Virus record (IMG/VR): IMGVR_UViG_3300018933_000001
Coordinates: 82,538 to 146,537 of that record
DNA: 64,000 nucleotides
Origin: a virus
Reading direction: 5' to 3' (one strand)
Position numbers and translations under genes: made by a program. This document shows positions 1-64,000 of the stretch, piece by piece; position 1 is the stretch's first letter, and every line of letters begins with the position of its first letter. A model generated the notes under the pieces. It was not told the DNA's origin. It was given only the letters and a program-made list of their open reading frames with translations, and searched no databases.

Positions 1-1
1 T

Positions 2-718
2 TTTTTAAGAGGTAAAAGCGTTCACAATCCAACTACTCTAACATTATCTACTAAGATACCTAGGATTAAATCTGGTACTCGACATTACAGTAGAGGAGAT
101 GATGGAACTAGCGAGTTTATCAAAGGTATTCGATTACCTAAACATTCTCCTGCTCACTTAGTTTACTCAGCTTTAGAGTTTAGTAAATGGTGTTGTAGTA
201 AGATTTTACTGAATAATACTAAATTCCCGTTCCTAGAAGAATTTGAGGTTTATCAATTACAGTGGTTTATTGAGAATCTACATTCATTAGGAGCATTTTG
301 TTTTAACTGGGGAAGTGACGACTCTATTCACCACATCTTTCCTATTGAGGTGTTAGATACTATTGAAAAACGAATTGAATATCTGCAAACTACAGAAGTC
401 AATGGGAAAACTTTAGGAGATTGTCAAGATTTTCTTTCTTTTACAGATGGAAAGTTACTGAGTTTAGATTTAGCCAGACTAGCTTTTCGGATTCTAGAAA
501 CTACTTATACTCTTTGGCATTTCACTCTTTATGGGTTAAAGAAGATGGAAGGAGCAAGATTAGATACATCTGCTCTTATTAACAGAACTAGCACTTATCT
601 ATTTTGGGTTAGTAGATATTCTACCCTTAAGCTCAATTTAGATGAGAACATTTGGGAGTCTAAAGTAGGTAATTATAATCCGCCTGAGTTTAAACTTAAG
701 GAGAAAGATAATGAGTAA
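2..718 (+). CDS. Divergent PduO-like cob(I)alamin adenosyltransferase (5' end outside window)
   Basis: The frame is open from the window edge to the stop at 718, so the visible part is about 238 residues and the true start lies to the left; a GTG at 350 is internal. The N-terminal stretch reads 'RHYSRGDDGTSEF' and then 'GIRLPKHSPAHLVYSALEF', which parallels the ATP-binding 'TRTGDDGTTSL..G.RV.KDDPRVEAYGTVDELN' pattern of PduO-type adenosyltransferases. The later 'FLSFTDGKLLSLDLARLAFRI' matches the family's 'FILPGG...LHLARTVCRRAE'. PduO enzymes transfer adenosyl from ATP to cob(I)alamin. If correct, the enzyme would supply adenosylcobalamin, for example for a class II ribonucleotide reductase, but no such reductase is visible here. 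The match is motif-level and the DELN motif is not conserved, so the assignment is tentative. Confidence 0.5.
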   Translation, partial: FLRGKSVHNPTTLTLSTKIPRIKSGTRHYSRGDDGTSEFIKGIRLPKHSPAHLVYSALEFSKWCCSKILLNNTKFPFLEEFEVYQLQWFIENLHSLGAFCFNWGSDDSIHHIFPIEVLDTIEKRIEYLQTTEVNGKTLGDCQDFLSFTDGKLLSLDLARLAFRILETTYTLWHFTLYGLKKMEGARLDTSALINRTSTYLFWVSRYSTLKLNLDENIWESKVGNYNPPEFKLKEKDNE

Positions 719-923
719 AGCTACGGAATATAGATTGCAGTATCATCAAGTATTTCAAGTAATGAATGCTACACAAGATGACATTATAAATTCTTTAGGA
801 AATTTAATAGAAGATATGTTATCTGAAATGGAAAGTTTAGAAGAATATGCCTCAAAAGAGCATCAAGCAAAAAGACTAAGACAAGAAGCTTCTGCTAGAA
901 CAGGTATTAAACTTGAAAAATAA
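711..923 (+). CDS. Small hypothetical protein, 70 aa
   Basis: ATG at 711 lies inside the end of the upstream gene (8-base overlap), which suggests translational coupling. The product is acidic in the middle and basic at the C-terminus, with long predicted helical stretches ('DMLSEMESLEEYASKEHQ'). No family is recognised. It ends two bases before the dUTPase start. Confidence 0.6.
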   Translation: MSKATEYRLQYHQVFQVMNATQDDIINSLGNLIEDMLSEMESLEEYASKEHQAKRLRQEASARTGIKLEK

Positions 924-924
924 T

Positions 925-1389
925 ATGACACAACAAATACACAATATCGGCATCAAACTTCTTCATCCAAATGCTCAAGTACCTAAGAAAGCTAATCCTA
1001 CAGATTCTTGTTACGATGTTGTAGCTGTTAGAAGAGAAGAGTTATGGACAGATGATGTTTATTATGGGGGTAGAATTTACGGGTATGAGTACCATTTAGG
1101 TTTTGCTTTAGATTTACCTTCAAATACTGAATTACAAGTAAGAGCAAGAAGTTCTATATTCAAAACTGGTCTTATCTTAAGTAATGGGATAGGGACAGGG
1201 GATGAAGGTTATACAGGAGAATATAGTGTAGTGTTCTACCATGTTGTACCTGAATTACCTCCTTATGAAGTTGGAGATAGAGTAGCTCAGATTATGTGTA
1301 GCAATAGAGCAGATATAGATTTCAATTTAGTAGAAGAGTTGCCAGATAAAGATAGAGGCTCAAAAGGCTGGGGAAGCACAGGTAATTAG
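925..1389 (+). CDS. dut: dUTPase (deoxyuridine 5'-triphosphate nucleotidohydrolase)
   Basis: A trimeric-type dUTPase that would hydrolyse dUTP to dUMP and PPi, keeping uracil out of phage DNA and feeding dUMP to ThyX (19753). All five family motifs are visible in order: 'TDSCYDVVA' (motif 1), 'RARSSIFKTGLILSN' (motif 2), 'GTGDEGYTGE' (motif 3, aligned with GxxDxxYxG), 'YEVGDRVAQIM' (motif 4) and 'DRGSKGWGSTGN' (motif 5, the C-terminal P-loop-like tail). ATG at 925 is preferred over an in-frame TTG at 913 because the TTG lies inside the preceding gene. The length of 154 aa is normal for the family. Confidence 0.95.
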   Translation: MTQQIHNIGIKLLHPNAQVPKKANPTDSCYDVVAVRREELWTDDVYYGGRIYGYEYHLGFALDLPSNTELQVRARSSIFKTGLILSNGIGTGDEGYTGEYSVVFYHVVPELPPYEVGDRVAQIMCSNRADIDFNLVEELPDKDRGSKGWGSTGN

Positions 1390-1411
1390 TAATCAAAACA
1401 GGAGAATAATT

Positions 1412-1609
1412 ATGGGAGTTAGACAAGCTATTGTTCGTGGATTTCTTAAACTAAACATTTTTGCTAGAACACCTCATGTAAAAGAAGAATCAGGGTTTAT
1501 CTCAGAAGAAGAAGCTCTAGAAGAAATAATTGAGAAAGCTAAAAATACTGAAGAATACAAGGAACATCAAAGAAAGAAAGATAAGAAGTATAATCCTTTT
1601 AACTTCTAA
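1412..1609 (+). CDS. Small hypothetical protein, 65 aa
   Basis: A good ribosome-binding site (AGGAG, about 8 bases upstream) precedes the ATG. The N-terminus is mildly hydrophobic and basic ('RQAIVRGFLKLNIFAR'); the rest is a charged helix rich in Glu and Lys. No family is recognised. A hairpin with a T-rich tail follows the stop. Confidence 0.65.
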   Translation: MGVRQAIVRGFLKLNIFARTPHVKEESGFISEEEALEEIIEKAKNTEEYKEHQRKKDKKYNPFNF

Positions 1610-1630
1610 CTGAGTTACTAGCAAACCTAT

Positions 1631-1660
1631 AGGCTCTCTACTAATACTGGGGAGCTTTTC
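1631..1660 (+). terminator. Weak intrinsic terminator-like hairpin
   Basis: AGGCTCTC pairs with GGGAGCTT (two G-T wobbles) around an 11-base loop and is followed by TTTCTT. It lies between the gene ending at 1609 and the AlkB-like gene at 1663. The T tract is short, so it may attenuate rather than stop transcription. Confidence 0.4.
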
Positions 1661-1662
1661 TT

Positions 1663-2238
1663 ATGAACTCCACAACCTACAATTTACCCAACGCAGACAT
1701 TATCTACTTCCCAGAATTCTTTGATAAAGATGACAGTTTCTATTTCTATACTAAACTCTTCAACAGCATTAAATGGGAAACTAAAATTCTTAACTTTTCA
1801 GGTAGAGAAGTACCAATTCCTCGACTAACAGCTTGGTACGGAGAGAAACCTTATACTTATTCTGGGATGAAACTAGAACCTAATCCTTGGACATCTACTT
1901 TACTCGCTCTCAAATCTGCTCTTGAAAAAGAAGCAAATCATTCATTTAACAGTGTTCTACTAAATCTCTATAGGGATGGTAAAGATTCTGTTGCTTGGCA
2001 TTCTGACGATGAAAAAGAATTAGGTATAAATCCAGTAATTGCGTCTATTAGTTTCGGTGGTACAAGGGACTTTAAGTTAAAACACAAATATGAAAATATC
2101 AAAGAAACAATAGAACTTACAAATGGTAGTCTTCTAATAATGAAAGGAGAAACACAACATTATTGGCAACATTCAATCCCTAAGACTACGAAGAAAGTAG
2201 AACCAAGAATTAATCTTACTTTTAGGACTATTTACTAA
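1663..2238 (+). CDS. AlkB-family 2-oxoglutarate/Fe(II) dioxygenase
   Basis: AlkB enzymes oxidatively remove alkyl groups from bases in DNA or RNA. The 191-aa product resembles the ALKBH2/3 type. The iron triad is visible as H113 and D115 ('WHSDDE') and H170 ('QHSIPK'). The 2-oxoglutarate-binding arginines are R182 and R188 ('PRINLTFR'). The substrate-side 'PRLTAWYGEKPYTYSG' and 'NSVLLNLYRDGKDSVAWH' are typical of the family. Likely roles are repair of methylated phage DNA or reversal of a host modification. The stop overlaps the next start (TAATG), so it is probably in an operon with the following genes. Confidence 0.93.
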   Translation: MNSTTYNLPNADIIYFPEFFDKDDSFYFYTKLFNSIKWETKILNFSGREVPIPRLTAWYGEKPYTYSGMKLEPNPWTSTLLALKSALEKEANHSFNSVLLNLYRDGKDSVAWHSDDEKELGINPVIASISFGGTRDFKLKHKYENIKETIELTNGSLLIMKGETQHYWQHSIPKTTKKVEPRINLTFRTIY

Positions 2239-2726
2239 TGAAAACTTATAAACAGCACGAAAGTAGACTTGAATCAATAAGGTTATATATCAAAAGAGAA
2301 AGAGAAGATTATAGTCTTTATTCACCAGAAATGATAGATGAATACGACCAATTTGCTCAAGAGATGTTAGAAACTATTCAAGAATTAGAGAAACAAACTA
2401 AGAGAACTAATAAGTTAATCTACAAGAAAAGAAAAAAAGATAGGTCAGATATTCCAATTATCCAAGAAGATTTTGTTAATGTTGGCTATTTAGATATTGA
2501 TGAAGAGATAGTTTTTAATGAAGTTAGCTCCGAGTTTTTCTATTTAAATGATAGATTTAGCTTGACTTTTTATGTTAAGGAAAACAGAGAATTTGTTCCT
2601 TTCTATCCAAAGAGTTTAGTGTTAGAAGTGATTCAATCTCCTTCACAATTCAGTGATAAAGACTTCTGTGCAGTGGGATTTATTGCAGATAATAACTACA
2701 TTCCTTACGACCGAATTATTGAGTAG
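2238..2726 (+). CDS. VGYL-module family protein, 162 aa
   Basis: Founding example here of a paralogous family in this phage. Residues 1-60 are a charged helical segment starting 'MKTYKQHESRLESIRLY'. The C-terminal half holds the module 'VGYLDIDEEIVFNE ... VGFIADNNYIPYDRIIE'. The same bipartite pattern recurs at 2735 (C-terminus), 4172, 7065 and 12710. I do not recognise the domain from elsewhere. Start and upstream stop share bases (TAATG). Confidence 0.75.
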   Translation: MKTYKQHESRLESIRLYIKREREDYSLYSPEMIDEYDQFAQEMLETIQELEKQTKRTNKLIYKKRKKDRSDIPIIQEDFVNVGYLDIDEEIVFNEVSSEFFYLNDRFSLTFYVKENREFVPFYPKSLVLEVIQSPSQFSDKDFCAVGFIADNNYIPYDRIIE

Positions 2727-2734
2727 GAGGTTTT

Positions 2735-4150
2735 ATGCCAGATATATCCCAACAACTACTACAGTTAAGAAAAGAATTAGGATTTACACAAAAAGAATTA
2801 GCTAATTTAGTTGGTATTGACCAAACAATGATTTCTGATTACGAGCGAGGAAAGTTTATTCCTACTCAGAAGACTATTAATAAATTTGCTAAGCAAGGAA
2901 TAGTTATAGATTTAGACTCAAATCAAGTAGCACAAGTGAAAAATTATCAAACCAGAGAAAGTAATAAGGAGCAAGAAATGATAAACATCCCAAAACAAAT
3001 CATAAACCTAAGAGAAAACTTATGTCTTAATCAAAGTTCTTTTGCTCGAAAGATTGGAGTTAGCCCAACAACTTTATGCGAGATTGAGTCTGGTAAAAGA
3101 GATATATCTGCTACAACTTTGAAAAAGATAAAAGATAAGGTAGGGGTAGATTTAGAGGTAAACGTCCCAACTAACATCCAAATACAAACTGCTGCAAAAG
3201 AAATATCTGATAAGTTTGGGATTACTTGGTTTGACAATAAGGAAGAAGAAACAATGAGTCAAGAAATAGGTCACGTAAGATTTACTTTCAATATTGAGAA
3301 TGAAATCTTTGAACTAATCTACTCTTCTTATAAAGAGACAAGGGAAACTACTCACATTTATAATCTTATTCTCAATCAAGAATACTTTGACTTTACTAAG
3401 TTTCTATCTAAGAAATATCCAAATCAAATTAGAAATCTAGAAATACAAAACATCCAAAAGGTTTTGTTATTAGTCTCTAGTAATAAAACTAACTATTTCT
3501 ACACTCTAAAAATTGTAGGAGCTGGTATGACAGGAATTGTTACTTTTAAACCTTCTAAATTTGAAGACGTGATAGAGAAACCAGATATGAGAGAAGAACC
3601 TATTATAAGAGCAGTAGTAGAGAAGAAAAAAGAAGAATCAAATCCTGAACGAAACATCCTTATTCTCTGTCAAAAAATTATTCAAATCCGCGACGTATTC
3701 AACGAGTTGCTAGAACAAGCAGAAGCAGTAGTTCAGCCAATTGCAGATAAACAAATCGAAGATAAAGTTAAAAAAGAACAAGAGAAGAAAGAACCTAAAA
3801 TAGTAGAAGTAGTTCACAAAGCTTTTAAACAAGAAGTAGGGACTATTAATTATATCCAAGTAGGAACAGTTAATGATAAGAATCAAGTAATATTTAACAC
3901 TCCTCCATTATCAGAAGCTAAATGTAAAGAGAAACAAAAATATCAATGGAAAACTTATCACTTAGCTTTTATTTATCAAACTGTCTGGACTTATAATAGT
4001 GGGGAAACTAAAGCAGGACAATTTAAAGAGTTTGTCCCTACTAATAAGATTCAAGAAATTGAGTCTACGGATGGCAGAGGAGTTATTGGTTATGTAGAAT
4101 ACAAAGCCGGAATAGTAGAAGTTATCTATTACGATAGATTTGTTGATTAA
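2735..4150 (+). CDS. Regulator-like protein: two XRE helix-turn-helix domains plus VGYL module
   Basis: Residues about 5-60 form a Cro/C1-type HTH ('LRKELGFTQKELANLVGID', 'SDYERGKFIPT') and about 85-145 a second one ('LRENLCLNQSSFARKIGVS', 'CEIESGKRDIS'). A central region of about 170 residues is unrecognised and ends in a Lys/Glu-rich linker. The C-terminal about 90 residues are the VGYL module ('IQVGTVNDKNQVIFNTPP ... GYVEYKAGIVEVIYYDRFVD'). The product is probably a DNA-binding protein; the fusion links the VGYL family to transcription control. An AGGAGG-type ribosome-binding site precedes the ATG. Confidence 0.8.
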   Translation: MPDISQQLLQLRKELGFTQKELANLVGIDQTMISDYERGKFIPTQKTINKFAKQGIVIDLDSNQVAQVKNYQTRESNKEQEMINIPKQIINLRENLCLNQSSFARKIGVSPTTLCEIESGKRDISATTLKKIKDKVGVDLEVNVPTNIQIQTAAKEISDKFGITWFDNKEEETMSQEIGHVRFTFNIENEIFELIYSSYKETRETTHIYNLILNQEYFDFTKFLSKKYPNQIRNLEIQNIQKVLLLVSSNKTNYFYTLKIVGAGMTGIVTFKPSKFEDVIEKPDMREEPIIRAVVEKKKEESNPERNILILCQKIIQIRDVFNELLEQAEAVVQPIADKQIEDKVKKEQEKKEPKIVEVVHKAFKQEVGTINYIQVGTVNDKNQVIFNTPPLSEAKCKEKQKYQWKTYHLAFIYQTVWTYNSGETKAGQFKEFVPTNKIQEIESTDGRGVIGYVEYKAGIVEVIYYDRFVD

Positions 4151-4171
4151 TTACTAGAAGGGGAGAAGTAA

Positions 4172-4753
4172 ATGACATATAAACACTTTGAGTATGAAAA
4201 GCAACAGATAGCGAATAGTTGGAGTGCTGATGCTAATAATCAAGAACTCTGGAAATTAGTTCAAGATATGTTGACTTATATCAAAGAAAAGGAATCTGGG
4301 ACTATTATAACTGAGAAAGAAGTACAGAAGAAAATGGAACAAGAAATCCTAATGAAAACAAGAGGGGTATACAAATATGTAACTTCTTGCTATTACAAAG
4401 ATAATACATCTACTAAGAATGCTTTGGTTCAAGTAGGTTACTTAGATTTAGATGACAACATTGTTTTCAATGAGCCAGATAAAGAATTTGTAGGTAAGCC
4501 AGACACATTAGTTAGATATCTCCCGGGTTTCATGGTTAGAGGATATCGTAGTTGTGAGGAATGCGTACCGATTACCAACTCTCATAACGGTAAAGATACT
4601 AGAGAAATTAATGAAGTGATTAGTAATAGTAGCGTTATTCATTACTCTCCTTCTACTTATGGTAGCTCTCCTAAAGTAACTTATGCCATTATTGGTTACT
4701 TGAACGAAGACGGGGAACTTGTCTACTACAACCAAATAGCTAACAAAGAGTAA
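4172..4753 (+). CDS. VGYL-module family protein, 193 aa
   Basis: The helical N-terminus ('MTYKHFEYEKQQIANSW') is like the one at 2238. It is followed by 'LVQVGYLDLDDNIVFNEPDK' and, near the end, 'IIGYLNEDGELVYYNQI'. Between them are a cysteine pair ('SCEEC') and a Ser-rich stretch. The function is unknown. The ribosome-binding site GGGGAG is 8 bases upstream. Confidence 0.75.
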   Translation: MTYKHFEYEKQQIANSWSADANNQELWKLVQDMLTYIKEKESGTIITEKEVQKKMEQEILMKTRGVYKYVTSCYYKDNTSTKNALVQVGYLDLDDNIVFNEPDKEFVGKPDTLVRYLPGFMVRGYRSCEECVPITNSHNGKDTREINEVISNSSVIHYSPSTYGSSPKVTYAIIGYLNEDGELVYYNQIANKE

Positions 4754-4807
4754 TTAGTAGTTTAAGAGAGGAGGTTACTAACTCTCTATTAGAAAAAGGA
4801 AGGAATA

Positions 4808-4873
4808 GTGACTAATCCAAACAATCCACTTAACTTAATAGAGTTCGATTTAGGGAGTGAAGAAGATGAATAA
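4808..4873 (+). CDS. Possible 21-aa peptide, coupled to next gene
   Basis: A GTG with a good ribosome-binding site (GGAAGG) opens a 21-codon acidic frame that ends inside the start of the 4866 gene. It could be a leader peptide that couples translation, or chance. Confidence 0.25.
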   Translation: MTNPNNPLNLIEFDLGSEEDE

Positions 4874-5324
4874 TAAAGAAAGACTAAGAATCCACAAACT
4901 GCATTATGCTAGTTTAGCCGAAAAAATTAAAGATGATAAAGACTTAACTAATCTCATAGAATGGTTAATTTCTGACCTTGAATCTTATGTTAAAAGAGAA
5001 GAAGAGTTATTCGACATTGAGAATCACATTCTTCGGATTGATTATAGAGATTACAAGTTCAAGATTTATTTAGACGCTGAAAGAAATACTTTAGTTGGAG
5101 ATGTTCTACTAAATGATGAAATAGATGTAATTGGGTTGGAATCTGATTCTCTTACTAATTTACTAAACGAACTGGAAAGCGAAGTAGACGAACAAATTAA
5201 TTACAGATACCAAAGTCAACTAGCAAAAGAGATTATTCAATATCAAGACAGAATAAAAGAGTTAGAACAAGAGATAAAAAAGAAACAGTATTCTGAACCA
5301 ATGTGGATTTATTGTGGAGGTTAA
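4866..5324 (+). CDS. HicB-like unit protein, 152 aa
   Basis: The middle third ('YRDYKFKIYLDAERNTLVGDV ... SLTNLLNELESEVDEQIN') follows the HicB-like pattern of a Y-x-x-Y/F-x-x-x-I strand, a G-containing strand and a helix ending in VD. A helical segment precedes it and a basic coiled coil ('RIKELEQEIKKKQ') follows. ATG 4866 is chosen over GTG 4857 because GGGAG sits 8-9 bases before it. No catalytic residue is obvious. Confidence 0.7.
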   Translation: MNNKERLRIHKLHYASLAEKIKDDKDLTNLIEWLISDLESYVKREEELFDIENHILRIDYRDYKFKIYLDAERNTLVGDVLLNDEIDVIGLESDSLTNLLNELESEVDEQINYRYQSQLAKEIIQYQDRIKELEQEIKKKQYSEPMWIYCGG

Positions 5325-5327
5325 ATA

Positions 5328-5552
5328 ATGATTACTAAGATAATGAAATTCAAATGTGAATGTAACGGTTACGTCTTAGTTCTTGAAGAAATAGAGAAAA
5401 ACTGTTATAAAACTTTCTGCTATGAAATACCTTATTTCTGTGAAGAACTCTGGAAAGCAGATTTAAACACTATCATTGGTAGCTTTGTTCTAAAAGTATC
5501 AGGAATTAAAAGAAACGAAGAAAAAACAATCCGCATAGTTACTAGAGATTAG
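5328..5552 (+). CDS. Small HicB-like protein, 74 aa
   Basis: A single-unit member: 'FKCECNGYVLVLEEIEKNCYK' gives the first strand pair and 'LNTIIGSFVLKVSG' the helix. It has five cysteines, more than its relatives. The start follows the preceding stop by three bases with GGAGG upstream. Function is unknown. Confidence 0.6.
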   Translation: MITKIMKFKCECNGYVLVLEEIEKNCYKTFCYEIPYFCEELWKADLNTIIGSFVLKVSGIKRNEEKTIRIVTRD

Positions 5553-5580
5553 TCTTGTACCTTTCTTTTTAAGAAACACT

Positions 5581-5814
5581 ATGAGAAAACCTACTTTGCC
5601 TGAAGCTGCATTTTTAGCTGTTACTTCTACTACAGCGGTAGTATCTAGTGCAATTTTAGTACCAGAAATAGCTGAAGAAGTTGGACAAGCTATGCAACAA
5701 GCTGCTCAATCTTCAACTCCTGAAAATGATTTTAATAACGGGTATTTAGCTGGAGGTATTACAGTTGCTTCTGGTGTTGGAGCTGTAATGTATAAAAAAG
5801 CTAACGAACCTTAA
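5581..5814 (+). CDS. Small membrane-associated protein, 77 aa
   Basis: Two hydrophobic, Ala/Gly/Val-rich segments (about residues 8-28 and 54-70, 'GYLAGGITVASGVGAVMY') flank a polar Gln/Ser-rich part. This suggests a small two-span membrane protein. The ribosome-binding site is weak. A holin-like role cannot be excluded, but it is far from the lysis genes at 61095-63705. Confidence 0.5.
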   Translation: MRKPTLPEAAFLAVTSTTAVVSSAILVPEIAEEVGQAMQQAAQSSTPENDFNNGYLAGGITVASGVGAVMYKKANEP

Positions 5815-5925
5815 GTAAATAGTCAAGGGTGCATATATTAATCAATTAACTTAAGAGGATAAATGGATTTCTGTAAAAAATAGTCGCTACAGAAGCTAGA
5901 AAAGGAATACTGAGGAGAAAACAGA

Positions 5926-6318
5926 ATGACTAAATATCAAGAGTTTCAAGAAAAAATGAAAAATGTCCCTACTGTCTGTGGTTATGATTCCAAAGATGTA
6001 GTAGCACTAAAATATAAACAGTTATTAGAAAAAGTCTTAGAAGAATTCAAACTATTAGAAGACAATTTAGAGTGGAGAAGAAAAGTTGAAGCTAAAGAAT
6101 GGGGAGATGATGATATTGATTACTTTGAGTCAGGTGAAGAAAGAAAAGTATGGGATGAACTGATGAAACAGAAAATAGAAGAAACTAAGACTAATCCACC
6201 TTGCCACAATCTAGTATCAAAAATACTCAAGAACAATCCTCAAGTAGTTGATGAGCTTTTTCAACTGTTATCTGATTTCAAATTCAAAGTAGAAGAAGGT
6301 ATTGGTGAGGAAGAATAG
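5926..6318 (+). CDS. Hypothetical protein, 130 aa
   Basis: Preceded by a clear GAGGAG site. The N-terminus 'MTKYQEFQEKMKN' resembles the helical N-termini of the VGYL proteins at 2238 and 12710, but the VGYL module is missing. The C-terminus is acidic. The upstream 110 bases contain only a tiny frame (ATG 5863, six codons then TAG) with a good ribosome-binding site. Confidence 0.65.
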   Translation: MTKYQEFQEKMKNVPTVCGYDSKDVVALKYKQLLEKVLEEFKLLEDNLEWRRKVEAKEWGDDDIDYFESGEERKVWDELMKQKIEETKTNPPCHNLVSKILKNNPQVVDELFQLLSDFKFKVEEGIGEEE

Positions 6319-6372
6319 AAAGAGTTATTAGGGTGCTTTTACTAAACTAACCAAAACAAGAGATAGAAAATT

Positions 6373-7002
6373 ATGAAACCTCAAGAGCGACTAGAAAAAC
6401 TTACAGAATCTATTGAAAAGACAAAAGAAATTATTAGACTAAATAAAAATATAGATGATTCTACACCAATAGATTACTGGGAACTATGGTTAGACCAACA
6501 AGAATATGCAAGAAAAGATTTAGTACAAGAGATAGCAAAAGAGAGTAAAGAAATGAAAGAAGGACTCAGAACCCTAAATACCTTAATTACTTACAAAGGC
6601 TACGAACTATTAGTAGAAGTAGTACATTTTATTCCTGAGAAATCTTATAACTTAGAGAAAAGACATATTCCTAGTGGTTATACTACTTATGGTGGAAAAT
6701 GCAAAGAGATTAATTTTGTTAAAGGTCTTTGTTTAGAACTTCATGAATTAGCAGATGAATTTAAGAAAGCTGTCAACGAGAAGCTGAAGCTAGACAAAGA
6801 AAAGATAGAAGAACCTAAAAATAAAACTGTTAACCATCTTAGAACACAATTAGATAGATTAGCTCAAAGAGATAAAGAAGTTAACTTTACACCGTTTGAG
6901 TTAAGAGGACAGTTAATAGAGATATATCATTTGTTTGGTAAGATTCTAGGTATAACTTTAGATGATATTTATAGATACTACTTTGAGAGAGCTGAGAAAT
7001 AA
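6373..7002 (+). CDS. Protein with central HicB-like unit, 209 aa
   Basis: A helical N-terminus (residues 1-70) is followed by 'LITYKGYELLVEVVHFI ... TTYGGKCKEINF ... LHELADEFKKAVNEKL', which fits the HicB-like unit with a long insertion between strands. The C-terminal helical region ends 'DIYRYYFERAEK'. No known family is recognised. Confidence 0.6.
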   Translation: MKPQERLEKLTESIEKTKEIIRLNKNIDDSTPIDYWELWLDQQEYARKDLVQEIAKESKEMKEGLRTLNTLITYKGYELLVEVVHFIPEKSYNLEKRHIPSGYTTYGGKCKEINFVKGLCLELHELADEFKKAVNEKLKLDKEKIEEPKNKTVNHLRTQLDRLAQRDKEVNFTPFELRGQLIEIYHLFGKILGITLDDIYRYYFERAEK

Positions 7003-7012
7003 ATAAGTAAAA

Positions 7013-7034
7013 GAGGGAGCTATTAAACTCCCTT
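7013..7034 (+). other. Intergenic hairpin
   Basis: AGGGAG and CTCCCT form a six-pair stem, with an extra G-T pair, around an 8-base loop. No T tract follows, so this looks like an RNA-stability or processing element rather than a terminator. Confidence 0.35.
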
Positions 7035-7064
7035 AAACATCTTAAAAACTAAGAGGAATAAATA

Positions 7065-7358
7065 ATGGCTAAGAAAGTATTTAAATATAGTGATGATAAC
7101 GGCAAGTTTGTAGAAGTAGGAGTATTAACAGATAGCGAAGAAGTAATATTCCACGAACCAATTAGAGGAAGAATGACTTGTATTGCTCTGTATTATCCAG
7201 ATTTCTACATTCAAAAAGAAGACGGAGAATATGATGAAGTATTACCTACTAAAATTAGAAGAGAGATTATTACTAATATAGAGGGGCTGAATTATACCCT
7301 TGGTTATATTGACCATAACGATAAAGTTGTATTTTATGACCAATATCTAGCTAACTAA
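7065..7358 (+). CDS. Minimal VGYL-module protein, 97 aa
   Basis: This is the shortest complete member and defines the module's limits: 'FVEVGVLTDSEEVIFHEP', then 'YYPDFYIQKEDGEYDEVLP', then 'YTLGYIDHNDKVVFYDQYL'. It has no helical N-terminal extension. GAGGAATAA lies before the ATG. Confidence 0.75.
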   Translation: MAKKVFKYSDDNGKFVEVGVLTDSEEVIFHEPIRGRMTCIALYYPDFYIQKEDGEYDEVLPTKIRREIITNIEGLNYTLGYIDHNDKVVFYDQYLAN

Positions 7359-7371
7359 TAGGACAAAACTT

Positions 7372-7761
7372 ATGACTCTGGAATCTCTCACTGCTAAGTT
7401 ACTTACAGACCCTGAAGTTAAGAGACATTACGAGGAGATGAAGATGGAATTTAACATTGCTAAAGAAATCATTAAACTTAGAACCAAGTTCGGATTAACC
7501 CAAAGACAATTAGCAGAGAAAGTAGGTATTAAACAACCTCAATTGGCTAGGATTGAAACAGGTAAACAGTTAGCTAGATTGGATACTTTGAAATTGATAG
7601 CTGAAAGTATGGGTTATTCAGTAGAAATCAGATTGGTTCCTCAAGAAACAGAACAAACAGCAGAAGAATTTGAAGAAGAGTATCATCGCAGAATAACTAG
7701 AGTAGAAAATGGAGAGGATGATGAGAATTGTTGGATTGAATATCCTACTAGAGAAGAATAA
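7372..7761 (+). CDS. XRE/HigA-like HTH protein (orphan antitoxin-like)
   Basis: Residues about 25-80 form a Cro/C1-type HTH ('LRTKFGLTQRQLAEKVGIK', 'LARIETGKQLARLDTLKL'), followed by the 'AESMGYSVEIRLVP' strand typical of HigA-like antitoxins. The N-terminal 'TDPEVKRHYEEMKMEF' also fits that family. No HigB-type toxin gene lies next to it, so it may act as a stand-alone regulator or neutralise a host toxin. Confidence 0.8.
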   Translation: MTLESLTAKLLTDPEVKRHYEEMKMEFNIAKEIIKLRTKFGLTQRQLAEKVGIKQPQLARIETGKQLARLDTLKLIAESMGYSVEIRLVPQETEQTAEEFEEEYHRRITRVENGEDDENCWIEYPTREE

Positions 7762-7779
7762 CTTATTAGGAGAAAATAA

Positions 7780-8037
7780 ATGGTTGCTAGTTATATCAAC
7801 GGTCAGAATGAGAGATTTTTTGTTATAGAAGACTACACTATTAATGGATTTAATATCCAAATAGATAAGAAAGAAGCTACTGAAGAGTTCTATGGTAAAA
7901 TATATAACTCTTATGAGCCTTATGATTTAATCAAGACTATGAAAGATTTAGATTTAGAGAATCTAAAAAATAGTATTAAGGATTATACTTATAAGCTAAT
8001 TTTATTAGGGAACTCTTTAATAATGAGTAATTACTAA
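7780..8037 (+). CDS. HicB-like unit protein, 85 aa
   Basis: 'YTINGFNIQIDKKEA ... FYGKIYN ... LENLKNSIKDYTYKL' matches the strand-strand-helix pattern of the HicB-like family. The start has AGGAG 6-7 bases upstream. Last plus-strand gene before the minus-strand helicase; no classical terminator follows. Confidence 0.6.
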   Translation: MVASYINGQNERFFVIEDYTINGFNIQIDKKEATEEFYGKIYNSYEPYDLIKTMKDLDLENLKNSIKDYTYKLILLGNSLIMSNY

Positions 8038-8136
8038 TTTTTAAATAACTAATAGGAAGAGGTAGATTATTATTCAAGATATTTTTAGATTCTTTTCTAA
8101 ATTTAACTGAAATAATAACTTACCATCCTCACTGCT

Positions 8137-8190
8137 ACTTTTTTATTAATCTCTGGGTATACCGACTTTAGAGATTCTAAAAAATTACCG
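8137..8190 (+). repeat. Left copy of imperfect repeat flanking the helicase gene
   Basis: ACTTTTTTATTAATCT followed by CTGGGT at 8137-8158 recurs at 10060-10080 with one T missing and one substitution. Looser similarity continues for about 30 bases to a run of six A. This copy also has a perfect inverted repeat, AATCTCT/AGAGATT, enclosing GGTATACC. Confidence 0.45.
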
Positions 8191-8193
8191 CAA

Positions 8194-9981
8194 TTATTCT
8201 TCTAAGATTTCCATAACTTTAACTGTCTTTCCATCTATCCGGATACTCTTAGTTCTAGTAGAGCAATACTGAGTAACATCGCTAGCCTTACCTTTCTTGC
8301 TTAGATGTAATCGAGTATAAACGTCATTAACTACAGTTTTGAGATGAGGTAGAGTATAAACCTCTCCTACTACTAACAATCTGTTTAACTCAGATTTGAT
8401 ACACTGTTGAATATCTACGTTTTTAAACTTGAGTTCGTTCTTAAGTCTATCAGGTAGATAGTTAACAGCTTTCATTCTCTCAGCACCTAGCTGCTCATAA
8501 CTTTCTTTGATGAGGGGGAATCTATCTCCTAAATAGACCCTCTCATTTTCATTTTCTATATAACTAATGCAATTAGACTTAAAAGACTTACTGCTCAATC
8601 TATGAATAAAGCTATTCTCATTCTGAACGTTAACAAAGTCTTGGTCGTTAGCTAGTTCAAATCCAGCTTCAACATAAGCTTCTCTAACACTCAGACCATC
8701 ATGATAAACGTTACTAGAGACTTCCCATCTTCTCTTATCATTGAGCATCATATACTTATTGAAGTAGAGTTCTCCATCTGTTCCTTTACTAATATAATTG
8801 TCATCAGAATAGCCGTATCTAGTATTGCTTTCCCAGTCTATTAAAAAAGCTTTCTGTTCAGACTCATTACCTTTATGATAGAGAGATAGTAGATTAGTAG
8901 TTTGCTCTACTTTGGTTTTAATTAATTCATCAAACTCTTCTTGAGATAGCAAGCTAGCATCAGTATTATAAAGATGATAAATTTCCTTTCTGAACGGATT
9001 AGTAAGAGTTCTGATTCTACCAGCTATCTGTCTAATATCTGTATCAATACTAATTAAAGTGTTCTTATTTTGAGTGTTACTAACGACGTAGATAACTCCA
9101 GTTTCAGAATAGAAGTCGCATCCTTTAAATGCAGTAGATGTAATAAAGTTGAATTTCTTCTCTGGGTCAAGTGCTTTCTCTATCTGAAATATATCCATCT
9201 TGCTTTGGTTGACTTTGTTGTTAGCACAAATAACTCTAACTTCACTAGGACGTAAATCAGCAGCTTCAATGATGTTTAGAATAGAGTTAACTGAATTAAC
9301 AAAGAAATAAGCAGATTTTGAATAATGACCGTTAGGCATTTTAATACCTTCATCACCAGCAGCTTTATAAGCTTCAATAATATTACAAGCTAACTGGTAA
9401 GGTTTATTAGTTTTCTTGCGTTCTACTTTGACTTTGGTGTATTCTCCCCAGTTAATCTGATACTCATCTAATCCTTTCAAACATTCAGGATAATACTCAG
9501 ACTTAATAGGAGTAGCAGAAATATAAGTAACATAATCAAATTCTTGAACTGAATTTAACAATCTATCTATTGCAGCATCTCTATATGAGTAAGCGTCTAG
9601 CAAATCAGAAAACTCATCTACTAAAACTCTGTATTTATCTTTGTTATTAGAAGATAACAGTCTCGAAACTCTATCAAAACTATCATAAGTAACCATTATC
9701 TTTGGGACTTTAGTAGTGTTGATATAGCTAACTAAATCTCTCTCTTTAATACCACCATAAAAACCAAATATCTTCTCAGCTCTCCTTTTATTTGGATACT
9801 GGTCTACTTTGTTTCTAATTATCTCAATAGTGGGAACTGCTAAGATATAGGGGTTTTGGTCTTCAAGAGCTAATACTGATGCTCCTACACCAGTTTCGTG
9901 TTTATCAATTATACCTTTTGGTAGTTCAGTCATAAACTCTGAACAGTAACGGGAATTAGGAGGTGCGTCGATGATTATCAT
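8194..9981 (-). CDS. SF2-type (DEAD/DEAH-like) helicase with atypical P-loop, 595 aa
   Basis: Motif II is 'VDEFSDL' (about residues 121-127), motif III 'ISATPI' (154-159), and motif VI 'IRQIAGRIR' (316-324) with the Gln and Arg residues expected for ATP hydrolysis. The expected Walker A position reads 'ETGVGASVLAL' (29-39), lacking the usual Lys. Similar Lys-less loops occur, as far as I recall, in some phage DNA helicases. The C-terminal about 270 residues are unassigned and may bind DNA or a partner. The gene lies alone on the minus strand inside a plus-strand block and is flanked by imperfect direct repeats. Likely role is phage DNA replication or recombination. Confidence 0.8.
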   Translation of the reverse strand: MIIIDAPPNSRYCSEFMTELPKGIIDKHETGVGASVLALEDQNPYILAVPTIEIIRNKVDQYPNKRRAEKIFGFYGGIKERDLVSYINTTKVPKIMVTYDSFDRVSRLLSSNNKDKYRVLVDEFSDLLDAYSYRDAAIDRLLNSVQEFDYVTYISATPIKSEYYPECLKGLDEYQINWGEYTKVKVERKKTNKPYQLACNIIEAYKAAGDEGIKMPNGHYSKSAYFFVNSVNSILNIIEAADLRPSEVRVICANNKVNQSKMDIFQIEKALDPEKKFNFITSTAFKGCDFYSETGVIYVVSNTQNKNTLISIDTDIRQIAGRIRTLTNPFRKEIYHLYNTDASLLSQEEFDELIKTKVEQTTNLLSLYHKGNESEQKAFLIDWESNTRYGYSDDNYISKGTDGELYFNKYMMLNDKRRWEVSSNVYHDGLSVREAYVEAGFELANDQDFVNVQNENSFIHRLSSKSFKSNCISYIENENERVYLGDRFPLIKESYEQLGAERMKAVNYLPDRLKNELKFKNVDIQQCIKSELNRLLVVGEVYTLPHLKTVVNDVYTRLHLSKKGKASDVTQYCSTRTKSIRIDGKTVKVMEILEE

Positions 9982-10059
9982 TGAGTTGCGGAAGTTTTGT
10001 TTACAACTCTATTGTATCAGAGATTATTTAAAAAGTAGCATCTTAAGAGAATTTGCGGA

Positions 10060-10110
10060 ACTTTTTATTAATCTGTGGGTTTAGTGGATTTAGCCAGTAA
10101 TAAAAAAGTA
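10060..10110 (+). repeat. Right copy of imperfect repeat flanking the helicase gene
   Basis: ACTTTTTATTAATCTGTGGGT matches 8137-8158 except for one missing T and one base change, and is likewise followed by a TTTA segment and a run of six A. It lies upstream of the helicase start on the minus strand. Confidence 0.45.
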
Positions 10111-10145
10111 ACAGTAAAAAGGAAACAGAATCTATTAATAATGAA

Positions 10146-10448
10146 ATGGAATACAGAGACTTTACCTTACAAATTACAGTAGACTCAGATGATGAGTGTG
10201 TAATTGGAGAAATAAAACAGTTAGTAGGTTTAAATGAAAGTAAGTATAAGTTCTCAGCTAAAACGATATCTGAATTAAAGAAAAAATTTTATCAGCTAAT
10301 AGATGAAAGAATTGAGGAATTAGGGCAAGATGTCTTTGGAGATATTTACAGTGGAGGAGACGATAAAGTTCCCCAGAAGTTATTAGATATTTTAAAGACT
10401 GACTACGACGAGTATATGATGATGAATCCTAAATTCTATTTATTTTAA
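10146..10448 (+). CDS. Single-unit HicB-like protein, 100 aa
   Basis: One of the clearest members: 'MEYRDFTLQITVDSDDECVIGEI' (strands), then 'TISELKKKFYQLIDERIEELG' (helix). The C-terminal extension ends 'YDEYMMMNPKFYLF'. HicB antitoxins share this partial RNase H-like layout, but no HicA toxin is adjacent. ATG 10146 is used; an ATG at 10141 is out of frame. Confidence 0.65.
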   Translation: MEYRDFTLQITVDSDDECVIGEIKQLVGLNESKYKFSAKTISELKKKFYQLIDERIEELGQDVFGDIYSGGDDKVPQKLLDILKTDYDEYMMMNPKFYLF

Positions 10449-10719
10449 ACAATAGTGGAGTGTAGACTTTTTCTAAAATTTGTACTTACATATAGTCCGC
10501 AGATTTCAAGAAATGTCTACATTCTATTTTTGACCCGAAAGTTAAAATAAATAGCTTATAAGTGAGGTACGAGCTAAATACAGAGTAGAGGATTAATAAA
10601 TTGTGTCAGTCCTTAGAAATTTATTCTAAAGTGGTAGAAATAAAATGAATTATTATAGCCAATAGTCAAGTAGAAAACAGTCTCGAAACGAGTTCTTACG
10701 AGTTAAAAAACTTCTACCA
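10449..10719 (+). other. Non-coding structured stretch before the tRNA-Lys
   Basis: No frame of useful length is present. Several inverted repeats are: TGTAGAC (10461-10467) with GTCTACA (10515-10521), TAGCT/AGCTA near 10550-10575, TTAGAA/TTCTAA near 10615-10630, and CTCGAAACGAG near 10682. It could encode a small RNA or carry a control region or origin; nothing decides between these. Confidence 0.35.
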
Positions 10720-10728
10720 TGCTATAAT
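10720..10728 (+). promoter_or_regulatory. Extended -10 promoter for tRNA-Lys
   Basis: TGCTATAAT is a perfect extended -10 element (TGnTATAAT). It ends 11 bases before the first base of the tRNA, which places the start point just before the tRNA. The -35 position is poor, as is usual with extended -10 promoters. Confidence 0.6.
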
Positions 10729-10739
10729 TTAAATAACTA

Positions 10740-10811
10740 GGAACCTTGACATAGTGGTTGTGTAGCTGGCTTTTAACCAGTGTTAGGAAGGTTCGATTCC
10801 TTCAGGTTCCA
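10740..10811 (+). tRNA. tRNA-Lys (anticodon TTT)
   Basis: The acceptor stem GGAACCT/AGGTTCC is perfect. The anticodon arm is GCTGG-CTTTTAA-CCAGT with anticodon TTT. The T arm is GAAGG-TTCGATT-CCTTC. The discriminator base is A, and CCA is not encoded. It would read AAA/AAG, abundant in this AT-rich genome. Confidence 0.93.
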
Positions 10812-10839
10812 TTTTTTAATTGAATAAGAGGAAAAGTTC

Positions 10840-11247
10840 ATGCACAAAGGTAAACATAGATTTTCTTACCGAAATTCAGCTATCCAAATAGTAGAGTTTA
10901 TCGATTTTGATAGTGAAGAGATTAGATATGTTACAGATGTCCTTCCTCATAGCTACGATAGTTTAGACTCTTTAATTTCTGATTACAAGAGGTTGATAGA
11001 TAAGAGATTAGAACCTAAAAGAAGAAAGGAAGAAGATGATTTTGATGAAAGGTCAATCTACTATAAAGACCAAGAATTAGAACTAGAAAGAGATATTGTT
11101 ACAGGAAAGGTAGTAGGAGGTAAAACTTATGATTTGTATTCTGAGAGAATGTTTAGACCTTTAGTTAGATTTAAAGGTAAATTAAAAGATTTACGCAGAC
11201 AGTTTGAGAAATACGTAGATGATTATGAGAAGTATTTAATCAAGTAG
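10840..11247 (+). CDS. HicB-like unit protein, 135 aa
   Basis: The N-terminal half ('FSYRNSAIQIVEFID ... SLDSLISDYKRLIDKRLEP') fits one HicB-like unit. A second, weaker unit may follow ('IYYKDQELELERDIVTGKVVG ... KLKDLRRQFEKYVDDYEKYL'), giving a two-unit protein. The start is preceded by AGAGGAAAAG. It follows the tRNA by 28 bases. Confidence 0.65.
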   Translation: MHKGKHRFSYRNSAIQIVEFIDFDSEEIRYVTDVLPHSYDSLDSLISDYKRLIDKRLEPKRRKEEDDFDERSIYYKDQELELERDIVTGKVVGGKTYDLYSERMFRPLVRFKGKLKDLRRQFEKYVDDYEKYLIK

Positions 11248-11286
11248 AGACAAACAAAAAAGTCACATCTATTGAGGGAGAGATAA

Positions 11287-11670
11287 ATGATTACAGAAAC
11301 TTTAGTTATCTTACACGAAAGTAAAGAATGTCCTTGGTCAGATGCTAGAGAATATAGTTGGTACACTAAACATCCAGTAATTAAACGAGTAGGATTTACT
11401 TATAAATCAGATTCTATATTTGGAGGTTCTTATGTTAGAAGTTACTCAAAAACTCATGGAAAAGAAAGTGGTTATATCCCTACTCCAGTATTAGAGAAAC
11501 TTAATTGTGTTTATGAGGAAGAAAAAGAAAAATCTGTTGAAGAACAAGTTAGATACGGACAAAAAATATTAGCTCAAGATTTATTTAACGCTATGCTTCG
11601 TTATTATCCAGAAGCTTTACCAGAAGTAATTAAGTTGTTAGCAAATTTGAAAGCCCGGCTTGAAAAATAG
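11287..11670 (+). CDS. Hypothetical protein, 127 aa
   Basis: Preceded by GAGGGAGAG. The N-terminal half is aromatic and basic ('YSWYTKHPVIKRVGFTYK'); the C-terminal half is helical ('LFNAMLRYYPEALPEVIKLL'). Not recognised; it lacks both the HicB-like and the VGYL patterns. Confidence 0.65.
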   Translation: MITETLVILHESKECPWSDAREYSWYTKHPVIKRVGFTYKSDSIFGGSYVRSYSKTHGKESGYIPTPVLEKLNCVYEEEKEKSVEEQVRYGQKILAQDLFNAMLRYYPEALPEVIKLLANLKARLEK

Positions 11671-11700
11671 ATTACACAATCAATACCGAGGAAGAATAAG

Positions 11701-12018
11701 ATGACTAACTTAGATATAACTTTACCACAGTTCCATTTACTACTAGATCATTACTTAATATCTAAAGACTTAAAGAATAGATTTACTGTTGAAGGGAAAA
11801 ATGTAATATTCAAAGCATTAGTAGAAAAACATTCACACATGATTTGGACAATAGAAGAGATATGTAATGAATATACTGAATTATCTTTAGTTGATTTTTC
11901 TAATAAGTATGCTATAGAAGCAGATGAAGAAGTTATTGACAATTATTTATGTCAAGAAAGTAGTTATGCTTTAGGTTTTACTAAAGATACAGTAGTATTT
12001 CAAGATGTTATTGAGTAA
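11701..12018 (+). CDS. Small acidic phage protein, 105 aa
   Basis: The order of features is a helical segment with a short strand ('VEGKNVIFKALVEKH'), 'WTIEEICNEYTEL', then 'VIDNYLCQESSYALGF' and a final strand 'TVVFQDVI'. It resembles a family of small phage proteins that end in a short 'vi..d.g.vvqdf' strand. I know of no assigned function, and the resemblance is only at pattern level. Confidence 0.6.
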   Translation: MTNLDITLPQFHLLLDHYLISKDLKNRFTVEGKNVIFKALVEKHSHMIWTIEEICNEYTELSLVDFSNKYAIEADEEVIDNYLCQESSYALGFTKDTVVFQDVIE

Positions 12019-12073
12019 AATAAATGATTGTCCGGGATTTTTAGAAGAAGTGAGTTAGGAGAGGAAAGTAGAG

Positions 12074-12700
12074 ATGCTAAAAAAATACTGTGATATTAAC
12101 TATCGCGGACATTTATTAGAGATTGAAGAAAATGAGTATGTACCAGGAAAATTTAATTATAAAGGTAGTTCCAGAGATAAAATTTTATTTCTAGTTTATC
12201 CATATACATTAGAACAAGTTATCAATAGGTTTAGAAGCGCAGTAGATGATATCTTAGGAGAAAGAATTAGAGAAGGAGATAGTCAATTAGTTCTTACTCT
12301 TATCTATAAAAAGTATGAATTGGAGATTTATCAAAGTAATGCACAAAGAACTTATTCAGCTTTTTTACAAAGTTTAGATTTTGCTACTTGGAGTAATTTA
12401 GGTTATGTTTCTATAATTAAAGCTTTTATACAAAGAGTTGAGGATAGATTAAATGGTTTAGATGATGCTCCTATTCAGACTATTTATAATTATAAACAGC
12501 ATCAATTAGTAATTAGAAAACAAGGACTACTATATACTGGTATCTCTTGTGTTCATGGAGAATCTTGGAGACATCAAAGTCATGATTGGGATTTTTTAAT
12601 CAGATGGTTTAAGTCAGATATTGGTGAATTCTCAGATGAGGAGGAAGAGCCACAATTAGTTGAAATGGCTGAGAATTTAGGACTTTACGAATATTTTTAG
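12074..12700 (+). CDS. Three tandem HicB-like units, 208 aa
   Basis: Unit 1 spans about residues 8-65 ('NYRGHLLEIEEN ... LEQVINRFRSAVDDIL'), unit 2 about 76-125 ('IYKKYELEIYQS ... IIKAFIQRVEDRL') and unit 3 about 138-185 ('NYKQHQLVIRKQ ... FLIRWFKSDIGEF'). Each has the first strand, a short second strand and a helix ending near an acidic residue. This is the clearest evidence that the unit is duplicated as a block. The C-terminal tail ends 'NLGLYEYF', reminiscent of 'EAGLYDYY' at 16308. AGGAGAGG precedes the start. Confidence 0.7.
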   Translation: MLKKYCDINYRGHLLEIEENEYVPGKFNYKGSSRDKILFLVYPYTLEQVINRFRSAVDDILGERIREGDSQLVLTLIYKKYELEIYQSNAQRTYSAFLQSLDFATWSNLGYVSIIKAFIQRVEDRLNGLDDAPIQTIYNYKQHQLVIRKQGLLYTGISCVHGESWRHQSHDWDFLIRWFKSDIGEFSDEEEEPQLVEMAENLGLYEYF

Positions 12701-12709
12701 GAGAAGTTA

Positions 12710-13243
12710 ATGAGTAAGTATCAGCACTATAAAAAAGAATTAGAAGATGCCGTTGAATTTATAAATGATATAGGATGTTATGGCTGGTTAGGTGATGGAG
12801 CAAAAAGTTTAGAGAAAATAGCTAAAGAAATGCTATCTACTATTCGAGAGCTAGAACCAGTAGAGATTGACCCAGAGTTCTTTGATTGGCAAAGTAGAAA
12901 GTTTACTCTATATCCTTTAAGCACTAGCATTAGAGAAGTGTATAAAGAGAAATCTGACGGTACAAGAGTTCAAGTAGGGTTATTTTATAATAATGAAAAT
13001 TTAGCTCTTTACAAACCTAGTAAGTTAAGAAGTCCTACAGGTAATCCTAGTTACATTGAAGGATTAAATTGGTCTACTTATTGGTTTTATTTAGATGAGA
13101 CTAATAAGAAAGTAAAATTTACACCTTCTAATAGAATCCATGAGATATTTGAAGACCCTTGGAGTACCTATGAGTTTAATGCTTTAGGTTATAAGACTCC
13201 TAACGGTACTATTGTTCACTATGATTCTTATATTGAGGAATGA
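12710..13243 (+). CDS. VGYL-module family protein, 177 aa
   Basis: The helical N-terminus 'MSKYQHYKKELEDAVEF ... EKIAKEMLSTIREL' corresponds to that at 2238 ('QEMLETIQELEKQ'). The module runs 'VQVGLFYNNENLALYKPSK ... VKFTPSNRIHEI ... NALGYKTPNGTIVHYDSYI'. The mid-segment 'YWFYLDETNKKVKFTPSNRI' is echoed in the broken frame at 13580-13801. Function is unknown. Confidence 0.75.
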   Translation: MSKYQHYKKELEDAVEFINDIGCYGWLGDGAKSLEKIAKEMLSTIRELEPVEIDPEFFDWQSRKFTLYPLSTSIREVYKEKSDGTRVQVGLFYNNENLALYKPSKLRSPTGNPSYIEGLNWSTYWFYLDETNKKVKFTPSNRIHEIFEDPWSTYEFNALGYKTPNGTIVHYDSYIEE

Positions 13244-13246
13244 GAA

Positions 13247-13579
13247 ATGAAAATAAGTGCTGAGTATGAAGGCTTCACTCTAAATATCGAGGAATATTCT
13301 GATAAAGAAGGTGGAATTTACTGGAAAGCTACTTGTAACGAATTAAATAGTTATACCTTTTGTTTTTATCCTAGGCTTTATAGGAGTTTAGATGGTGGCA
13401 TTTCTACATTCAAACGAGAAGTAGTTTTAGCTAAGAAACAGTTAGAGGAACAACACCAAATATTAGATGAGAGATTTGCTCTCGATGCTGCTGCGTTTTT
13501 TAGTAATGATGAAGATAGTGAGATGAAGGAAGAAGATATTCTCCAATTTCCCATTAAAGGTACTAATCCTAGATTTTAA
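13247..13579 (+). CDS. HicB-like unit protein, 110 aa
   Basis: 'AEYEGFTLNIEEYSDKEGG' begins the unit and 'ISTFKREVVLAKKQLEEQ' gives the helix. The C-terminus is acidic. After its TAA stop the same frame stays open for another 73 codons (see 13580), so this may be the first part of a longer protein cut by a stop codon. Confidence 0.65.
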   Translation: MKISAEYEGFTLNIEEYSDKEGGIYWKATCNELNSYTFCFYPRLYRSLDGGISTFKREVVLAKKQLEEQHQILDERFALDAAAFFSNDEDSEMKEEDILQFPIKGTNPRF

Positions 13580-13801
13580 GGTAAGATTGTACATTATCTC
13601 ATTTGGTGGGAAAAAGGTGAAGATAGAGACTTTGTAGGTGAAAAGAAATTAGTTAACACATCAATTCCTAACAAAGAAATAGAAATTGAAACTTTTGAAT
13701 TTATTAAAGGTTGGAGTTTTAAAGAGGGGACAGATTACTATAAAATAATTATCAATAATAAAGAAGTTAAGTTTAGTCCAAAAGAAGTATTTTTCTCTTG
13801 A
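13580..13801 (+). pseudogene. Open frame without start codon, VGYL-like fragment
   Basis: Directly after the TAA at 13577-13579, the same frame runs to a TGA at 13799-13801 with no ATG, GTG or TTG near its beginning. The translation ('HYLIWWEKGEDRDFVGEK', 'YYKIIINNKEVKFSPKEVF') resembles part of the VGYL protein at 12710. It may be the remnant of a gene that lost its start, or the C-terminus of the upstream gene after a nonsense change. Confidence 0.45.
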
Positions 13802-13803
13802 TT

Positions 13804-14127
13804 ATGGGATATTGGATAGATAGAAGAAAAGAAGAAGACGCAGAAATTGCGGGAGTATTGGTGAGTATATTTCCTAGAGGAGGAGAGTGTATGGGAAAAG
13901 TAGTACCAAAATCAGCTAACCCAAGTTCTGATGAAAATATTATACCTAACTCTTTCCCAACTCAAGGGAAAGAAGAACCTCCAGATGATGTTAAATACAA
14001 TGAAGAATGGTGGAAATGGTATTGTAAAGAAAATAACTTAGATGTGAGTTCAGGTAAAAGTTTAAGAGGTGGTAGTTCTAGAGATATTATTAGTTACGAA
14101 GATGTTCAAGATTATTTATCTTTCTAA
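13804..14127 (+). CDS. Hypothetical protein, 107 aa (start uncertain)
   Basis: ATG 13804 gives the longest ATG-initiated form but has no ribosome-binding site. ATG 13891 is in frame and has a very strong AGGAGGAG site, so translation may start there and give a 78-aa product. The sequence is Pro/Ser/Glu-rich with 'EEWWKWYCKENNLDVS' and ends 'SYEDVQDYLSF'. No family is recognised. Confidence 0.55.
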   Translation: MGYWIDRRKEEDAEIAGVLVSIFPRGGECMGKVVPKSANPSSDENIIPNSFPTQGKEEPPDDVKYNEEWWKWYCKENNLDVSSGKSLRGGSSRDIISYEDVQDYLSF

Positions 14128-14130
14128 GTC

Positions 14131-14289
14131 ATGAATAGTAGTTTCTTCCATCAGGGTTATGAGTTACTAATAGTCAAAGATAATTGTATTTATTACGGTC
14201 TTTGCAGAGGGTTAGGTTATTCTAGTAACTCAGATAATGAGCAAGAGTTGAAGAATGATTTTGTTAAATATGTTGGTGGAGTAGTTTAA
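14131..14289 (+). CDS. Mini HicB-like protein, 52 aa
   Basis: A short gene: 'FFHQGYELLIVKDNCIYYGL' followed by 'NEQELKNDFVKYVGGVV'. It is a nearly bare HicB-like unit. It starts three bases after the previous stop, and its own TAA overlaps the ATG of the following disrupted gene (TAATG), which supports it being real. Confidence 0.6.
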   Translation: MNSSFFHQGYELLIVKDNCIYYGLCRGLGYSSNSDNEQELKNDFVKYVGGVV

Positions 14290-14484
14290 TGAAAAATAGT
14301 ATGTATTGATAATTACAATCGAGAGTCTAGAGCAGATGTTCTAATTGCAGAAAATGTTCACAAGTATTTTGGTGAAATAATAGTTGAGTTACTGAATAAA
14401 AGAGAAGGAGATAGCACTGATGACTTCTTTGTTCTTAAAGAAGATGATTATAAGTTGTGGAAAGGAATGGAAGAGTTGATTTAG
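14289..14484 (+). pseudogene. Frameshifted small gene (one extra A after the start codon)
   Basis: ATG 14289 is followed by five A and then hits TGA after six codons. With one A fewer the frame would read 'MKIVCIDNYNRESRADVL' and run without a break to TAG 14482-14484 (about 64 aa, ending 'YKLWKGMEELI'). The coupled TAATG start supports a former or still functional gene. Possible explanations are a real frameshift, ribosomal slippage at the A run, or a sequencing error. Confidence 0.6.
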
Positions 14485-14508
14485 TTATTATTTAGTGGTA
14501 GAAAAACT

Positions 14509-14670
14509 ATGATATATAATCACAAAGGTTACGAATTAGTTATTACTTATAACTCAGAATCCGGATTGTGGGAAGGTAATTGTAAGTCTTTAGGTATTTA
14601 TGTAATAGCTAGAACTCAAGGATTGTTAGAAAGTAGTTTTCGTGAAAGAGTTGATGATATGGGAAAGTGA
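14509..14670 (+). CDS. Mini HicB-like protein, 53 aa
   Basis: 'MIYNHKGYELVITYNSESGL' then 'WEGNCKSLG' and 'LLESSFRERVDDMGK'. This is the cleanest single HicB-like unit in the window, with the final VDD of the family pattern. The spacing between strands matches known HicB-like proteins. It is followed at once by the four-unit protein at 14676. Confidence 0.65.
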   Translation: MIYNHKGYELVITYNSESGLWEGNCKSLGIYVIARTQGLLESSFRERVDDMGK

Positions 14671-14675
14671 ATAAA

Positions 14676-15608
14676 ATGATATATAGATTTAGAACTAATT
14701 ACAAAGGACACGATTTAGATATCCAAAAGAAAAAAGATAGTGATAAATATATAGGAACCTCTACTTTCTTAAATAACAGATGGAACCATGAAGATTATAG
14801 TGTAGATTTCATTATAAAAAGACATCAGATTGAGATAGATAGAATAGTGGAGCAGCAGAAGAAAATGATAGGAAAGACTTATGAGGAAGTTTATCGTGAG
14901 TGGAGAGGTAATACAAAGGTAATTACTTATAAAAATTGTAAGATGCTTATTACTGCCAGAAAAAGAGCTAAGGATAATCGAATAGTGTATTTAGGAGAGT
15001 TTAGTAAGGACAGATATAAAACTTGGATTAGAACTAGCATTGAAAGCATTCATTACGATAAAGTAATTGCTAAGTTTGAGAGATTTGTGGATGAGTATTG
15101 TACTGATTGGGGAGTTAAGGCTGTATTACAGTATAAAGGTTATGAGATAAAGATTTGCAGAGAAGTGGGTTGTAAGGAGTTCTATTTTGGAAGTGTTCAG
15201 TTTCATAAGAATTCTACTTTTAAACATATTGCAGATACTAGAGAAGAAGTAGAAAGATGTTGTAAAAATAGAATAGATAAAGTGATTTATGAGAAGGAAA
15301 AAGTAAAAATAATTAGTCCTAGGAACGAAAAGATTAAAGAATTAGAAGAGTTGCTAACTAGAATATCTACTCAACTAGAAGAACTGAAAAAAGAGAAAGA
15401 TACTTTAACTTATAAGGGAGTAGTTTTAGAGATAGATACTATACCTGATAGATACGGAAGGGTTAAAGGTCTTCTTAGAAATATTTCTAATCCCGCACCT
15501 TTTGTAGAAGATAATTTAGAGAACTTAAAGAAGTCATTCGAGAGTTATGTAGATAAGCTAGAGAACCAGTACCTTTTATTTTGTAAGTTAACTGGTAGAG
15601 ACTCTTAA
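14676..15608 (+). CDS. Four tandem HicB-like units, 310 aa
   Basis: The units begin 'NYKGHDLDIQKK', 'TYKNCKMLITARK', 'QYKGYEIKICREV' and 'TYKGVVLEIDTIP'; the last three are visibly followed by a helix ending in VDE, ID or VDK ('FERFVDEY', 'KNRIDKVI', 'FESYVDKLE'). A coiled coil ('IKELEELLTRISTQLEELK') separates units three and four. ATG 14676 is preferred over GTG 14667 because GGGAAAG lies at the right distance. A strong terminator follows. No catalytic motif is seen; a binding or scaffolding role is plausible. Confidence 0.7.
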   Translation: MIYRFRTNYKGHDLDIQKKKDSDKYIGTSTFLNNRWNHEDYSVDFIIKRHQIEIDRIVEQQKKMIGKTYEEVYREWRGNTKVITYKNCKMLITARKRAKDNRIVYLGEFSKDRYKTWIRTSIESIHYDKVIAKFERFVDEYCTDWGVKAVLQYKGYEIKICREVGCKEFYFGSVQFHKNSTFKHIADTREEVERCCKNRIDKVIYEKEKVKIISPRNEKIKELEELLTRISTQLEELKKEKDTLTYKGVVLEIDTIPDRYGRVKGLLRNISNPAPFVEDNLENLKKSFESYVDKLENQYLLFCKLTGRDS

Positions 15609-15629
15609 AATCTAGTTAAATAGTTAAGT

Positions 15630-15665
15630 AAGAGAGTTAGGAAGTCTTAGCTCTCTTTTATTTTG
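15630..15665 (+). terminator. Intrinsic terminator
   Basis: AAGAGAGTTA pairs with TAGCTCTCTT (ten pairs, one G-T) around an 8-base loop and runs into TTTTATTTT. It closes the run of genes upstream of 15608. Confidence 0.8.
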
Positions 15666-15675
15666 AGGAGTAGAA

Positions 15676-16006
15676 ATGGGCAATATTATTTATTACTTTC
15701 AGAGGTTATAACTTAGAGTATTATCCTCAACCTAACAATACTTATTGGGGTATTTGCAGAAAGTTAGGTACTAGAGTAAGAGAAGATACTTTAAAGTTAC
15801 TAGAATGGAAATTTCATCAGAGAGTAGATTCTATTAACTATCTTGTTTACTTATTGTGGAGTTGTGACCAAGAAGAATATTACTGTACTAATAGTGACCA
15901 ATACGGAATTGAAGATTTAGTAGAACATTTACCGAAATTAGAAGAAAGGATAAAAGAAATTGAGCGTAGAAATACTATTTTAAATATTGAAATTAAGAAG
16001 CTATGA
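15676..16006 (+). pseudogene. Frameshifted HicB-like gene (one extra G after the start codon)
   Basis: ATG 15676 is followed by GGC and ends after eleven codons. Dropping one G gives 'MAILFITFRGYNLEYYPQ' and an unbroken frame of about 109 residues to TGA 16004-16006, whose last bases overlap the next ATG. The N-terminal part is a HicB-like unit ('FRGYNLEYY ... YWGICRKLG ... LEWKFHQRVDSI') and the C-terminus a coiled coil. A GAGGAG site before the ATG is intact. This is the same kind of lesion as at 14289. Confidence 0.65.
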
Positions 16007-16305
16007 CTATTAATACAAGTGCAACATTAATTATTGAGATAAAAGAAGATAGATTTTCTATTCCCTTAACTAATGTAGGTGGCTTTGGGCCGAATAATAA
16101 CTACTACTTAGTTAGAAATAGTGATGAAGTAAAGAGGTTTACTAAGTTTCTAGGATATCTAGATTCAGAAGAGAATGATTGTCCAAAAGTAATGGAAGTT
16201 TATGATGAATCTACTAGAGAGTATAAACATAAATTTAATATATCCAACAAGCTACATAAATTAGAAATTGAGTTTAGATTTAATGAACTTTATGTGGATT
16301 GGTAG
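16003..16305 (+). CDS. Hypothetical protein, 100 aa
   Basis: The start overlaps the stop of the disrupted upstream gene (ATGA). The product is strand-rich ('SATLIIEIKEDRFSIPL', 'HKLEIEFRFNELYVDW') and may pair with the similarly strand-rich product of 16308, which starts two bases after its stop. Not recognised. Confidence 0.65.
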   Translation: MTINTSATLIIEIKEDRFSIPLTNVGGFGPNNNYYLVRNSDEVKRFTKFLGYLDSEENDCPKVMEVYDESTREYKHKFNISNKLHKLEIEFRFNELYVDW

Positions 16306-16307
16306 AA

Positions 16308-16700
16308 ATGAAAATAACTATTTGGGGCAATCAATATCCATTACGTCTAGATACTAGAAATTTATATTTAAGTTTTCCTGGTATTGAGACAATGGAAAGA
16401 AATAAAGAAAAAGAAACAGATTTAGATTACATAACTTTTTATGTTGAGGGACGTTTCTTCAGTATTAGGTTTGATTATACTGAGTTTGGTCTTAAGATAT
16501 TTCCTGAAGTTTATGATTCAGAGCTACAGTTTCTATTTGATAATTTTGATAAAGCTGAGAAGTTTGGTTTGTTTTTTAGAAATGGAGAAATAGTAGAAGC
16601 TGATTCTTACTGGAAAGATGGAGAAATGGTGATTTATAAAAGTAAGTTAGATAAATTGATTGAACTAACAGAAGAAGCTGGTCTTTACGATTATTACTAG
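16308..16700 (+). CDS. Hypothetical protein, 130 aa
   Basis: ATG 16308 is chosen over an in-frame TTG at 16299 that overlaps the previous gene. The sequence alternates strands with acidic loops ('ITFYVEGRFFSIRFDY', 'FGLFFRNGEIVEADSYW') and ends 'TEEAGLYDYY'. No known family is recognised. Confidence 0.65.
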   Translation: MKITIWGNQYPLRLDTRNLYLSFPGIETMERNKEKETDLDYITFYVEGRFFSIRFDYTEFGLKIFPEVYDSELQFLFDNFDKAEKFGLFFRNGEIVEADSYWKDGEMVIYKSKLDKLIELTEEAGLYDYY

Positions 16701-16708
16701 GAAGATTT

Positions 16709-17125
16709 ATGGAAGTTAGACTTATAATTGCTGGTTCTAGAGATTTTAATAATTACGAACTTCTAAAGAAAGAAGTGGATGAGTATTTCTTAAGTATTGT
16801 TAATGACCTTTTTAGTGATTTACCCGTAGGTACTACAAAAGCTATTTATACAAAAATCGTATCTGGTGGAGCTAGAGGTGCGGATAGATTAGGTGAGAGA
16901 TATGCTAGGGAAAGAAGTTTAGCAATTAAACAGTTTATTCCTAACTGGGGGAGTGAAGGTAAGAAAGCTGGTCGCTTAAGAAATGAAGAAATGGCAGAGT
17001 ATTCTAACTACTGCATTTGTTTCTGGAATGGTAGCCCCGGAACTGCCAGCCTGATTAGATTAGCTAAGAAGTATAAATTAGGTTTAAAAGTAGTTAATGT
17101 AGATTCTACTAATGAAAAAGAATAA
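16709..17125 (+). CDS. YspA/DUF2493-type SLOG-fold protein
   Basis: Family landmarks are all present: 'IIAGSRDFNNYELL' at the N-terminus, 'KIVSGGARGADRLGERYARE' in the middle, then 'FIPNWGSEGKKAGRLRNEEM' and 'CFWNGSPGTASLIRLAKKY'. SLOG proteins bind nucleotides or nucleotide derivatives and are linked to nucleotide signalling and phage-host conflict. The N-terminal insertion between the first strand and VSGGA is longer than usual. It overlaps the next gene (methyltransferase) by 14 bases. Confidence 0.88.
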   Translation: MEVRLIIAGSRDFNNYELLKKEVDEYFLSIVNDLFSDLPVGTTKAIYTKIVSGGARGADRLGERYARERSLAIKQFIPNWGSEGKKAGRLRNEEMAEYSNYCICFWNGSPGTASLIRLAKKYKLGLKVVNVDSTNEKE

Positions 17126-17681
17126 TTCTCTCAAAACTCTAACTTCTCATAAATCAGATGAACACAATACTCCAAGTTACATAATAGAAGCTGCTAGAGA
17201 AGTCCTAGGTACTATTGATTTAGATTCAATGTCTAATACTTTGGCTAATGAAACAGTTAAAGCCACGACATTTTACACGAAAGAAGATAATGGGTTGGAT
17301 AAAGATTGGTATGGAAGAGTCTGGTTAAATCCTCCATTCTCTTTAGCAAAGTTAGCTATTCCTAAACTAATAGAATCTTATGAGTCGGGACAAGTAGAAG
17401 AAGCTATATTACTAATCAAATCTGATGTCTCTACTCAAAAATACAAATTGCTTTATCCTTATCCATTTTGTGAATTGAATAAAAGAGTTAAGTTTGAGAA
17501 TGTAGATAATAAAGATTCAGCTCCTTTCCCAGTAGTATTATTCTATTTAGGAAGAAATTATTATAGATGGAATAAAGTAATGAGTAAGCTAGGTAATGTT
17601 CATCCAGGTAATAGATTATTTAATAAATTAGCTATGAATTGTAATATTGATGATTTACGTTATTTAGGAGTAATAGAATGA
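17112..17681 (+). CDS. Phage DNA N6-adenine methyltransferase (Dam family)
   Basis: Matches the phage Dam-type family: 'SDEHNTPSYIIEAARE' at the N-terminus, 'GTIDLDSMSNTLAN', 'TTFYTKEDNGLDKDWYGRVW', and the catalytic 'NPPF' at residues 73-76. The SAM-binding FxGxG-type motif is not obvious, as is usual in this family. It would methylate adenine in phage DNA, possibly to evade restriction. Length 189 aa is close to normal. The next gene starts at its stop (ATGA). Confidence 0.9.
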   Translation: MKKNNSLKTLTSHKSDEHNTPSYIIEAAREVLGTIDLDSMSNTLANETVKATTFYTKEDNGLDKDWYGRVWLNPPFSLAKLAIPKLIESYESGQVEEAILLIKSDVSTQKYKLLYPYPFCELNKRVKFENVDNKDSAPFPVVLFYLGRNYYRWNKVMSKLGNVHPGNRLFNKLAMNCNIDDLRYLGVIE

Positions 17682-17902
17682 GTCTTGATAGAGAAGAGTT
17701 AAAGAGATTAGGTATAAGGTTCCCTTTAATAAAAGAGAGGAAATTACCTAAAGACAACGGGTTTTCGAGTAGAGATTACGTGGAGGATAATCTTGGGGCT
17801 GCTGAATGGTTATTAGATAACTCAGAAATGTTATTAGAAGTGTTAATTAAATATCGTAGAATTACTGGAATTACTTTTAAAGAAGAAAAACCAAGTGAAT
17901 AG
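17678..17902 (+). CDS. Small hypothetical protein, 74 aa
   Basis: The ATGA overlap with the methyltransferase suggests coupling. The charged, helical product includes 'NLGAAEWLLDNSEMLLEVLI'. It is probably part of the SLOG-methyltransferase-DUF4326 transcript. Not recognised. Confidence 0.65.
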   Translation: MSLDREELKRLGIRFPLIKERKLPKDNGFSSRDYVEDNLGAAEWLLDNSEMLLEVLIKYRRITGITFKEEKPSE

Positions 17903-18275
17903 TCTAAATGTAAAAAGAATATCTATTAAAGGAAGTCCTAGTCAACCAGACGCAATTTATATAGGTAGAGAGAATAGAACTTATTGTTTGAGGCAAAGTC
18001 CTTTAGCTAATCATTATAAGATAGGTAAAGACGGGACTAGAGATGAAGTAGTAAAGAAATACCGCCAATGGTTGTGGGAAGAAGTGCAGAGAGGAAGAGC
18101 GGTAGAGAATGAGGTTTGGAAAGAGCTAAAGAGTATCTTAAAGGACATTAAGCAGTTAGACTCTGAAGACGATTATATTAGACTAATGTGTTGGTGTAAA
18201 GAAGATGAGAAATGTCATGGGGATATAATTATTAACTGTCTTAATTGGATGAATAAGAGTAACTTAGGAGATTGA
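17895..18275 (+). CDS. DUF4326 domain protein
   Basis: Shows the DUF4326 pattern: 'AIYIGRENRTYCLRQSPLAN', then 'EVVKKYRQWLWEEVQRG' and the Cys/His cluster 'LMCWCKEDEKCHGDIIINCL'. The family is common in phages; its biochemical role is not established, to my knowledge. The conserved Cys and His suggest metal binding. The best start is GTG 17895, inside the end of the previous gene. Confidence 0.85.
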   Translation: MNSLNVKRISIKGSPSQPDAIYIGRENRTYCLRQSPLANHYKIGKDGTRDEVVKKYRQWLWEEVQRGRAVENEVWKELKSILKDIKQLDSEDDYIRLMCWCKEDEKCHGDIIINCLNWMNKSNLGD

Positions 18276-18276
18276 T

Positions 18277-18573
18277 ATGAAAGTAGCTTTTTTAAGTCCA
18301 GATTCTACTGAGATATGTCTTACTAGATATGATTATTATGATGCAGAAGAGTATGAGCCAAATATAGGACTACGAGATGCTCTGCTAGATTTTTCTAAAA
18401 TGCAAAAGATTAATAGATCTATTTCAGAAGTTCTTGAGAAATTTGGAAATTGGAAAGTATTAGTATCTTGCGAAGAAGTTATAGGTACTAATTGGTATTA
18501 CTCTAATAAGTTTAAAGAACCTAAAACTATTAAAGAGTTGTGCTTAACTAATATCTGGATGTTAGGAGATTAA
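18277..18573 (+). CDS. Hypothetical protein, 98 aa
   Basis: It opens 'MKVAFLSPDSTE' with 'LRDALLDFSKMQ' further on, which resembles 'MKVIFINSDFFW ... FYQALLDFKED' of the gene at 20836. The two may be distant paralogues. It starts right after DUF4326. No function is recognised. Confidence 0.65.
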   Translation: MKVAFLSPDSTEICLTRYDYYDAEEYEPNIGLRDALLDFSKMQKINRSISEVLEKFGNWKVLVSCEEVIGTNWYYSNKFKEPKTIKELCLTNIWMLGD

Positions 18574-18575
18574 TC

Positions 18576-18881
18576 ATGATAAAAGAGAAGAAAGCTATTC
18601 AATATAGAGGATTTTATTTAACAGCTTGTTACACAGAAAAAGATAACCCTGGGTATATTGGTACTATCTACTCTAAGGAATTAGACAAGTATAGATGGAA
18701 AACTAATCATTACGGCTACCCAAAAATTATCTATCAGTATCAAATAGATGAAACAATAGACAAAATGAAAGAGGAAGTTGATAAATTTTTAGAAAAATAT
18801 AAAAAGTATCTTGAGTGGAGAATAGAAGAAACAAAACTAGAACTTGATAGGCTGTTATTTCACTTAAATTTTTTATTTTAA
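18576..18881 (+). CDS. HicB-like unit protein, 101 aa
   Basis: 'IQYRGFYLTACYTEKDNPGY' forms the strand pair and 'DETIDKMKEEVDKFLEKYKK' the helix, with an insertion between them. GGAG lies 7 bases before the ATG. This is the last HicB-like gene of the plus-strand block. Confidence 0.65.
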   Translation: MIKEKKAIQYRGFYLTACYTEKDNPGYIGTIYSKELDKYRWKTNHYGYPKIIYQYQIDETIDKMKEEVDKFLEKYKKYLEWRIEETKLELDRLLFHLNFLF

Positions 18882-18893
18882 AAAAAGTAAATT

Positions 18894-19763
18894 ATGTTAG
18901 TACAAAGAGCTGAGGAATTTGCACGTTTAGTTCACAAAAATCAATTCTATGGAGAATTGCCTTACACTGACCACTTAAAAGAAGTTTATTTAACTCTATT
19001 AGATTTTGCAGTTAAAGATGAGATAATTTTAGCTGCTAGTTGGTTGCATCACTCAATAGAAGATACCTATACTACTTATGAGACATTAGAGATTCAGTTT
19101 GGTAAAGAAGTAGCAGATTTGGTTCAATTAGTTACTAATGAAAAAGGAACTAATCGGAAAGAAATACTAGAGAAGACAGCTCCTAAAATCAAAAGTAACG
19201 AGAAAGCTTTAATCTTGAAGTTAGCTGACAGAATAGTAAATACTGAGTGTAGTCTTTTTTATAATGAAAAGCTTTATAAAATGTATGAGAAAGAGTTTCC
19301 TAGATTTAAGACTCTTTTATTTAGAGAAGATGAGAAGAACGATGCTATTTTAAAGCTGTGGAATTATTTAAGTAATCTGTGTGAAAAAAAGAGTTTGAAT
19401 ATTATGATTCAACTAAATACTGAAAAATGGTGGGATGAAGAGAAAGATAAAGAGTTGATAGATAGCTACTCTCTACTATCTTTACTAATTACACCTACCT
19501 CTCATTTAAACGAGCAAGGATACCTAAAGCTAGAAGAACTACTTAAAAACTCTTCTAAAGGTACTAAATTCAAAATAACGATTGAGAGAAATGAACCAGA
19601 AGATGATCCTTGGGTGAGGTTAGCTGGTAAGTATGAAAACGACCCGCAATACGATGAGGTATTGGCACACATAGAAGAATATCGAAAAGAATTAGACGAA
19701 AGAGAAGCTGAGTATTACGATGATTGTTACGAAATAATAGAGGAGAAAGTGTATGACCTGTAA
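18894..19763 (+). CDS. HD-domain hydrolase, RelA/SpoT hydrolase-like, with altered HD motif
   Basis: The first about 130 residues follow the ppGpp-hydrolase pattern: 'AEEFARLVHKNQFYGELPYT', 'DHLKEVYLTLL', 'AASWLHHSIEDTYTTYETL', 'FGKEVADLVQLVTNE' and 'ILKLADRIVN'. The metal ligands H (of DH), H (first of LHH) and D (of LADR) are kept. The Asp of the HD pair is replaced by His ('LHH' instead of 'LHD'), which may reduce or change activity. The C-terminal half is acidic and unassigned. A phage enzyme of this type could cut (p)ppGpp or related nucleotides; the substitution makes a binding-only role possible. It overlaps thyX by 11 bases. Confidence 0.8.
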   Translation: MLVQRAEEFARLVHKNQFYGELPYTDHLKEVYLTLLDFAVKDEIILAASWLHHSIEDTYTTYETLEIQFGKEVADLVQLVTNEKGTNRKEILEKTAPKIKSNEKALILKLADRIVNTECSLFYNEKLYKMYEKEFPRFKTLLFREDEKNDAILKLWNYLSNLCEKKSLNIMIQLNTEKWWDEEKDKELIDSYSLLSLLITPTSHLNEQGYLKLEELLKNSSKGTKFKITIERNEPEDDPWVRLAGKYENDPQYDEVLAHIEEYRKELDEREAEYYDDCYEIIEEKVYDL

Positions 19764-20487
19764 AGTTAAGCTTGTGTCTATTACCCAATCTTTAATAGAT
19801 GTTGAACCTGAAGTAGCTGAAAAGATGGGGATTGATGTTAGGAAATTAACTCCAGAAGAACACTTAATTTTTACAGCCAGAGTTTCGTCACCTAAGAATC
19901 AGAAGAATATTGATACTACTGAAAGACTACTAAACTACTGCTTTACTAGAGGTCACGTATCTGTATTTGAACAAGTTGATTTTGCTGTGGAAATTACCAC
20001 CAGTCAAGCTATATCTGCTCAACTTTTAAGACATAGAAGTGGGGTTTTTCAACAATTTTCAGGAAGATACGCTGAAGTTACTTCTATTGAACCGATTGAG
20101 TTTAGGTTACAAGATACTAAAAACAGACAAAATAGTTTAGACACTATAGCTTTGATAGATGTTGAAAATAGAGAAAATTTTAAAGTTCTAGTAGAAGACG
20201 AGTCTGTAGAAAATCTAATGATACTTGTTGAACGTCATCTCTTAGAAGCTAAAGAACTATATAAAACTCTGCTAGCAAAAGGAGTAGCTCTCGAATGTGC
20301 AAGATTTATATTACCTACTTCTCATACTACTACTCTTTATATGAAGAACAATCTTCGTAATTGGATTCATTACATATTGGCTAGAACTAAAGATGGAGTA
20401 CAGAAAGAACATAAAGAAGTAGCTCTCCAAATTAGAAAGATAGTTCAAGAACATTTTCCAATTACAGCTAAAGCTTTGGTATTTTAA
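19753..20487 (+). CDS. thyX: Flavin-dependent thymidylate synthase
   Basis: The ThyX signature is present at residues 93-106 ('RHRSGVFQQFSGRY'), together with 'GHVSVFEQVDFAVEI' before it and 'ECARFILPTS' plus 'NLRNWIHYILAR' after it. The enzyme makes dTMP from dUMP using methylene-tetrahydrofolate, FAD and NADPH; with the dUTPase at 925 it forms a dTMP supply route suited to an AT-rich genome. Length 244 aa is normal. The start lies inside the HD-protein gene. Confidence 0.96.
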   Translation: MTCKVKLVSITQSLIDVEPEVAEKMGIDVRKLTPEEHLIFTARVSSPKNQKNIDTTERLLNYCFTRGHVSVFEQVDFAVEITTSQAISAQLLRHRSGVFQQFSGRYAEVTSIEPIEFRLQDTKNRQNSLDTIALIDVENRENFKVLVEDESVENLMILVERHLLEAKELYKTLLAKGVALECARFILPTSHTTTLYMKNNLRNWIHYILARTKDGVQKEHKEVALQIRKIVQEHFPITAKALVF

Positions 20488-20500
20488 AAAGGAATAAATT

Positions 20501-20839
20501 ATGTATCTTAAAATTAATCTACTAGAAGACGAAGAGTTAAGAAAAACTATTAAACAGTTAGTAGAATCTCAACTTAAGTCATTAGTTCGAGAAGAAGTTA
20601 CTAAGACTATTAACTCTGAAGTTGACAGAATACTCAAAGCTGAGAACGGTTTTATGTCTAATCTACTAGATACTAAAATTAGAGATTATTTGTCACAACA
20701 TTACTCTAATCCTAAATATAGTAGGTACTGTTCAAGACTAGAGCATTTAGTAAGAGACATCTTAGGTGAAAAGATTAAGTTAGCCATGGAAGATAGATTA
20801 ATGAAAAGTTTCTTAGATTTGTGCAAGGAAGAAGAATGA
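20501..20839 (+). CDS. Helical hypothetical protein, 112 aa
   Basis: The sequence is almost wholly helical with heptad-like spacing ('LRKTIKQLVESQLKSLVREE', 'LEHLVRDILGEKIKLAMEDR'). AGGAATAA lies upstream. It overlaps the next gene by ATGA. A structural or adaptor role is possible; not recognised. Confidence 0.65.
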   Translation: MYLKINLLEDEELRKTIKQLVESQLKSLVREEVTKTINSEVDRILKAENGFMSNLLDTKIRDYLSQHYSNPKYSRYCSRLEHLVRDILGEKIKLAMEDRLMKSFLDLCKEEE

Positions 20840-21093
20840 AAGTAATATTTATTAACTCAGATTTCTTTTGGTGTAATAGAAAACCTAGAGACTATGTAGG
20901 TACTAAAGGATTTTATCAAGCTTTACTAGATTTTAAAGAAGATAGATGTTCAAATTGTACAGATGAGTTTTTTCTAAAACATCATGACAATTACTTAGTA
21001 TATTCCACTGCGAAAGAATTACCTAGTGATTTAAAATATGAAGGCTTAGTAAAAGACCTATATCCTAGAGCTTTAGATTGGTTTGATAAGTAA
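20836..21093 (+). CDS. Hypothetical protein, 85 aa
   Basis: ATG 20836 overlaps the upstream stop (ATGA) and has GGAAGAAG before it; an in-frame GTG at 20821 is less likely. 'MKVIFINSDFFW' and 'QALLDFKED' resemble the gene at 18277. A 'CSNC' pair is present. It converges with the portal gene, leaving only two bases between stops. Confidence 0.65.
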   Translation: MKVIFINSDFFWCNRKPRDYVGTKGFYQALLDFKEDRCSNCTDEFFLKHHDNYLVYSTAKELPSDLKYEGLVKDLYPRALDWFDK

Positions 21094-21095
21094 GG

Positions 21096-22415
21096 TTACA
21101 TGGAGGGAGAGATTTGGCTTTGTTGCTCTATCTGCTTCAAAGCCTTTGCTTCTTCTATTTCTTGTTCAGTTTGAAGAGGTAACCCTAATAAACCTCTAAT
21201 CCTATTATTAATTACAGGGTCATCTCCACTAAGAATCCCCATTGAAACAGCAGTAAAGATATTTTGTAATTGCTGCATTTCTACTCCAGGGTCTGAAGAA
21301 GAATCAATGGTAAATTTACCGTAATCTTTCTGTTTGCCAAAGTTGTTAATAATTATTGGTTTACAGACTTTCTCAATAATTTGGTCTTGAATCTGATTTA
21401 CTACTACTTCTATATTTGCGTCTAAAAGAGTAGACTGCTTTACGGATAGTGTTGCTACCCCGATTGAACCACTACCTTCTTCAAATATTAATACTGGAAC
21501 CCCAAATGCTCTGTGGATGTTCTTATTCAGTTCTGTTAATGCAAAGTTCCAAGAAGGGCTTCCGTCAGATACATTAAGAGCAGTGACATTATTAGCTTTA
21601 TCTGTGACGATGATTGCGTTGTTTTCTACATTAGCTAGTTTTTCATACATTACTTGAGCTGCATTTTTCCTCAAAGGTTGATTGTCTCTTCCCATTAAAG
21701 GCTTACCATAAGCATCAGTAACAGTAGCATTGATAGTAGCAGCACTATCTACTTGAGCAAATAGAATACCAGTAGATAAGTTCTTAATAGATACAATCAT
21801 GTCAGCTAGAACTGCTATTTTAGCTTTCCAGAATGGATATGCAATTGCAGCTTCGGCTTTTCCAAACGGGTCATTGAATATAGTAGCAGCAGAATTAGTT
21901 ACATGGATGATTTTTTTATATGGAATAGGAATGTTAGATTTAGCTCTATCGTTGTAAATTACATATTCAATATATCCTTTTGAACCTTTAAACTTTACTC
22001 TTTCTAAGCTTAGTGGATAAATGCTTTCTAGTTTTAGATAACCTTGTTTATCTAATCTGAAGTTAATTTCTGCTACTGAAAATCCTAATGCTGGGGCAAT
22101 AGCTAATTCTGATACTGCTTTCTTTAGAGTATCCCGCATATTACCAAACATTTCTTGAAGAAAATCAGTTATTTCCGGCTTAGTATGTTGGTATACACCA
22201 AATATATTAGCAGCTCTCAAACACTTAATATCTACGCAAGCTTTTGCTATTGGGTCTTTATGGAGAAAATGTAGAAGTTCAGTAATAGAATGTGTTCCAT
22301 CCCAACTAATCTCTTGAATAGTAGAATCAGATAATTTAGATATTTTAGAAGAATGATTCGTAGTATAAAGCTGTTCTTCAAATTGTCTTGTAGGTTGAGG
22401 ATTACGTGATTTCAT
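21096..22415 (-). CDS. Portal protein, Mu gp29/DUF935-like
   Basis: Portal proteins form the dodecameric ring through which DNA enters the head. The 439-aa product has the DUF935-type layout: an N-terminal 'ISWDGTHSITELLHFLHKDP', 'AKACVDIKCLRAAN', a central wing with 'YPLSLERVKFKG', 'IIHVTNSAATIFNDPFGKAE', and the C-terminal 'HRAFGVPVLIFEEGSGSIG' followed by 'IRGLLGLPLQTEQEIEEA'. It stands alone between plus-strand genes, about 38 kb from the connector gene at 60270. It is well supported as a portal; the exact subfamily is less certain. Confidence 0.82.
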   Translation of the reverse strand: MKSRNPQPTRQFEEQLYTTNHSSKISKLSDSTIQEISWDGTHSITELLHFLHKDPIAKACVDIKCLRAANIFGVYQHTKPEITDFLQEMFGNMRDTLKKAVSELAIAPALGFSVAEINFRLDKQGYLKLESIYPLSLERVKFKGSKGYIEYVIYNDRAKSNIPIPYKKIIHVTNSAATIFNDPFGKAEAAIAYPFWKAKIAVLADMIVSIKNLSTGILFAQVDSAATINATVTDAYGKPLMGRDNQPLRKNAAQVMYEKLANVENNAIIVTDKANNVTALNVSDGSPSWNFALTELNKNIHRAFGVPVLIFEEGSGSIGVATLSVKQSTLLDANIEVVVNQIQDQIIEKVCKPIIINNFGKQKDYGKFTIDSSSDPGVEMQQLQNIFTAVSMGILSGDDPVINNRIRGLLGLPLQTEQEIEEAKALKQIEQQSQISPSM

Positions 22416-22473
22416 TTGTCATTTTATTTTATTTCCTTTGTAAACTTTAACATGAAATGAGTAGAGGTAAATT

Positions 22474-22857
22474 ATGGGATGTTACGTTCGGTTTTCATTA
22501 GATATTAAGTTAAAACTAGATACTCCTAGAGAAGTTGTAGACGTTTTAAAATACGCTCTACCAAGAAAAGCTAGTAGGTCTAAAAAGATAGAATTACCTG
22601 ACCACAGATTTTTTAAAAATCCTGATTGGTATTTTACTTTAGGATGTAGCAATGATTTAGAAATACCAAGATTGAGAAAACTTAGAGGAAAAGACAAAGG
22701 TTATAGTTTGAATATCTATTCAGAATTTAAAGAGAATTGGGGAAGTGAATATAGATTTATTAATTGGATAGAACCTTATTTAGACCATTTACCGGGAGAG
22801 GTTTTAGGTTGGAGAGAAGATGATTATAATGAACGGACTGTTATTAAAAAGAAATAA
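22474..22857 (+). CDS. Hypothetical protein, 127 aa
   Basis: Divergent from the portal gene across 58 bases. 'MGCYVRFSLDIKLKLDTP' at the start and 'FINWIEPYLDHLPGEVLGW' near the end suggest a small globular protein with ferredoxin-like strand and helix spacing. Similar short proteins occur in bacteria, but I cannot name the family. AGAGG lies before the ATG. Confidence 0.65.
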   Translation: MGCYVRFSLDIKLKLDTPREVVDVLKYALPRKASRSKKIELPDHRFFKNPDWYFTLGCSNDLEIPRLRKLRGKDKGYSLNIYSEFKENWGSEYRFINWIEPYLDHLPGEVLGWREDDYNERTVIKKK

Positions 22858-22869
22858 GGTGATTAAATT

Positions 22870-23262
22870 ATGACTTTTAACCAAGAAGAATATATCAAAT
22901 TACTTTCTGAAATTGTTATCAAACCTATTGAATCTGATGAAGAATTAGATAGATACGTGAAATTAGTAGAGCCTTACTTCTTTGATAAGGAGAAAAGTCC
23001 TGAAGAAGTATCTATTTATAATCTACTAACTATCTTGATTGTTGAATACGAAGAAAAACATTATCCCGTACCTGAACTAGAACCATTAGAATTCTTAAAA
23101 GGTTGTATGGAACTTCATGACTTAAAACAAGAAGATTTAGTTGGTGTTATTGGTAGCCAAGGAGTAGTATCTGAAGTTATTAATGGTAAAAGAGAAATAT
23201 CAAAAGCACAAGCAAGAGCATTAGGTGAATTCTTTAAAGTAGATTACAAAAGTTTTTTATAA
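22870..23262 (+). CDS. HigA-type antitoxin-like HTH protein, 130 aa
   Basis: An N-terminal helical dimerisation-like region (residues 1-75) with 'ILIVEYEEKHYPVPELEPLE' leads into an XRE-type HTH ('MELHDLKQEDLVGVIGSQG', 'SEVINGKREISKAQARAL'). This is the layout of HigA antitoxins common in cyanobacteria. No HigB toxin is adjacent; the next gene is unrelated. It may protect against a host HigB or regulate phage genes. Confidence 0.82.
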   Translation: MTFNQEEYIKLLSEIVIKPIESDEELDRYVKLVEPYFFDKEKSPEEVSIYNLLTILIVEYEEKHYPVPELEPLEFLKGCMELHDLKQEDLVGVIGSQGVVSEVINGKREISKAQARALGEFFKVDYKSFL

Positions 23263-23273
23263 GGAGTATATGC

Positions 23274-23564
23274 ATGGACTTTTATAGAATAGAGACAAAA
23301 GCTGATGTTACTTGGAATAGAGAAGTTTTAGGTATTTACGCAGACGGATTTGTAAATAAGCAACTACTAATAGATACTTATAACGAGCAAGCTTTAAAAA
23401 CTGTACTTGGAGGTGTTTCTTCTAATGAGTTTATAAAGTTGACTGTTGAAGATGTTAAATATCAGTGGTGTAAATTAGAAGAAGATAGCAATGGGGAAGT
23501 TTACTCAATACTTAGTGATAAAGGAGAAGTAGATAGTTTTGGTGTTACAGCTATTTATTGGTAA
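23274..23564 (+). CDS. Hypothetical protein, 96 aa
   Basis: Starts 11 bases after the HigA-like gene with AAGGAG upstream, so probably in one transcript. The sequence ('YADGFVNKQLLIDTYNEQAL') shows none of the HigB toxin residues. No family is recognised. Confidence 0.65.
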   Translation: MDFYRIETKADVTWNREVLGIYADGFVNKQLLIDTYNEQALKTVLGGVSSNEFIKLTVEDVKYQWCKLEEDSNGEVYSILSDKGEVDSFGVTAIYW

Positions 23565-23569
23565 CTAAG

Positions 23570-23829
23570 ATGATTGAAATTAAATTAATGTATGAAGTAG
23601 ATAGTTTTCCCATTATAGGTTACTACTCAGAAGACCACGTTATAAGTTAATGTTTGTTAAAGAGACTCTGTTATCGGAAATAGAAGAATTAGAAGAATGA
23701 CTAGCATTACTTAAGAACAGAGTTACTAATTCAGAAGATATAGGTGTGGGAGATGGAGTAGTTATAGGAACAGGTAAGATAATCAGATTGGTAGGTCAAT
23801 ATCAGGTACTAATGGAAGAGTATGACTAA
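23570..23829 (+). pseudogene. Disrupted small gene(s) before the sulfotransferase fusion
   Basis: ATG 23570 opens 26 codons ('MIEIKLMYEVDSFPIIGYYS'), ending in TAATG. The second frame from 23650 runs 16 codons ('MFVKETLLSEIEELEE') to TGA 23698, and the same frame then stays open to TAA 23827-23829 ('LALLKNRVTNSEDIGVGDG ... YQVLMEEYD'). Read through the TGA, the second frame is a sensible 59-residue coiled-coil protein. This looks like a degenerate gene, but two tiny genes remain possible. Confidence 0.45.
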
Positions 23830-25591
23830 TAAAAAGCTTATATTTATAGTTGGGTGTTCTAGAACCGGAAGTACCTTACTACTTTCTTACTTATGTGGAT
23901 TAAAGAATACTAAGATACTTTATGAGACTAGATGCCTTACTAATTCACTTAATCTATCATCTAGTGATTTTATAGATTACTTAGCTACTATGTTTAATTC
24001 TATTACAGAAGATATAGTAATAGAGAAGACTCCAGAACATTGTTTCTATTTAAATATAATAGAACAACTGAGGAAGGTATGTAAGAGAGATATTCATGTT
24101 ATCTATGTTACTAGACCACCAGTTCCTACTATCTTATCTATATTGAGAGCTAAAGAAGTATGGACAGATATAGACGTATTAGGAGCTTGTGAGAAGTATG
24201 AAGAGTCAATGATTAGTATCTATCATAATCTTATTACTAAGGTACATCATCCTAACAACACAGAAGGAAGAAAGAGTTTATACGTATATAATTGGCAAGA
24301 TAAGTTAATAGAAGGTGTTAGTTACAGAAGTCATGTTATTAGTGCTTATAGTTTTTCTATTAGTTATAAAAGTCTATTAGAAGATGTTTACTTTACCTTA
24401 TATAATCTCTTAGTTACAAAACTACATCTTGGCCTTAGTGACTCAGATATAAGAAGCATAGTAGTTAATAGAGTAAGTAACTTAAGAAAAGTATTACCTC
24501 AAGTGGAAAAACAATTACATCATAATAACTTGTTTAAAGAAGTAGATGTAGTTAATAAAGAGAGACTTAGTAATGTAAGTAAACTAGCTGATGAAGATAA
24601 GAGAAATATTAAGTACATTAATAACTACTTTACTGATAAAGGTAATAAGTTTAATATATATGACTTAGTAACTAAGAAAGAAGTAATAAGTATAGATAAT
24701 GTTCCATTGGTTACTATAGTAGTTCCTCTATATAACAAAGAAAAGTATATAGTAGACACTTTAAACTCTTTATTAAACCAGACTTATGACAATATAAGAG
24801 TAGTAGTAGTAGATGATGCTTCTACTGATAAAAGTTTAGAGGTAGTAGAAGATTATTATAGAAATTTACCTTATACCTTCTTACAACAAAAGATGTGTAT
24901 AGTGAAAAAAAAGAGTAATCAAGGGGTTTCTTCTACTCGTAATATAGGTATTAGCAACCTTAGTAGTGAAAGTGATATATGCTCGTTCTGTGATGCTGAT
25001 GATATATGGGACTCAACCTTAGTAGAAAAGTCAGTAGATACATTCAAGAGATATCCTTATGTAGATTGTGTTTACTCTAGAGTTCTATTACTCAAAGATG
25101 GAGAACTAATAAAGACTCACAGTAAGATTTGCAACGGAGATGTTTATGAAGATAGTTTAGAATATAACTTCCTTAACTGTGGTAGTAATATCTTTGTTAA
25201 AGCTTCAGTATTAGAACAACATAATATTAGATTTAATGTAGAGTATGACGGATGTGAGGATTGGGATTTTCTTATCCAACTAGCTAAAGTAGCAACGTTT
25301 AAATGTACCAAAGAGTATCTAGTAAAATACCGTCAACTATCTAACTCTTTATCTACTAACAAAGAACTTCAAGTAGTTAAGGGGAAGAAGATACTGGAGA
25401 AGTATTTAGGTGTAGGAGCAAGTCAAACTTATAGAGGGGAGAAGTATAGTAGAATATTTACTCGTCTATTTCTTTATTACTTTACTATTAAAAACCTTAA
25501 GTGGTCTTACATAAAAGATTTAGACATTAGTTATATACTTAGAGTTGTAATGTCTAAGTCAAAAGCTTGTGTTAAGTCACATATATTATAA
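23822..25591 (+). CDS. Sulfotransferase-glycosyltransferase (GT2) fusion, 589 aa
   Basis: Residues about 1-150 are sulfotransferase-like, with the 5'-phosphosulfate loop 'IFIVGCSRTGSTLLLSYL' and the 3'-phosphate segment 'IHVIYVTRPPVPTILSIL' (PAPS binding). Residues about 293-530 are a GT-A glycosyltransferase: 'VTIVVPLYNKEKYIVDTLNS', 'VVVVDDASTDKSLEV', 'GVSSTRNIGI' and the metal-binding 'FCDADDIW' at about 388-395, with 'GCEDWDFLIQLAK' as the catalytic region. It may transfer a sugar and a sulfate onto a surface glycan or phage structure. It heads an accessory island with the ferritin-like and ATP-grasp genes. Confidence 0.85.
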   Translation: MTNKKLIFIVGCSRTGSTLLLSYLCGLKNTKILYETRCLTNSLNLSSSDFIDYLATMFNSITEDIVIEKTPEHCFYLNIIEQLRKVCKRDIHVIYVTRPPVPTILSILRAKEVWTDIDVLGACEKYEESMISIYHNLITKVHHPNNTEGRKSLYVYNWQDKLIEGVSYRSHVISAYSFSISYKSLLEDVYFTLYNLLVTKLHLGLSDSDIRSIVVNRVSNLRKVLPQVEKQLHHNNLFKEVDVVNKERLSNVSKLADEDKRNIKYINNYFTDKGNKFNIYDLVTKKEVISIDNVPLVTIVVPLYNKEKYIVDTLNSLLNQTYDNIRVVVVDDASTDKSLEVVEDYYRNLPYTFLQQKMCIVKKKSNQGVSSTRNIGISNLSSESDICSFCDADDIWDSTLVEKSVDTFKRYPYVDCVYSRVLLLKDGELIKTHSKICNGDVYEDSLEYNFLNCGSNIFVKASVLEQHNIRFNVEYDGCEDWDFLIQLAKVATFKCTKEYLVKYRQLSNSLSTNKELQVVKGKKILEKYLGVGASQTYRGEKYSRIFTRLFLYYFTIKNLKWSYIKDLDISYILRVVMSKSKACVKSHIL

Positions 25592-26072
25592 GTTAGCTAT
25601 CTATGAATACTCCTTATCTAACTTCTATAGAAAGGTAAGTAAACGAGGTGATGAGTATTCTTCTTACTTCTACCAGTTATCAGTAGATGAGAAGAAGCAT
25701 AGCAAGATGTTATTTAGTTTGTTAAGTAAGAGAGGTTATGATGTACCTAATAAGTATTTAGTAGAGGAAGTAATAATACAAGGTCAGAAAGTAGAGACTA
25801 ATATAGAGATAAGTAAGAGAAATGTACTATTTTACTTAATCTTTAAAGGTAAGTCTGCGTCTAGTTACTCTACTAATGAGTTACTTAGTTATGTAATTAA
25901 AGGGGAAAGAATAGCTTATGTGTATTACTCAGTTTTATTATGGATAGTTAAGTGTCTGAGATACATTACTCAAAACAAGTTATACGACTTAGACATAAAT
26001 ATTCTGTCAACTATTAGAAGTGAAGAAAAGGAGCATAGTAGTAATGAAAGAAATTATAATCAACACAAGTAA
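25569..26072 (+). CDS. Ferritin-like di-iron four-helix protein, 167 aa
   Basis: The four-helix ligand pattern is visible: Glu in 'AIYEYSLSNFYRKV', ExxH in 'VDEKKHSKMLFSLL', Glu in 'IKGERIAYVYYSVLLW' and ExxH in 'RSEEKEHSSNER'. This fits the ferritin-like superfamily, which includes rubrerythrin and MiaE-type hydroxylases. The start is GTG 25569, inside the end of the sulfotransferase fusion, and the 3' end overlaps the next gene by 29 bases. Iron storage, peroxide removal and hydroxylation are all possible; the sequence does not decide. Confidence 0.65.
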   Translation: MLSHIYYKLAIYEYSLSNFYRKVSKRGDEYSSYFYQLSVDEKKHSKMLFSLLSKRGYDVPNKYLVEEVIIQGQKVETNIEISKRNVLFYLIFKGKSASSYSTNELLSYVIKGERIAYVYYSVLLWIVKCLRYITQNKLYDLDINILSTIRSEEKEHSSNERNYNQHK

Positions 26073-26265
26073 TGTATATATTATTGGCTTAGTAGAAGGT
26101 ATTAGGATACTACTTAAGTATGACCCTGATTCATATATCTCTGCTTCTCATGACGTTATTTATTTCTGCGGATGTGAAGAAGTCTCTGAAGAAGATGGAA
26201 AATTACTAGATAAACTAGGTTGGCGGTTTGATAGCGGTGTAGATAGTTGGAGATGTAGTGTATGA
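26044..26265 (+). CDS. Small hypothetical protein, 73 aa
   Basis: ATG 26044 has AGGAG ten bases upstream and is preferred over GTG 26020. The product has 'IYFCGCEEVSEEDGKLLDKL' and ends 'SGVDSWRCSV', with three Cys. It lies between the ferritin-like and ATP-grasp genes and overlaps both, suggesting a shared function. Confidence 0.65.
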   Translation: MKEIIINTSNVYIIGLVEGIRILLKYDPDSYISASHDVIYFCGCEEVSEEDGKLLDKLGWRFDSGVDSWRCSV

Positions 26266-27062
26266 AAGACTTAGAAGTTAGGTGGATTATTGAGAGAGAT
26301 GTTCTGAGCTACACTGATAATCTAGTTAAGTACCTACAAGAGAAAGACATTTACTATAAAGAGACTACGTATCAGGAAGTAGTGTCTCATAAATATAGTA
26401 ATAAGTATGGTTATTTATCAGATGATGAGATAGTAACTATCTTTGTTGGTAGTCTTAGGTTAGCTAAAGAGATTAACAAGTACCCAATATATCCAGGTGT
26501 TATTTGTACATTAAAGAACTTTGAGTGTATTAACTACTATCCTAGCTGGGGTGACTATTTACTAAATAAAGATTGGACTATTACTGTACCACCTCTCTTA
26601 AAGAGACATTGCAGAGAAGGAGATACTACTAAGAAGTTCTTTTTCCGACCTAATGAGGGTGATAAAACCTTTACTGGTGGGTTATTTACTAAATCTGAGC
26701 TAGTGAAGTTGGGATTAGAAGACAATAAAGTAATAATTCAAGCTTGTAAGAAAGATATAAAAGATGAATATAGATTTCTAGTAGTAGATAAAGAAATAGT
26801 TGATTATACTAGATACTTAGATACTCCTAAAAGTGGAATGTATCGAGGAGCTAAATTTCTACTAGAGAATGCTTTACGTAATCCTAGAACTTTTCTACCT
26901 GATAGAGCTTTTACTGTAGATATTGGTGAAAGTAATAACAGAATAGGAGTAGTAGAACTTAACTCTTTTTCTTGTGCCAATCTTTACTCTATGAATATGG
27001 ACAAAGTAGTTCCTGCTATTAACGAGTTAGCTAAGAAGATGTATCTTGAAGAAAATGATTGA
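26262..27062 (+). CDS. ATP-grasp protein (DUF4343 / R2K-like), 266 aa
   Basis: The C-terminal half has ATP-grasp features: 'KFFFRPNEGDKTFTGGLF' (phosphate-binding Lys/Arg region), 'DEYRFLVVDKEIVDYTRYL', 'FTVDIGESN' and the metal-binding 'GVVELNSFSCANLY'. The N-terminus fits the DUF4343 type found in phages. Such proteins are predicted to form amide-type bonds on peptides or proteins. It is the last gene of the island, overlapping its neighbour by ATGA; a promoter for the tRNAs begins at its stop codon. Confidence 0.82.
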   Translation: MKDLEVRWIIERDVLSYTDNLVKYLQEKDIYYKETTYQEVVSHKYSNKYGYLSDDEIVTIFVGSLRLAKEINKYPIYPGVICTLKNFECINYYPSWGDYLLNKDWTITVPPLLKRHCREGDTTKKFFFRPNEGDKTFTGGLFTKSELVKLGLEDNKVIIQACKKDIKDEYRFLVVDKEIVDYTRYLDTPKSGMYRGAKFLLENALRNPRTFLPDRAFTVDIGESNNRIGVVELNSFSCANLYSMNMDKVVPAINELAKKMYLEEND

Positions 27063-27087
27063 CAAATTAAAATGGATAAGTTAAACT
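27059..27087 (+). promoter_or_regulatory. Sigma-70-type promoter for the two tRNAs
   Basis: A perfect -35 (TTGACA, 27059-27064), a 17-base spacer and TAAACT (27082-27087) as -10. The predicted start is around 27094, four bases before the first tRNA. Confidence 0.65.
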
Positions 27088-27097
27088 TAATTTATTC

Positions 27098-27169
27098 GTC
27101 GGAGGAGTGACACGGTTTCACACAGGTCTCATAAGCCTGAAATAGTAGGTTCGATTCCTACCTCCGACT
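27098..27169 (+). tRNA. tRNA with CAT anticodon (Met or Ile2)
   Basis: Acceptor stem GTCGGAG/CTCCGAC; anticodon arm CAGGT-CTCATAA-GCCTG with anticodon CAT; T arm GTAGG-TTCGATT-CCTAC. The sequence alone does not tell elongator Met from lysidine-modified Ile. CCA is not encoded. Confidence 0.92.
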
Positions 27170-27172
27170 TTA

Positions 27173-27246
27173 CGGAATGTGGTGTAATTTGGTAGCACTC
27201 TTGATTTGGGGTCAAGAAGCTGTAGGTTCAAATCCTACCATTCCGA
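27173..27246 (+). tRNA. tRNA-Pro (anticodon TGG)
   Basis: Acceptor stem CGGAATG/CATTCCG; anticodon arm CTTGA-TTTGGGG-TCAAG with anticodon TGG; T arm GTAGG-TTCAAAT-CCTAC. It follows the CAT tRNA by three bases and ends eight bases before the stop of the convergent 979-aa gene. Confidence 0.93.
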
Positions 27247-27253
27247 TTTAATA

Positions 27254-30193
27254 CTATATCTCTTTCGTCTTCTTCGTCACTTTAACAAAAGGATAAGCAT
27301 AAACTAGGAAACTATAATTCGGGTCTAAGTCTACATTAGTAGGTTTAGTTATTTTTACTTGTTTAGATATTTCTAATTTACCAGGAGACAAGACAGTTTC
27401 TATTAAAATATCTTCTTCAGGTTGTTCAGAGAAGTTATATTCAGAGTTGTTGTTGGTGTAACTGTTTGTGTATTTAATATAAGTGCTAGGGTCAGCAGGA
27501 AGAGTGAATTCTACTTCTTTATACGATTCTATATCTACATTTATAAAACCATCGTAGATAAATTGACTCCACAATACGTTTGTCCATCTGCGAGTGTTTA
27601 ATCTTTTATTTCCATAAGAGTAGGAAAGGCTATTAATACTTAAATCAAATCGTAAGGATTTTAATTCATTACTAATGTTAGTTTCTGTAAGATAGTAATT
27701 ACTTGGAGTGTTTAAGAAAGGTAAGATTGTACCTTTAGAACTCCACCCAGTAGACCAATCTGAAAAATAAAAATTTAAACCATGTGAATTTAAAATAGCT
27801 TCTCTACTAGATAAATCATAGTTACTAGAACTACTTATTTTATCTCTAATAGCTTTTATTGTAGAGGGGTTGTACTGTATTGGTCTATTAGGTAAATATT
27901 CAAAATAAGATTCTTTAACAATTGCATTAGTATATGGATAAACACTATTCTCTGAATATATTAACCCTTCACTCAATTTACTACTTCTAAGTATTTGATA
28001 TTCATTAAGATCAAAGCCTACAATAGAACTTAGTCTTTTTTCTTTTTTATCATAGTGAGTTTTATCCCACATCTCCCACCAACTTACTGTAGATAGAGCA
28101 GTATATCTAAAACTTTCCGCAGGGTTACTAGCTTTAAAAGTTCTAGTGTTAGAAGCGTATAAAAGAGTGGGATATACATTATATTGACTAAGTAATTTTT
28201 TCTTTGAGTAATTATATTGTTCAAAGTGATTACCTGTTACGATTTCAGAAAAATCTACATTACTGTTATTTCTAGAAAGTAGCTGAGCAAAGCTATCTCT
28301 TTCTAACGTACTTTTAAACGTACCAAAAGAGGTTAAAAATTTTCTTTCAATATTTTCTTTATTCCACACAATAGAAGAATCTAAATCAGAAGTATTTAAA
28401 TCGTCATTAGTAGAAGTAACTTTCCAATCTTTAATTTTTATAGTTACGTATTTTTGATATTCCCAGCTTTGACTGCTAAATTTATCAGAATCTCCTTTAC
28501 AGTCAGTATTAGAAAGAGTATTAGCTGGTTTTAAATTTAGTTTTAAATGTACGACTTGAGTTTTATTATCTATTACAGATAAATTAAGAGTTCTGTGATA
28601 CAGGTTATCTACTAATAATTGTAAGCTAAAATTTTGTGGGTTTTTAGTGTCATGAAAGTTTCCTTGAAAGACTGCTTTTGGATAGTTATTCAGTACATAT
28701 ATCCAAACTCTAGGGTCAATATTTAAATCTATGATGTTTTTATTCCAGTTTTCGTAGAATTTATCATGTTGTAGTTGTTCTTCTGTTGTGTTAGTAAAGC
28801 CCCTTTGTAGTCTATTTTCTATATCTACTTGAGTTTCATTAGCTTTAATAATAAAAGCGTTGTACATTCCAGAGAATAAATCACTTGCTCCTAACTCATA
28901 AAGTTTAATAGCTTCTTCTTTCTTACTACTTCCAAGCCAAATTTCGGCTTTATGAGTAGAAAGCTTCATATCTCTTTTTTTTATTTTAGGAGGGCTACCT
29001 GACAATCTACCTTCTCCTGTACCGTTATAGGGGCCACCACTACCTCCTCCTCCAGGACAACCAGGTTCCCAAGGTGAAAAACCAGGTGGAAGTCTACCAG
29101 GTACTTTATCTTCACTTACCTCTAGTATATAGAAACCTCCTGGAGCAGTTTGACCGTTTAAATATAATTGGTGAAAATGTCGCATATACATAAAGTCGTA
29201 AGGTAAATCAACCCAACCGTAAGTATGTCCCCAATCATTTTGTACATTACCTACACTTGGTTTATCTGGTTCTTCTTCTCCTAATAAAGGACATTTACTA
29301 TTAATAAAGCCTCTACTATCACAGTAACCTGCTGCTTGTTGTTCTGGACTACAATCTAATGTATATCCCGGGAGATAACTAAAGTCACATCTAAAAAAGG
29401 ATCTTTCTACCTTTGTTACTGGGTCTACTATCCTAATAACTTCCCACCCTTGTAAATTCATTTCTCCGCCACAACTTAATATAGTGGCATACCCAAACAA
29501 TTTCTTATAATTAGTATCATATTCTGAATCATGTGAGGTTAAAGCAGCTAACATTGCTTCTTCTCCATCACTACTTACTTGAGAAGAATAAAATCTCCAA
29601 CCTCCACCTCCACCTCCAGCATTTTTACCACTTCCATGAGGAGAATTTGCGTCTCTACTTAAATCATCTTTAAGACAATCATTAAGATTAGAATAAGGTT
29701 TATAAGGTAGTCCAGTATAAGAAACACCGTTAATAGTATCTTTAGCTGCATAATTACATCTTTCATAAGCACCTACAAATTGAGTACAAGAGTTTCCTTT
29801 TCTAATCCAAGTAGAAGTTAAATTAGTGGGAACTGGACTACCCGTATCTACTAACTTTACAAATAAATAAAAGACTTCAATATCTGCTTCTGTATATTCA
29901 ATAATCTTCTTATCATCTATCGGTTTAGTTTTTCTTATCTGTATAATTCTTTCAGTTACTTGTTCTGCTGATTTAAAGGTGACTGCTTTATATTTACCGT
30001 CATCCGAATCTTTAACTACTAGAACTTCTCCACTAGAATCGACATTGATACTAAGAGCTTGAATAGTTTTTCCAGTTTCAGTATTTCTTACATTTATCTT
30101 TGTCCCAATTCCACCATTGAGAGCATAACCAATAAAAGCAGTATTATTTTCTAGTAACTTTAAAATCTTAGAAACTACTTGGTCATCATTCAT
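27254..30193 (-). CDS. Large tail-tip or fibre-associated protein, 979 aa
   Basis: The last gene of the leftward late block. The first about 95 residues form a strand-rich head ('VVSKILKLLENN ... TERIIQIRKTKP'). A Cys-rich region follows ('CTQFVGAYERC', 'LDCSPEQQAAGYCDSRGF') with two glycine-rich turns ('NAGGGGGGWRFY', 'GCPGGGGSGG'). The remaining about 550 residues are Ser/Asn/Tyr-rich, as in receptor-binding structural proteins. The position after the tail-fibre genes supports a distal tail role, but no family is recognised. Confidence 0.6.
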   Translation of the reverse strand: MNDDQVVSKILKLLENNTAFIGYALNGGIGTKINVRNTETGKTIQALSINVDSSGEVLVVKDSDDGKYKAVTFKSAEQVTERIIQIRKTKPIDDKKIIEYTEADIEVFYLFVKLVDTGSPVPTNLTSTWIRKGNSCTQFVGAYERCNYAAKDTINGVSYTGLPYKPYSNLNDCLKDDLSRDANSPHGSGKNAGGGGGGWRFYSSQVSSDGEEAMLAALTSHDSEYDTNYKKLFGYATILSCGGEMNLQGWEVIRIVDPVTKVERSFFRCDFSYLPGYTLDCSPEQQAAGYCDSRGFINSKCPLLGEEEPDKPSVGNVQNDWGHTYGWVDLPYDFMYMRHFHQLYLNGQTAPGGFYILEVSEDKVPGRLPPGFSPWEPGCPGGGGSGGPYNGTGEGRLSGSPPKIKKRDMKLSTHKAEIWLGSSKKEEAIKLYELGASDLFSGMYNAFIIKANETQVDIENRLQRGFTNTTEEQLQHDKFYENWNKNIIDLNIDPRVWIYVLNNYPKAVFQGNFHDTKNPQNFSLQLLVDNLYHRTLNLSVIDNKTQVVHLKLNLKPANTLSNTDCKGDSDKFSSQSWEYQKYVTIKIKDWKVTSTNDDLNTSDLDSSIVWNKENIERKFLTSFGTFKSTLERDSFAQLLSRNNSNVDFSEIVTGNHFEQYNYSKKKLLSQYNVYPTLLYASNTRTFKASNPAESFRYTALSTVSWWEMWDKTHYDKKEKRLSSIVGFDLNEYQILRSSKLSEGLIYSENSVYPYTNAIVKESYFEYLPNRPIQYNPSTIKAIRDKISSSSNYDLSSREAILNSHGLNFYFSDWSTGWSSKGTILPFLNTPSNYYLTETNISNELKSLRFDLSINSLSYSYGNKRLNTRRWTNVLWSQFIYDGFINVDIESYKEVEFTLPADPSTYIKYTNSYTNNNSEYNFSEQPEEDILIETVLSPGKLEISKQVKITKPTNVDLDPNYSFLVYAYPFVKVTKKTKEI

Positions 30194-30207
30194 AGGAAAT
30201 ATTTAGT

Positions 30208-30474
30208 ATGTATTTAAGTTTTGTATTTGACGTAATGCAGAGAAAAGTAAAACCTCTACATCCTGGTTCTATTGTAGTAGATATCCTAGAAGATAGAGGA
30301 GTTAGTCAAGAAGAATTTTGTAACAGTGATTTTAAACTATTAGAAATTTTACTAGGAGAAAAAGTTATTAGTTTTCATTATGCCTGGTATATTGAGCAAA
30401 AACTAAGTATTTCTCATAAACTTTTATTAAATCTACAAAGAAAAGCAGATATTTGGGATAGTTTATTAGAATGA
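30208..30474 (+). CDS. HigA/VapI-like XRE protein with degenerate HTH, 88 aa
   Basis: 'KPLHPGSIVVDILEDRGVS' is the diagnostic start of the HigA/VapI family, and 'HKLLLNLQRKADIWDSLLE' fits its end. The recognition helix region ('FCNSDFKLLEILLGEK') is poorly conserved, so DNA binding is doubtful. The gene is sandwiched in the late block on the opposite strand: its start lies 14 bases from the divergent 979-aa gene, and its 3' end overlaps the next by 9 bases. AGGAAA precedes the ATG. Confidence 0.65.
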   Translation: MYLSFVFDVMQRKVKPLHPGSIVVDILEDRGVSQEEFCNSDFKLLEILLGEKVISFHYAWYIEQKLSISHKLLLNLQRKADIWDSLLE

Positions 30475-30975
30475 ACGAAAAGTAATTAATCGTTTCTCAT
30501 GACTATACTCAAAGCATAAAGCGTCATGAACATTTCCAAGAGCAGGATTAGGTTGTTTGAAGAATATCCATCCTCCAGTAGATTGAACGGTAAAGCTATA
30601 GATTTGAAAAGAAGTTCCTCTCATTAAACTAGGAGATAGCGCCGGGAAAGTTTCTTGTGCGTTATTAGCCGTTGACCAAGCTTTATTAGGAGGGTTGCTA
30701 TAAGAGAAAGTGGTAGAAGTTAAAGTATTAAATTCAGTAGCCATATTATATTTAATAGGGGACGTACTTTCAGCACTTCTATCAAAAAAGTTATATTGAA
30801 AGTTGAGAGTAATAGACCCTGTAGTTCCATCCCAGTTAACTATACTACCAGGAACCCATAGCATTTTCCCAGTATTGTTAGGGCAACTTCCACATTCTCC
30901 TGTTTTACATTGAAGTAATGTTGGAGTAAGAATTTCTGTTATAGGGTTAGTTTTTACTAAGCTAGTTGGCTTCAT
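30466..30975 (-). CDS. Putative tail structural protein, 169 aa
   Basis: Strand-rich, with a 'CKTGECGSCPNN' Cys cluster near residues 23-34 and Asn/Thr-rich loops. It is read with the fibre genes at 30992-33649. The shape of the sequence suits a fibre tip or virion surface protein; no family is recognised. Confidence 0.55.
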   Translation of the reverse strand: MKPTSLVKTNPITEILTPTLLQCKTGECGSCPNNTGKMLWVPGSIVNWDGTTGSITLNFQYNFFDRSAESTSPIKYNMATEFNTLTSTTFSYSNPPNKAWSTANNAQETFPALSPSLMRGTSFQIYSFTVQSTGGWIFFKQPNPALGNVHDALCFEYSHEKRLITFRSF

Positions 30976-30991
30976 AACGGATAATTTTTAA

Positions 30992-31564
30992 TTATAGTAA
31001 AATTTCTAAATTAATCCGAATCCCTTGTCCAGTAACAGCAGGTAAACTATGAGCATTTCTAGCTAGTAGAAGTCCGTAAATGTGAGGAGAACCAGCAGGG
31101 TCAGTAGTAAAAGCCATTGATACCCCATTAACCGAATAAAGTGTATTAAGAGAGCTAGCTAAGGGGAAAGAAAACTCTATGTCTCCAATAAAATTTTGAG
31201 CTTCTGCATCAGTAAGAGCAAAAGACCCATAGGCTAGTCTATCAGTAAAAACAGTGGTTATTGGTCTATCAAATAATCTTAGAAGATATTGACCGGTGGA
31301 TACGACCTCACAATATAAAGAAGCGTTTTGAATTACACCTCCCATTCCGGCTTTTAATGCAACGTTAGGAAAAGTAAATTGAGATGTTCCCATTAACTGG
31401 TTAGCTGCATAAGCTGTAGTTCCAATTCCTCCAGTATTAGTACCAGCTACAGAAACAGTTTGATTAGTAATAATAGGGATATGAGTAGTTTGTCCTGTTA
31501 CTGGGTCTACAAAAGTAAAGCTAGCAATCCACAGACCTGAACCTTGAGTAACTTGATAAGGCAT
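30992..31564 (-). CDS. Putative virion structural protein, 190 aa
   Basis: Opens 'MPYQVTQGSGLWIASFTFVD', then Gly/Thr/Ala-rich strands with no clear helix. It starts 12 bases after the upstream stop with no ribosome-binding site but an A-rich leader. Position suggests a tail-fibre accessory protein. Confidence 0.55.
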   Translation of the reverse strand: MPYQVTQGSGLWIASFTFVDPVTGQTTHIPIITNQTVSVAGTNTGGIGTTAYAANQLMGTSQFTFPNVALKAGMGGVIQNASLYCEVVSTGQYLLRLFDRPITTVFTDRLAYGSFALTDAEAQNFIGDIEFSFPLASSLNTLYSVNGVSMAFTTDPAGSPHIYGLLLARNAHSLPAVTGQGIRINLEILL

Positions 31565-31576
31565 AATTTTTATTTA

Positions 31577-31960
31577 TTAGTTTGTTTGTTTAACATAAGT
31601 CATAATTATTGTAGCTGCATTTGGTTCTACGTTTGTATACCAAGGGAAACCTCCTACTAAGCCAAAAGCACTACCTCCAGCGAAACTATTCGGAATAACT
31701 GTAATTTCTAATTTATCAGTTCCTTCTAGTTTTAGCTTAGAAATAGAATTAAGTTCTAAAGGTTCTTGGTTAAAAATTGGTAGGTTGAGGTCTTTAATTA
31801 TTTCTAAATTGTTGAGTTTAACAGTAACTTTAGCTACCTCATTTTTCTCATTTTTTAGTAAAACTTTAGCAATAATAAAGCTAATAGCAGTTGTTGCTTG
31901 AAATATAGTGGTTGGTGCTACATTGAGTGTTTGGTATTCAGTTTTTAGAGTAGTTGGCAT
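31577..31960 (-). CDS. Putative virion structural protein, 127 aa
   Basis: 'FQATTAISFIIAKVLLKNEK', 'TVKLNNLEIIKDLNLP' and 'AATIIMTYVKQTN' give a beta-sandwich-like pattern. The gene is two bases from its upstream neighbour. A-rich leader, no clear ribosome-binding site. Likely part of the fibre or baseplate periphery. Confidence 0.55.
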   Translation of the reverse strand: MPTTLKTEYQTLNVAPTTIFQATTAISFIIAKVLLKNEKNEVAKVTVKLNNLEIIKDLNLPIFNQEPLELNSISKLKLEGTDKLEITVIPNSFAGGSAFGLVGGFPWYTNVEPNAATIIMTYVKQTN

Positions 31961-31962
31961 AT

Positions 31963-32289
31963 TTATTCTTTAGACCCTTCTTGTTGTAGAGGTAAGTCAG
32001 GAATTGGAGAATCTGTTATTTGTAAGTATCTACCCATCCCTACAGCTTCTTGTATAGTTACCATAGCTTCTGTAAGTTTAGGATTTCCTTTACAGTTAAT
32101 AATTAAAGCTTGATTGTCCCAATACGGATAGCCTACTACTCTTCCGTTAGGTAACTTGGTAGTAATAGTAAAATAAACCTCAATAAACATTTTTTCTACG
32201 TCTTCTTGAGCTTCTGATAAATTAATCTGTAATCGTTCTGCGGTATGAACTTCTGAAATGTTATCTGAATCTGTAATTATAATTGGCAT
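31963..32289 (-). CDS. Hypothetical late protein, 108 aa
   Basis: Mixed strand and helix, 'MPIIITDSDNISEVHTAERL' at the start. It lies between the fibre gene at 32302 and the structural gene at 31577. It might be a chaperone or small tail component; no motif decides. Confidence 0.55.
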   Translation of the reverse strand: MPIIITDSDNISEVHTAERLQINLSEAQEDVEKMFIEVYFTITTKLPNGRVVGYPYWDNQALIINCKGNPKLTEAMVTIQEAVGMGRYLQITDSPIPDLPLQQEGSKE

Positions 32290-32301
32290 ATATTTTTTCT
32301 T

Positions 32302-33459
32302 TTATACAATATTAACGATATTTCCGTTTCTCCACAAAGACCCGGATGCTAGACCTGATGAAGAAGTTGGCAAAGTAGAGAAATTTATTACACTTCCACC
32401 AGCATAGAAGTTACCTACACAACTTAAACCTCCTCCAAATCTTCCAGAACCAGTATTAGTAGAAGTAGCAGCAGTATTATTAGTAACAATCATAGCTCCT
32501 GAAAGAGTGAAGTTGTAGTTAGTAGCATTAATTCTAAAACCTAATCCACCGCCAGCATAGCCAGAAGAGATATAAAAATCTCTATTTAAACTACTTGGCC
32601 CAACTCCAATATCCCAATATGAAGTAGAAGTGTTAATACTAGCAGTAAACCTAAAAGTGTTATAAGCATCATTGTTACCTAAAAGGTTCATGATACCTAC
32701 ATCACCTCTAATAGTTAAAGCGCTAGTAAGAGTTTTAGCACCAGCAATTGTTTGATTATTGGATAAATCTACAAAATTTTGAGTAGAACTTCCTGTACCA
32801 CCATTAGCAATAGGTAAGGAGTTAGTAACATCTGCAAGTAAATTTATTTGGGATAAGGTAAGATTGGTTCCGTCACTTCTTAGAACTCTATTAGCAGTTT
32901 GTACACCTACTAAGTTATTTAAAGCAATTTGTCTATTAGCTAGATTGCTTAAGTTTCCCGCGCTACTAAGTAGTATCCTAATATTATTGCTACTATCTCT
33001 GTATTGTAAATCATCTGTACTTCTCCAAATAGTTCCTACAATACTTCCAGAACTGTTAGGTATGACTAAACTACCTAAAAACGTTTTAACCCCATTAACA
33101 GTTTGATTAGTAGTTAAGTCTACTCTACTAGCTAGAGAATTAGTAACAGTAGTAGAGAAATTAGCATCATTACCTAAAGCAGCAGCTAACTCATTTAAAG
33201 TATCTAATGCAGCCGGAGAAGAAGCTACTAAGTTAGATATAGCAGTATTAACAAATATACAGTTAGCAATTTGAGTAGTGTTAGTACCAGCAATAGGAGT
33301 AGGAGTTGTAGGAGTTCCACTTAGATTAGGGGATATTGAGTTAGCTTTAAGTGCTAAAGCAGCAGTAATACCTAAAGAAGTGTTAACATCTGCTATATCA
33401 GTAGAACTTCTAGGAAAAGTAATAACTCCATTTTTAAGTATCAGAGGTTGTGTTGACAT
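32302..33459 (-). CDS. Tail-fibre protein, 385 aa
   Basis: Carries the typical fibre segment 'SPAALDTLNELAAALGND', followed by 'FSTTVTNSLASRVDLTTN' and 'TVNGVKTFLGSL', repeated later as 'QTIAGAKTLTSALTI'. These 'NQTVNGVKTF'-type shaft repeats are common in phage fibres. The C-terminus is Ser/Gly-rich and may be the receptor-binding tip. The start lies inside the small gene upstream (26-base overlap). Binds the host surface by family analogy. Confidence 0.8.
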   Translation of the reverse strand: MSTQPLILKNGVITFPRSSTDIADVNTSLGITAALALKANSISPNLSGTPTTPTPIAGTNTTQIANCIFVNTAISNLVASSPAALDTLNELAAALGNDANFSTTVTNSLASRVDLTTNQTVNGVKTFLGSLVIPNSSGSIVGTIWRSTDDLQYRDSSNNIRILLSSAGNLSNLANRQIALNNLVGVQTANRVLRSDGTNLTLSQINLLADVTNSLPIANGGTGSSTQNFVDLSNNQTIAGAKTLTSALTIRGDVGIMNLLGNNDAYNTFRFTASINTSTSYWDIGVGPSSLNRDFYISSGYAGGGLGFRINATNYNFTLSGAMIVTNNTAATSTNTGSGRFGGGLSCVGNFYAGGSVINFSTLPTSSSGLASGSLWRNGNIVNIV

Positions 33460-33649
33460 TTACTATCTTTTGTTCTGGTTCTATTAGTTCAGCTTCATTT
33501 TCTCTTAGTTGAAGTTCCAACTCTTTTATTTGCTTATCTTTTATCTCTATTTGTACTTGTAAGTTTAATATCTCTTGAAAAAACTGCAAACATTGTAATT
33601 GATACTTTTCGGATAATTTCTGTGCATATTCTTGTGAATTAATGTCCAT
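33434..33649 (-). CDS. Coiled-coil protein, 71 aa, overlapping the fibre gene
   Basis: Almost entirely heptad repeat ('FFQEILNLQVQIEIKDKQIK', 'LELQLRENEAELIEPEQ'). It overlaps the fibre start by 26 bases, so it is probably co-translated. It could be a fibre chaperone or trimerisation partner; not recognised. Confidence 0.6.
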   Translation of the reverse strand: MDINSQEYAQKLSEKYQLQCLQFFQEILNLQVQIEIKDKQIKELELQLRENEAELIEPEQKIVNVNTTSDT

Positions 33650-33663
33650 TTTTTATTTCATCT

Positions 33664-36159
33664 CTACATCAAACTAAATATCATTATATCTACAACTGTA
33701 CCACGGTCAATAGCTTTTATGTCAGCTCTACCTTCTAAGAACACGCTCGTATAGTTCTCAGATAACCTATACTGATTGCCAAAGCTATAAACTCCTGTAT
33801 TATTAGTTTGTATATTAAAACTCTCACCATCTAGGATGTTTATTGGATTATTTATATTACTAATTGTTCCAGTAGTATTAAAGACATAGTTATTTGCTAC
33901 TGTTAAATCGGGAGTAAGGGAACTACCACTAACTACTAAAGGAGATTGTTTACTACTTACTGCATTTGTAGATGTTCCACTACTACTGCTTTCACCTCCA
34001 CCTCCTAAAGCTAGTATTAAAGGAATCATACTATCATCTACTGACCTAATTAAATCATTTAAGGTACTGAGGTTAGGGTAAATAGATGAGTAGACATACT
34101 GGCTTACTTGTTCTAAATTTAATCCTGACTCTTTTTCTTTCCAAATACCAGGAGAAGTAGAGGGTAAAGTTCCTGGTTTAAAGCTAGTTACATTATTAGC
34201 TACTCCTGTCTGGTACTTGTAAAATACTAAATCTAAATAACTACTATCTGTTCCTTTTAACGACCTTCTCTGTCCATCAGGTATATAGGTAGTGTCTAAA
34301 GATATTAGTTGTTCCTTAAATAAAGGTTCTCCTAAATACTTCATGTTATTAAGTGCCTGAGATAAAGACATATCTAGCTCTAAGATACATCCTTTAGCAG
34401 TATCATGGTTAATAGATGTTACTTGGTTTCCATCATACAGATAAGCAATACTAAATCTATAACTACCTATACTAAATCCACTACCTAACCCGTTACTAAT
34501 AACAAAGTAAGGTAAGTCGTATAGATTAAAGTCACTATTTATGTTAGTTGCAGAGGGTACGTTACTTACTACTATTCCACTATTCCAATCAAGTAAGTTA
34601 ATAGAGAAAGTGTTATTAGTTATATTACTGTTGTAACTAATTTCAAATCTACGTATTTCAGAGTTAGATTGTCTCTGCACATATACTATATATCTACCAA
34701 TAACAAAATTAGTAGATGAACTAGCTATCACATCTGGATAAGTGCTTCTGATAGAGGTAGGTAAAGTCAGTTGTAAGGTGAAGTTACTATTTTGAGTAAC
34801 AGATACATAACTACTCCAGCTAGTAACCGATGTCTGACCAGGAGTAGTAGATACAATAGCTCTAATAGCAGATGAGTTAGGTAAGTCAGTAGGAGCTAAG
34901 AAGCAGTTACCTAGATTATTAATAAAAACTCTTTGATTAACTGTATTAGGTATCAATCCTAAGATAGTAGTCTTTGGTAGTAAAGGAAAAGTATAGTTTT
35001 TAATTAGTCCACTGCCTGATGAAACTTCAAGACCTGTATTAGTAGTAGAAGGCAATACTCTACGTCTACCTCCTTCAGTAAATATACAGTCCCCTATTAT
35101 CTCCCCTCCTGCTACATAGCTACCTACATTAGAAACAAAAGAAGGATAGATAGAAATAATAGAGCCTTCTGGAATAAAGTCATTGAGTTCTGCTCCTAAA
35201 AAATTTAAATAGAAGCTAAAAGATAAAGCTTCCCCAATTAATAAGTCTTCTTCTAAGGCAAAGTTTGGGTTATTAGCGTTAAAAACTAAAGGAATTCCTA
35301 GCTTCTCAAAAGGTGTAGCTCCATCTCTAAAAGTAGTTCTGAGAACACAAGTATTTAAATCTACTATTCCTTCAAACACATAACGAATCTTTCTATCAAA
35401 TAAATTAGTCTTTATATTTTCATTTAGTTTAACTGTAAGAGTAATTCTAGTTCCAACTGCTACTGAACCACTAGAGTTATCTACCCACAATCTAGTAGAG
35501 GCTGAATCACTTCCGTTGTTGCTATAGCTTACTAAAAGAGGACTAATATCATTTTCTTCTCTTAAATCGAGTCTACAACCATCTACATCATAAACTGAGG
35601 ATATATAAGTTGAGAAACCTCCTCTAGCCTTAAATCGCTTACCAGTGCTAGCTAATAGTGTTTCTTGATTGTTAACTTCTGAAGTAGAATCAAAAGCATC
35701 ATACTCGTAAACTAATCCAGTTCCGTTATACCCAATCCTTATCCCGTGAAGTAAATCAGCAGAAGAAATATTAGTAATATTATCTGACGTTATATAACCA
35801 GTTCTTAAGAATATATCTCTACTGATAACTAAAACTAATGGGAAACTGGGAGATGGGGTTACTGGTATTTTAGCTATCTGACTAAAAGTATTTGGTACTG
35901 AAGAAGTAGAAACTCCTATAACATAATTAAATATCTCTTCAGTTGGTAGTTTAGCTTGTGAGTTAATAGTTATTGTGACCTTACCAGAAGAGGGGATAAC
36001 TACTAAAGACGAGATAAGTAATAGATTCCTACCTATTCTGTTCTCTGTCTGAAGTGAAAAGTATAAGTTAGCAGAAGAAAGTGAACCATCAGTAGAAGAA
36101 GTTACTGTCCAACAGCTATTAGGAAGAACTATTCTACTATTTGCATAAGTTACTGCCAT
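33664..36159 (-). CDS. Large baseplate/tail structural protein, 831 aa
   Basis: Strand-rich throughout with Ser, Asn and Thr loops. The C-terminus has a Gly/Ser linker ('GGGGESSSSGTSTNAVSSKQ') followed by a fibre-like domain ('LTPDLTVANNYVFNTTGTI', 'NIQTNNTGVYSFGNQYRL'). GGAG before the ATG is one of the few good ribosome-binding sites in the late block. Position between the 895-aa tail gene and the fibres suggests a baseplate or fibre-base role. Confidence 0.65.
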   Translation of the reverse strand: MAVTYANSRIVLPNSCWTVTSSTDGSLSSANLYFSLQTENRIGRNLLLISSLVVIPSSGKVTITINSQAKLPTEEIFNYVIGVSTSSVPNTFSQIAKIPVTPSPSFPLVLVISRDIFLRTGYITSDNITNISSADLLHGIRIGYNGTGLVYEYDAFDSTSEVNNQETLLASTGKRFKARGGFSTYISSVYDVDGCRLDLREENDISPLLVSYSNNGSDSASTRLWVDNSSGSVAVGTRITLTVKLNENIKTNLFDRKIRYVFEGIVDLNTCVLRTTFRDGATPFEKLGIPLVFNANNPNFALEEDLLIGEALSFSFYLNFLGAELNDFIPEGSIISIYPSFVSNVGSYVAGGEIIGDCIFTEGGRRRVLPSTTNTGLEVSSGSGLIKNYTFPLLPKTTILGLIPNTVNQRVFINNLGNCFLAPTDLPNSSAIRAIVSTTPGQTSVTSWSSYVSVTQNSNFTLQLTLPTSIRSTYPDVIASSSTNFVIGRYIVYVQRQSNSEIRRFEISYNSNITNNTFSINLLDWNSGIVVSNVPSATNINSDFNLYDLPYFVISNGLGSGFSIGSYRFSIAYLYDGNQVTSINHDTAKGCILELDMSLSQALNNMKYLGEPLFKEQLISLDTTYIPDGQRRSLKGTDSSYLDLVFYKYQTGVANNVTSFKPGTLPSTSPGIWKEKESGLNLEQVSQYVYSSIYPNLSTLNDLIRSVDDSMIPLILALGGGGESSSSGTSTNAVSSKQSPLVVSGSSLTPDLTVANNYVFNTTGTISNINNPINILDGESFNIQTNNTGVYSFGNQYRLSENYTSVFLEGRADIKAIDRGTVVDIMIFSLM

Positions 36160-36167
36160 GTCATCTC

Positions 36168-36320
36168 CTATCTTATTTGAGTAATTCTAGTAGTAACCTT
36201 CTGACCACCTTTACTAGATAGCTTTATCTGTTTACCCGCTATAGTTAAGACATTACCTTTAATAGTTATCTTGTCTTTCTGCAATATCTGAAGTAATTTA
36301 GTTATTAACTGCTCTTCCAT
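36168..36320 (-). CDS. Small late protein, 50 aa
   Basis: A 50-codon frame ends eight bases before the next start. Its ends ('LITKLLQILQKD' and 'KVTTRITQIR') resemble the head of the 979-aa protein ('VVSKILKLLENN' and 'QVTERIIQIRK'), hinting at a shared attachment domain. Its start is 44 bases from the divergent plus-strand gene at 36365. Confidence 0.5.
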   Translation of the reverse strand: MEEQLITKLLQILQKDKITIKGNVLTIAGKQIKLSSKGGQKVTTRITQIR

Positions 36321-36364
36321 TTTTTGTTATATTTATAAGGTATCTATACAATAATAGCCTAAGT

Positions 36365-37794
36365 ATGTTTGGAAAAGACAAAGTTAAAGGTCATAATAGG
36401 GTAGCTAAAGGAAAGAGTGGATTTAAAGTTATAAGAGTAGATGACTTCTTCAGAAAGAAAGATGAGAATAGAGGTAAGAAGATTGCTTTAGGAGCAGGTC
36501 TAGTAATAGGTGCGGGGATTGGCTCAGCACTTCTGCTTAAGGGTAAGGGAGCCAAATCACTCTTAACTAAAAAAGTAAGTGTTCCTAGTAAGACTACTCA
36601 ACAAATAACTAACGTAACTAAAGAGAAAGTTCCGATAGTTACATCTACTACTTCTAAATCTAATGTTGTAAGAGAATCGACTAAAAAAGATTTTGGTAAA
36701 ATAGAAGACCCTTGGGAAACTCCTATACTAACTAAGATACAAAAAGAAAGTCAATTAGTTACTAAGAACTCAGAAGGAAGTAGATTACTAAGTCCTGCTA
36801 AGCCTAAACAAAGAGATTTACTACAAAAACCACAAAGAAAGACTAAAAATGTAGAGGATAAAGTGATTCAAGTAAGTAACGCACAAAAAGATTATCAATC
36901 TCTTCCAGTAGAAATGCAGACGATATTACAGGTAGAAAAAGCTCTATTATCTCCCACTAAAGCAAGTAAGTTAGGTAGACCCCCAGAGAGAACATCTATT
37001 GTCAAATTAGTAGATAGCTCCGAAGGTAAACTAGATAAAGTAACTAGGAAAGTCAAAGATAGACTCCAAAGAGAGAAATCTATTTCTGATGAAGTTGTAA
37101 AAAAAAACTAGATGACATTGTTCCCAACGCATCTAGAAGAAATCTCTTATTAGTAGATAAAACTAAAGCTGCTATTAAAGACAGAGATAAGATTAAAGAA
37201 ATAGCTATTTCTTCTGTTACTGAACGTAAAAGTATGATGGGTAGAGCTATTGTACAAATAAATAAAGTAGCTAAAGACCCTGAAGCTGAGAAGTTAGGAA
37301 TTCAAGTAAAAGCTGAAGAATGGGAAAAAGCACTTCAATCTATTTCTGGTAGAAGAGGTGCTATTAAAGCTACTGGTAGAGCAACACTTAAAGGAACAGA
37401 GTCACTTGTATACGCAAGAGTAGTTAAACCTAAAATCATATCTACTCTCATGAAAGAAGTTAAATCCGGTAATCTTAAATCTACTAACCCTAAAGGTTAT
37501 GCAGAGAGACTGAAAAGAATTCATGACAACTTTGATGAGTTGATGGTAAAAGAGGGGACTAATTATAGAGAGCTTAGTAGAAGAGAATTAGGTAGAAGAG
37601 TAGGTAAAGTAATGGAACCTGAAATTAAAGACGCTACTCTCAAGGTTAAAGATTTTGCAACTGATGGTAAAAATCTAACAGATGTCTTCCTTGAGAATTC
37701 TCAAATGCAAGAAGCTTTTCAACAAGCAGGTATTAAAGATAGAAAGGCCCAGTTACTACTGAAAATGTTGATGAAAGTAGGAGGACTAGGATAG
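36365..37794 (+). CDS. Two-frame gene: 476-aa protein made by -1 frameshift (or split by an A-run indel)
   Basis: Frame one (36365-37111, 248 aa) starts 'MFGKDKVKGHNRVAKGKSGF', has a hydrophobic Gly-rich span 'IALGAGLVIGAGIGSALLL' (about residues 40-58) and a basic Lys/Ser/Thr-rich remainder. It ends at TAG 37109. Reading then continues without a break in the -1 frame to 37794 as a long basic helix-rich region ('LDDIVPNASRRNLLLVDKTK'); ATG 37234 is only an internal Met. The slippery site and hairpin are listed separately. Either a short and a long product are made, or the assembly has one A too few or two too many. A DNA-binding or head-internal role would suit the charge, but no family is recognised. 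Confidence 0.65.
37102..37136 (+). promoter_or_regulatory. Candidate programmed -1 frameshift site
   Basis: A AAA AAC (37102-37108), in the X XXY YYZ phase of the zero frame, is followed at once by the zero-frame TAG. Then comes a hairpin: CTAGATG (37108-37114) with CATCTAG (37130-37136), plus an inner TGTT/AACG stem. The spacer is shorter than usual because the stem includes the last slippery base. Confidence 0.6.
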
Positions 37795-37798
37795 TTAG

Positions 37799-38335
37799 AT
37801 GTTAAGACCTGGAAACCAACATAAATGTAACTTAGTATCTGTATTAGATGGAGATACTTTAGAACTAAACTTTGAAGGAGAAACTTTTAAAGCTAGATTG
37901 CAATGGATAGATAGTCCCGAAACTAAAAAGAAATCTCAAAATAGTACAGAACCTAGAATTATAGAACATTGGAGTTATGGAGATTTAGCTAAAACTGCTC
38001 TTATCAATCTACTATCTACGAAACCTATAATAATTATTCCTGTACTTCTAGATATTTATAGTAGATGGATTTGTGATTGTTATGTGGAGAAAGTATCTCT
38101 AAAAACTAATGTCCAAGTAGAGTTGTGTAAATTAGGAATGGCTGTTAGCTACTATTTACCTACTGAGAGATATGGTTATAGCGACAGAGAACTAGACATT
38201 CTACTAAACGTTATTAAACAAACTGCTTTAGCTAATCGTAAAAAACTGGGATTTTGGAAGAGTAAAGAGATTATATTTCCTCATAATTTTAGACAGTTAA
38301 TTAAGAAAACAGATAAAACATTAGAGGTTAAATGA
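37799..38335 (+). CDS. Staphylococcal-nuclease-like (thermonuclease) protein
   Basis: SNase landmarks are in order: 'VLDGDTLELNF' (catalytic Asp), 'ARLQWIDSPETKKK' (Arg, Asp and Glu equivalents of R35, D40 and E43), 'LLDIYSRWICDCYV' (equivalent of R87), and 'VQVELCKLGMAVSYYL' near the end. All catalytic residues are kept, so it should cut DNA or RNA with calcium. There is no signal peptide, so it acts in the cell. It follows the two-frame gene by four bases. Length 178 aa is normal. Confidence 0.9.
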   Translation: MLRPGNQHKCNLVSVLDGDTLELNFEGETFKARLQWIDSPETKKKSQNSTEPRIIEHWSYGDLAKTALINLLSTKPIIIIPVLLDIYSRWICDCYVEKVSLKTNVQVELCKLGMAVSYYLPTERYGYSDRELDILLNVIKQTALANRKKLGFWKSKEIIFPHNFRQLIKKTDKTLEVK

Positions 38336-38814
38336 AACTTAAAACAGAAGAAGTAAAACTATTTAGTTCTGTTCAGTTACAAATTAGTTTACTAAATCAG
38401 TATTTAAACAGCAGTAAAGCTGAAATAGTTTGTATGCCTAAAGACTTTCACGAAGTAATTACTAGGAGATGCCCTGACTTTAGATTAGAAAACGAAGAAA
38501 AGATAAGACCTTACTGGGAAAAATACAAAGTAGACACTCATTACACATATTTAGATATTAATTACATAGAAGAGGATTTAGTTAAGAGACTAGAACATGA
38601 CCTTGAAATTACTATAAAAAATATATCTAACTATTTTTCAGAAAAGCTCCAAAGTAGTCCCACTTATTTCCTCACTATCATTCTTCCCGATGAAGGATTA
38701 TTTAGCAGTTACATAGATGAAGTAGATACTTTCCATATAGTAGGGAGTATCAGTTACTGTATGACTTACCGACATTTTATAACTCAACCAGAATATCTAC
38801 TCCCAAAACCATAA
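38332..38814 (+). CDS. Hypothetical protein, 160 aa
   Basis: Overlaps the SNase stop by ATGA, so it is in the same transcript. 'VQLQISLLNQYLNSSKAEIV' at the start, a helical centre ('LVKRLEHDLEITIKNISNYF') and a strand-rich end. Its last 31 bases run antisense to the 3' end of the 895-aa tail gene. Not recognised. Confidence 0.65.
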   Translation: MKLKTEEVKLFSSVQLQISLLNQYLNSSKAEIVCMPKDFHEVITRRCPDFRLENEEKIRPYWEKYKVDTHYTYLDINYIEEDLVKRLEHDLEITIKNISNYFSEKLQSSPTYFLTIILPDEGLFSSYIDEVDTFHIVGSISYCMTYRHFITQPEYLLPKP

Positions 38815-41471
38815 GCTATCTCCCCTAACTCTCTTCCTTTGGTGTACATATTAAAGATACTTGCTTCAGCAGGATTAGTAGAATTAGTAGAAGGTTCAAT
38901 GTTTTCTTGTGGTAGTTTGACTTTTTCTAATCTAGTTAGGCTACCCAAGCTACTATCTATTCCTAAACTAAGTGAAGTAGAACCAGTAACCTCAGTAAGT
39001 AATCTACCATCTTCTAGTTTTTGATAACCTACTATATTTACACTACTGCTATTGTTTATTACCCTACACTTCCAAGCATCCCAAGAATAGTTAAACGTAA
39101 CTTTACTTCCTTCTATCATCTCAGGTCTAAATAAGGTAGTTAAAGAAATAGAACAGTTGCTATTCATATCATCTATTTCTAAATCAGTTATTGCCCCTAA
39201 AAAAGCTTGAGATTGATGTTTAGTATTGTAAGAAACAGAACCTTGTATCGGGTCATCTAAGCTATATCCTTGCGTAATTAGTAGATATTTGTACTTATCT
39301 TTTGGTTTTTGTATTGCATCTTTTCTTTTAGTCTCAGTCATCTTATAGTAGACATCTGCATTTTCTTTTACACTTTCTTCAGTTTTAGGTACAAAAGGTA
39401 GTTGTTTTCTAGTTGCTTCAGGAGGTCTACCACTTCCATCTTCTACTCTAATACTGGTAAATGCGTTTCTAAAATTACTGTCTTGAGCTGAACGTTCTGT
39501 AATGTGTGTCTCGTATTTTTCTTCTAAACCTTCTTTGTCATCACCTATAAAATTATCCCTAGCTATAGTTCCAGTAGAAGTAAAGCCTAATCCTTCCTCT
39601 TTAATAGTTGATTTACTTCTATGAATAAACGTTTTCTTATGTATTTCTGTCTCTCTACCAGTAGTTAGAGGTGGATTGTAGATTGGATTATCAGTAGGTG
39701 TTTCAGGAGGTGAATCTCTAAATTCTCTTCTAAGAGCTAGATTTGCAGGGTCTTCAATTCTAGAATAACAAGAGTAGAAAGTGTATTCTTCTCCTATGTG
39801 CATTGGTTCAACCCAAGTAGGGTCTTTCTTATATTTAGTAATTAACTTACCATTTGAGCTACATACTTGATAAGGAACATTTGGAGTATTGCCGTTCGCA
39901 TCTCGGTAGTAATCTCTATTTTGTCTCAATATAAACTGAGTTCCACCTGTAATAGGAACGGCTCTAAATCTATAGCAATCTATTATCTCGTTTAGTTCAA
40001 ATAGTTTTTCCCCTCTAACATTTGCATCTGCCTCATAAATTTTACTTGCAGGGTCAGCTATTGCACTTTTTTCTTGTTCTAACTTAGCTGTTTCAGTAGA
40101 AGATTCTTGTTTAAACCTACACATTTTCCATCCAGTAATCTTATTTCCTAAGTAGTAACCAGTGGAAGGGTCAAATATATGAGTAGTTTCTTGTGACTCT
40201 GTTAATCCCCAATAGTTGCTAGGAGAAGCTTCTAAGATACTTTCTCCATCTCTCTCTTTAACAATATCTTTGGATAAATACATGAATCCCCAAGTTTCTA
40301 CTTTTTCCCATAAGATAGTCGTCCCTTCTCTTTTAGTAAATGTTTTAGTTTTTATTTTACCTGAAGCATCGTAGTTTAAATCCATTGACCTCAACATTCC
40401 TGAATCGCTAGGGGGAGAAGTTGCATTGTCCGGGTCAGAAACGGATTCTTTTACACTAATTTTTAGTTGTAACCATTGAGGTTTAGTATTTTGAAAAGTA
40501 TCTTCTCCTTGATTGTTTAGAGGTTCTTCTTCAGATTGGTTCCATGAGAGTTCAGTAGGTTTGTAGCCTAACTCACTCATATTATCTGAGTAACTAATAG
40601 GGGAAATTATTCTGTCTTCTCTTACCTTATACTTTTGAGGAGTTGCCCACTTAATAGTTTTGACACCTTCATCAGATGAGTACAAGACATAAAGACCTTT
40701 AGTTCTTTTTCTACTATCTAACTCACTAGCAAAAGTAGTAGTTAAGTTAGGAGCAACTGGTCTTTGATAGTTACATAAGAAGTCGTAACCTAAGTAACTA
40801 AAACCTAACCTATTAGCATAAGAACTAAGTGGTACTACTAATTCCTCTGGCTTATTAAGAGAATTAGCTAAGTTAGAAGATGTACTACTTCTACCTACCT
40901 TACATTGAGGAGCTTCAAAAGGTTTACTACTTCTGTTACTCTCACCTCTATCTTTAACAAATATAGGTTGACTTATTAGTTTCTCATACCAACCTGTAAA
41001 AGATAAATCTATGTCGTAATGTCCTTCTGGATAAATAACTCTTTCTCCAATAACTTCAGAGTAATTAGTTAGTCTAAAGGGAATTCCGTAAAATATGTAC
41101 TTCTCATCAAATCTATCTCTGAACTTATTTCTTATTTCGTCTATCTCATCTCTACTACACATTAGTTTAAAAGATATAGATGGGTGACTCTCAAAACTTC
41201 TACTAATGGTAAAGCCACCAACTAACTTATGTTCTACTATGAAGTCAGGTAGCTCGATTTGATTACTAATAAATATCTCTTTATTTTTAAGTATTTTAAG
41301 AGGTAAGGGGTCTTGAGTAATCTTAGTATTTACCTTACAACATAGAAGAACTTTCTGAGTGACAGGATTAAAGAGAAATGTACCTGGACTTGCAGCTAGT
41401 TTAGTTACTTGTTCATTAGGTAATTGATTAGTAGAAGTAATTATATTATTTAAAGGTGACTTAGGGGACAT
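38784..41471 (-). CDS. Large tail protein, probably baseplate hub/distal tail, 895 aa
   Basis: Large, strand-rich, with no transmembrane or enzymatic motif seen. The N-terminal region ('FIVEHKLVGGFTISRSFESH' and 'YDIDLSFTGWYEKLIS') has the look of distal-tail/hub domains; the rest is polar and charged. It sits downstream of the tape measure in transcription order, where siphophages keep distal-tail and hub genes. The start codon is only six bases from the divergent gene at 41478. Confidence 0.65.
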   Translation of the reverse strand: MSPKSPLNNIITSTNQLPNEQVTKLAASPGTFLFNPVTQKVLLCCKVNTKITQDPLPLKILKNKEIFISNQIELPDFIVEHKLVGGFTISRSFESHPSISFKLMCSRDEIDEIRNKFRDRFDEKYIFYGIPFRLTNYSEVIGERVIYPEGHYDIDLSFTGWYEKLISQPIFVKDRGESNRSSKPFEAPQCKVGRSSTSSNLANSLNKPEELVVPLSSYANRLGFSYLGYDFLCNYQRPVAPNLTTTFASELDSRKRTKGLYVLYSSDEGVKTIKWATPQKYKVREDRIISPISYSDNMSELGYKPTELSWNQSEEEPLNNQGEDTFQNTKPQWLQLKISVKESVSDPDNATSPPSDSGMLRSMDLNYDASGKIKTKTFTKREGTTILWEKVETWGFMYLSKDIVKERDGESILEASPSNYWGLTESQETTHIFDPSTGYYLGNKITGWKMCRFKQESSTETAKLEQEKSAIADPASKIYEADANVRGEKLFELNEIIDCYRFRAVPITGGTQFILRQNRDYYRDANGNTPNVPYQVCSSNGKLITKYKKDPTWVEPMHIGEEYTFYSCYSRIEDPANLALRREFRDSPPETPTDNPIYNPPLTTGRETEIHKKTFIHRSKSTIKEEGLGFTSTGTIARDNFIGDDKEGLEEKYETHITERSAQDSNFRNAFTSIRVEDGSGRPPEATRKQLPFVPKTEESVKENADVYYKMTETKRKDAIQKPKDKYKYLLITQGYSLDDPIQGSVSYNTKHQSQAFLGAITDLEIDDMNSNCSISLTTLFRPEMIEGSKVTFNYSWDAWKCRVINNSSSVNIVGYQKLEDGRLLTEVTGSTSLSLGIDSSLGSLTRLEKVKLPQENIEPSTNSTNPAEASIFNMYTKGRELGEIAYGFGSRYSG

Positions 41472-41477
41472 AATAAT

Positions 41478-41849
41478 ATGAATGACAAATTAACGATGAC
41501 TGGGCTATATAACAAGTTAGAGAGATTAGGTTTTTCAAAAAAGTTTATAAGAGCTATAGGTTTACCAAGTTGGTGGGTAGATGAATTAGACCAATCTACT
41601 GACTTAGGAGTAGCTTATGAAGCAGCTAGTCACATATCTCAGAGACTATTTACAGACCTAAAGAGTTTGATAGATACTACTCAAGAAGCTAAGTTTGTGA
41701 ATAGTATGATTTATGAAGAAGTAATTACTGCACTTAAGAAAAGAAAAGAATGTCTACTGCAACTTAGAAAGTTAGGTACTGATATATTAGCTAATGACGT
41801 TACTGACTACTTTGAACAGTTACTAGAGTACAAATTAGAAGAACTCTAG
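41478..41849 (+). CDS. Hypothetical protein, 123 aa
   Basis: Opens 'MNDKLTMTGLYNKLERLGFS' with 'IRAIGLPSWWVDEL', a pattern reminiscent of short bacterial and phage regulators. The remainder is helical. It is wedged between two minus-strand late genes, and its ribosome-binding region (AGGGGA) lies inside the divergent coding sequence. Not recognised. Confidence 0.6.
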   Translation: MNDKLTMTGLYNKLERLGFSKKFIRAIGLPSWWVDELDQSTDLGVAYEAASHISQRLFTDLKSLIDTTQEAKFVNSMIYEEVITALKKRKECLLQLRKLGTDILANDVTDYFEQLLEYKLEEL

Positions 41850-42229
41850 GTACTCTCCCTTTCTTCCATAGGTAAGGAGTCTACTACAGGTACTAACGAA
41901 TCATTTACATTAGTAATGAAACTAAACTCATCTAGTGACAATAAGTTCTGATACTTACCACCATTAAAGTACAAGTTATCCAAGTCTTCTATTAGATTAG
42001 GAGATAAGATATCTAGTTCTACTATTTGATATTGAGAAGGTACTGTACTAATAGAAAATACAAAGTCATCTACTGTTTCTGCTACTTCATTTATATGTTC
42101 TAGTTGAAACATAGGAGAAAAGTTAGTTAAAGTAGGTAAGCTATTGGTTAATTGGAAACAAGGTACTGAGATAGTAGAAGGTGTTATGGTAGTAGTTGGT
42201 ATAGTAGTATTGCGAGTTATTTTGAACAT
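41846..42229 (-). CDS. Hypothetical late protein, 127 aa
   Basis: Thr/Pro/Ser-rich N-terminus ('TTIPTTTITPSTISVP') and an acidic centre. It lies between two plus-strand groups, with a 4-base antisense overlap with 41478's gene. Position suggests a small tail protein; no family is recognised. Confidence 0.55.
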   Translation of the reverse strand: MFKITRNTTIPTTTITPSTISVPCFQLTNSLPTLTNFSPMFQLEHINEVAETVDDFVFSISTVPSQYQIVELDILSPNLIEDLDNLYFNGGKYQNLLSLDEFSFITNVNDSLVPVVDSLPMEEREST

Positions 42230-42285
42230 AATTAGGGAAGTAGAAGGTCTTATATGAGATTAACATAATATTACGGAGAAGAAAG

Positions 42286-42516
42286 ATGACTGAGGAAAGT
42301 AAGATTGAATGGTTGATACATGATTACCTAACTGAATTCTACAAAGGTTCTACTTATACTCAGTTAATAGCAAATAGTATGAGTAACGGAACTCATAACC
42401 CTAAAGAGCTAATAGAAAGAATAAAGATGATGCAAAAACACGTAGGTGCATTGTATGGGATTACTAATGCTATTTACTTTAGTGTATTAGAACAGATAGA
42501 GGGAACTAATGAGTGA
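42286..42516 (+). CDS. Small helical protein, 76 aa
   Basis: First of six closely packed plus-strand genes. 'GGAGAAG' lies before the ATG. The product is helical ('IEWLIHDYLTEFYKGSTY'). Not recognised. Confidence 0.6.
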   Translation: MTEESKIEWLIHDYLTEFYKGSTYTQLIANSMSNGTHNPKELIERIKMMQKHVGALYGITNAIYFSVLEQIEGTNE

Positions 42517-42661
42517 TAAAGAAACCTGTCTAGAACTACTAAAGGTTATCGAGCAAAATTATTATGACTCCCTACCTTATTTCTATAAAAACCTGTATCA
42601 AATATTGTTAGATTTTATATACCAGTTTGAAAATAGTATTCTACAAGAAGATGAATTATGA
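42509..42661 (+). CDS. Small helical protein, 50 aa
   Basis: Overlaps the previous gene by 8 bases and the next by ATGA. The product begins 'MSDKETCLELLKVIEQNYYD' and ends 'FENSILQEDEL'. The consistent overlaps on both sides support a real gene. Confidence 0.6.
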   Translation: MSDKETCLELLKVIEQNYYDSLPYFYKNLYQILLDFIYQFENSILQEDEL

Positions 42662-42879
42662 CCTCTAATGAACAACAACTAGAAGAACTAAACAAAGACT
42701 GTCTTAGGTATCAGCAAGATTTAGATGACCTACATTTATCAATAGAAGCAAATAAAGCTACTAACACAACAATAGATAAAAAATTAACCAAGATACAAAG
42801 AAAACTAGATGATTCATATAACAAGATACTGAATCTACAAGAAAAAATTGCATTAGAACTCAAAGCTAGGAGGTTATGA
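42658..42879 (+). CDS. Coiled-coil protein, 73 aa
   Basis: Continuous heptad pattern ('QQLEELNKDCLRYQQDLDDL', 'LTKIQRKLDDSYNKILNLQ'). ATGA overlaps at both ends. Could be an assembly adaptor; no family is recognised. Confidence 0.6.
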   Translation: MTSNEQQLEELNKDCLRYQQDLDDLHLSIEANKATNTTIDKKLTKIQRKLDDSYNKILNLQEKIALELKARRL

Positions 42880-43064
42880 AGAAGCTAGACTTTCTATATT
42901 CAAAACTATATAAACAGATAACTCCTCAACAAGCAGAGAAGATAAATGACGTTCATACCTTATTATGGGAATTACTCAACTTCCATCCAGAAGCAAGAAA
43001 TGAAGTAGTTACTTGTATAATATCTTTAAAAGCTAAGTACAACCAGTTAAAGAAATATGACTAG
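42876..43064 (+). CDS. Small helical protein, 62 aa
   Basis: The ATG overlaps the preceding stop, with GGAGG a few bases upstream. The product has 'LLWELLNFHPEARNEVVTCI', similar in layout to the C-terminus at 11287 ('YYPEALPEVIKLL'). Not recognised. Confidence 0.6.
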   Translation: MKKLDFLYSKLYKQITPQQAEKINDVHTLLWELLNFHPEARNEVVTCIISLKAKYNQLKKYD

Positions 43065-43215
43065 AGAAGAACTAGAAGACTTAAAAGATAAATGTGACAC
43101 ACTATTTAACGAGATTATGTTTGATTACGCAGATATAGCACTACCTAAACTCTATGAGATGCTGACTAAGTTGTTAAAAGCTTGTGAAAGTAAACGATTA
43201 AAGGAAGGTAAGTAA
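43057..43215 (+). CDS. Small helical protein, 52 aa
   Basis: Starts 8 bases inside the previous gene and its TAA shares a base with the next ATG. 'MTREELEDLKDKCDTLFNEI' and 'LYEMLTKLLKACESKRL' suggest a helical hairpin. Similar in size and style to its neighbours in this cluster. Confidence 0.6.
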   Translation: MTREELEDLKDKCDTLFNEIMFDYADIALPKLYEMLTKLLKACESKRLKEGK

Positions 43216-43526
43216 TGGAAAATAGACTGATAGTAAAGAAAGTTTTAGACATTGTACTAGACTATGATATTTGCTGTAATTTGTGTAATGAGATAATGGA
43301 TAACTATATAGAAGAGTGTCCTATCTGCAATCAAAAAAATATTGAACTGAAAGAATACGGTAGTTTGGAGACATACTTTACTGGAAAAAGAGATTATTGT
43401 ACTTGTTCTAACTGCAAAAGTAGATTTAAATTAGTAAGCGATGAGTGGTACTACCCTAGTTTCCCTGAACCAGTTGGAGATGAGACTGAAGTAGTTCTTA
43501 TCCCATTCGATAAGAATTCTCAGTAA
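43215..43526 (+). CDS. Small zinc-ribbon protein, 103 aa
   Basis: Cys pairs 'CCNLCNE' and 'CPICNQ' form one zinc knuckle pair, and 'CTCSNCKSRF' suggests another. Ribbons of this kind often bind nucleic acid or proteins. It is the last gene of the plus-strand cluster, and its 3' end overlaps the minus-strand gene at 43498 by 29 bases. Probably a regulator, but this is inference. Confidence 0.7.
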   Translation: MENRLIVKKVLDIVLDYDICCNLCNEIMDNYIEECPICNQKNIELKEYGSLETYFTGKRDYCTCSNCKSRFKLVSDEWYYPSFPEPVGDETEVVLIPFDKNSQ

Positions 43527-44091
43527 AAGTTAAAGTAAATCCTTCAGGGGTGAGAATAGGTCTAGTAGTAGGTTTAGTTACTTTATCTATTGTTTTCTCT
43601 CCACTCATTTGTCCCGTATATTGTAGAGGTAAGTAGATAAGTCCTTTTCGGATTGTGTAACCTATATTGTAGTTCTCAGTTTCAGGTCTTACATAGTCTA
43701 TTACTTCTACAAACTTCTTTTCTTTAATTGCATCTTTGGCTATCTTGTCTAAAGAAACCATAATGTCAGTTAATGTATAGTCAAATTGAGCTGTAAAGCC
43801 CTTTCTTATTAGTGAGTATTTAACATAAGAACCTGAACCAGTAGGAGCCATTCTAGTAGCTTCCCCTTCAATAGTTACTTGATACGCATTAGGCTCAAGA
43901 AATAAACAGATATAAGATTTACCTCTAATAGTGTAGAGAACTTCTTTACCTATATCTGTCCCAGCTAATAGATTCTTTTCATTTAAGAAACATAACTTAC
44001 GAGTAAAAGGAAAACATTTAGTTAGGTCGTCTTCTCTACCGTGTTGTCCTAATATAACAGGGTCATCTATATCAATGAATTTGTTTACCAC
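43498..44091 (-). CDS. Late protein after the tape measure, 197 aa
   Basis: Follows the tape measure with a one-base overlap, the place where siphophages often keep distal-tail or minor tail genes. Strand-rich ('SYICLFLEPNAYQVTIEG', 'NIGYTIRKGLIYLPLQY'). No specific motif is recognised; a minor tail role is likely. Confidence 0.6.
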   Translation of the reverse strand: MVNKFIDIDDPVILGQHGREDDLTKCFPFTRKLCFLNEKNLLAGTDIGKEVLYTIRGKSYICLFLEPNAYQVTIEGEATRMAPTGSGSYVKYSLIRKGFTAQFDYTLTDIMVSLDKIAKDAIKEKKFVEVIDYVRPETENYNIGYTIRKGLIYLPLQYTGQMSGEKTIDKVTKPTTRPILTPEGFTLTFTENSYRMG

Positions 44092-47000
44092 TACTTCTGT
44101 CTCCTTCTTATTTTTTCAGTTAAGTCATACAAATGCTTGTTAATATCTACTCCTACATTCTTATCCCCTCCACCAGTCACGTTAATAGGAGAAGTAATAT
44201 TTACATTACCACCTTTCTCGATATGTTCCTCAATCTTATCTATCAACTGCTCAATAGACTTTTGTAACTTATCATTATCTTTCTGTTCTTCTTTGTATCT
44301 AATATCAGCTTCTTTCTTTTTAGCTATATTGCTCTTATCTACTGATAACTTAAAGTTAGTAATAGCTTCCCTAATAGTTCTCAGTGAGTCAGGTACTATT
44401 TCTCCTTTCTTAGGCTTAGGAGGCTCAACTACTTTCTTACCTTTGAGAGTTATACCAGTAATAGAATTAGTAGCAGTAGTAACGTTTTTACCTATGTTCT
44501 TTACACTTACCTCTATTAGTTTATTAAGTGTCTTACTATTAGTATTGAAAGTCTTAATAAGTGACTGAGTATCTAATCCTAATTTCTTAGTAATAGACTT
44601 CTCTGCTTTATCAATAGATTTACTTAGGTTATATATAGAACTAGCGGTACTATCTTTCTTAGTAGTATCATTATCTCTATTAGTACCTGAACTTGTAGTA
44701 ACACCTCTACCTAACCCACCAATCCCAGGGATGTTAGTAGGTGAGATATTATTTTTGGGTTGAGTATCTGTACTTAAAGCTTTAGTTAAGTTAGTAGTAG
44801 GTATCTCCTCAATAGGTGGACGTGACCTCATTGAGTCAGTGAACTCTTTAAGTATCTTCTCTACTTGTGATTGATTAGTAGAGGTTAGGTTGTTACTTCC
44901 TATACTTCTCTCATCTAACTCTCGGAATCTTTGAGCTTTACCTCTTACTTGACTATCATCAGCAGTATTAGTAGTAGTTTGTGCAACTGCCATCTCGGCT
45001 TGTAGTCTTTGGTTTCTTTGGTTACGAGCATTGATTAATTCTTTATTCTTTTCTGATTGTTCCTCTATTTTAGATACTTCAATAGCTAACTCTTTATTTG
45101 CTTTAGCTGCTAAGATACCTTGTTCTGCTGATTCCACTGCTAATCTAGCTGCTAACTTCTCTTCATCTGTAGCGTCTTTTCTAGCGTTAGTTCTAGCTTC
45201 TTCTGCTTTAGACATTGCAAGAGCTTGCTTAGCATTAATTTCTGCAATAGTTAACTCTACTTTCTGTCTTTCTCTTACAATCTTATTCTTAGCTTTTTCT
45301 AGATTAAAACTCTCATTCTCCATTTTCTGTTGGAGTTCTAAATAAGTTAGTTTGTCTTGAGCTTGTTCTCTAGCTAACTTATCTTTAGTCAAATCAGATT
45401 TAGCCATTGACTGTTCGATTCCGTAAAGAGTATCAATAGAACTCAAAGTAGAATCCATCAATTCCTTTCTACTATTTAATAGAGAAATCTGAGTATCGTA
45501 AGCTTTAGTTAACAAATCACCAATAACTTTCTCTTTATTTGCATTAGCTTCTATTAGAGTTCCTTTCATCTTGAGTTGAGAGAGTTGTTTCTCGTAACCT
45601 GCAATGATTAGACCTTGCTTAGCTTGTTCTACATCTAAAGCACTATTCTTTTGAGCTAAATCTTGCTGTTGTCTAACTACTTTAAGTTGGTTGCTACTAA
45701 TCTCAGCTTGGTTAGATATCTGAGTATTAATAAGGTCTTCACTTTTACCTAAAACACCATATTGGTCATTAATAGAATCAAGTTGTAACTGTAAAGCTTC
45801 TATTGCTGCTGAGTCTAACTTGTTTAGTTTAGCTTTTCTCAGTTCTGCTTCTGTTTGCAATCTACTTCTATCAAGTTCTAACTTATTAAGATTAATTTGA
45901 ATCTTTTCTCTTTCTAAAGCAGCTTCATTAATTAAGGCGTTATTTTTGATAGAGTTAATTTCTAGTTCTTGACTTTCTAACAGAGCTTTCTGTTTCATCT
46001 CTGCTATTTGAACGTCAATTTTAGCTCTTTTCTCAACATCTCCAGTTGACCTTTTAGTTAGTTCCAACAAACCAACTTGATAGTCTGAAGTAGCTTTAAT
46101 AACAGAGCTTCTAGAATCTTCAAGTTTAATTTGTTCTTGAAGTTCTTTACTAAGAGCATCGCTAGAATTTAACTGCCTAGTAACAGATTGTTTCTGAGCT
46201 TCTATTGAGTTGTTTTGAGTTTTAGTAATCCTATCAATATCTCGAATAGCTTTGTCAACTACTGTCTTCTGATAATCTACTTGAAGCTGAGATAGATTCT
46301 TCAGTATCTCTAAATATTCCTTACTTCCTTTTTGGTAAAACTTAAGTTGTTTAGTAAAAGATTCTTGCTGCAACAGATTAACTTTCTGTGATGACACAGT
46401 TAATTTGTCTTCAAAAGCTTCTCTACGAAGGTTTCCGCTGAGCAGTTTCTTTTCTAACTCAATATTTGTAATATCAATCTTAACTTTCTTGAAATCTAGA
46501 GAGTTTTGAATTAAGTTCTTCTCCTTATCTAAAGTCTGTTTTCTAAGATTATTTAGTTCTCTTTGTAAGTTAGCTTCAAGAACAAGTCTCTCTTTACTAC
46601 CTTCTTTATAAAGAGACATTTGCTTTTTAATAGATTCTATAGTAAGTTGAGTTTGCTTTATTTTACTTTCTTCTACTATTTTGAGTTCTTGTTCAGTAGC
46701 ACCATTAATTAAGCTAGCTTCTTTAAGAGCTACTTGTTTATCTAATTTATTTCTTGCATCTTCAAGTTGAGATTCTAGCTTTTCTTTTTTATTACCAAAC
46801 TCAATCTTTTGCAATTTAGTTATTTCTTGAGTTAGTTGAGCTTCTAAAGCTAATCTTTCTTTGCTTCCTAACTTGTAAGTGGCTAATTGTTTTTGGATAG
46901 ATTGAATTACGATTTGAGTTTCTTTTACTTTGATTTCACGAATCTTTTCTAAGTCTTTCTCAAAGGTTCCTCCAATAGTAGAACGTTCCAGTAAAGATGA

Positions 47001-50000
47001 GATTTTACTAATCTTAGTTTTCTCTAAAGAGATTTCTTCATCTATTAGGTCTCTCTTGTTAGCTACTCTTTGTTTATCTAACTTAAGTAGTTCTTCTCTC
47101 AACGCTCTTTCTAAATCTTTACGTTCTTTACTTCCTGCTTTAGTAAGATTAATTTGTTGTTTGATTCCCTCAATAGTTATTTGTATTTCTTCTTCTTTAG
47201 ATGCACGAACTTTCTTAGAATCTTCAGTGGAAGTTCCAAGTACCATTAATTTTTCTAGTTGAAGCTGACTGTCTTTAAAAGCTTTCTTTTTGTCGTCTAG
47301 CTGACTTTGAAGTCTTGACTTCTGATTTTCGTATACTTGTTTGTCTAACTGCAAAGTTGCTCTGGCTATTTCTTGTTCTAAAGCAATTCTTTCTTTACTA
47401 CCTGCTTGATATAACTTACTTCTTTCTGTAAGACTTTCAATAGTAGAACTAATTTCTTCTTCTTTTAACTTTCTGCTAGCCTCAATATCTTCATCAGTAG
47501 AACCTCTAATAGAATTCTTCTCTAACTCAGTTTGTTTAGATTCTAAGAGTTTCTTTCTATCTTCTAAAGATTGTTCTAGTCTATCTCTATCTTGTTTATT
47601 TTCAGTTTCGCTTAAAGATATTTGTGCTTCAGATAGCTGTTTCTGAATTTCTAAGAACTTTTCACTTCCTTCTTTTTCCAAGCCAAGTCTAGCTTCTAAC
47701 GATTTAATGTTAAGAGCAATCTTATCTTTCTCTAATTTTCTAGTTGCTTCTATCTCATCTTTGCTAGAACCATCAATAGCATTTTTACGAGCTTCTAATT
47801 CTCTTTTACCTAAATCGTTAGTTTGTAGCTTAAATTGTTCTTCTATTCTCTTTCTATTAATTTCTAAGATATTTAAGTTAAAGTCTTTCTCATCAGACTC
47901 CATAGATTTACGAATAGCTTTGATAGCTTTAGCATTTTTAACCTCGTCTTTTAATAGTTCAGTCAACATTTTCTGTTTTTCTGCTAGTTGAATATCGTAA
48001 AGTGTTCTAGAATCTTTTAGTTCTTCTTCTATATATTGACGACGAGTAATATTTCCTAACTCTAAATCTTTCTTTAGATTGTCAAACCTTTCTTTACTTT
48101 GAGCTTTAGCAATTTCAACAGGATTAGTAGACTTTTGACTTGAGAGATTAAGTTCGAGAGATTCTAATTCAGCTTTAGCTTTAACTACTTGAGGAGCAGA
48201 TTCTTTATAAAGTGTCAACAATCTAGCTAACTCAATCTTTTTATTCTTAATATTTTCTTCAGAAGTCTGAATATTGAGTTTGTTGATTTGCTCAATATAA
48301 TCAGTTTCTAGTAAAAATCCATATTTCTTCTGTTGTTCAAGAGCAGAAGTTTCCATCCCAATATAGCTAATTCGTTGTTCAGAAGCAGCTTTTTCATAAC
48401 CAATAAGAGTTTCAGTAAGGTCTTTATAAGCAGCCGGAGTGACTTTCCCCTTCATCTGGTTGTAGACATTCTCAAACTTCTTGGCAACTTCTTCGCTTGT
48501 AGCTTCTCCACTTTCTGCTACTGCATTGAGAGATTCTACAAATCCACCTAGATTAGCCTCAAATTTATTAAAATCTATTGAGTCTGCTGTAAGAGCTTTT
48601 TCAGTTTCTACTCCTATTTCTTTAAGAGCTGTTAGAATCTGGTCTTTATTCTTACCCGTAATAGCAGTTTTTAATTTCTCTAGTTGTTCAGATTTAATCT
48701 CGCTTTCTACTTGACCCAACTCTTTTAATCCCTCAGTAAGGTCTAATGTTCCATTTAAAGCCTCTTTAGTGAACTTTTCAGTAGAAGACGTAACATAAGT
48801 ATTAAGACCCTTAGAAGATGATTCTAAAGCGTTTAGGAAAGACTGTAAATCTGTTTCTGCTAACCTAAGAGATTTCTTAAGAGAAGTAGAGAACTGAGTA
48901 GCCCCAACATCGTCTTTCGTAGTAGATAGAAACTGTCTCTTCTTCTCTTGATACTTGTCTGATAAAACGCTAAAGTCAGCTAAATCTTTTTCTAAGTCTT
49001 TTAAGTTTATTAATTTGATTTGACCTTCAGATTCTTCATAGCTCTTACGCATTTTATTAGCAAGAACAGATAAGTCTTTAGGTATCTCTACTCCTGCCTC
49101 AGTTAACGCATCTCTAGTTTCTTTAAGACCTAAAACTTGTTCTAAAGAGTATTTCTTACCATCTATTTCTTTACCTTGAAGAACTGTTTCGATAGATTTA
49201 AGAACTGTATCTGGTAGTTTAGAAAGAACTTTACCATCTTGGTCTACTTTATAGATTTCTCCACCAAGACCTTTCAAAGTAGCTTTTACACTTAAACTAC
49301 CATCTTTAAGGTCAGATAAGAACTGTTTGGATTTAGTAGCAGAATCTTTAATAGAAGAAGAGTAAATGTCTAACCCTTCTGAAATATTAGTGTTAAGAGC
49401 AGTTTGAGAAGAGTTAACTTGTCCTTGAAGAGTTTTGATTTCTTCTAATGATACTTGTGCGTTGCTAAACTTATTTTCTCTGTCTAGTAGAAGATTACGA
49501 GCTTCATAATATTTAAGTTGGTCTTCAAATTGTTTCTTACTTACTTCTATTATTTTTTCTCTTCTTGAGATTTCAGATTCTAGTAAAGCAATTTGTTGTT
49601 TATCTCTATCGGTTAATTTATCACCTTTACCTTTTAGTTCTTCTAACGCTTTCTTTTGAATATCTGTCATTGACTGGAACGATTCAATTCTAGTGGTATT
49701 AGCAGCTTTCTCTCGCTCTAAATCCTCACCAGTCAAAATCATTCTGGCTTTAATCTTTTGGTTAGAAGTTTCAGTTAATAGATTGCCATTAGCTAATTCT
49801 TTATTTTGTCCTCTAAGAGCTAACTCATAAGTCTGAATAAAGTCAGATACTTGAGACATTTTAGCGGTTCTCTTAATGAACTCTCCATCTGAAAAACTGT
49901 TCCAGATTGTAGGTAAAAGTTTTGTAAGTGTTCCTCCAATATCTACAAAATTTAAAAGAGCTTTACCTGCATCTTTAATACTATTTCCAATAGAATCCCA

Positions 50001-53000
50001 TAATGTAGGTTCAAGACTAGCTTGTAGTTTAGAAGCTGCTTCTAGTCTATCACTAAATTTATTAAGTCCTTGGACGCTATTATCGAAAGAAATATTAGCT
50101 CTGTCGAATTTAGTAGCTGACTCTTCTAAAGTAATATTAAACTCTCTATAAGTTTCATCTAACTTTCTAGATTCAGATTCTACTTGGATTAATTTAGCTA
50201 GCAACATTCCTGCACCAGCAATTAGCAATCCAATACCTGTAGATATAAATGCAGCTTTAATAGATTCTGCTGATAATCCCGCAGCGTTAGCGATAGATGC
50301 AAATTTAGTTTTAGCACTATCAGCCATACTAGAAAAACTTCTAGCAGCTACAGTTCCTACTTGACCTAAATTACTTCTTAAATCTATAGCAGTATTTCTT
50401 AAATTGACTTGTGCATCGTTAAAAGCTTTTGTAGGGTTTTTAAGAGCATTTAACCCTCTACCAATACCTTCATAACTAGATATTAAACCTCTATTAAAAG
50501 CTGTATTTTTAAAAGCAACTGTTCCTGACCTAGTTCTTAACTCAATAAGAGAGCCTTCTGCTAGTCCTTGCTCTCTAGTTAAATCTCTAAGTTTAGTATT
50601 AGCTTCTTTCTCTGCTTTGTTAGCGTCTTTCCTAGCTTGTTGGTTTGTTACTTTAGCTTTTTGAACAGCTATTTGTTGACTAGCTTCTTCTTCTTGGAGA
50701 GCTATTACTTTTTTTAACTGTTCTTGATATTCTGCACTATCCTTATTACGGATTTTATCTAAATTAGCTTGTTCTTTTCTTAAATTGTTTTGTACTTGAT
50801 AAAGACGTTCTTGTTGACCTTTAAATGCAATATCTACTCTGTCCGCTGTAGCTTTCTTAGTATTTAAATCCTGTTGAAGAATAGCTAAATCTGTAGTAGC
50901 CTTAGTTACTCTATTGAGTCTCTCAGTTTGGTTAGTTTTAGCTGCTTCTAACTTTTCTGCTTCTTTTATTACTGCGTTATTAGCTTCTTGAAGTTTTTGT
51001 TTCTGTGTTAGTAGAACTAATTCTTCTTGGTCAATTTTAGAAGTTAAGTTTTTACTAGCATCTTTCAGAGAAGATTTTTCTCTATCTATTAGAGGATTTC
51101 TATTTTTCTGCTTCTCTTTTTCTTTTTCTAAAGTTTCTAGTTCTTTTAAACGTAAGGCAGCTAAATCTTCAAAGTCTTTCTCAGTTTTTTGACTTTTACT
51201 TTTAATAGCTTCTTTCTGTTTTTCTAAATCTTCTAGTTGTTTAAGTGTAGTTTTAGAGTACGTATCTTGTAACCTAATTTTTTCTTGATTAATTTGTTCT
51301 AATTGACGCTTTTCTTTTTCTCCAATATCCTTCTGTCTTATTAGAGCTTCTTGTGCATTTAGTTCTTGTAGTTTTTGATATCTAACAATATTCTCCTTAT
51401 CATCTTCTAAGCGAGTATCTATATCAGATTTAAGATTTTTAGTATTAAATATTTTACCTTCAGTCTCTGTAACTTGAGTTTGAATATCACTACTTTTAGA
51501 TTTCTTCTTATTCAGAGATTCTTCTACGTTACTAACTCTTTCTTGACCTTTAATAATAGATGTGTCACGAGCAACAATTGCGTCTATCTCTTTTTGAACA
51601 GCAGATATTGATGTAGCTCTTTCTGTGCTAGTCTTACCAATTGAGTTTACTAGCTCTTTTTCTAAAGTAGTAGAATTAGCAATTGCTTTATTAATCCTGT
51701 CTTGGCTGAGTAATCTTTGTTGGTCTATCCCTAATACTTGTTTTCCAATAGCTACTAAACCTTGATTGGAAGTATAAAGGTCTTTAATTACTCCTGCTTC
51801 TTTTCTTAAGTCTTTAAACCCGTTAGTAAGTCCTCCGAGAACTAAGCCAAAAGCTCTGAAGCTGAGTAAAGTACCTACAATACTGAGAAAGGTTTTGCTA
51901 ATAGCCCCAAGAACACCAGTAATTTTATTTAACGTATCAAAGAATGCTACTGACTTTTCTGCTATCTGGATAAGAGGTTCTTTAAAAGTAACTAATAATT
52001 CCTTATAAGTCTCTACTGAAGATATTCCTTCTTCACTTCTTTTTTGGAAAGCTTTCCCAAACGCAATCATTATCTCATCGTAAGAGTTAGTGATTTGTTC
52101 CATTTTGGCTTGAGAGGATTTAGTAGCACCGTCAAAAGCTTCTGTTAAATTTTCAGATGTTACTTGACTAATATCTTCAATAGATTTCTTAGCAAGCTTA
52201 CCGTTTTGAGCTAATACTTTCATTGCAAAGTTAAAAGCATTAGTTTCGTTATACACTTCTTTAATCTTTTCGGTGTTATAACCGACTGCTTCTGCAAAAT
52301 CTACTATTCCTTGAACTACTCCTTTTCTGCCAAAGTATTCTTGATTAAGGGTAATTGCTTTACCTTGTGCATCTACTAAACCTTCCAAAGCTTTCATTGC
52401 TTCAGGAGTTTTACCAATAGTATTTCTAGCAAAAGCTTGCATCTCAGTAGAAATATCAGTAACTTTTCCACCTAACTTAGTAAACGCAACTACTAAACCT
52501 TGAGTCTCGTTAACTAGGTCTTTAGTACCAATACCTGCATTTTTAAGAGAAGAGTACATATCACTGATATACTCAGTCATATCCCCTACAGTAGTAAGAC
52601 CGAGTTGTTCAGTAGCCAACCATTTAGCAGTTACTTCTTCTAATTCTGCAATATCCTTAGTTTCGAGAATACCTGCACCTTTACCAATAGCTCCACCGAT
52701 TTGGAATAAGTCACTTCCCGGAGCAGCTTTATTAGCTTTAATTGCAAGGTTAACTACATCTTGGTTTTGTTGAAATTCTGTAAAGCCAGCACTAGCAGCT
52801 TGATAGGCAGCATTCAAAGCAGTGAGAGAACTAACACTATTTTTTAGATTCTTCTCTAAACCATTTTGTAGTGCATCCCCATATTCAGATAATCTTTCTT
52901 GAGATAATCCAAATACAATATTGACTTCATTTAGTTTTTGTTCAAAGGTATTATAAGCAAGGGTAGACTTAGTAGTAAATTGCTCTATTGCTTCTGTATT

Positions 53001-53456
53001 ACCAGTTATTACTGCTCCTATTTCGTTAAAACTGTTGACCAAAGGACTAGCATCGTAACCACTAGCAGCCATGAGATTAAGACCGCGATTGGTAGTTTCT
53101 AACGCATTTTTAACTTCAAAAATTCCTCCTAGAACAGTATCAAAATATACTTTAGCTTGAGTAATATTTGTATAAGCAGTAAAAGCAGCAAAACTTAACC
53201 CAACAGTTTTTGTTAGTCCTTGGGTAGCTTTATTTAATGTAAGAGTAGTTTTAGTTAGATTTTCATATTCTACTAAAAGTTTTCCTACTACCTTTTGATT
53301 AGCGGTTATCTCAGTAGACGAACCTTTAAAACCTTGATTAAAGAGTTTGATAGTTTTTTCACCCATCTCCTTCATAGACTTTTGAGTCTTTTCTAGAAAC
53401 TGAGTAAATTTATCGTCACCTTCTACATTAAACTTAATATTGCTTGCAGTATCCAT
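44091..53456 (-). CDS. Tail tape-measure protein, 3121 aa
   Basis: Sets tail length and passes through the tail during ejection. The N-terminal about 500 residues have the TP901/PhageMin-tail style ('GLNLMAASGYDASPLVNSFN', 'GKGAGILETKDIAELEEVTA', 'NNAGIGTKDLVNE'-like stretch). A hydrophobic segment lies near 'STGIGLLIAGAGMLLAKLI'. Most of the rest is charged coiled coil, including six tandem 89-residue repeats (46185-47786). The C-terminus is Ser/Thr/Asn-rich and ends with a basic helix. The length would predict a tail of several hundred nanometres at about 1.5 angstroms per residue. G/GT chaperone genes lie directly upstream. Confidence 0.95.
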   Translation of the reverse strand: MDTASNIKFNVEGDDKFTQFLEKTQKSMKEMGEKTIKLFNQGFKGSSTEITANQKVVGKLLVEYENLTKTTLTLNKATQGLTKTVGLSFAAFTAYTNITQAKVYFDTVLGGIFEVKNALETTNRGLNLMAASGYDASPLVNSFNEIGAVITGNTEAIEQFTTKSTLAYNTFEQKLNEVNIVFGLSQERLSEYGDALQNGLEKNLKNSVSSLTALNAAYQAASAGFTEFQQNQDVVNLAIKANKAAPGSDLFQIGGAIGKGAGILETKDIAELEEVTAKWLATEQLGLTTVGDMTEYISDMYSSLKNAGIGTKDLVNETQGLVVAFTKLGGKVTDISTEMQAFARNTIGKTPEAMKALEGLVDAQGKAITLNQEYFGRKGVVQGIVDFAEAVGYNTEKIKEVYNETNAFNFAMKVLAQNGKLAKKSIEDISQVTSENLTEAFDGATKSSQAKMEQITNSYDEIMIAFGKAFQKRSEEGISSVETYKELLVTFKEPLIQIAEKSVAFFDTLNKITGVLGAISKTFLSIVGTLLSFRAFGLVLGGLTNGFKDLRKEAGVIKDLYTSNQGLVAIGKQVLGIDQQRLLSQDRINKAIANSTTLEKELVNSIGKTSTERATSISAVQKEIDAIVARDTSIIKGQERVSNVEESLNKKKSKSSDIQTQVTETEGKIFNTKNLKSDIDTRLEDDKENIVRYQKLQELNAQEALIRQKDIGEKEKRQLEQINQEKIRLQDTYSKTTLKQLEDLEKQKEAIKSKSQKTEKDFEDLAALRLKELETLEKEKEKQKNRNPLIDREKSSLKDASKNLTSKIDQEELVLLTQKQKLQEANNAVIKEAEKLEAAKTNQTERLNRVTKATTDLAILQQDLNTKKATADRVDIAFKGQQERLYQVQNNLRKEQANLDKIRNKDSAEYQEQLKKVIALQEEEASQQIAVQKAKVTNQQARKDANKAEKEANTKLRDLTREQGLAEGSLIELRTRSGTVAFKNTAFNRGLISSYEGIGRGLNALKNPTKAFNDAQVNLRNTAIDLRSNLGQVGTVAARSFSSMADSAKTKFASIANAAGLSAESIKAAFISTGIGLLIAGAGMLLAKLIQVESESRKLDETYREFNITLEESATKFDRANISFDNSVQGLNKFSDRLEAASKLQASLEPTLWDSIGNSIKDAGKALLNFVDIGGTLTKLLPTIWNSFSDGEFIKRTAKMSQVSDFIQTYELALRGQNKELANGNLLTETSNQKIKARMILTGEDLEREKAANTTRIESFQSMTDIQKKALEELKGKGDKLTDRDKQQIALLESEISRREKIIEVSKKQFEDQLKYYEARNLLLDRENKFSNAQVSLEEIKTLQGQVNSSQTALNTNISEGLDIYSSSIKDSATKSKQFLSDLKDGSLSVKATLKGLGGEIYKVDQDGKVLSKLPDTVLKSIETVLQGKEIDGKKYSLEQVLGLKETRDALTEAGVEIPKDLSVLANKMRKSYEESEGQIKLINLKDLEKDLADFSVLSDKYQEKKRQFLSTTKDDVGATQFSTSLKKSLRLAETDLQSFLNALESSSKGLNTYVTSSTEKFTKEALNGTLDLTEGLKELGQVESEIKSEQLEKLKTAITGKNKDQILTALKEIGVETEKALTADSIDFNKFEANLGGFVESLNAVAESGEATSEEVAKKFENVYNQMKGKVTPAAYKDLTETLIGYEKAASEQRISYIGMETSALEQQKKYGFLLETDYIEQINKLNIQTSEENIKNKKIELARLLTLYKESAPQVVKAKAELESLELNLSSQKSTNPVEIAKAQSKERFDNLKKDLELGNITRRQYIEEELKDSRTLYDIQLAEKQKMLTELLKDEVKNAKAIKAIRKSMESDEKDFNLNILEINRKRIEEQFKLQTNDLGKRELEARKNAIDGSSKDEIEATRKLEKDKIALNIKSLEARLGLEKEGSEKFLEIQKQLSEAQISLSETENKQDRDRLEQSLEDRKKLLESKQTELEKNSIRGSTDEDIEASRKLKEEEISSTIESLTERSKLYQAGSKERIALEQEIARATLQLDKQVYENQKSRLQSQLDDKKKAFKDSQLQLEKLMVLGTSTEDSKKVRASKEEEIQITIEGIKQQINLTKAGSKERKDLERALREELLKLDKQRVANKRDLIDEEISLEKTKISKISSLLERSTIGGTFEKDLEKIREIKVKETQIVIQSIQKQLATYKLGSKERLALEAQLTQEITKLQKIEFGNKKEKLESQLEDARNKLDKQVALKEASLINGATEQELKIVEESKIKQTQLTIESIKKQMSLYKEGSKERLVLEANLQRELNNLRKQTLDKEKNLIQNSLDFKKVKIDITNIELEKKLLSGNLRREAFEDKLTVSSQKVNLLQQESFTKQLKFYQKGSKEYLEILKNLSQLQVDYQKTVVDKAIRDIDRITKTQNNSIEAQKQSVTRQLNSSDALSKELQEQIKLEDSRSSVIKATSDYQVGLLELTKRSTGDVEKRAKIDVQIAEMKQKALLESQELEINSIKNNALINEAALEREKIQINLNKLELDRSRLQTEAELRKAKLNKLDSAAIEALQLQLDSINDQYGVLGKSEDLINTQISNQAEISSNQLKVVRQQQDLAQKNSALDVEQAKQGLIIAGYEKQLSQLKMKGTLIEANANKEKVIGDLLTKAYDTQISLLNSRKELMDSTLSSIDTLYGIEQSMAKSDLTKDKLAREQAQDKLTYLELQQKMENESFNLEKAKNKIVRERQKVELTIAEINAKQALAMSKAEEARTNARKDATDEEKLAARLAVESAEQGILAAKANKELAIEVSKIEEQSEKNKELINARNQRNQRLQAEMAVAQTTTNTADDSQVRGKAQRFRELDERSIGSNNLTSTNQSQVEKILKEFTDSMRSRPPIEEIPTTNLTKALSTDTQPKNNISPTNIPGIGGLGRGVTTSSGTNRDNDTTKKDSTASSIYNLSKSIDKAEKSITKKLGLDTQSLIKTFNTNSKTLNKLIEVSVKNIGKNVTTATNSITGITLKGKKVVEPPKPKKGEIVPDSLRTIREAITNFKLSVDKSNIAKKKEADIRYKEEQKDNDKLQKSIEQLIDKIEEHIEKGGNVNITSPINVTGGGDKNVGVDINKHLYDLTEKIRRRQK
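46185..47786 (-). repeat. Six tandem 89-residue (267-bp) repeats in the tape measure
   Basis: Starting points read 'KNAIDGSS', 'KNSIRGST', 'KLMVLGTS', 'RSTIGGTF', 'ASLINGAT' and 'KKLLSGNL'. The first five units are exactly 89 residues each (units at 47520-47786, 47253-47519, 46986-47252, 46719-46985 and 46452-46718); the sixth is degenerate. Each has a 'GSxExxxLE' turn about 40 residues in. DNA identity is lower than protein similarity, so the duplications look old. Confidence 0.9.
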
Positions 53457-53467
53457 TATTTCTTATA

Positions 53468-54252
53468 CTATTCCGGAGTAATTTCAAAGTTAAGAAGATT
53501 GTTAGCTGAGACTACTTGCCCACCAATAGCAATACCTCCTTGAAGTCCTTTTTCTTCTTTAAGTTCATTATATTTTTGAACTGCTAATTCTTTATCTCTC
53601 TCTTCTTGAGGGCGTAGGTGTTCAAGAGTCTGACCAATAAGTAAGTTAATAGATTCTTTATCCAGTTTCTCCCAAATATCTTGTATTGGATTAATTGGGT
53701 ACTCTCTATAAACTTCTAGTAGTAGAGCTAACTCATCTATAGAAGTATCACCACTACTAGGAATTGGTGCGTTTAGTCTTTCTTCTCTACTTCCTTTATC
53801 TGTTTCTCGGCTATCTTTCCCAAGGTTTCTTTCCAATAACCCCCAAAATTTAATTGATGAAGCTCAGAAATAAGAGAAGGTTTCCATTCTACACTTGTAC
53901 CATCTTCGTTTTCTTCAAATGTCCCATCATCTTTCATACTTTGAGTCATAAAGATTCTACAAATCTGCTCTAAATCATCTACAATTTCCTCTAAGTCAAA
54001 ACCTTTTTCTTTTTTACCTAAGACATTGAGATTATTAGCAAGAGTCTTTAGATTCTCCCAGTTATTACTATTACGAATGATTTCTCCTACGTTACCATTA
54101 GATTCAATAAAATTTAGCAATACTTCTTTTTGTAGTTCTACTAATATGTCCAAATCACTTCGAGTAGAACGTTGTACAATATAAGTCTTATCTACTTTGT
54201 ATTCATCTGTGTTTTGGTCGTAACTTTTAATTTGAATTTTAAAGTTCTTCAT
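53468..54252 (-). CDS. Tail assembly chaperone GT fusion (by -1 frameshift), about 261 aa
   Basis: Reading starts with the G frame, slips -1 at GGGAAAG (53821-53815), and continues in the frame ending at 53468. The product joins 146 residues of G to about 115 residues of T ('DSRETDKGSREERLNAP ... LLNFEITPE'). The T frame has no good start of its own, only a TTG at 53836. This is the lambda GT arrangement directly upstream of the tape measure, which the chaperones coat. Confidence 0.85.
53773..54252 (-). CDS. Tail assembly chaperone G, 159 aa
   Basis: The unshifted product ends at 53773, shortly after the slippery site. Landmarks are 'FKIQIKSYDQNTDEYKVDKT' at the N-terminus, an acidic 'FDLEEIVDDLEQICRIFMTQ' and 'YWKETLGKIAEKQIKEVEK' at the end. 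The size, acidic helical nature and position upstream of the tape measure fit phage G proteins. The start is 12 bases from the divergent gene at 54265. Confidence 0.82.
   Translation of the reverse strand: MKNFKIQIKSYDQNTDEYKVDKTYIVQRSTRSDLDILVELQKEVLLNFIESNGNVGEIIRNSNNWENLKTLANNLNVLGKKEKGFDLEEIVDDLEQICRIFMTQSMKDDGTFEENEDGTSVEWKPSLISELHQLNFGGYWKETLGKIAEKQIKEVEKKD
53815..53821 (-). promoter_or_regulatory. Slippery heptamer GGGAAAG for -1 frameshift
   Basis: On the minus strand the zero frame reads tt G GGA AAG, the X XXY YYZ form. It is the same heptamer used by phage lambda for G to GT. The T frame is in the -1 phase and overlaps the end of the G frame by 64 bases. Confidence 0.88.
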
Positions 54253-54264
54253 CGAGGTCTAAGT

Positions 54265-54681
54265 ATGTTGTTGATTGATTCTTCGTCTACTAATATAGCA
54301 TTATTATTTCTCTATGCTATAAGTTTGAGGTTTATGTTGTTTGATTATAAGATTACTGCGGTATTTTGGCAGACTTCAGTAGAAGCTTTAAATAAGAAAG
54401 TAGTTAGTTCTACTAAAAAAACTATTAAGAAAGGAGATTTACTACTATATTCTCCTGAATCTAATCCTAATATTTATTGGAAAGGGTTATATGAAATAGT
54501 AGATAAACTTATTAGATGTCCATTTTGTAAAGGATGTTGGGCAGGATATTTTATCTACTTATTTCTAATTATTGATTTTAATAATCTAACTCTAAATATT
54601 CAACAAGTAGTAGAGTTTGCTTTGTTTTCTTGGAGCTGTGGAGTTTTATCTTTAGTATCTACATCTAAGCTAGGAGTATAG
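54265..54681 (+). CDS. Small membrane protein with CPFCxGCWAG motif, 138 aa
   Basis: ATG 54265 has GAGG upstream; a longer in-frame form reaching back to 54172 is antisense to the chaperone gene. The product has hydrophobic spans near residues 10-30 and 90-125 and a motif 'RCPFCKGCWAGYFI' before the second. That motif and the span order resemble DUF1360-type membrane proteins, but the match is loose. It sits alone, with 54694, between late genes of the other strand. Confidence 0.6.
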   Translation: MLLIDSSSTNIALLFLYAISLRFMLFDYKITAVFWQTSVEALNKKVVSSTKKTIKKGDLLLYSPESNPNIYWKGLYEIVDKLIRCPFCKGCWAGYFIYLFLIIDFNNLTLNIQQVVEFALFSWSCGVLSLVSTSKLGV

Positions 54682-54693
54682 GAGATTAATCAG

Positions 54694-54876
54694 GTGCATC
54701 CACAAGAAGACCCAGATGGCTTATTAAATCCACAAGATATTAGAGATATAGAAAAAGTAAAAGAAAATATAGAAGCAGATAAAAAGAATGGTACTAATAA
54801 AGTTGAGGAAAATATAGCTTCTGATTGTGAGCAATTACAAAATAAGTTAGATAAGAAAAGAAAAGAATTGACATAA
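54694..54876 (+). CDS. Small charged protein, 60 aa
   Basis: GTG start with GGAG upstream; hydrophilic and helical ('IRDIEKVKENIEADKKNG'). It follows the membrane protein by 12 bases and is probably co-transcribed. Not recognised. Confidence 0.55.
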   Translation: MHPQEDPDGLLNPQDIRDIEKVKENIEADKKNGTNKVEENIASDCEQLQNKLDKKRKELT

Positions 54877-54913
54877 AAATAGAGGTCTACTTATTATCTA
54901 GGTATGACCTCTA
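54875..54913 (-). terminator. Intrinsic terminator after the tail-tube gene
   Basis: TAGAGGTC (54880-54887) and GACCTCTA (54906-54913) form a perfect eight-pair stem. On the minus strand it is followed by TTTTT (54879-54875). It lies 21 bases downstream of the tail-tube stop and would limit transcription into the chaperones and tape measure. Confidence 0.8.
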
Positions 54914-54934
54914 ACACTAACTACTTAGAAAGAC

Positions 54935-55696
54935 TTAACAAGAAACCCTATCTCCAGTTTTTATTAGAGTATATGATTGACATCCTCCACTAGGATAAAT
55001 TTCAAGAGTTAAATCAAATCCTTCAGCAGAAAAGTCAATAGTTCCACCAGCAGTAGAAGGTTTAGAGTTAGGTGCATAGAAAATCCAGACATATCCTTCT
55101 GTATCTACTGCACTTGCCACAATTCTATGTTGACCAATCAGTTGCGCTCCAATACCCACTCCTGTTACAGAATACGGAATTAGCATAGAAACTGTTTCTT
55201 TAGCGTTTACTAAAGCAGCACTAAAAGTAATCGCACCTCCTGCACCAATAGTAAAATCTACTTCCTCTTGTAAAGCTTGAGACATCCCGTTAGCTTTCTT
55301 AATAGAAGCAATAGCGTCTGCTCCAGCAATGATAGCGTGACCTAAATTAGGAGCTTGAGAAGCAGGGAAAGTACCTCCTTCAGATAGATTAAAACTTATT
55401 GGGATATATAACTCTTTTGTTTGATTTTCAAAATAGTTTCCGATTCTAAATTGAAGTAATTCTGGTTGAACGTGTTGATAAGAAAGGGTAACAGTTGGAC
55501 TCTCTCCTCTAACATAGGAAGATGTCTTTACTGTTTTACCCAATCTATCTTTACCCATAATGACTCTTTCTTCCTTACCCAAGTCTACTACCATATTGGC
55601 AGGAGTAGGTAAGTGATAAATAAGTCCATCAGATACTCGTTGCAATTTAACTTCAGTAATAGCAACAATAGTAGATTCTTTCTTTGCTTGTGTCAT
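54935..55696 (-). CDS. Probable major tail tube protein, 253 aa
   Basis: Position before the chaperones and tape measure, the terminator right behind it and a beta-rich sequence ('ESPTVTLSYQHVQPELLQFR', 'GTIDFSAEGFDLTLEIYP') all fit a major tail protein. The C-terminus has a Cys pair ('GGCQSYTLIKTGDRVSC'). The start has an A-rich leader and no ribosome-binding site. No family name can be assigned from the sequence alone. Confidence 0.65.
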   Translation of the reverse strand: MTQAKKESTIVAITEVKLQRVSDGLIYHLPTPANMVVDLGKEERVIMGKDRLGKTVKTSSYVRGESPTVTLSYQHVQPELLQFRIGNYFENQTKELYIPISFNLSEGGTFPASQAPNLGHAIIAGADAIASIKKANGMSQALQEEVDFTIGAGGAITFSAALVNAKETVSMLIPYSVTGVGIGAQLIGQHRIVASAVDTEGYVWIFYAPNSKPSTAGGTIDFSAEGFDLTLEIYPSGGCQSYTLIKTGDRVSC

Positions 55697-55723
55697 ATCT
55701 TTTTATTTAATGTTTGTTATTTA

Positions 55724-56083
55724 TTAGGTATTCTTTCTTGCATCACCAACAGCAGTTAGAAAAGTATCTAAATCCATAACTACTCCTCGAACTACTTCTC
55801 CTGTGACACTAGCTTGAGCATCAGTAGGAGCATCTGGAGCAGTACCAGCAAATGTTAGTTCTTGCAAATCTAATCGAACTGTTGTACCTGCAATTACCGG
55901 AATAATTTTGACTCGCTTCAATACTTTAGTAGCTGTACTTGCATCATCTTTGGTAACTGTATATTTAAGGTCAACTACATAGTTTTTATTAGTAGTGTCT
56001 TCTACTAGAGTCGCTGTAACCGGGACAGTTTCATCTAGTGTAGTTACTAGCTTGGGACGTGGAAAAGTTAAATTTATTGCCAT
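55724..56083 (-). CDS. Late structural protein, 119 aa
   Basis: Strand-rich with Thr and Val ('TVPVTATLVEDTTNKNYVVD') and an Ala/Asp/Pro-rich loop. Between the tail-terminator-like gene and the tail tube. Possibly a head-tail or tail-tube accessory protein. Confidence 0.55.
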   Translation of the reverse strand: MAINLTFPRPKLVTTLDETVPVTATLVEDTTNKNYVVDLKYTVTKDDASTATKVLKRVKIIPVIAGTTVRLDLQELTFAGTAPDAPTDAQASVTGEVVRGVVMDLDTFLTAVGDARKNT

Positions 56084-56087
56084 AATA

Positions 56088-56630
56088 TTAGTCTGTGATT
56101 GTGATATCTGCTCTTAAAAACGAGTAGATGTTTTGTCCTACTTCATTAATCATTGTTCTATATTGAACTCTTATGCCTGGTTCTACTTTTACTTGACAGC
56201 TAGAAGTTAATAGCAATTTATTAATCTGATAACTAACCCAATTAAGTAAAGGCATTATTTTATCTTGTTTGGGAACTACTAAAGAATAAGAGATAGATAC
56301 GTTAGAAGTTCTATTTAATTTACCGGGTTTCCAATTATCATTTACTCTATAAACCTTTAGTAATGGAAATGCGGTAGTAGAAGAGTGATAAGCATCATAA
56401 GTCTCGTAAGTTCTTACTGCAATATCTCCTAATGAACTCCTTAAACCAGGATTAGCTTCTATAAAAGTTCTGAATTCTTTATTAATGTACTCAAATAAAT
56501 ATTCTGCTAAGTAACTGATGGCTTCATCTTTATCAGGAGTAAGCTCTAAGTTAGCTGAAAACTTTTGAGTAGAACCTAAGTTAGTCTTGTTCTGTAAGTT
56601 CTCTAACGCTCGTGGGTTTAGTTGGTACAC
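56088..56630 (-). CDS. Putative tail terminator/completion protein, 180 aa
   Basis: 'ISYLAEYLFEYINKEFRTF' and 'MPLLNWVSYQINKLLL' alternate with strands ('FSANLELTPDK', 'VSISYSLVVP'), a layout seen in tail terminators. The order connector, tail completion, this gene, tail tube supports the guess. Its start abuts the stop of the morphogenesis gene. Confidence 0.5.
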   Translation of the reverse strand: MYQLNPRALENLQNKTNLGSTQKFSANLELTPDKDEAISYLAEYLFEYINKEFRTFIEANPGLRSSLGDIAVRTYETYDAYHSSTTAFPLLKVYRVNDNWKPGKLNRTSNVSISYSLVVPKQDKIMPLLNWVSYQINKLLLTSSCQVKVEPGIRVQYRTMINEVGQNIYSFLRADITITD

Positions 56631-57214
56631 TATTCTTTTAACTCCTTAATATCTGATTTAGTTCTTATCCTAGTTTCTCCAGTTAATACAAACTCATTAA
56701 TTACATCAACTATTTCTTTTTCTAATGCCTCATGAATAAATAAGAAAGGTCTAGGAGCAAGTTTACCTTTACTTCTAAACATCTCACTCACTCTTTCGTC
56801 TTGAAGCAAACTAAATGGAATAGTAGTTCCTATCTCAGGAGGTTGATGGTCTTTGGCATAACTAACTTTAGTTCCAAACGTGAAGCTTTCCCGAGTAATA
56901 GAGAAGACAGAATTATCATTACCCATCATCAATGAATTAAGTAACTTACCAGTATCTTTTAGTAGAGGTTTACCCATTCTTTCGGGATGAGTAGCTAACC
57001 AGTTAGGAGTCATAGCAGACCAGTAGATATTACCGTGAGCTAATCCACCTCTATTAGTTAGAGGGGCAGTAGCAAACCTCAACTTAACATCTTCTACTAA
57101 TACTTCTTTGATACCTGCTTCTAGTTGAGTAATATCCTTCTTCCTCTTCAAAGCATTCTCAAACTTCCTACTCAACCCTTCTAACCCACTAAAATCTGCT
57201 GATAAAGTTACCAT
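56630..57214 (-). CDS. Phage virion morphogenesis (Mu gpG/tail completion) family protein
   Basis: 'YWSAMTPNWLATHPERMGKP' with 'LLKDTGKLLNSL', then 'FTFGTKVSYAKDHQ', and finally 'KLAPRPFLFIHEALEKEIVD' match the Phage_tail_S/virion-morphogenesis pattern. Proteins of this family help join tail to head. ATG 57214 (GAGG five bases upstream) is preferred to ATG 57235, which overlaps the upstream gene. 194 aa is slightly longer than usual. Confidence 0.75.
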   Translation of the reverse strand: MVTLSADFSGLEGLSRKFENALKRKKDITQLEAGIKEVLVEDVKLRFATAPLTNRGGLAHGNIYWSAMTPNWLATHPERMGKPLLKDTGKLLNSLMMGNDNSVFSITRESFTFGTKVSYAKDHQPPEIGTTIPFSLLQDERVSEMFRSKGKLAPRPFLFIHEALEKEIVDVINEFVLTGETRIRTKSDIKELKE

Positions 57215-57221
57215 ACTAACC

Positions 57222-58121
57222 TCATTTACTATCAACTAAAGTAGTCATTAGATTAAAACTTCCAGCTTCAACAGGAGGATATCTACCATCTAAGCTATCT
57301 ATTACCCTCACTTCATAATAGAGTTTAGTAGGTCTTTGATTAGTAATTAAGTAGAAGTCAGATTCTTTTAGTTGAATTTGAGCTTTATATTCCCTAATAG
57401 CTGAATCAGGAAGTGTCTTAACCTGAATAAACTTAATACCTCCTTTATTAGTAGAAGAGTATATAACTGCTGTATCATCTGGGTCAGAAATGTTTCTCTT
57501 TACTATGAACTCTATGTCTGTACCTTCTTTAGTTAACCTATCTCCATAAATTAAAATGTTAATAGCATGAACTGAGTTACGAGTAAGAGCATAACCATTA
57601 AGAGATACATCTACTCCTTTGATAATGACGTATGTTTGACCAGTAGGAGCCTCAGTTAATATATCTCGTTCTACTTTACTAATAGTAAAAGAAGATTTAT
57701 CTGTTTCTAGAGTTGCTGTTAACGCTCTTGTAATTTTAGGAGATATAGTAATAGAACTAGAATCTGAGGATAAAACTCCTTTAGTAGCTCTCCAAGCTGT
57801 CAAAAAAATATTAGTTCTAGCTGGTTGAACGTTAATAGTAGCAGAAGTTGCAACTCCTCTTTTACCATTAATAGTTGCTTTACTCTTATCAGTAAAGATA
57901 TTAGTTATATTACTAACCCATCTTGTCATTCCAGCAATTGCTTTACTCTTATCAGTAAAGATATTAGCAGTTAACCCTCTAATGTAACTGACTTTATCAA
58001 TAGTCATATTGCTCTTATCAGTTTCTATAGTTGCTTCTAATGACCTAACATAAGAAACCTTCTCTATAGTTGCTGAAGAATTATCTGTACTGATAGTGGC
58101 TTGAAGTGCGTATTTAGTCAT
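57222..58121 (-). CDS. Structural protein with 22-residue tandem repeats, 299 aa
   Basis: The first about 130 residues are about six repeats of about 22 residues: 'LQATISTDNSSATIEKVSY', 'LEATIETDKSNMTIDKVSY', 'LTANIFTDKSKAIAGMTRW', then 'TNIFTDKSKATINGKRG'. This suggests a beta-solenoid or other strand stack. The C-terminal half has 'VSLNGYALTRNSVHAINILI' and looks like a globular beta domain. ATG 58121 has GGGAG six bases before it and replaces a TTG at 58151. Tail or connector accessory role; not recognised as a family. Confidence 0.6.
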   Translation of the reverse strand: MTKYALQATISTDNSSATIEKVSYVRSLEATIETDKSNMTIDKVSYIRGLTANIFTDKSKAIAGMTRWVSNITNIFTDKSKATINGKRGVATSATINVQPARTNIFLTAWRATKGVLSSDSSSITISPKITRALTATLETDKSSFTISKVERDILTEAPTGQTYVIIKGVDVSLNGYALTRNSVHAINILIYGDRLTKEGTDIEFIVKRNISDPDDTAVIYSSTNKGGIKFIQVKTLPDSAIREYKAQIQLKESDFYLITNQRPTKLYYEVRVIDSLDGRYPPVEAGSFNLMTTLVDSK

Positions 58122-58125
58122 AAAC

Positions 58126-58956
58126 TTACTCCCAAACAGAGATAGCTCCAACTGGAATTCTCAAAATATCCAAAGAGTTAATTACTTTAGTTTCGTTATC
58201 TCCAAAAACACCACAATATAAGAGAGTAGTGTTACCAGTAGCAGTTCGGTGTAAAGCAAAAGATTTGATACTTTCCCAATCTGCATTTAGAGCAGCAGGA
58301 AATACCAATTGCATTAAGTTCTTTACATTACGACCTGTTACTTGCCAGTTAGCAGAATTACAAGGAATAGGAATTCGAGTATAACCAGGGGATTTAGAAG
58401 CTACAAGTTCGCCAATATCTCCTGTCATTGTAGGAGCCATAGTACCTAGAGCTAAGTAGATTTCACTAGGAGTCTCAAAAGTTTCATTTCTTAAGAGTTT
58501 CAGTTGAGCGTTAGCTAGATAATCACTCTTAGTAAAAGTAGGTTTAGTTTCTTGGATAATGATTTTTCCGGGAGGGAAATAGTGACCATCTCCTAAATTA
58601 AGACTCTTACCTAAATCAATATGACCAAAGTAGATAGGTACGGTATCTGAAGTTTCATCAAAGATACCTATAGCAACTACTGTAGGAAATTGAGCAATAG
58701 AATCAGGGAAAAATACAGGTTGTTGATTAGTACAAACTCTATTAACTGGTTCAGTCCAATAGCTAACACCAGTAGGATAAGGAACTTTTGTATAACCAGT
58801 AGAACTAGCAGGTTCAGTAAAGTTACCTCCATCAATAGTTGGAAGGGTAGTAGATAGACCAATAAATAGATTGTTGTTGAGAGGAGCTTTTACTAACTCA
58901 CCTTTGAAGAAGTTTAGTAGATTAGCTGCTTGTAACGGACTTTTGTTGTCTGCCAT
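58126..58956 (-). CDS. Tail structural protein with internal duplication, 276 aa
   Basis: Two copies of one phage-tail-type beta domain: copy 1 'NNNLFIGLSTTLPTIDGGNF ... SSTGYTKVPYPTG ... VYFP-like FFPDSIAQFPTV' and copy 2 'SEIYLALGTMAPTMTGDIGE ... SPGYTRIPIPCNSANW ... FPAALNADWESI'. Each continues into 'IYFGHIDLGKSL' or 'LLYCGVFGDN' and a final 'PPGKI' or 'PVGAI'. The repeated domain resembles a common tail protein module ('LYVGLFT..PT..G..vs...Y.Rv.v'). No ribosome-binding site; A-rich leader. Confidence 0.7.
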   Translation of the reverse strand: MADNKSPLQAANLLNFFKGELVKAPLNNNLFIGLSTTLPTIDGGNFTEPASSTGYTKVPYPTGVSYWTEPVNRVCTNQQPVFFPDSIAQFPTVVAIGIFDETSDTVPIYFGHIDLGKSLNLGDGHYFPPGKIIIQETKPTFTKSDYLANAQLKLLRNETFETPSEIYLALGTMAPTMTGDIGELVASKSPGYTRIPIPCNSANWQVTGRNVKNLMQLVFPAALNADWESIKSFALHRTATGNTTLLYCGVFGDNETKVINSLDILRIPVGAISVWE

Positions 58957-59034
58957 AATGTTTGATTTTTTGACTTTACTTTTATACTAATTGAGTTGTG
59001 TTACTAATATGAAAATTATTCAGTTTGGGAATGA

Positions 59035-59544
59035 CTAACTATTTACTCTCCATCTGTTATATAACTTTTCCCAACCTGCTGACATTAACTGTTTAAAGTA
59101 AATAGGTTCTCCAGTAAGAATAAAGTTTAATTCATCTTGCCAAATAGGGTAATAAGTGAAGCTGTTATTATCAATATAGTTATTGTCTATATCTACTAAT
59201 GAAATTGAGTATTGGAAATGGAATAATCCTTCATGATGTTCTTCATATCTATTAATCCAGATAGTATGTGGAACAAGTAGAGTATGTTCCTTAATAACCT
59301 TAGAAGCTAAACTATATATCTCAGTTGTAATTGACCCAGCTACATGATCATCAAAATCGCTGCATATAACCACTTCATATTCTTGAGGATTAAGATACCT
59401 ACGTTTAACCTTAATAGCTTTACTTGTTTCATCAAAGTCATACAGTGGTGAATAAATTTGTAATCTACAGTTATTATTCTGAGTACCTGTACTTGTATCT
59501 GATTGCCAGTTAAGTATCTTATCTACTTTAAGTGCATTTCTCAT
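59035..59544 (-). CDS. Hypothetical late protein, 169 aa
   Basis: 'VVICSDFDDHVAGSITTEIY' and 'TLLVPHTIWINRYEEHHEGL' are the most regular segments. It overlaps the HNH-like gene by 17 bases. Possibly part of the head-tail join; not recognised. Confidence 0.55.
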   Translation of the reverse strand: MRNALKVDKILNWQSDTSTGTQNNNCRLQIYSPLYDFDETSKAIKVKRRYLNPQEYEVVICSDFDDHVAGSITTEIYSLASKVIKEHTLLVPHTIWINRYEEHHEGLFHFQYSISLVDIDNNYIDNNSFTYYPIWQDELNFILTGEPIYFKQLMSAGWEKLYNRWRVNS

Positions 59545-59881
59545 GACTATCTTCTTTAGTTATGTTATTAGTTATCTTAGTCCATAATGTTAACAATTTA
59601 TCTTCTAAACAAGGTTGATAGATATGAGTACCTTGTCTTAAGTTGCATGATTTGCACGAGTAAAGGAGGTTAAGTTCATTAGTTACTAAAGTAATAGAAT
59701 TATATAGCTTAAGTAGTTTAATAGGAATAATGTGGAATAGATGTCCTTCTCCTAATGATATAGGTAGCCTACATATTGGACATAAATACAATGACTTCCT
59801 AATAAGACTTCTACTAATCTCCCAAGCTTCTCTACTTCTTTTCCAAGTATTAAATTTAGAACGAAATTGACACTTAGACAT
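59528..59881 (-). CDS. HNH-like endonuclease, 117 aa
   Basis: Cys pairs 'LCPICRLPI' and 'YSCKSCNLRQGTH' would hold the structural zinc, with 'HLFHIIPIKLL' between them as the catalytic strand. The usual DH before IIP reads FH, so the His is present but the Asp is not. The final 'CNLRQGTH' gives the CN-x-x-K/Q-type end. Small HNH proteins near head genes often assist packaging. The start overlaps the stop of the gene at 59881. Confidence 0.65.
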   Translation of the reverse strand: MSKCQFRSKFNTWKRSREAWEISRSLIRKSLYLCPICRLPISLGEGHLFHIIPIKLLKLYNSITLVTNELNLLYSCKSCNLRQGTHIYQPCLEDKLLTLWTKITNNITKEDSHEKCT

Positions 59882-60243
59882 TACTTACGCTTTTTACCTT
59901 TATCTGACCTACCATCTTTATCTTTCTTACCAATAGGACTTAGAGGATTAGCTTTATGAGTTAGATAAGCAGTAGTCCCAAGTAATCCACCTGCTATAAC
60001 TGCACCTGCTAACTTACGTTTATAACCTCCAGCTCCTAAAGCTCTATTCATATTATTTTCTCTAATACCTTTGAACATACTAGATGACTTACCTAACTGG
60101 TACCCTCCAAAACCACCAATAGCTGCTGTAGTTCCAATATGAGCTTTAGCTGCGTTAGGACTCCACATAGCTGTTTTTTCTTTCTTCTCTTTTGCAAAAC
60201 TAGCTTGAATATTAGAAGAACCCATAAATGTAATTTTTTTCAT
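59881..60243 (-). CDS. Small basic protein with glycine-rich core, 120 aa
   Basis: Opens 'MKKITFMGSSNIQASFAKEK' and has Gly/Ala-rich spans ('GTTAAIGGFGGYQLG', 'GAVIAGGLLGTTAYL') that could be membrane-associated or packed in the head. The C-terminus is very basic ('KKDKDGRSDKGKKRK'). Its leader 'ITFMG' recurs in the gene at 60878. It may be an internal head or packaged protein. Confidence 0.6.
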   Translation of the reverse strand: MKKITFMGSSNIQASFAKEKKEKTAMWSPNAAKAHIGTTAAIGGFGGYQLGKSSSMFKGIRENNMNRALGAGGYKRKLAGAVIAGGLLGTTAYLTHKANPLSPIGKKDKDGRSDKGKKRK

Positions 60244-60269
60244 AGTCTTATAATCTTATTGTTTGTTGT

Positions 60270-60881
60270 TTATCCGTACCATAGAGGAATCTCACCATCT
60301 TGAGCAACAGAACGATTCCAATGTCTTCCATCTCCAAAATTAACATCAATATTGTTCTTATTATTCTTATAACTACCTAAGACAGTAAAGTTTTGAGTAG
60401 CAGAAGTCCTTTTATATCCTAGCTCAGGGGTATTTGGAAGTATTAGTCTAGAAGCATTTTGCATTGCATTATCTTCAGGAGCAGATACACCTGGAATATA
60501 GATATTAGTACCTATAAAGTAGCTCTTAAGTAGCTCTTTAGCTTTTTGGTAGATAGTAGAACCTAATCCCCCATCACCTCCTAAACTAGCTATCATTCCT
60601 TGGTCATATAAGGACATCATCAAATCATTAATAACAAATCCTACTACTATCGGTTCTATTAAGGGAATGTCTAAAGGATGTATTGGTAAAATGTATAACA
60701 TCCTAAAGTAAGTATCTATTAATGTCTCATTAGCTAAGATTAGTTCGTGTACTAATTCAACATCTAAATTAGAAGATATAACCGATACATTATCAGAAGG
60801 TATAAGAGACTCAGTAAATATATTAGCTCGTCTACCTAACCTTCTTTGAATTTTCTCTACTGTGCAATATTTATACATCAT
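60270..60881 (-). CDS. Head-tail connector (DUF1320/Mu gp36-like), 203 aa
   Basis: 'YKYCTVEKIQRRLGRRANIF' at the N-terminus, 'LILANETLIDTYFRMLY' and 'LPIHPLDIPLIEPIVVGFVI' with 'NDLMMSLYDQGMI' follow the DUF1320 connector pattern. The C-terminal about 70 residues are extra. The family joins portal to tail. The start codons ATGATG overlap the previous stop. Confidence 0.65.
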   Translation of the reverse strand: MMYKYCTVEKIQRRLGRRANIFTESLIPSDNVSVISSNLDVELVHELILANETLIDTYFRMLYILPIHPLDIPLIEPIVVGFVINDLMMSLYDQGMIASLGGDGGLGSTIYQKAKELLKSYFIGTNIYIPGVSAPEDNAMQNASRLILPNTPELGYKRTSATQNFTVLGSYKNNKNNIDVNFGDGRHWNRSVAQDGEIPLWYG

Positions 60882-61093
60882 CTAAACATTCTACCTATAC
60901 TATGAGCTGTACTAATCCACCGTCTAGTCTCCTGAGCTACTTGAACTCCAGTCTTTACTCTCTCTCTATCTTCTTTATGAGCTAATATACCTGCTTTCTT
61001 AGGTTTCAGTTTACGTTTGTATCTCTTTCTACCCTCTGCATTGGTCTTGCTAAACTCAATATTATTTATATGACCCATAAAAGTAATTCTCAT
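60878..61093 (-). CDS. Small basic protein, 71 aa, with ITFMG leader
   Basis: 'MRITFMGHINNIEFSKTNAE' shares the leader of 59881's product; the rest is Lys/Arg-rich ('GRKRYKRKLKPKKAGILAHK'). Two adjacent late genes with the same leader suggest a shared processing or targeting signal. Confidence 0.6.
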   Translation of the reverse strand: MRITFMGHINNIEFSKTNAEGRKRYKRKLKPKKAGILAHKEDRERVKTGVQVAQETRRWISTAHSIGRMFR

Positions 61094-61094
61094 A

Positions 61095-62654
61095 TTAATC
61101 TTTCTTTCCTTCTATCTGTTTAAGCTCTTTATTGTATTGAATAAGATAGGGTTTAGCTAGATTATGGTAAAGAGCAGGAAACAATATCCCAAATATTACG
61201 TAACTAACTACAAGCACTGCTGTTAGGTTCTTAAAGTTAATATTCTTACCTAAACTTAAAACATTGATATTTAGTAAGTCACTTAACTCAGAAGATAGTT
61301 TAGATTGAGTTTCTTTTATCCTACTAACATCTTCTCTTAAATCTTTAACATCATATTTTAGGTTAGCTACTTCACTAAGAAGGTTATTTCCGTTATTGTG
61401 GAAGATAGTATCATTAAGTCTTTTAAGTTCTTCTTCTATCTTTCTAATAATTATCTCAGCTTTAATTAATCCTTCAGAGCTAGAAGTAAGAGGAGTATCT
61501 ACAAGTTTTCTAAACACATCATTATTAAAATTAGTATTAGTAGAGTAGAGAGTTTTTAGCAGTAAATCAGACCTCTCCTCCATTTCTACTAATTTAGTAG
61601 CTAATGACGCTTCCTCACTTCTATCAATAATTGAAGATAAAACTCTTAAATCTCCATCTCTAATAGCAAGTTTGTTAGACCATTTAGTATCTAAGTGATT
61701 ACCGTCTCTTTTACAGATTTTATAGTTGCTAACTACTAGCTCTACTTCATGGTTAAGTAGCCTCTTAAGCTGTCCTTGCATTGCAATAGTATCTTCAGAA
61801 TTAAGGAGACTGATATCTCTAATATTTTTACCAATAATAGAGCTATCCCAACCTAGTAATTCCTTAGCCTGTTGATTCCAACGAGAAATGTTAAAGTTTC
61901 TATCCCATTCAATTTTTATAAGTAAGCTGCTATTAAAATTCTCTTCATCTAATAAAGCCAATTCAGCCAACCTATTAGACATTAACTCATCTTTAGTAAT
62001 ATCTCTTAAGTAGCTAATAGTTACAACAACATTCTCTCTTAGAATCCTACAAGTATGGTCAAGAACTGTTATATCTTTACCTGATTTAGTAACTAACCTG
62101 TATTTCTGGTAGAAAGATGCTGTACCTCTATCCAAATAAGTCAGTAGCTCAGATTTAAAAGACAGAATATCTTCTGGGTGGACAAAAGAAATATAAGGTT
62201 GAGCTAGTATTTCTTGTTTTGTATATTCAAGAAGCCCAGCTAAATTATCAGATATATCTTCTGCAAGACCCTCTTTTGAGTTAACCCATTGAATAAGAAA
62301 TAGATAGTTTTCTTTAAATAAGGTACTTTCTAATAAACTATCTGACTTTTGACTACCAACTAAGATAATGAAATTGAGATATTTATAACCAAACAAAGTT
62401 AGTGATATCTCTTTCTCACTTCTTGGGTCAGTAACTGTAAAATCTCCAATATTCTCGCCAACCTCAAAAGCTTTATTTAGAAAGTCATAAACAGATTCAG
62501 CATAAATCGGCCCTTGAGCGTTAATAAAGCTACTAATAGGTTTATCTAATCTATCAGTACGGTAGCTAGGGAGATAGTACGTAATACTATCACTTATATA
62601 TCGGTAATAATACTCATCCTCAATTTTTTCAAATAATACACTAAATACAATCAT
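61095..62654 (-). CDS. PAS-domain, coiled-coil, membrane-anchored protein in the lysis region, 519 aa
   Basis: At least two PAS domains are visible: 'LLEYTKQEILAQPYISFVHP' with 'FYQKYRLVTKSGKDITVLDH' (about 145-220), and 'AKELLGWDSSIIGKNIRDIS' with 'YKICKRDGNHLDTKWSNKLA' (about 255-345). An N-terminal region (1-125) may be a third, degenerate sensor domain. A long coiled coil follows ('KYDVKDLREDVSRIKETQSK') and then a C-terminal span 'LTAVLVVSYVIFGILFPALY' with a short basic tail. There is no kinase or cyclase domain. It lies two bases after the small membrane protein gene at 62661 in transcription order, beside the endolysin, so it may sense a cue (light, redox, ligand) that affects lysis. 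That role is inference. Confidence 0.8.
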   Translation of the reverse strand: MIVFSVLFEKIEDEYYYRYISDSITYYLPSYRTDRLDKPISSFINAQGPIYAESVYDFLNKAFEVGENIGDFTVTDPRSEKEISLTLFGYKYLNFIILVGSQKSDSLLESTLFKENYLFLIQWVNSKEGLAEDISDNLAGLLEYTKQEILAQPYISFVHPEDILSFKSELLTYLDRGTASFYQKYRLVTKSGKDITVLDHTCRILRENVVVTISYLRDITKDELMSNRLAELALLDEENFNSSLLIKIEWDRNFNISRWNQQAKELLGWDSSIIGKNIRDISLLNSEDTIAMQGQLKRLLNHEVELVVSNYKICKRDGNHLDTKWSNKLAIRDGDLRVLSSIIDRSEEASLATKLVEMEERSDLLLKTLYSTNTNFNNDVFRKLVDTPLTSSSEGLIKAEIIIRKIEEELKRLNDTIFHNNGNNLLSEVANLKYDVKDLREDVSRIKETQSKLSSELSDLLNINVLSLGKNINFKNLTAVLVVSYVIFGILFPALYHNLAKPYLIQYNKELKQIEGKKD

Positions 62655-62660
62655 TTCATT

Positions 62661-62936
62661 TTATACTTTATGTTTAGGAGTTACTCTAGGAGTTAATAGT
62701 CCTACTGCAATACCTGTCTCCGCACTTTTCTTAATATCCTCATTTACTCTTAGTCTTCCATTAGAAATACCAAATAAACCGACAGTTGAAAGAATTAGAC
62801 TTGTAAAATCTTCTTTAGTTAGTTTCCCATCATAAATCCAGTTAACTACTGGAACATAAGCAACGGACAACCAAAGAGCTAAAGAGAATAGAAAAGTTTT
62901 ACTTAGATATAGAGAGCGTTTCATAGTTTCTTTCAT
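62661..62936 (-). CDS. Probable holin, 91 aa
   Basis: A hydrophobic span 'TFLFSLALWLSVAYVPVVNW' and a second 'FTSLILSTVGLFGISNGRL' flank a charged turn; the C-terminus is basic ('LLTPRVTPKHKV'). Size and position right behind the endolysin support a holin that opens the membrane for the enzyme. Confidence 0.7.
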   Translation of the reverse strand: MKETMKRSLYLSKTFLFSLALWLSVAYVPVVNWIYDGKLTKEDFTSLILSTVGLFGISNGRLRVNEDIKKSAETGIAVGLLTPRVTPKHKV

Positions 62937-62943
62937 AAATTAA

Positions 62944-63705
62944 TTAAGCTGGAAGATGTAACCAATAATTTCCATCTCCTTCAGGTGCGCCAACTTGAGC
63001 AATTAGAGAGTAAGAGTATAAAGTCTCTTTTCCAGTTGTAGGAGTATGAATATAACCGTTATGAGTAAACTCGCCATAAGGGTCATTGACTATAAATGCA
63101 CCTCTACCGTCATAAGCAGAATCATCATATCCAACTACTAGCACAATGTGGCTAGCCTCAGTTAAGTAAGTACCTAAAATTACAGGAGCTTTACTAACAG
63201 CTTCCTTTAACTCTTGAGCAGTTCCAGAAGTAGTAGAATAATGTTTAACTCCGTAGCTTTTAAGTATCGCAGTAATATCTTGCCAAGAAAATCTGTTATA
63301 ACCTAAATCTAAGCACTTGTTGTAGAGTTGGTCAGGAGTTACATTAATCTTATAAAAAGACAGTAACATCGCAACACAGGTCAAGAAGCAAGAAGTATAA
63401 GGATGGTAGTGATTATATATTTGGTAGTAGTAATCAGTTTTCAATACATTCTTAGTAGATTTCTTTTTCTTATCCTCTACTACTTCAACGTGTTCTTTAT
63501 AGATAAACCAACTTCTAATTCCTACTGGACTATCCGGAAAATTAGTAGATAGTTTAATTTCATAATGAGCATCTTTCTCTCTCAAAATCTCAACTTCTAT
63601 TTCTTTACCAGTATCTAACCAGTAAAGATATCTTGGCTGCAACTCGATGAAAGGAATGGCACGACTTTTTAACGGAGTTCGATTAATAATTTTTAGTTTA
63701 GTCAT
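62944..63705 (-). CDS. Endolysin, C39-like cysteine peptidase, 253 aa
   Basis: Catalytic features: 'YYYQIYNHYHPYTSCFLTCV' with oxyanion Gln (about 95) and nucleophile Cys (about 106), 'ASHIVLVVGYDD' with His (186), and 'FIVNDPYGEF' with Asp (208). This is the C39-type papain-like fold. The first about 75 residues look like an SH3-like wall-binding domain ('ELQPRYLYWLDTGKEIEVEI'). It would cut peptide bonds in peptidoglycan at lysis. Confidence 0.85.
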   Translation of the reverse strand: MTKLKIINRTPLKSRAIPFIELQPRYLYWLDTGKEIEVEILREKDAHYEIKLSTNFPDSPVGIRSWFIYKEHVEVVEDKKKKSTKNVLKTDYYYQIYNHYHPYTSCFLTCVAMLLSFYKINVTPDQLYNKCLDLGYNRFSWQDITAILKSYGVKHYSTTSGTAQELKEAVSKAPVILGTYLTEASHIVLVVGYDDSAYDGRGAFIVNDPYGEFTHNGYIHTPTTGKETLYSYSLIAQVGAPEGDGNYWLHLPA

Positions 63706-63719
63706 AATTATTTCTTTTT

Positions 63720-64000
63720 TTAAATTAATGTAACTTTACTTGTGAGATAGCCTTCATCTAACGTAACTTCTGCTGTATCTGGGAAAGTTCCTTTAACAAC
63801 ATAGTAAATAGATGAGTCGAGTTTAGGGTCTAGCTTTGACTGAATAGTTTCCTTCTCTACTAGACCTTTAAAGATTATTCTATTAGGTTCAGTAACTATA
63901 GGAGATAGACCACTATAAGTACCATAATTTCCAACACTAAAATTAGTAGTAGAAGTATTGGTAAAAACAGTAAAGTTAACAGATACTCCAACTCCTAATA
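63720..64000 (-). CDS. C-terminal part of a late structural gene (start outside window)
   Basis: A continuous minus-strand frame reaches the window edge and ends at 63720-63722. About 93 residues are visible, strand-rich ('SVGNYGTYSGLSPIVTEPNR', 'ATFPDTAE'-like 'GTFPDTAEVTLDEGYLTSK'). It precedes the endolysin in transcription. No family can be named from this part. Confidence 0.65.
   Translation of the reverse strand, partial: LGVGVSVNFTVFTNTSTTNFSVGNYGTYSGLSPIVTEPNRIIFKGLVEKETIQSKLDPKLDSSIYYVVKGTFPDTAEVTLDEGYLTSKVTLI

Follow-up and report, generated by a model that had tools for sequence, protein, structure and literature searches.

A predicted tail-anchored PAS protein encoded beside a holin-like gene in the late operon of a cyanophage lineage

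RESULTS AND DISCUSSION

The PAS gene lies within the late operon of a distant relative of Pseudanabaena phages

The stretch of DNA analyzed here (the window; 64,000 nucleotides) comes from a viral contig of 146,537 bases, of which it spans positions 82538-146537. The window's final gene runs on into the first bases of the contig, which indicates a circularly permuted and nearly complete assembly. The source phage is a cyanophage of ~146 kb, distantly related to the Pseudanabaena phages Pam2 and PA-SR01; among isolates, these have the major capsid proteins most similar to its own (28% identity over 95%), and their genomes are of similar size. Because, in addition, the phage records that match the C39 peptidase described below are all cyanophages, the sequence points to a host that is almost surely a cyanobacterium. 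No NblA gene was found in the genome, and an Rfam search gave no matches.

The late genes occupy the minus strand, beginning with terminase and continuing with a 1067-aa protein, a 354-aa lipase-like protein, protease/scaffold, proteins of 342 and 277 aa, and major capsid protein, followed by proteins of 150, 153, and 133 aa, the C39 peptidase, a 91-aa holin-like protein, the PAS protein, and proteins of 71 and 203 aa. Beyond the 203-aa gene come further small proteins and, after them, the probable tape measure of 3121 aa. Some of these labels come from gene order combined with sequence. Table 1 gives the coordinates around the PAS gene. The earlier note on this DNA had described a PAS sensor embedded in a lysis cassette. 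As a separate unit, that cassette did not hold up: the C39, holin-like, and PAS genes sit within the head/neck/tail operon. Internal promoters and terminators showed no excess over shuffled sequence.

The placement of the PAS gene between capsid-side and neck/tail genes, all on one strand, would suit a virion or assembly protein, such as a membrane protein located internally or at the neck, in which the PAS folds form a dimerization scaffold and sense nothing. PAS folds can serve for dimerization alone, and the strong conservation of the protein throughout the lineage (see below) also fits such a role. Nevertheless, the protein ends in a transmembrane span, has lysis-type neighbors, and resembles no PHROG structural family, and we consider a virion role decidedly unlikely.

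Table 1. Features of the PAS gene and its neighbors (positions in the window)
Feature	Coordinates	Strand	Evidence
PAS protein with three PAS-like units, predicted tail-anchored, 519 aa	61095..62654	-	ORF, PAS profiles, predicted fold, purifying selection
N-terminal PAS-like fold, residues 1-115, without Pfam match	62310..62654	-	AF2 model
PAS domain, residues 116-225, with the sole invariant His and Cys (H200, C202)	61980..62309	-	Profiles, alignment, model
PAS domain, residues 236-347	61614..61949	-	NCBIfam profile, model
Linker plus first coiled coil, residues 348-432, where conservation is highest	61359..61613	-	Conservation, selection
Second coiled-coil stretch, residues 433-470, variable	61245..61358	-	Model, conservation, coiled-coil matches
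Single C-terminal transmembrane span, residues 477-495, then a 24-residue charged tail	61170..61226	-	Hydropathy, all 12 members
71-aa basic protein after the PAS gene	60878..61093	-	ORF list; in some relatives an unrelated 116-140-aa protein instead
203-aa protein, weak Mu gp36-like match, conserved anchor on the downstream side	60270..60881	-	Profile search
Putative endolysin, 253 aa, N-terminal SH3-like region and peptidase C39_2	62944..63705	-	PF13529, 1.6e-17
Holin-like protein, 91 aa, two hydrophobic segments, basic C-terminus	62661..62936	-	Hydropathy, alignment

A putative endolysin and a holin-like protein precede the PAS protein

The catalytic residues of the C39 protein (C106, H186, and D208) are invariant in the four members compared. 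The protein matches phrog_10051 (“endolysin”; 1e-15) in PHROGs, and some of its cyanophage relatives are likewise annotated as endolysins. The same two-domain protein is found in Microcoleus phage My-WqHQDG (34% over 227 aa), where a 106-aa hydrophobic protein is encoded directly after the C39 gene and no PAS gene follows. No Amidase_2 endolysin was found elsewhere in the genome. The corresponding region of Pam2 and PA-SR01 has no gene annotated as PAS, holin-like, or C39, and tblastn found no relative of the PAS protein in either phage; an RlpA-type lytic transglycosylase has been reported in PA-SR01 in place of lysozyme (PMC10286775).

Members of the 91-aa family have two hydrophobic segments, a short charged loop, and a basic tail. 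Judged by hydropathy only, and with the second segment weak, the protein has the attributes of a holin: small size, one to four transmembrane domains (TMDs), a charged C-terminus, and a location beside a putative endolysin gene. Two in-frame ATG codons (M1 and M5) with charged codons between them are present in 11 of the 12 members (ATT in L028), resembling the dual start of lambda S. No holin family in Pfam or PHROGs matched the protein (11 members searched), and matches to Streptococcus helicases and to the S-CAM9 tail fiber were dismissed as chance (E 0.4-3). An hhalign comparison of the family with the 106-aa protein of the Microcoleus phage was weak (probability 34%). We infer that the 91-aa protein is a holin and that the C39 protein acts as an endolysin, and we regard the two identities, taken as a pair, as likely.

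Domain architecture of the PAS protein

The PAS gene begins with ATG and ends with TAA. As the earlier note had proposed, the ORF, profiles, model, and hydropathy agree on a PAS protein with a coiled coil and a C-terminal span. Three Pfam profiles match above cut-off (PAS_3 [PF08447], 3e-12; PAS_9 [PF13426], 4e-8; PAS [PF00989], 2e-7), each of them in all 12 family members, as does the NCBIfam profile sensory_box (TIGR00229; 3e-14) for the window protein. These matches, above the curated cut-offs, and the PAS fold in the model place the protein in the PAS superfamily. “At least two” PAS domains had been claimed; two are detectable by sequence, and the AF2 model of residues 1-350 (12 sequences; mean pLDDT 75.5) contains three PAS-like units in a row, each with the order strand-strand-helix-strand-strand-strand. 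In the N-terminal unit, strands at residues 3-11 and 14-20, a helix at 53-65, and strands at 67-75, 82-92, and 95-102 reproduce the PAS topology; on the strength of this modeled order, the unit is probably a third, degenerate PAS domain. A Foldseek search of the PDB with the same model returned PpsR (E 2.5e-14), FixL, and DosP, with low TM-scores (about 0.3) that probably reflect the comparison of three domains as one rigid body. Against viral models, the search returned sensor kinases and lone PAS proteins.

The full-length AF2 model (7 sequences) had a pLDDT of 39 and was not used for folds. Ahead of the span, this low-confidence model and coiled-coil matches indicate a helical, coiled-coil stretch, and comparison of the C-terminal half with the PDB returned just generic coiled coils (Borealin, NEMO, and phosphoprotein). 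Hydropathy shows a single peak of transmembrane strength, at an equivalent place in all 12 members. A C-terminal span in a protein that has no signal sequence predicts that the PAS protein is tail-anchored, with its PAS units facing the cytoplasm.

Searches of Pfam and NCBIfam and with HisKA found no known output domain (kinase, GGDEF, HTH, or other). The earlier statement that the protein has no output domain is thus sound as regards known domains, yet the protein is most conserved in its linker and first coiled coil, which are likely an output or interaction surface. A sensor histidine kinase was rejected, as HisKA (PF00512) gave no match at E≤10, and the same result disposed of a degenerate DHp at residues 383-390, a vaguely H-box-like stretch that lacks the His. 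A LOV photoreceptor was rejected on the absence of the photoactive-Cys motif GxNCRFLQ from all 12 members. In a check for heme-PAS domains, none of the His residues in the F-alpha helices was invariant; H200, which is, belongs to a strand of PAS1. We recognized no PAS cofactor signature. H200 and C202, both in PAS1 and the only invariant His and Cys of the protein, are candidate ligand or metal contacts.

The absence of an output domain would be expected of a decoy, and the protein might act on the host: made late and anchored in the membrane, it would bind host PAS kinases or a host signal and alter host light/redox signaling or defense during virion maturation. PAS modules normally pair with other signaling proteins, and the usual annotation of other viral PAS proteins is sensor kinase or lone PAS domain; both points favor such a role. 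The late-operon position and the invariant placement beside the holin-like gene argue against it, as do pattern scans of 84,980 prokaryote genomes, which found no sequence homologue, although a decoy needs no sequence likeness. We consider host-directed signaling unlikely.

The PAS fold and tandem arrangement are shared with the bacterial sensors PpsR, FixL, DosP, and MmoS, which end in HTH, kinase, or phosphodiesterase outputs, none of which was found here. The order of coiled coil and C-terminal span recalls XhlA (PF10779), which accompanies the XhlB holin in PBSX-type cassettes and is encoded beside holin and endolysin. However, the XhlA profile has 67 positions and no PAS domains, and membership in that family was rejected because the profile did not match at E≤1. 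Another lysis pair, LysF1a/LysF1b of F1 mycobacteriophage, consists of a 2-TMD and a 1-TMD protein (PMC13056207), and the present locus likewise has a ~90-aa 2-TMD protein beside a 1-TMD membrane protein in a cassette; in LysF1b, however, the TMD is N-terminal and there is no sensor domain, and the hosts and sequences of the two pairs are unrelated. By analogy, the PAS protein could be a second, 1-TM holin component whose PAS part just fixes stoichiometry or dimerization. The XhlA-like order is in keeping with this, and 2-TMD plus 1-TMD pairs are needed for efficient mycobacteriophage lysis (PMC13056207), but at 519 aa the protein far exceeds the 92-150-aa 1-TMD proteins of that study, it lacks the XhlA match, and its predicted N-in/C-out topology is the reverse of that of LysF1b, making a co-holin very unlikely.

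Gene order, selection, and exchange of the holin-like allele

Searched with the PAS alignment, 2.9 million viral contigs yielded 11 metagenomic relatives (PAS identity, 50-92%); a scan with the 91-aa protein recovered the same 11 contigs, and one with the C39 protein recovered 6 of them. In all 12 genomes, the C39 peptidase gene comes first, then the gene for a protein of 90-102 aa that has two hydrophobic segments, and then the PAS gene. The spacing between the holin-like and PAS genes is 4-7 nt throughout, never with an insertion, which is compatible with translational coupling. In the window, this gap is 6 nt, that between the C39 and holin-like genes is 7 nt, and that between the PAS gene and the next gene is 1 nt, correcting the two bases given in the earlier note. 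Small genes have been inserted at other junctions: on either side of the 133-aa gene, between the C39 and holin-like genes (L003), and at several later ones. Scans from anchors outside the trio (133 aa upstream and 195 aa downstream) led back to these contigs and, in addition, to two short ones ending ahead of the PAS position. As all contigs that span the region in both flank scans carry the PAS gene, no PAS-less relative is known. The expected linkage to the holin-like gene in related phages was therefore found at PAS identities down to 50%, and none of the 12 genomes had lost it. Adjacency is nevertheless no proof of a functional link, since the 12 genomes belong to a single syntenic lineage that conserves the entire operon; given these small counts, we take the linkage as supportive.

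Outside this lineage, no PAS relative was found in 50,697 phage records (tblastn) or in PHROGs. Scans of the 84,980 prokaryote genomes with full-length and C-terminal alignments, seeded by short peptide patterns and thus able to miss distant relatives, also found none, and an origin from a host gene was set aside on these two pattern scans.

Pairwise dN/dS was 0.07-0.20 for the PAS protein and about 0-0.10 for the linker and first coiled coil, indicating a functional protein under constraint and not a passenger. Purifying selection is strong and is greatest on residues 348-432. Invariant columns make up 63% of the first coiled coil, 45% of the linker, 29-35% of the PAS units, and 20% of the transmembrane span, which is among the least conserved parts of the protein. 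The holin-like allele has been exchanged: L002 and L003 carry another form of the 91-aa protein (53-57% amino acid identity to the window; 53% for L002), and the C39 and PAS proteins that flank it are 92% identical between the window and these two relatives. Across the swap, DNA identity falls from about 0.9 to 0.55-0.7 in the holin-like gene and returns to about 0.88. Exchange of the allele with no accompanying change in the PAS protein argues against a tight allele-specific lock with the variable parts of the holin. Since the PAS protein works beside either allele, any contact between them must use shared residues; both alleles have an N-terminal RSLY-KTF block and a GRxRVNxDI tail.

A possible role in the timing of lysis

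From its gene position and shape, the PAS protein may take part in timing the burst of the host. Our tentative interpretation, about as apt to prove wrong as right, is that it is a sensor anchored by its tail and facing the cytoplasm, that it modulates the adjacent holin, and that it forms a lineage-specific part of the lysis module. The three N-terminal PAS units, probably dimerized, would be cytoplasmic and would respond to a small ligand or to redox or light conditions in the cyanobacterial cell. From there, the signal would travel through the conserved linker and coiled coil to the membrane end, which would touch the holin-like protein, perhaps at its basic tail (GRxRVNxDIRxSA), and set the moment at which the holin triggers and the C39 endolysin reaches the wall. 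Both the sensing and the physical gating in this scheme are putative. Between a required co-holin and an antiholin-like brake, we lean toward the brake. That the receptor couples the photosynthetic or redox state of the host directly to holin triggering, posttranslationally, is a more specific proposal that we think somewhat unlikely.

The invariant adjacency, the PAS folds, the lack of known outputs, the low dN/dS, the holin-type neighbor, and the cyanophage relatives of the C39 protein support a lysis sensor, with precedents in VqmA (see below), in the 2-TMD plus 1-TMD lysis pairs, and in the tie between cyanophage infection and light; the morphogenesis surroundings, the allele swap, the variable transmembrane span, and the lack of a cofactor signature and of a holin-family match count against it. 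The earlier suggestion that the PAS protein gates the holin or lysis timing accordingly survives in part, favored by linkage in every genome and weakened by their single syntenic lineage and by the exchangeable holin allele.

Known phage lysis sensors act through transcription, as VqmA does, or as periplasmic antiholins, as T4 RI does. The T4 antiholins RI and RIII, which mediate lysis inhibition, offer a functional analogy only, that of a condition sensor modulating holin timing; their topology and signal differ from those of the PAS protein. A cytosolic multi-PAS receptor at the membrane would, if real, be a new route of lysis sensing. Phage PAS proteins and a PAS-controlled lysis decision are already known: VqmA of vibriophage VP882 is a phage-encoded PAS quorum-sensing receptor that controls lysis (PMC8284805). 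Both are phage-encoded PAS sensors, VqmA deciding host lysis and the present protein having a proposed role in it. VqmA, however, combines PAS and DNA-binding domains in a soluble transcription factor that operates a lysis-lysogeny switch, whereas the protein described here lacks a DNA-binding domain, carries a membrane anchor, contains three PAS-like units, and is encoded beside lysis-type genes. Among 5.39 million open papers, we found nothing relevant on PAS domains in connection with cyanophages or holins. Cyanophage infection is light dependent, and lysis is possibly synchronized at night (PMC7238727). A sensor beside the holin, if confirmed, would provide a gene to delete in asking how cyanophage lysis relates to day, night, and host energy.

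Other features of the window and its relatives

The major capsid protein (L005:1201-2373; compared with L002, L003, and L004) is 77-78% identical to those of L002 and L003, against 92% for the PAS and C39 proteins, indicating that the capsid and lysis modules differ in history. The gene immediately after the PAS gene is of either of two unrelated types, one of about 70 aa with the sequence FSKTNAxGRKRYKRKLK (window 60878-61093) and the other of 116-140 aa with MWRPFDSPxKRRKRFIEKNSPYLVPLAVG (L002:9563-9913; L019:10591-11004).

Scattered through the late operon is a family of small basic proteins whose N-termini share a tag like MRKITFxGSTN...FGRGKDKxKRKSR and which also have glycine-zipper stretches and a C-terminus rich in Lys (window 59881-60243 and 60878-61093; L004:801-1025, 2208-2507, 10400-14253, and 15199-15477; L002:6538-6948 and 10491-13246; L020:6686-7096, 7507-7989, and 11425-14247). 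Their insertion junctions differ between relatives, and they give the impression of shuffled modules that share a tag for targeting or packaging. The 354-aa late protein (L005:6524-7588; L004:1-477), which precedes the protease/scaffold gene, combines the common N-terminal tag with a lipase-like stretch (HFITQSAGGMIARD). The C-terminus of the protease/scaffold-like protein resembles adjacent small Gly-rich proteins (L005:5014-6255; L004:1025-2233; L004:2208-2507), as if these were fused and split versions of one module. A 70-aa ORF (L005:13242-13454) resembles an internal piece of the neighboring terminase (11224-12969; IVIQSRLREND...LGGFD...LPLLYSG...KLGFKDWK) and is apparently a partial duplicate on the opposite strand.

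A Mu-type portal gene (PF06074; window 21096-22415, minus strand) lies about 40 kb from the head operon, alone amid genes of the opposite strand. A 289-aa protein (window 18894-19763) has an HD_4 domain (PF13328; 1e-7), a domain of small alarmone hydrolases, and the nonstructural region also encodes a large glycosyltransferase-2 protein (23822-25591) and an R2K-clade ATP-grasp protein (window 26262-27062).
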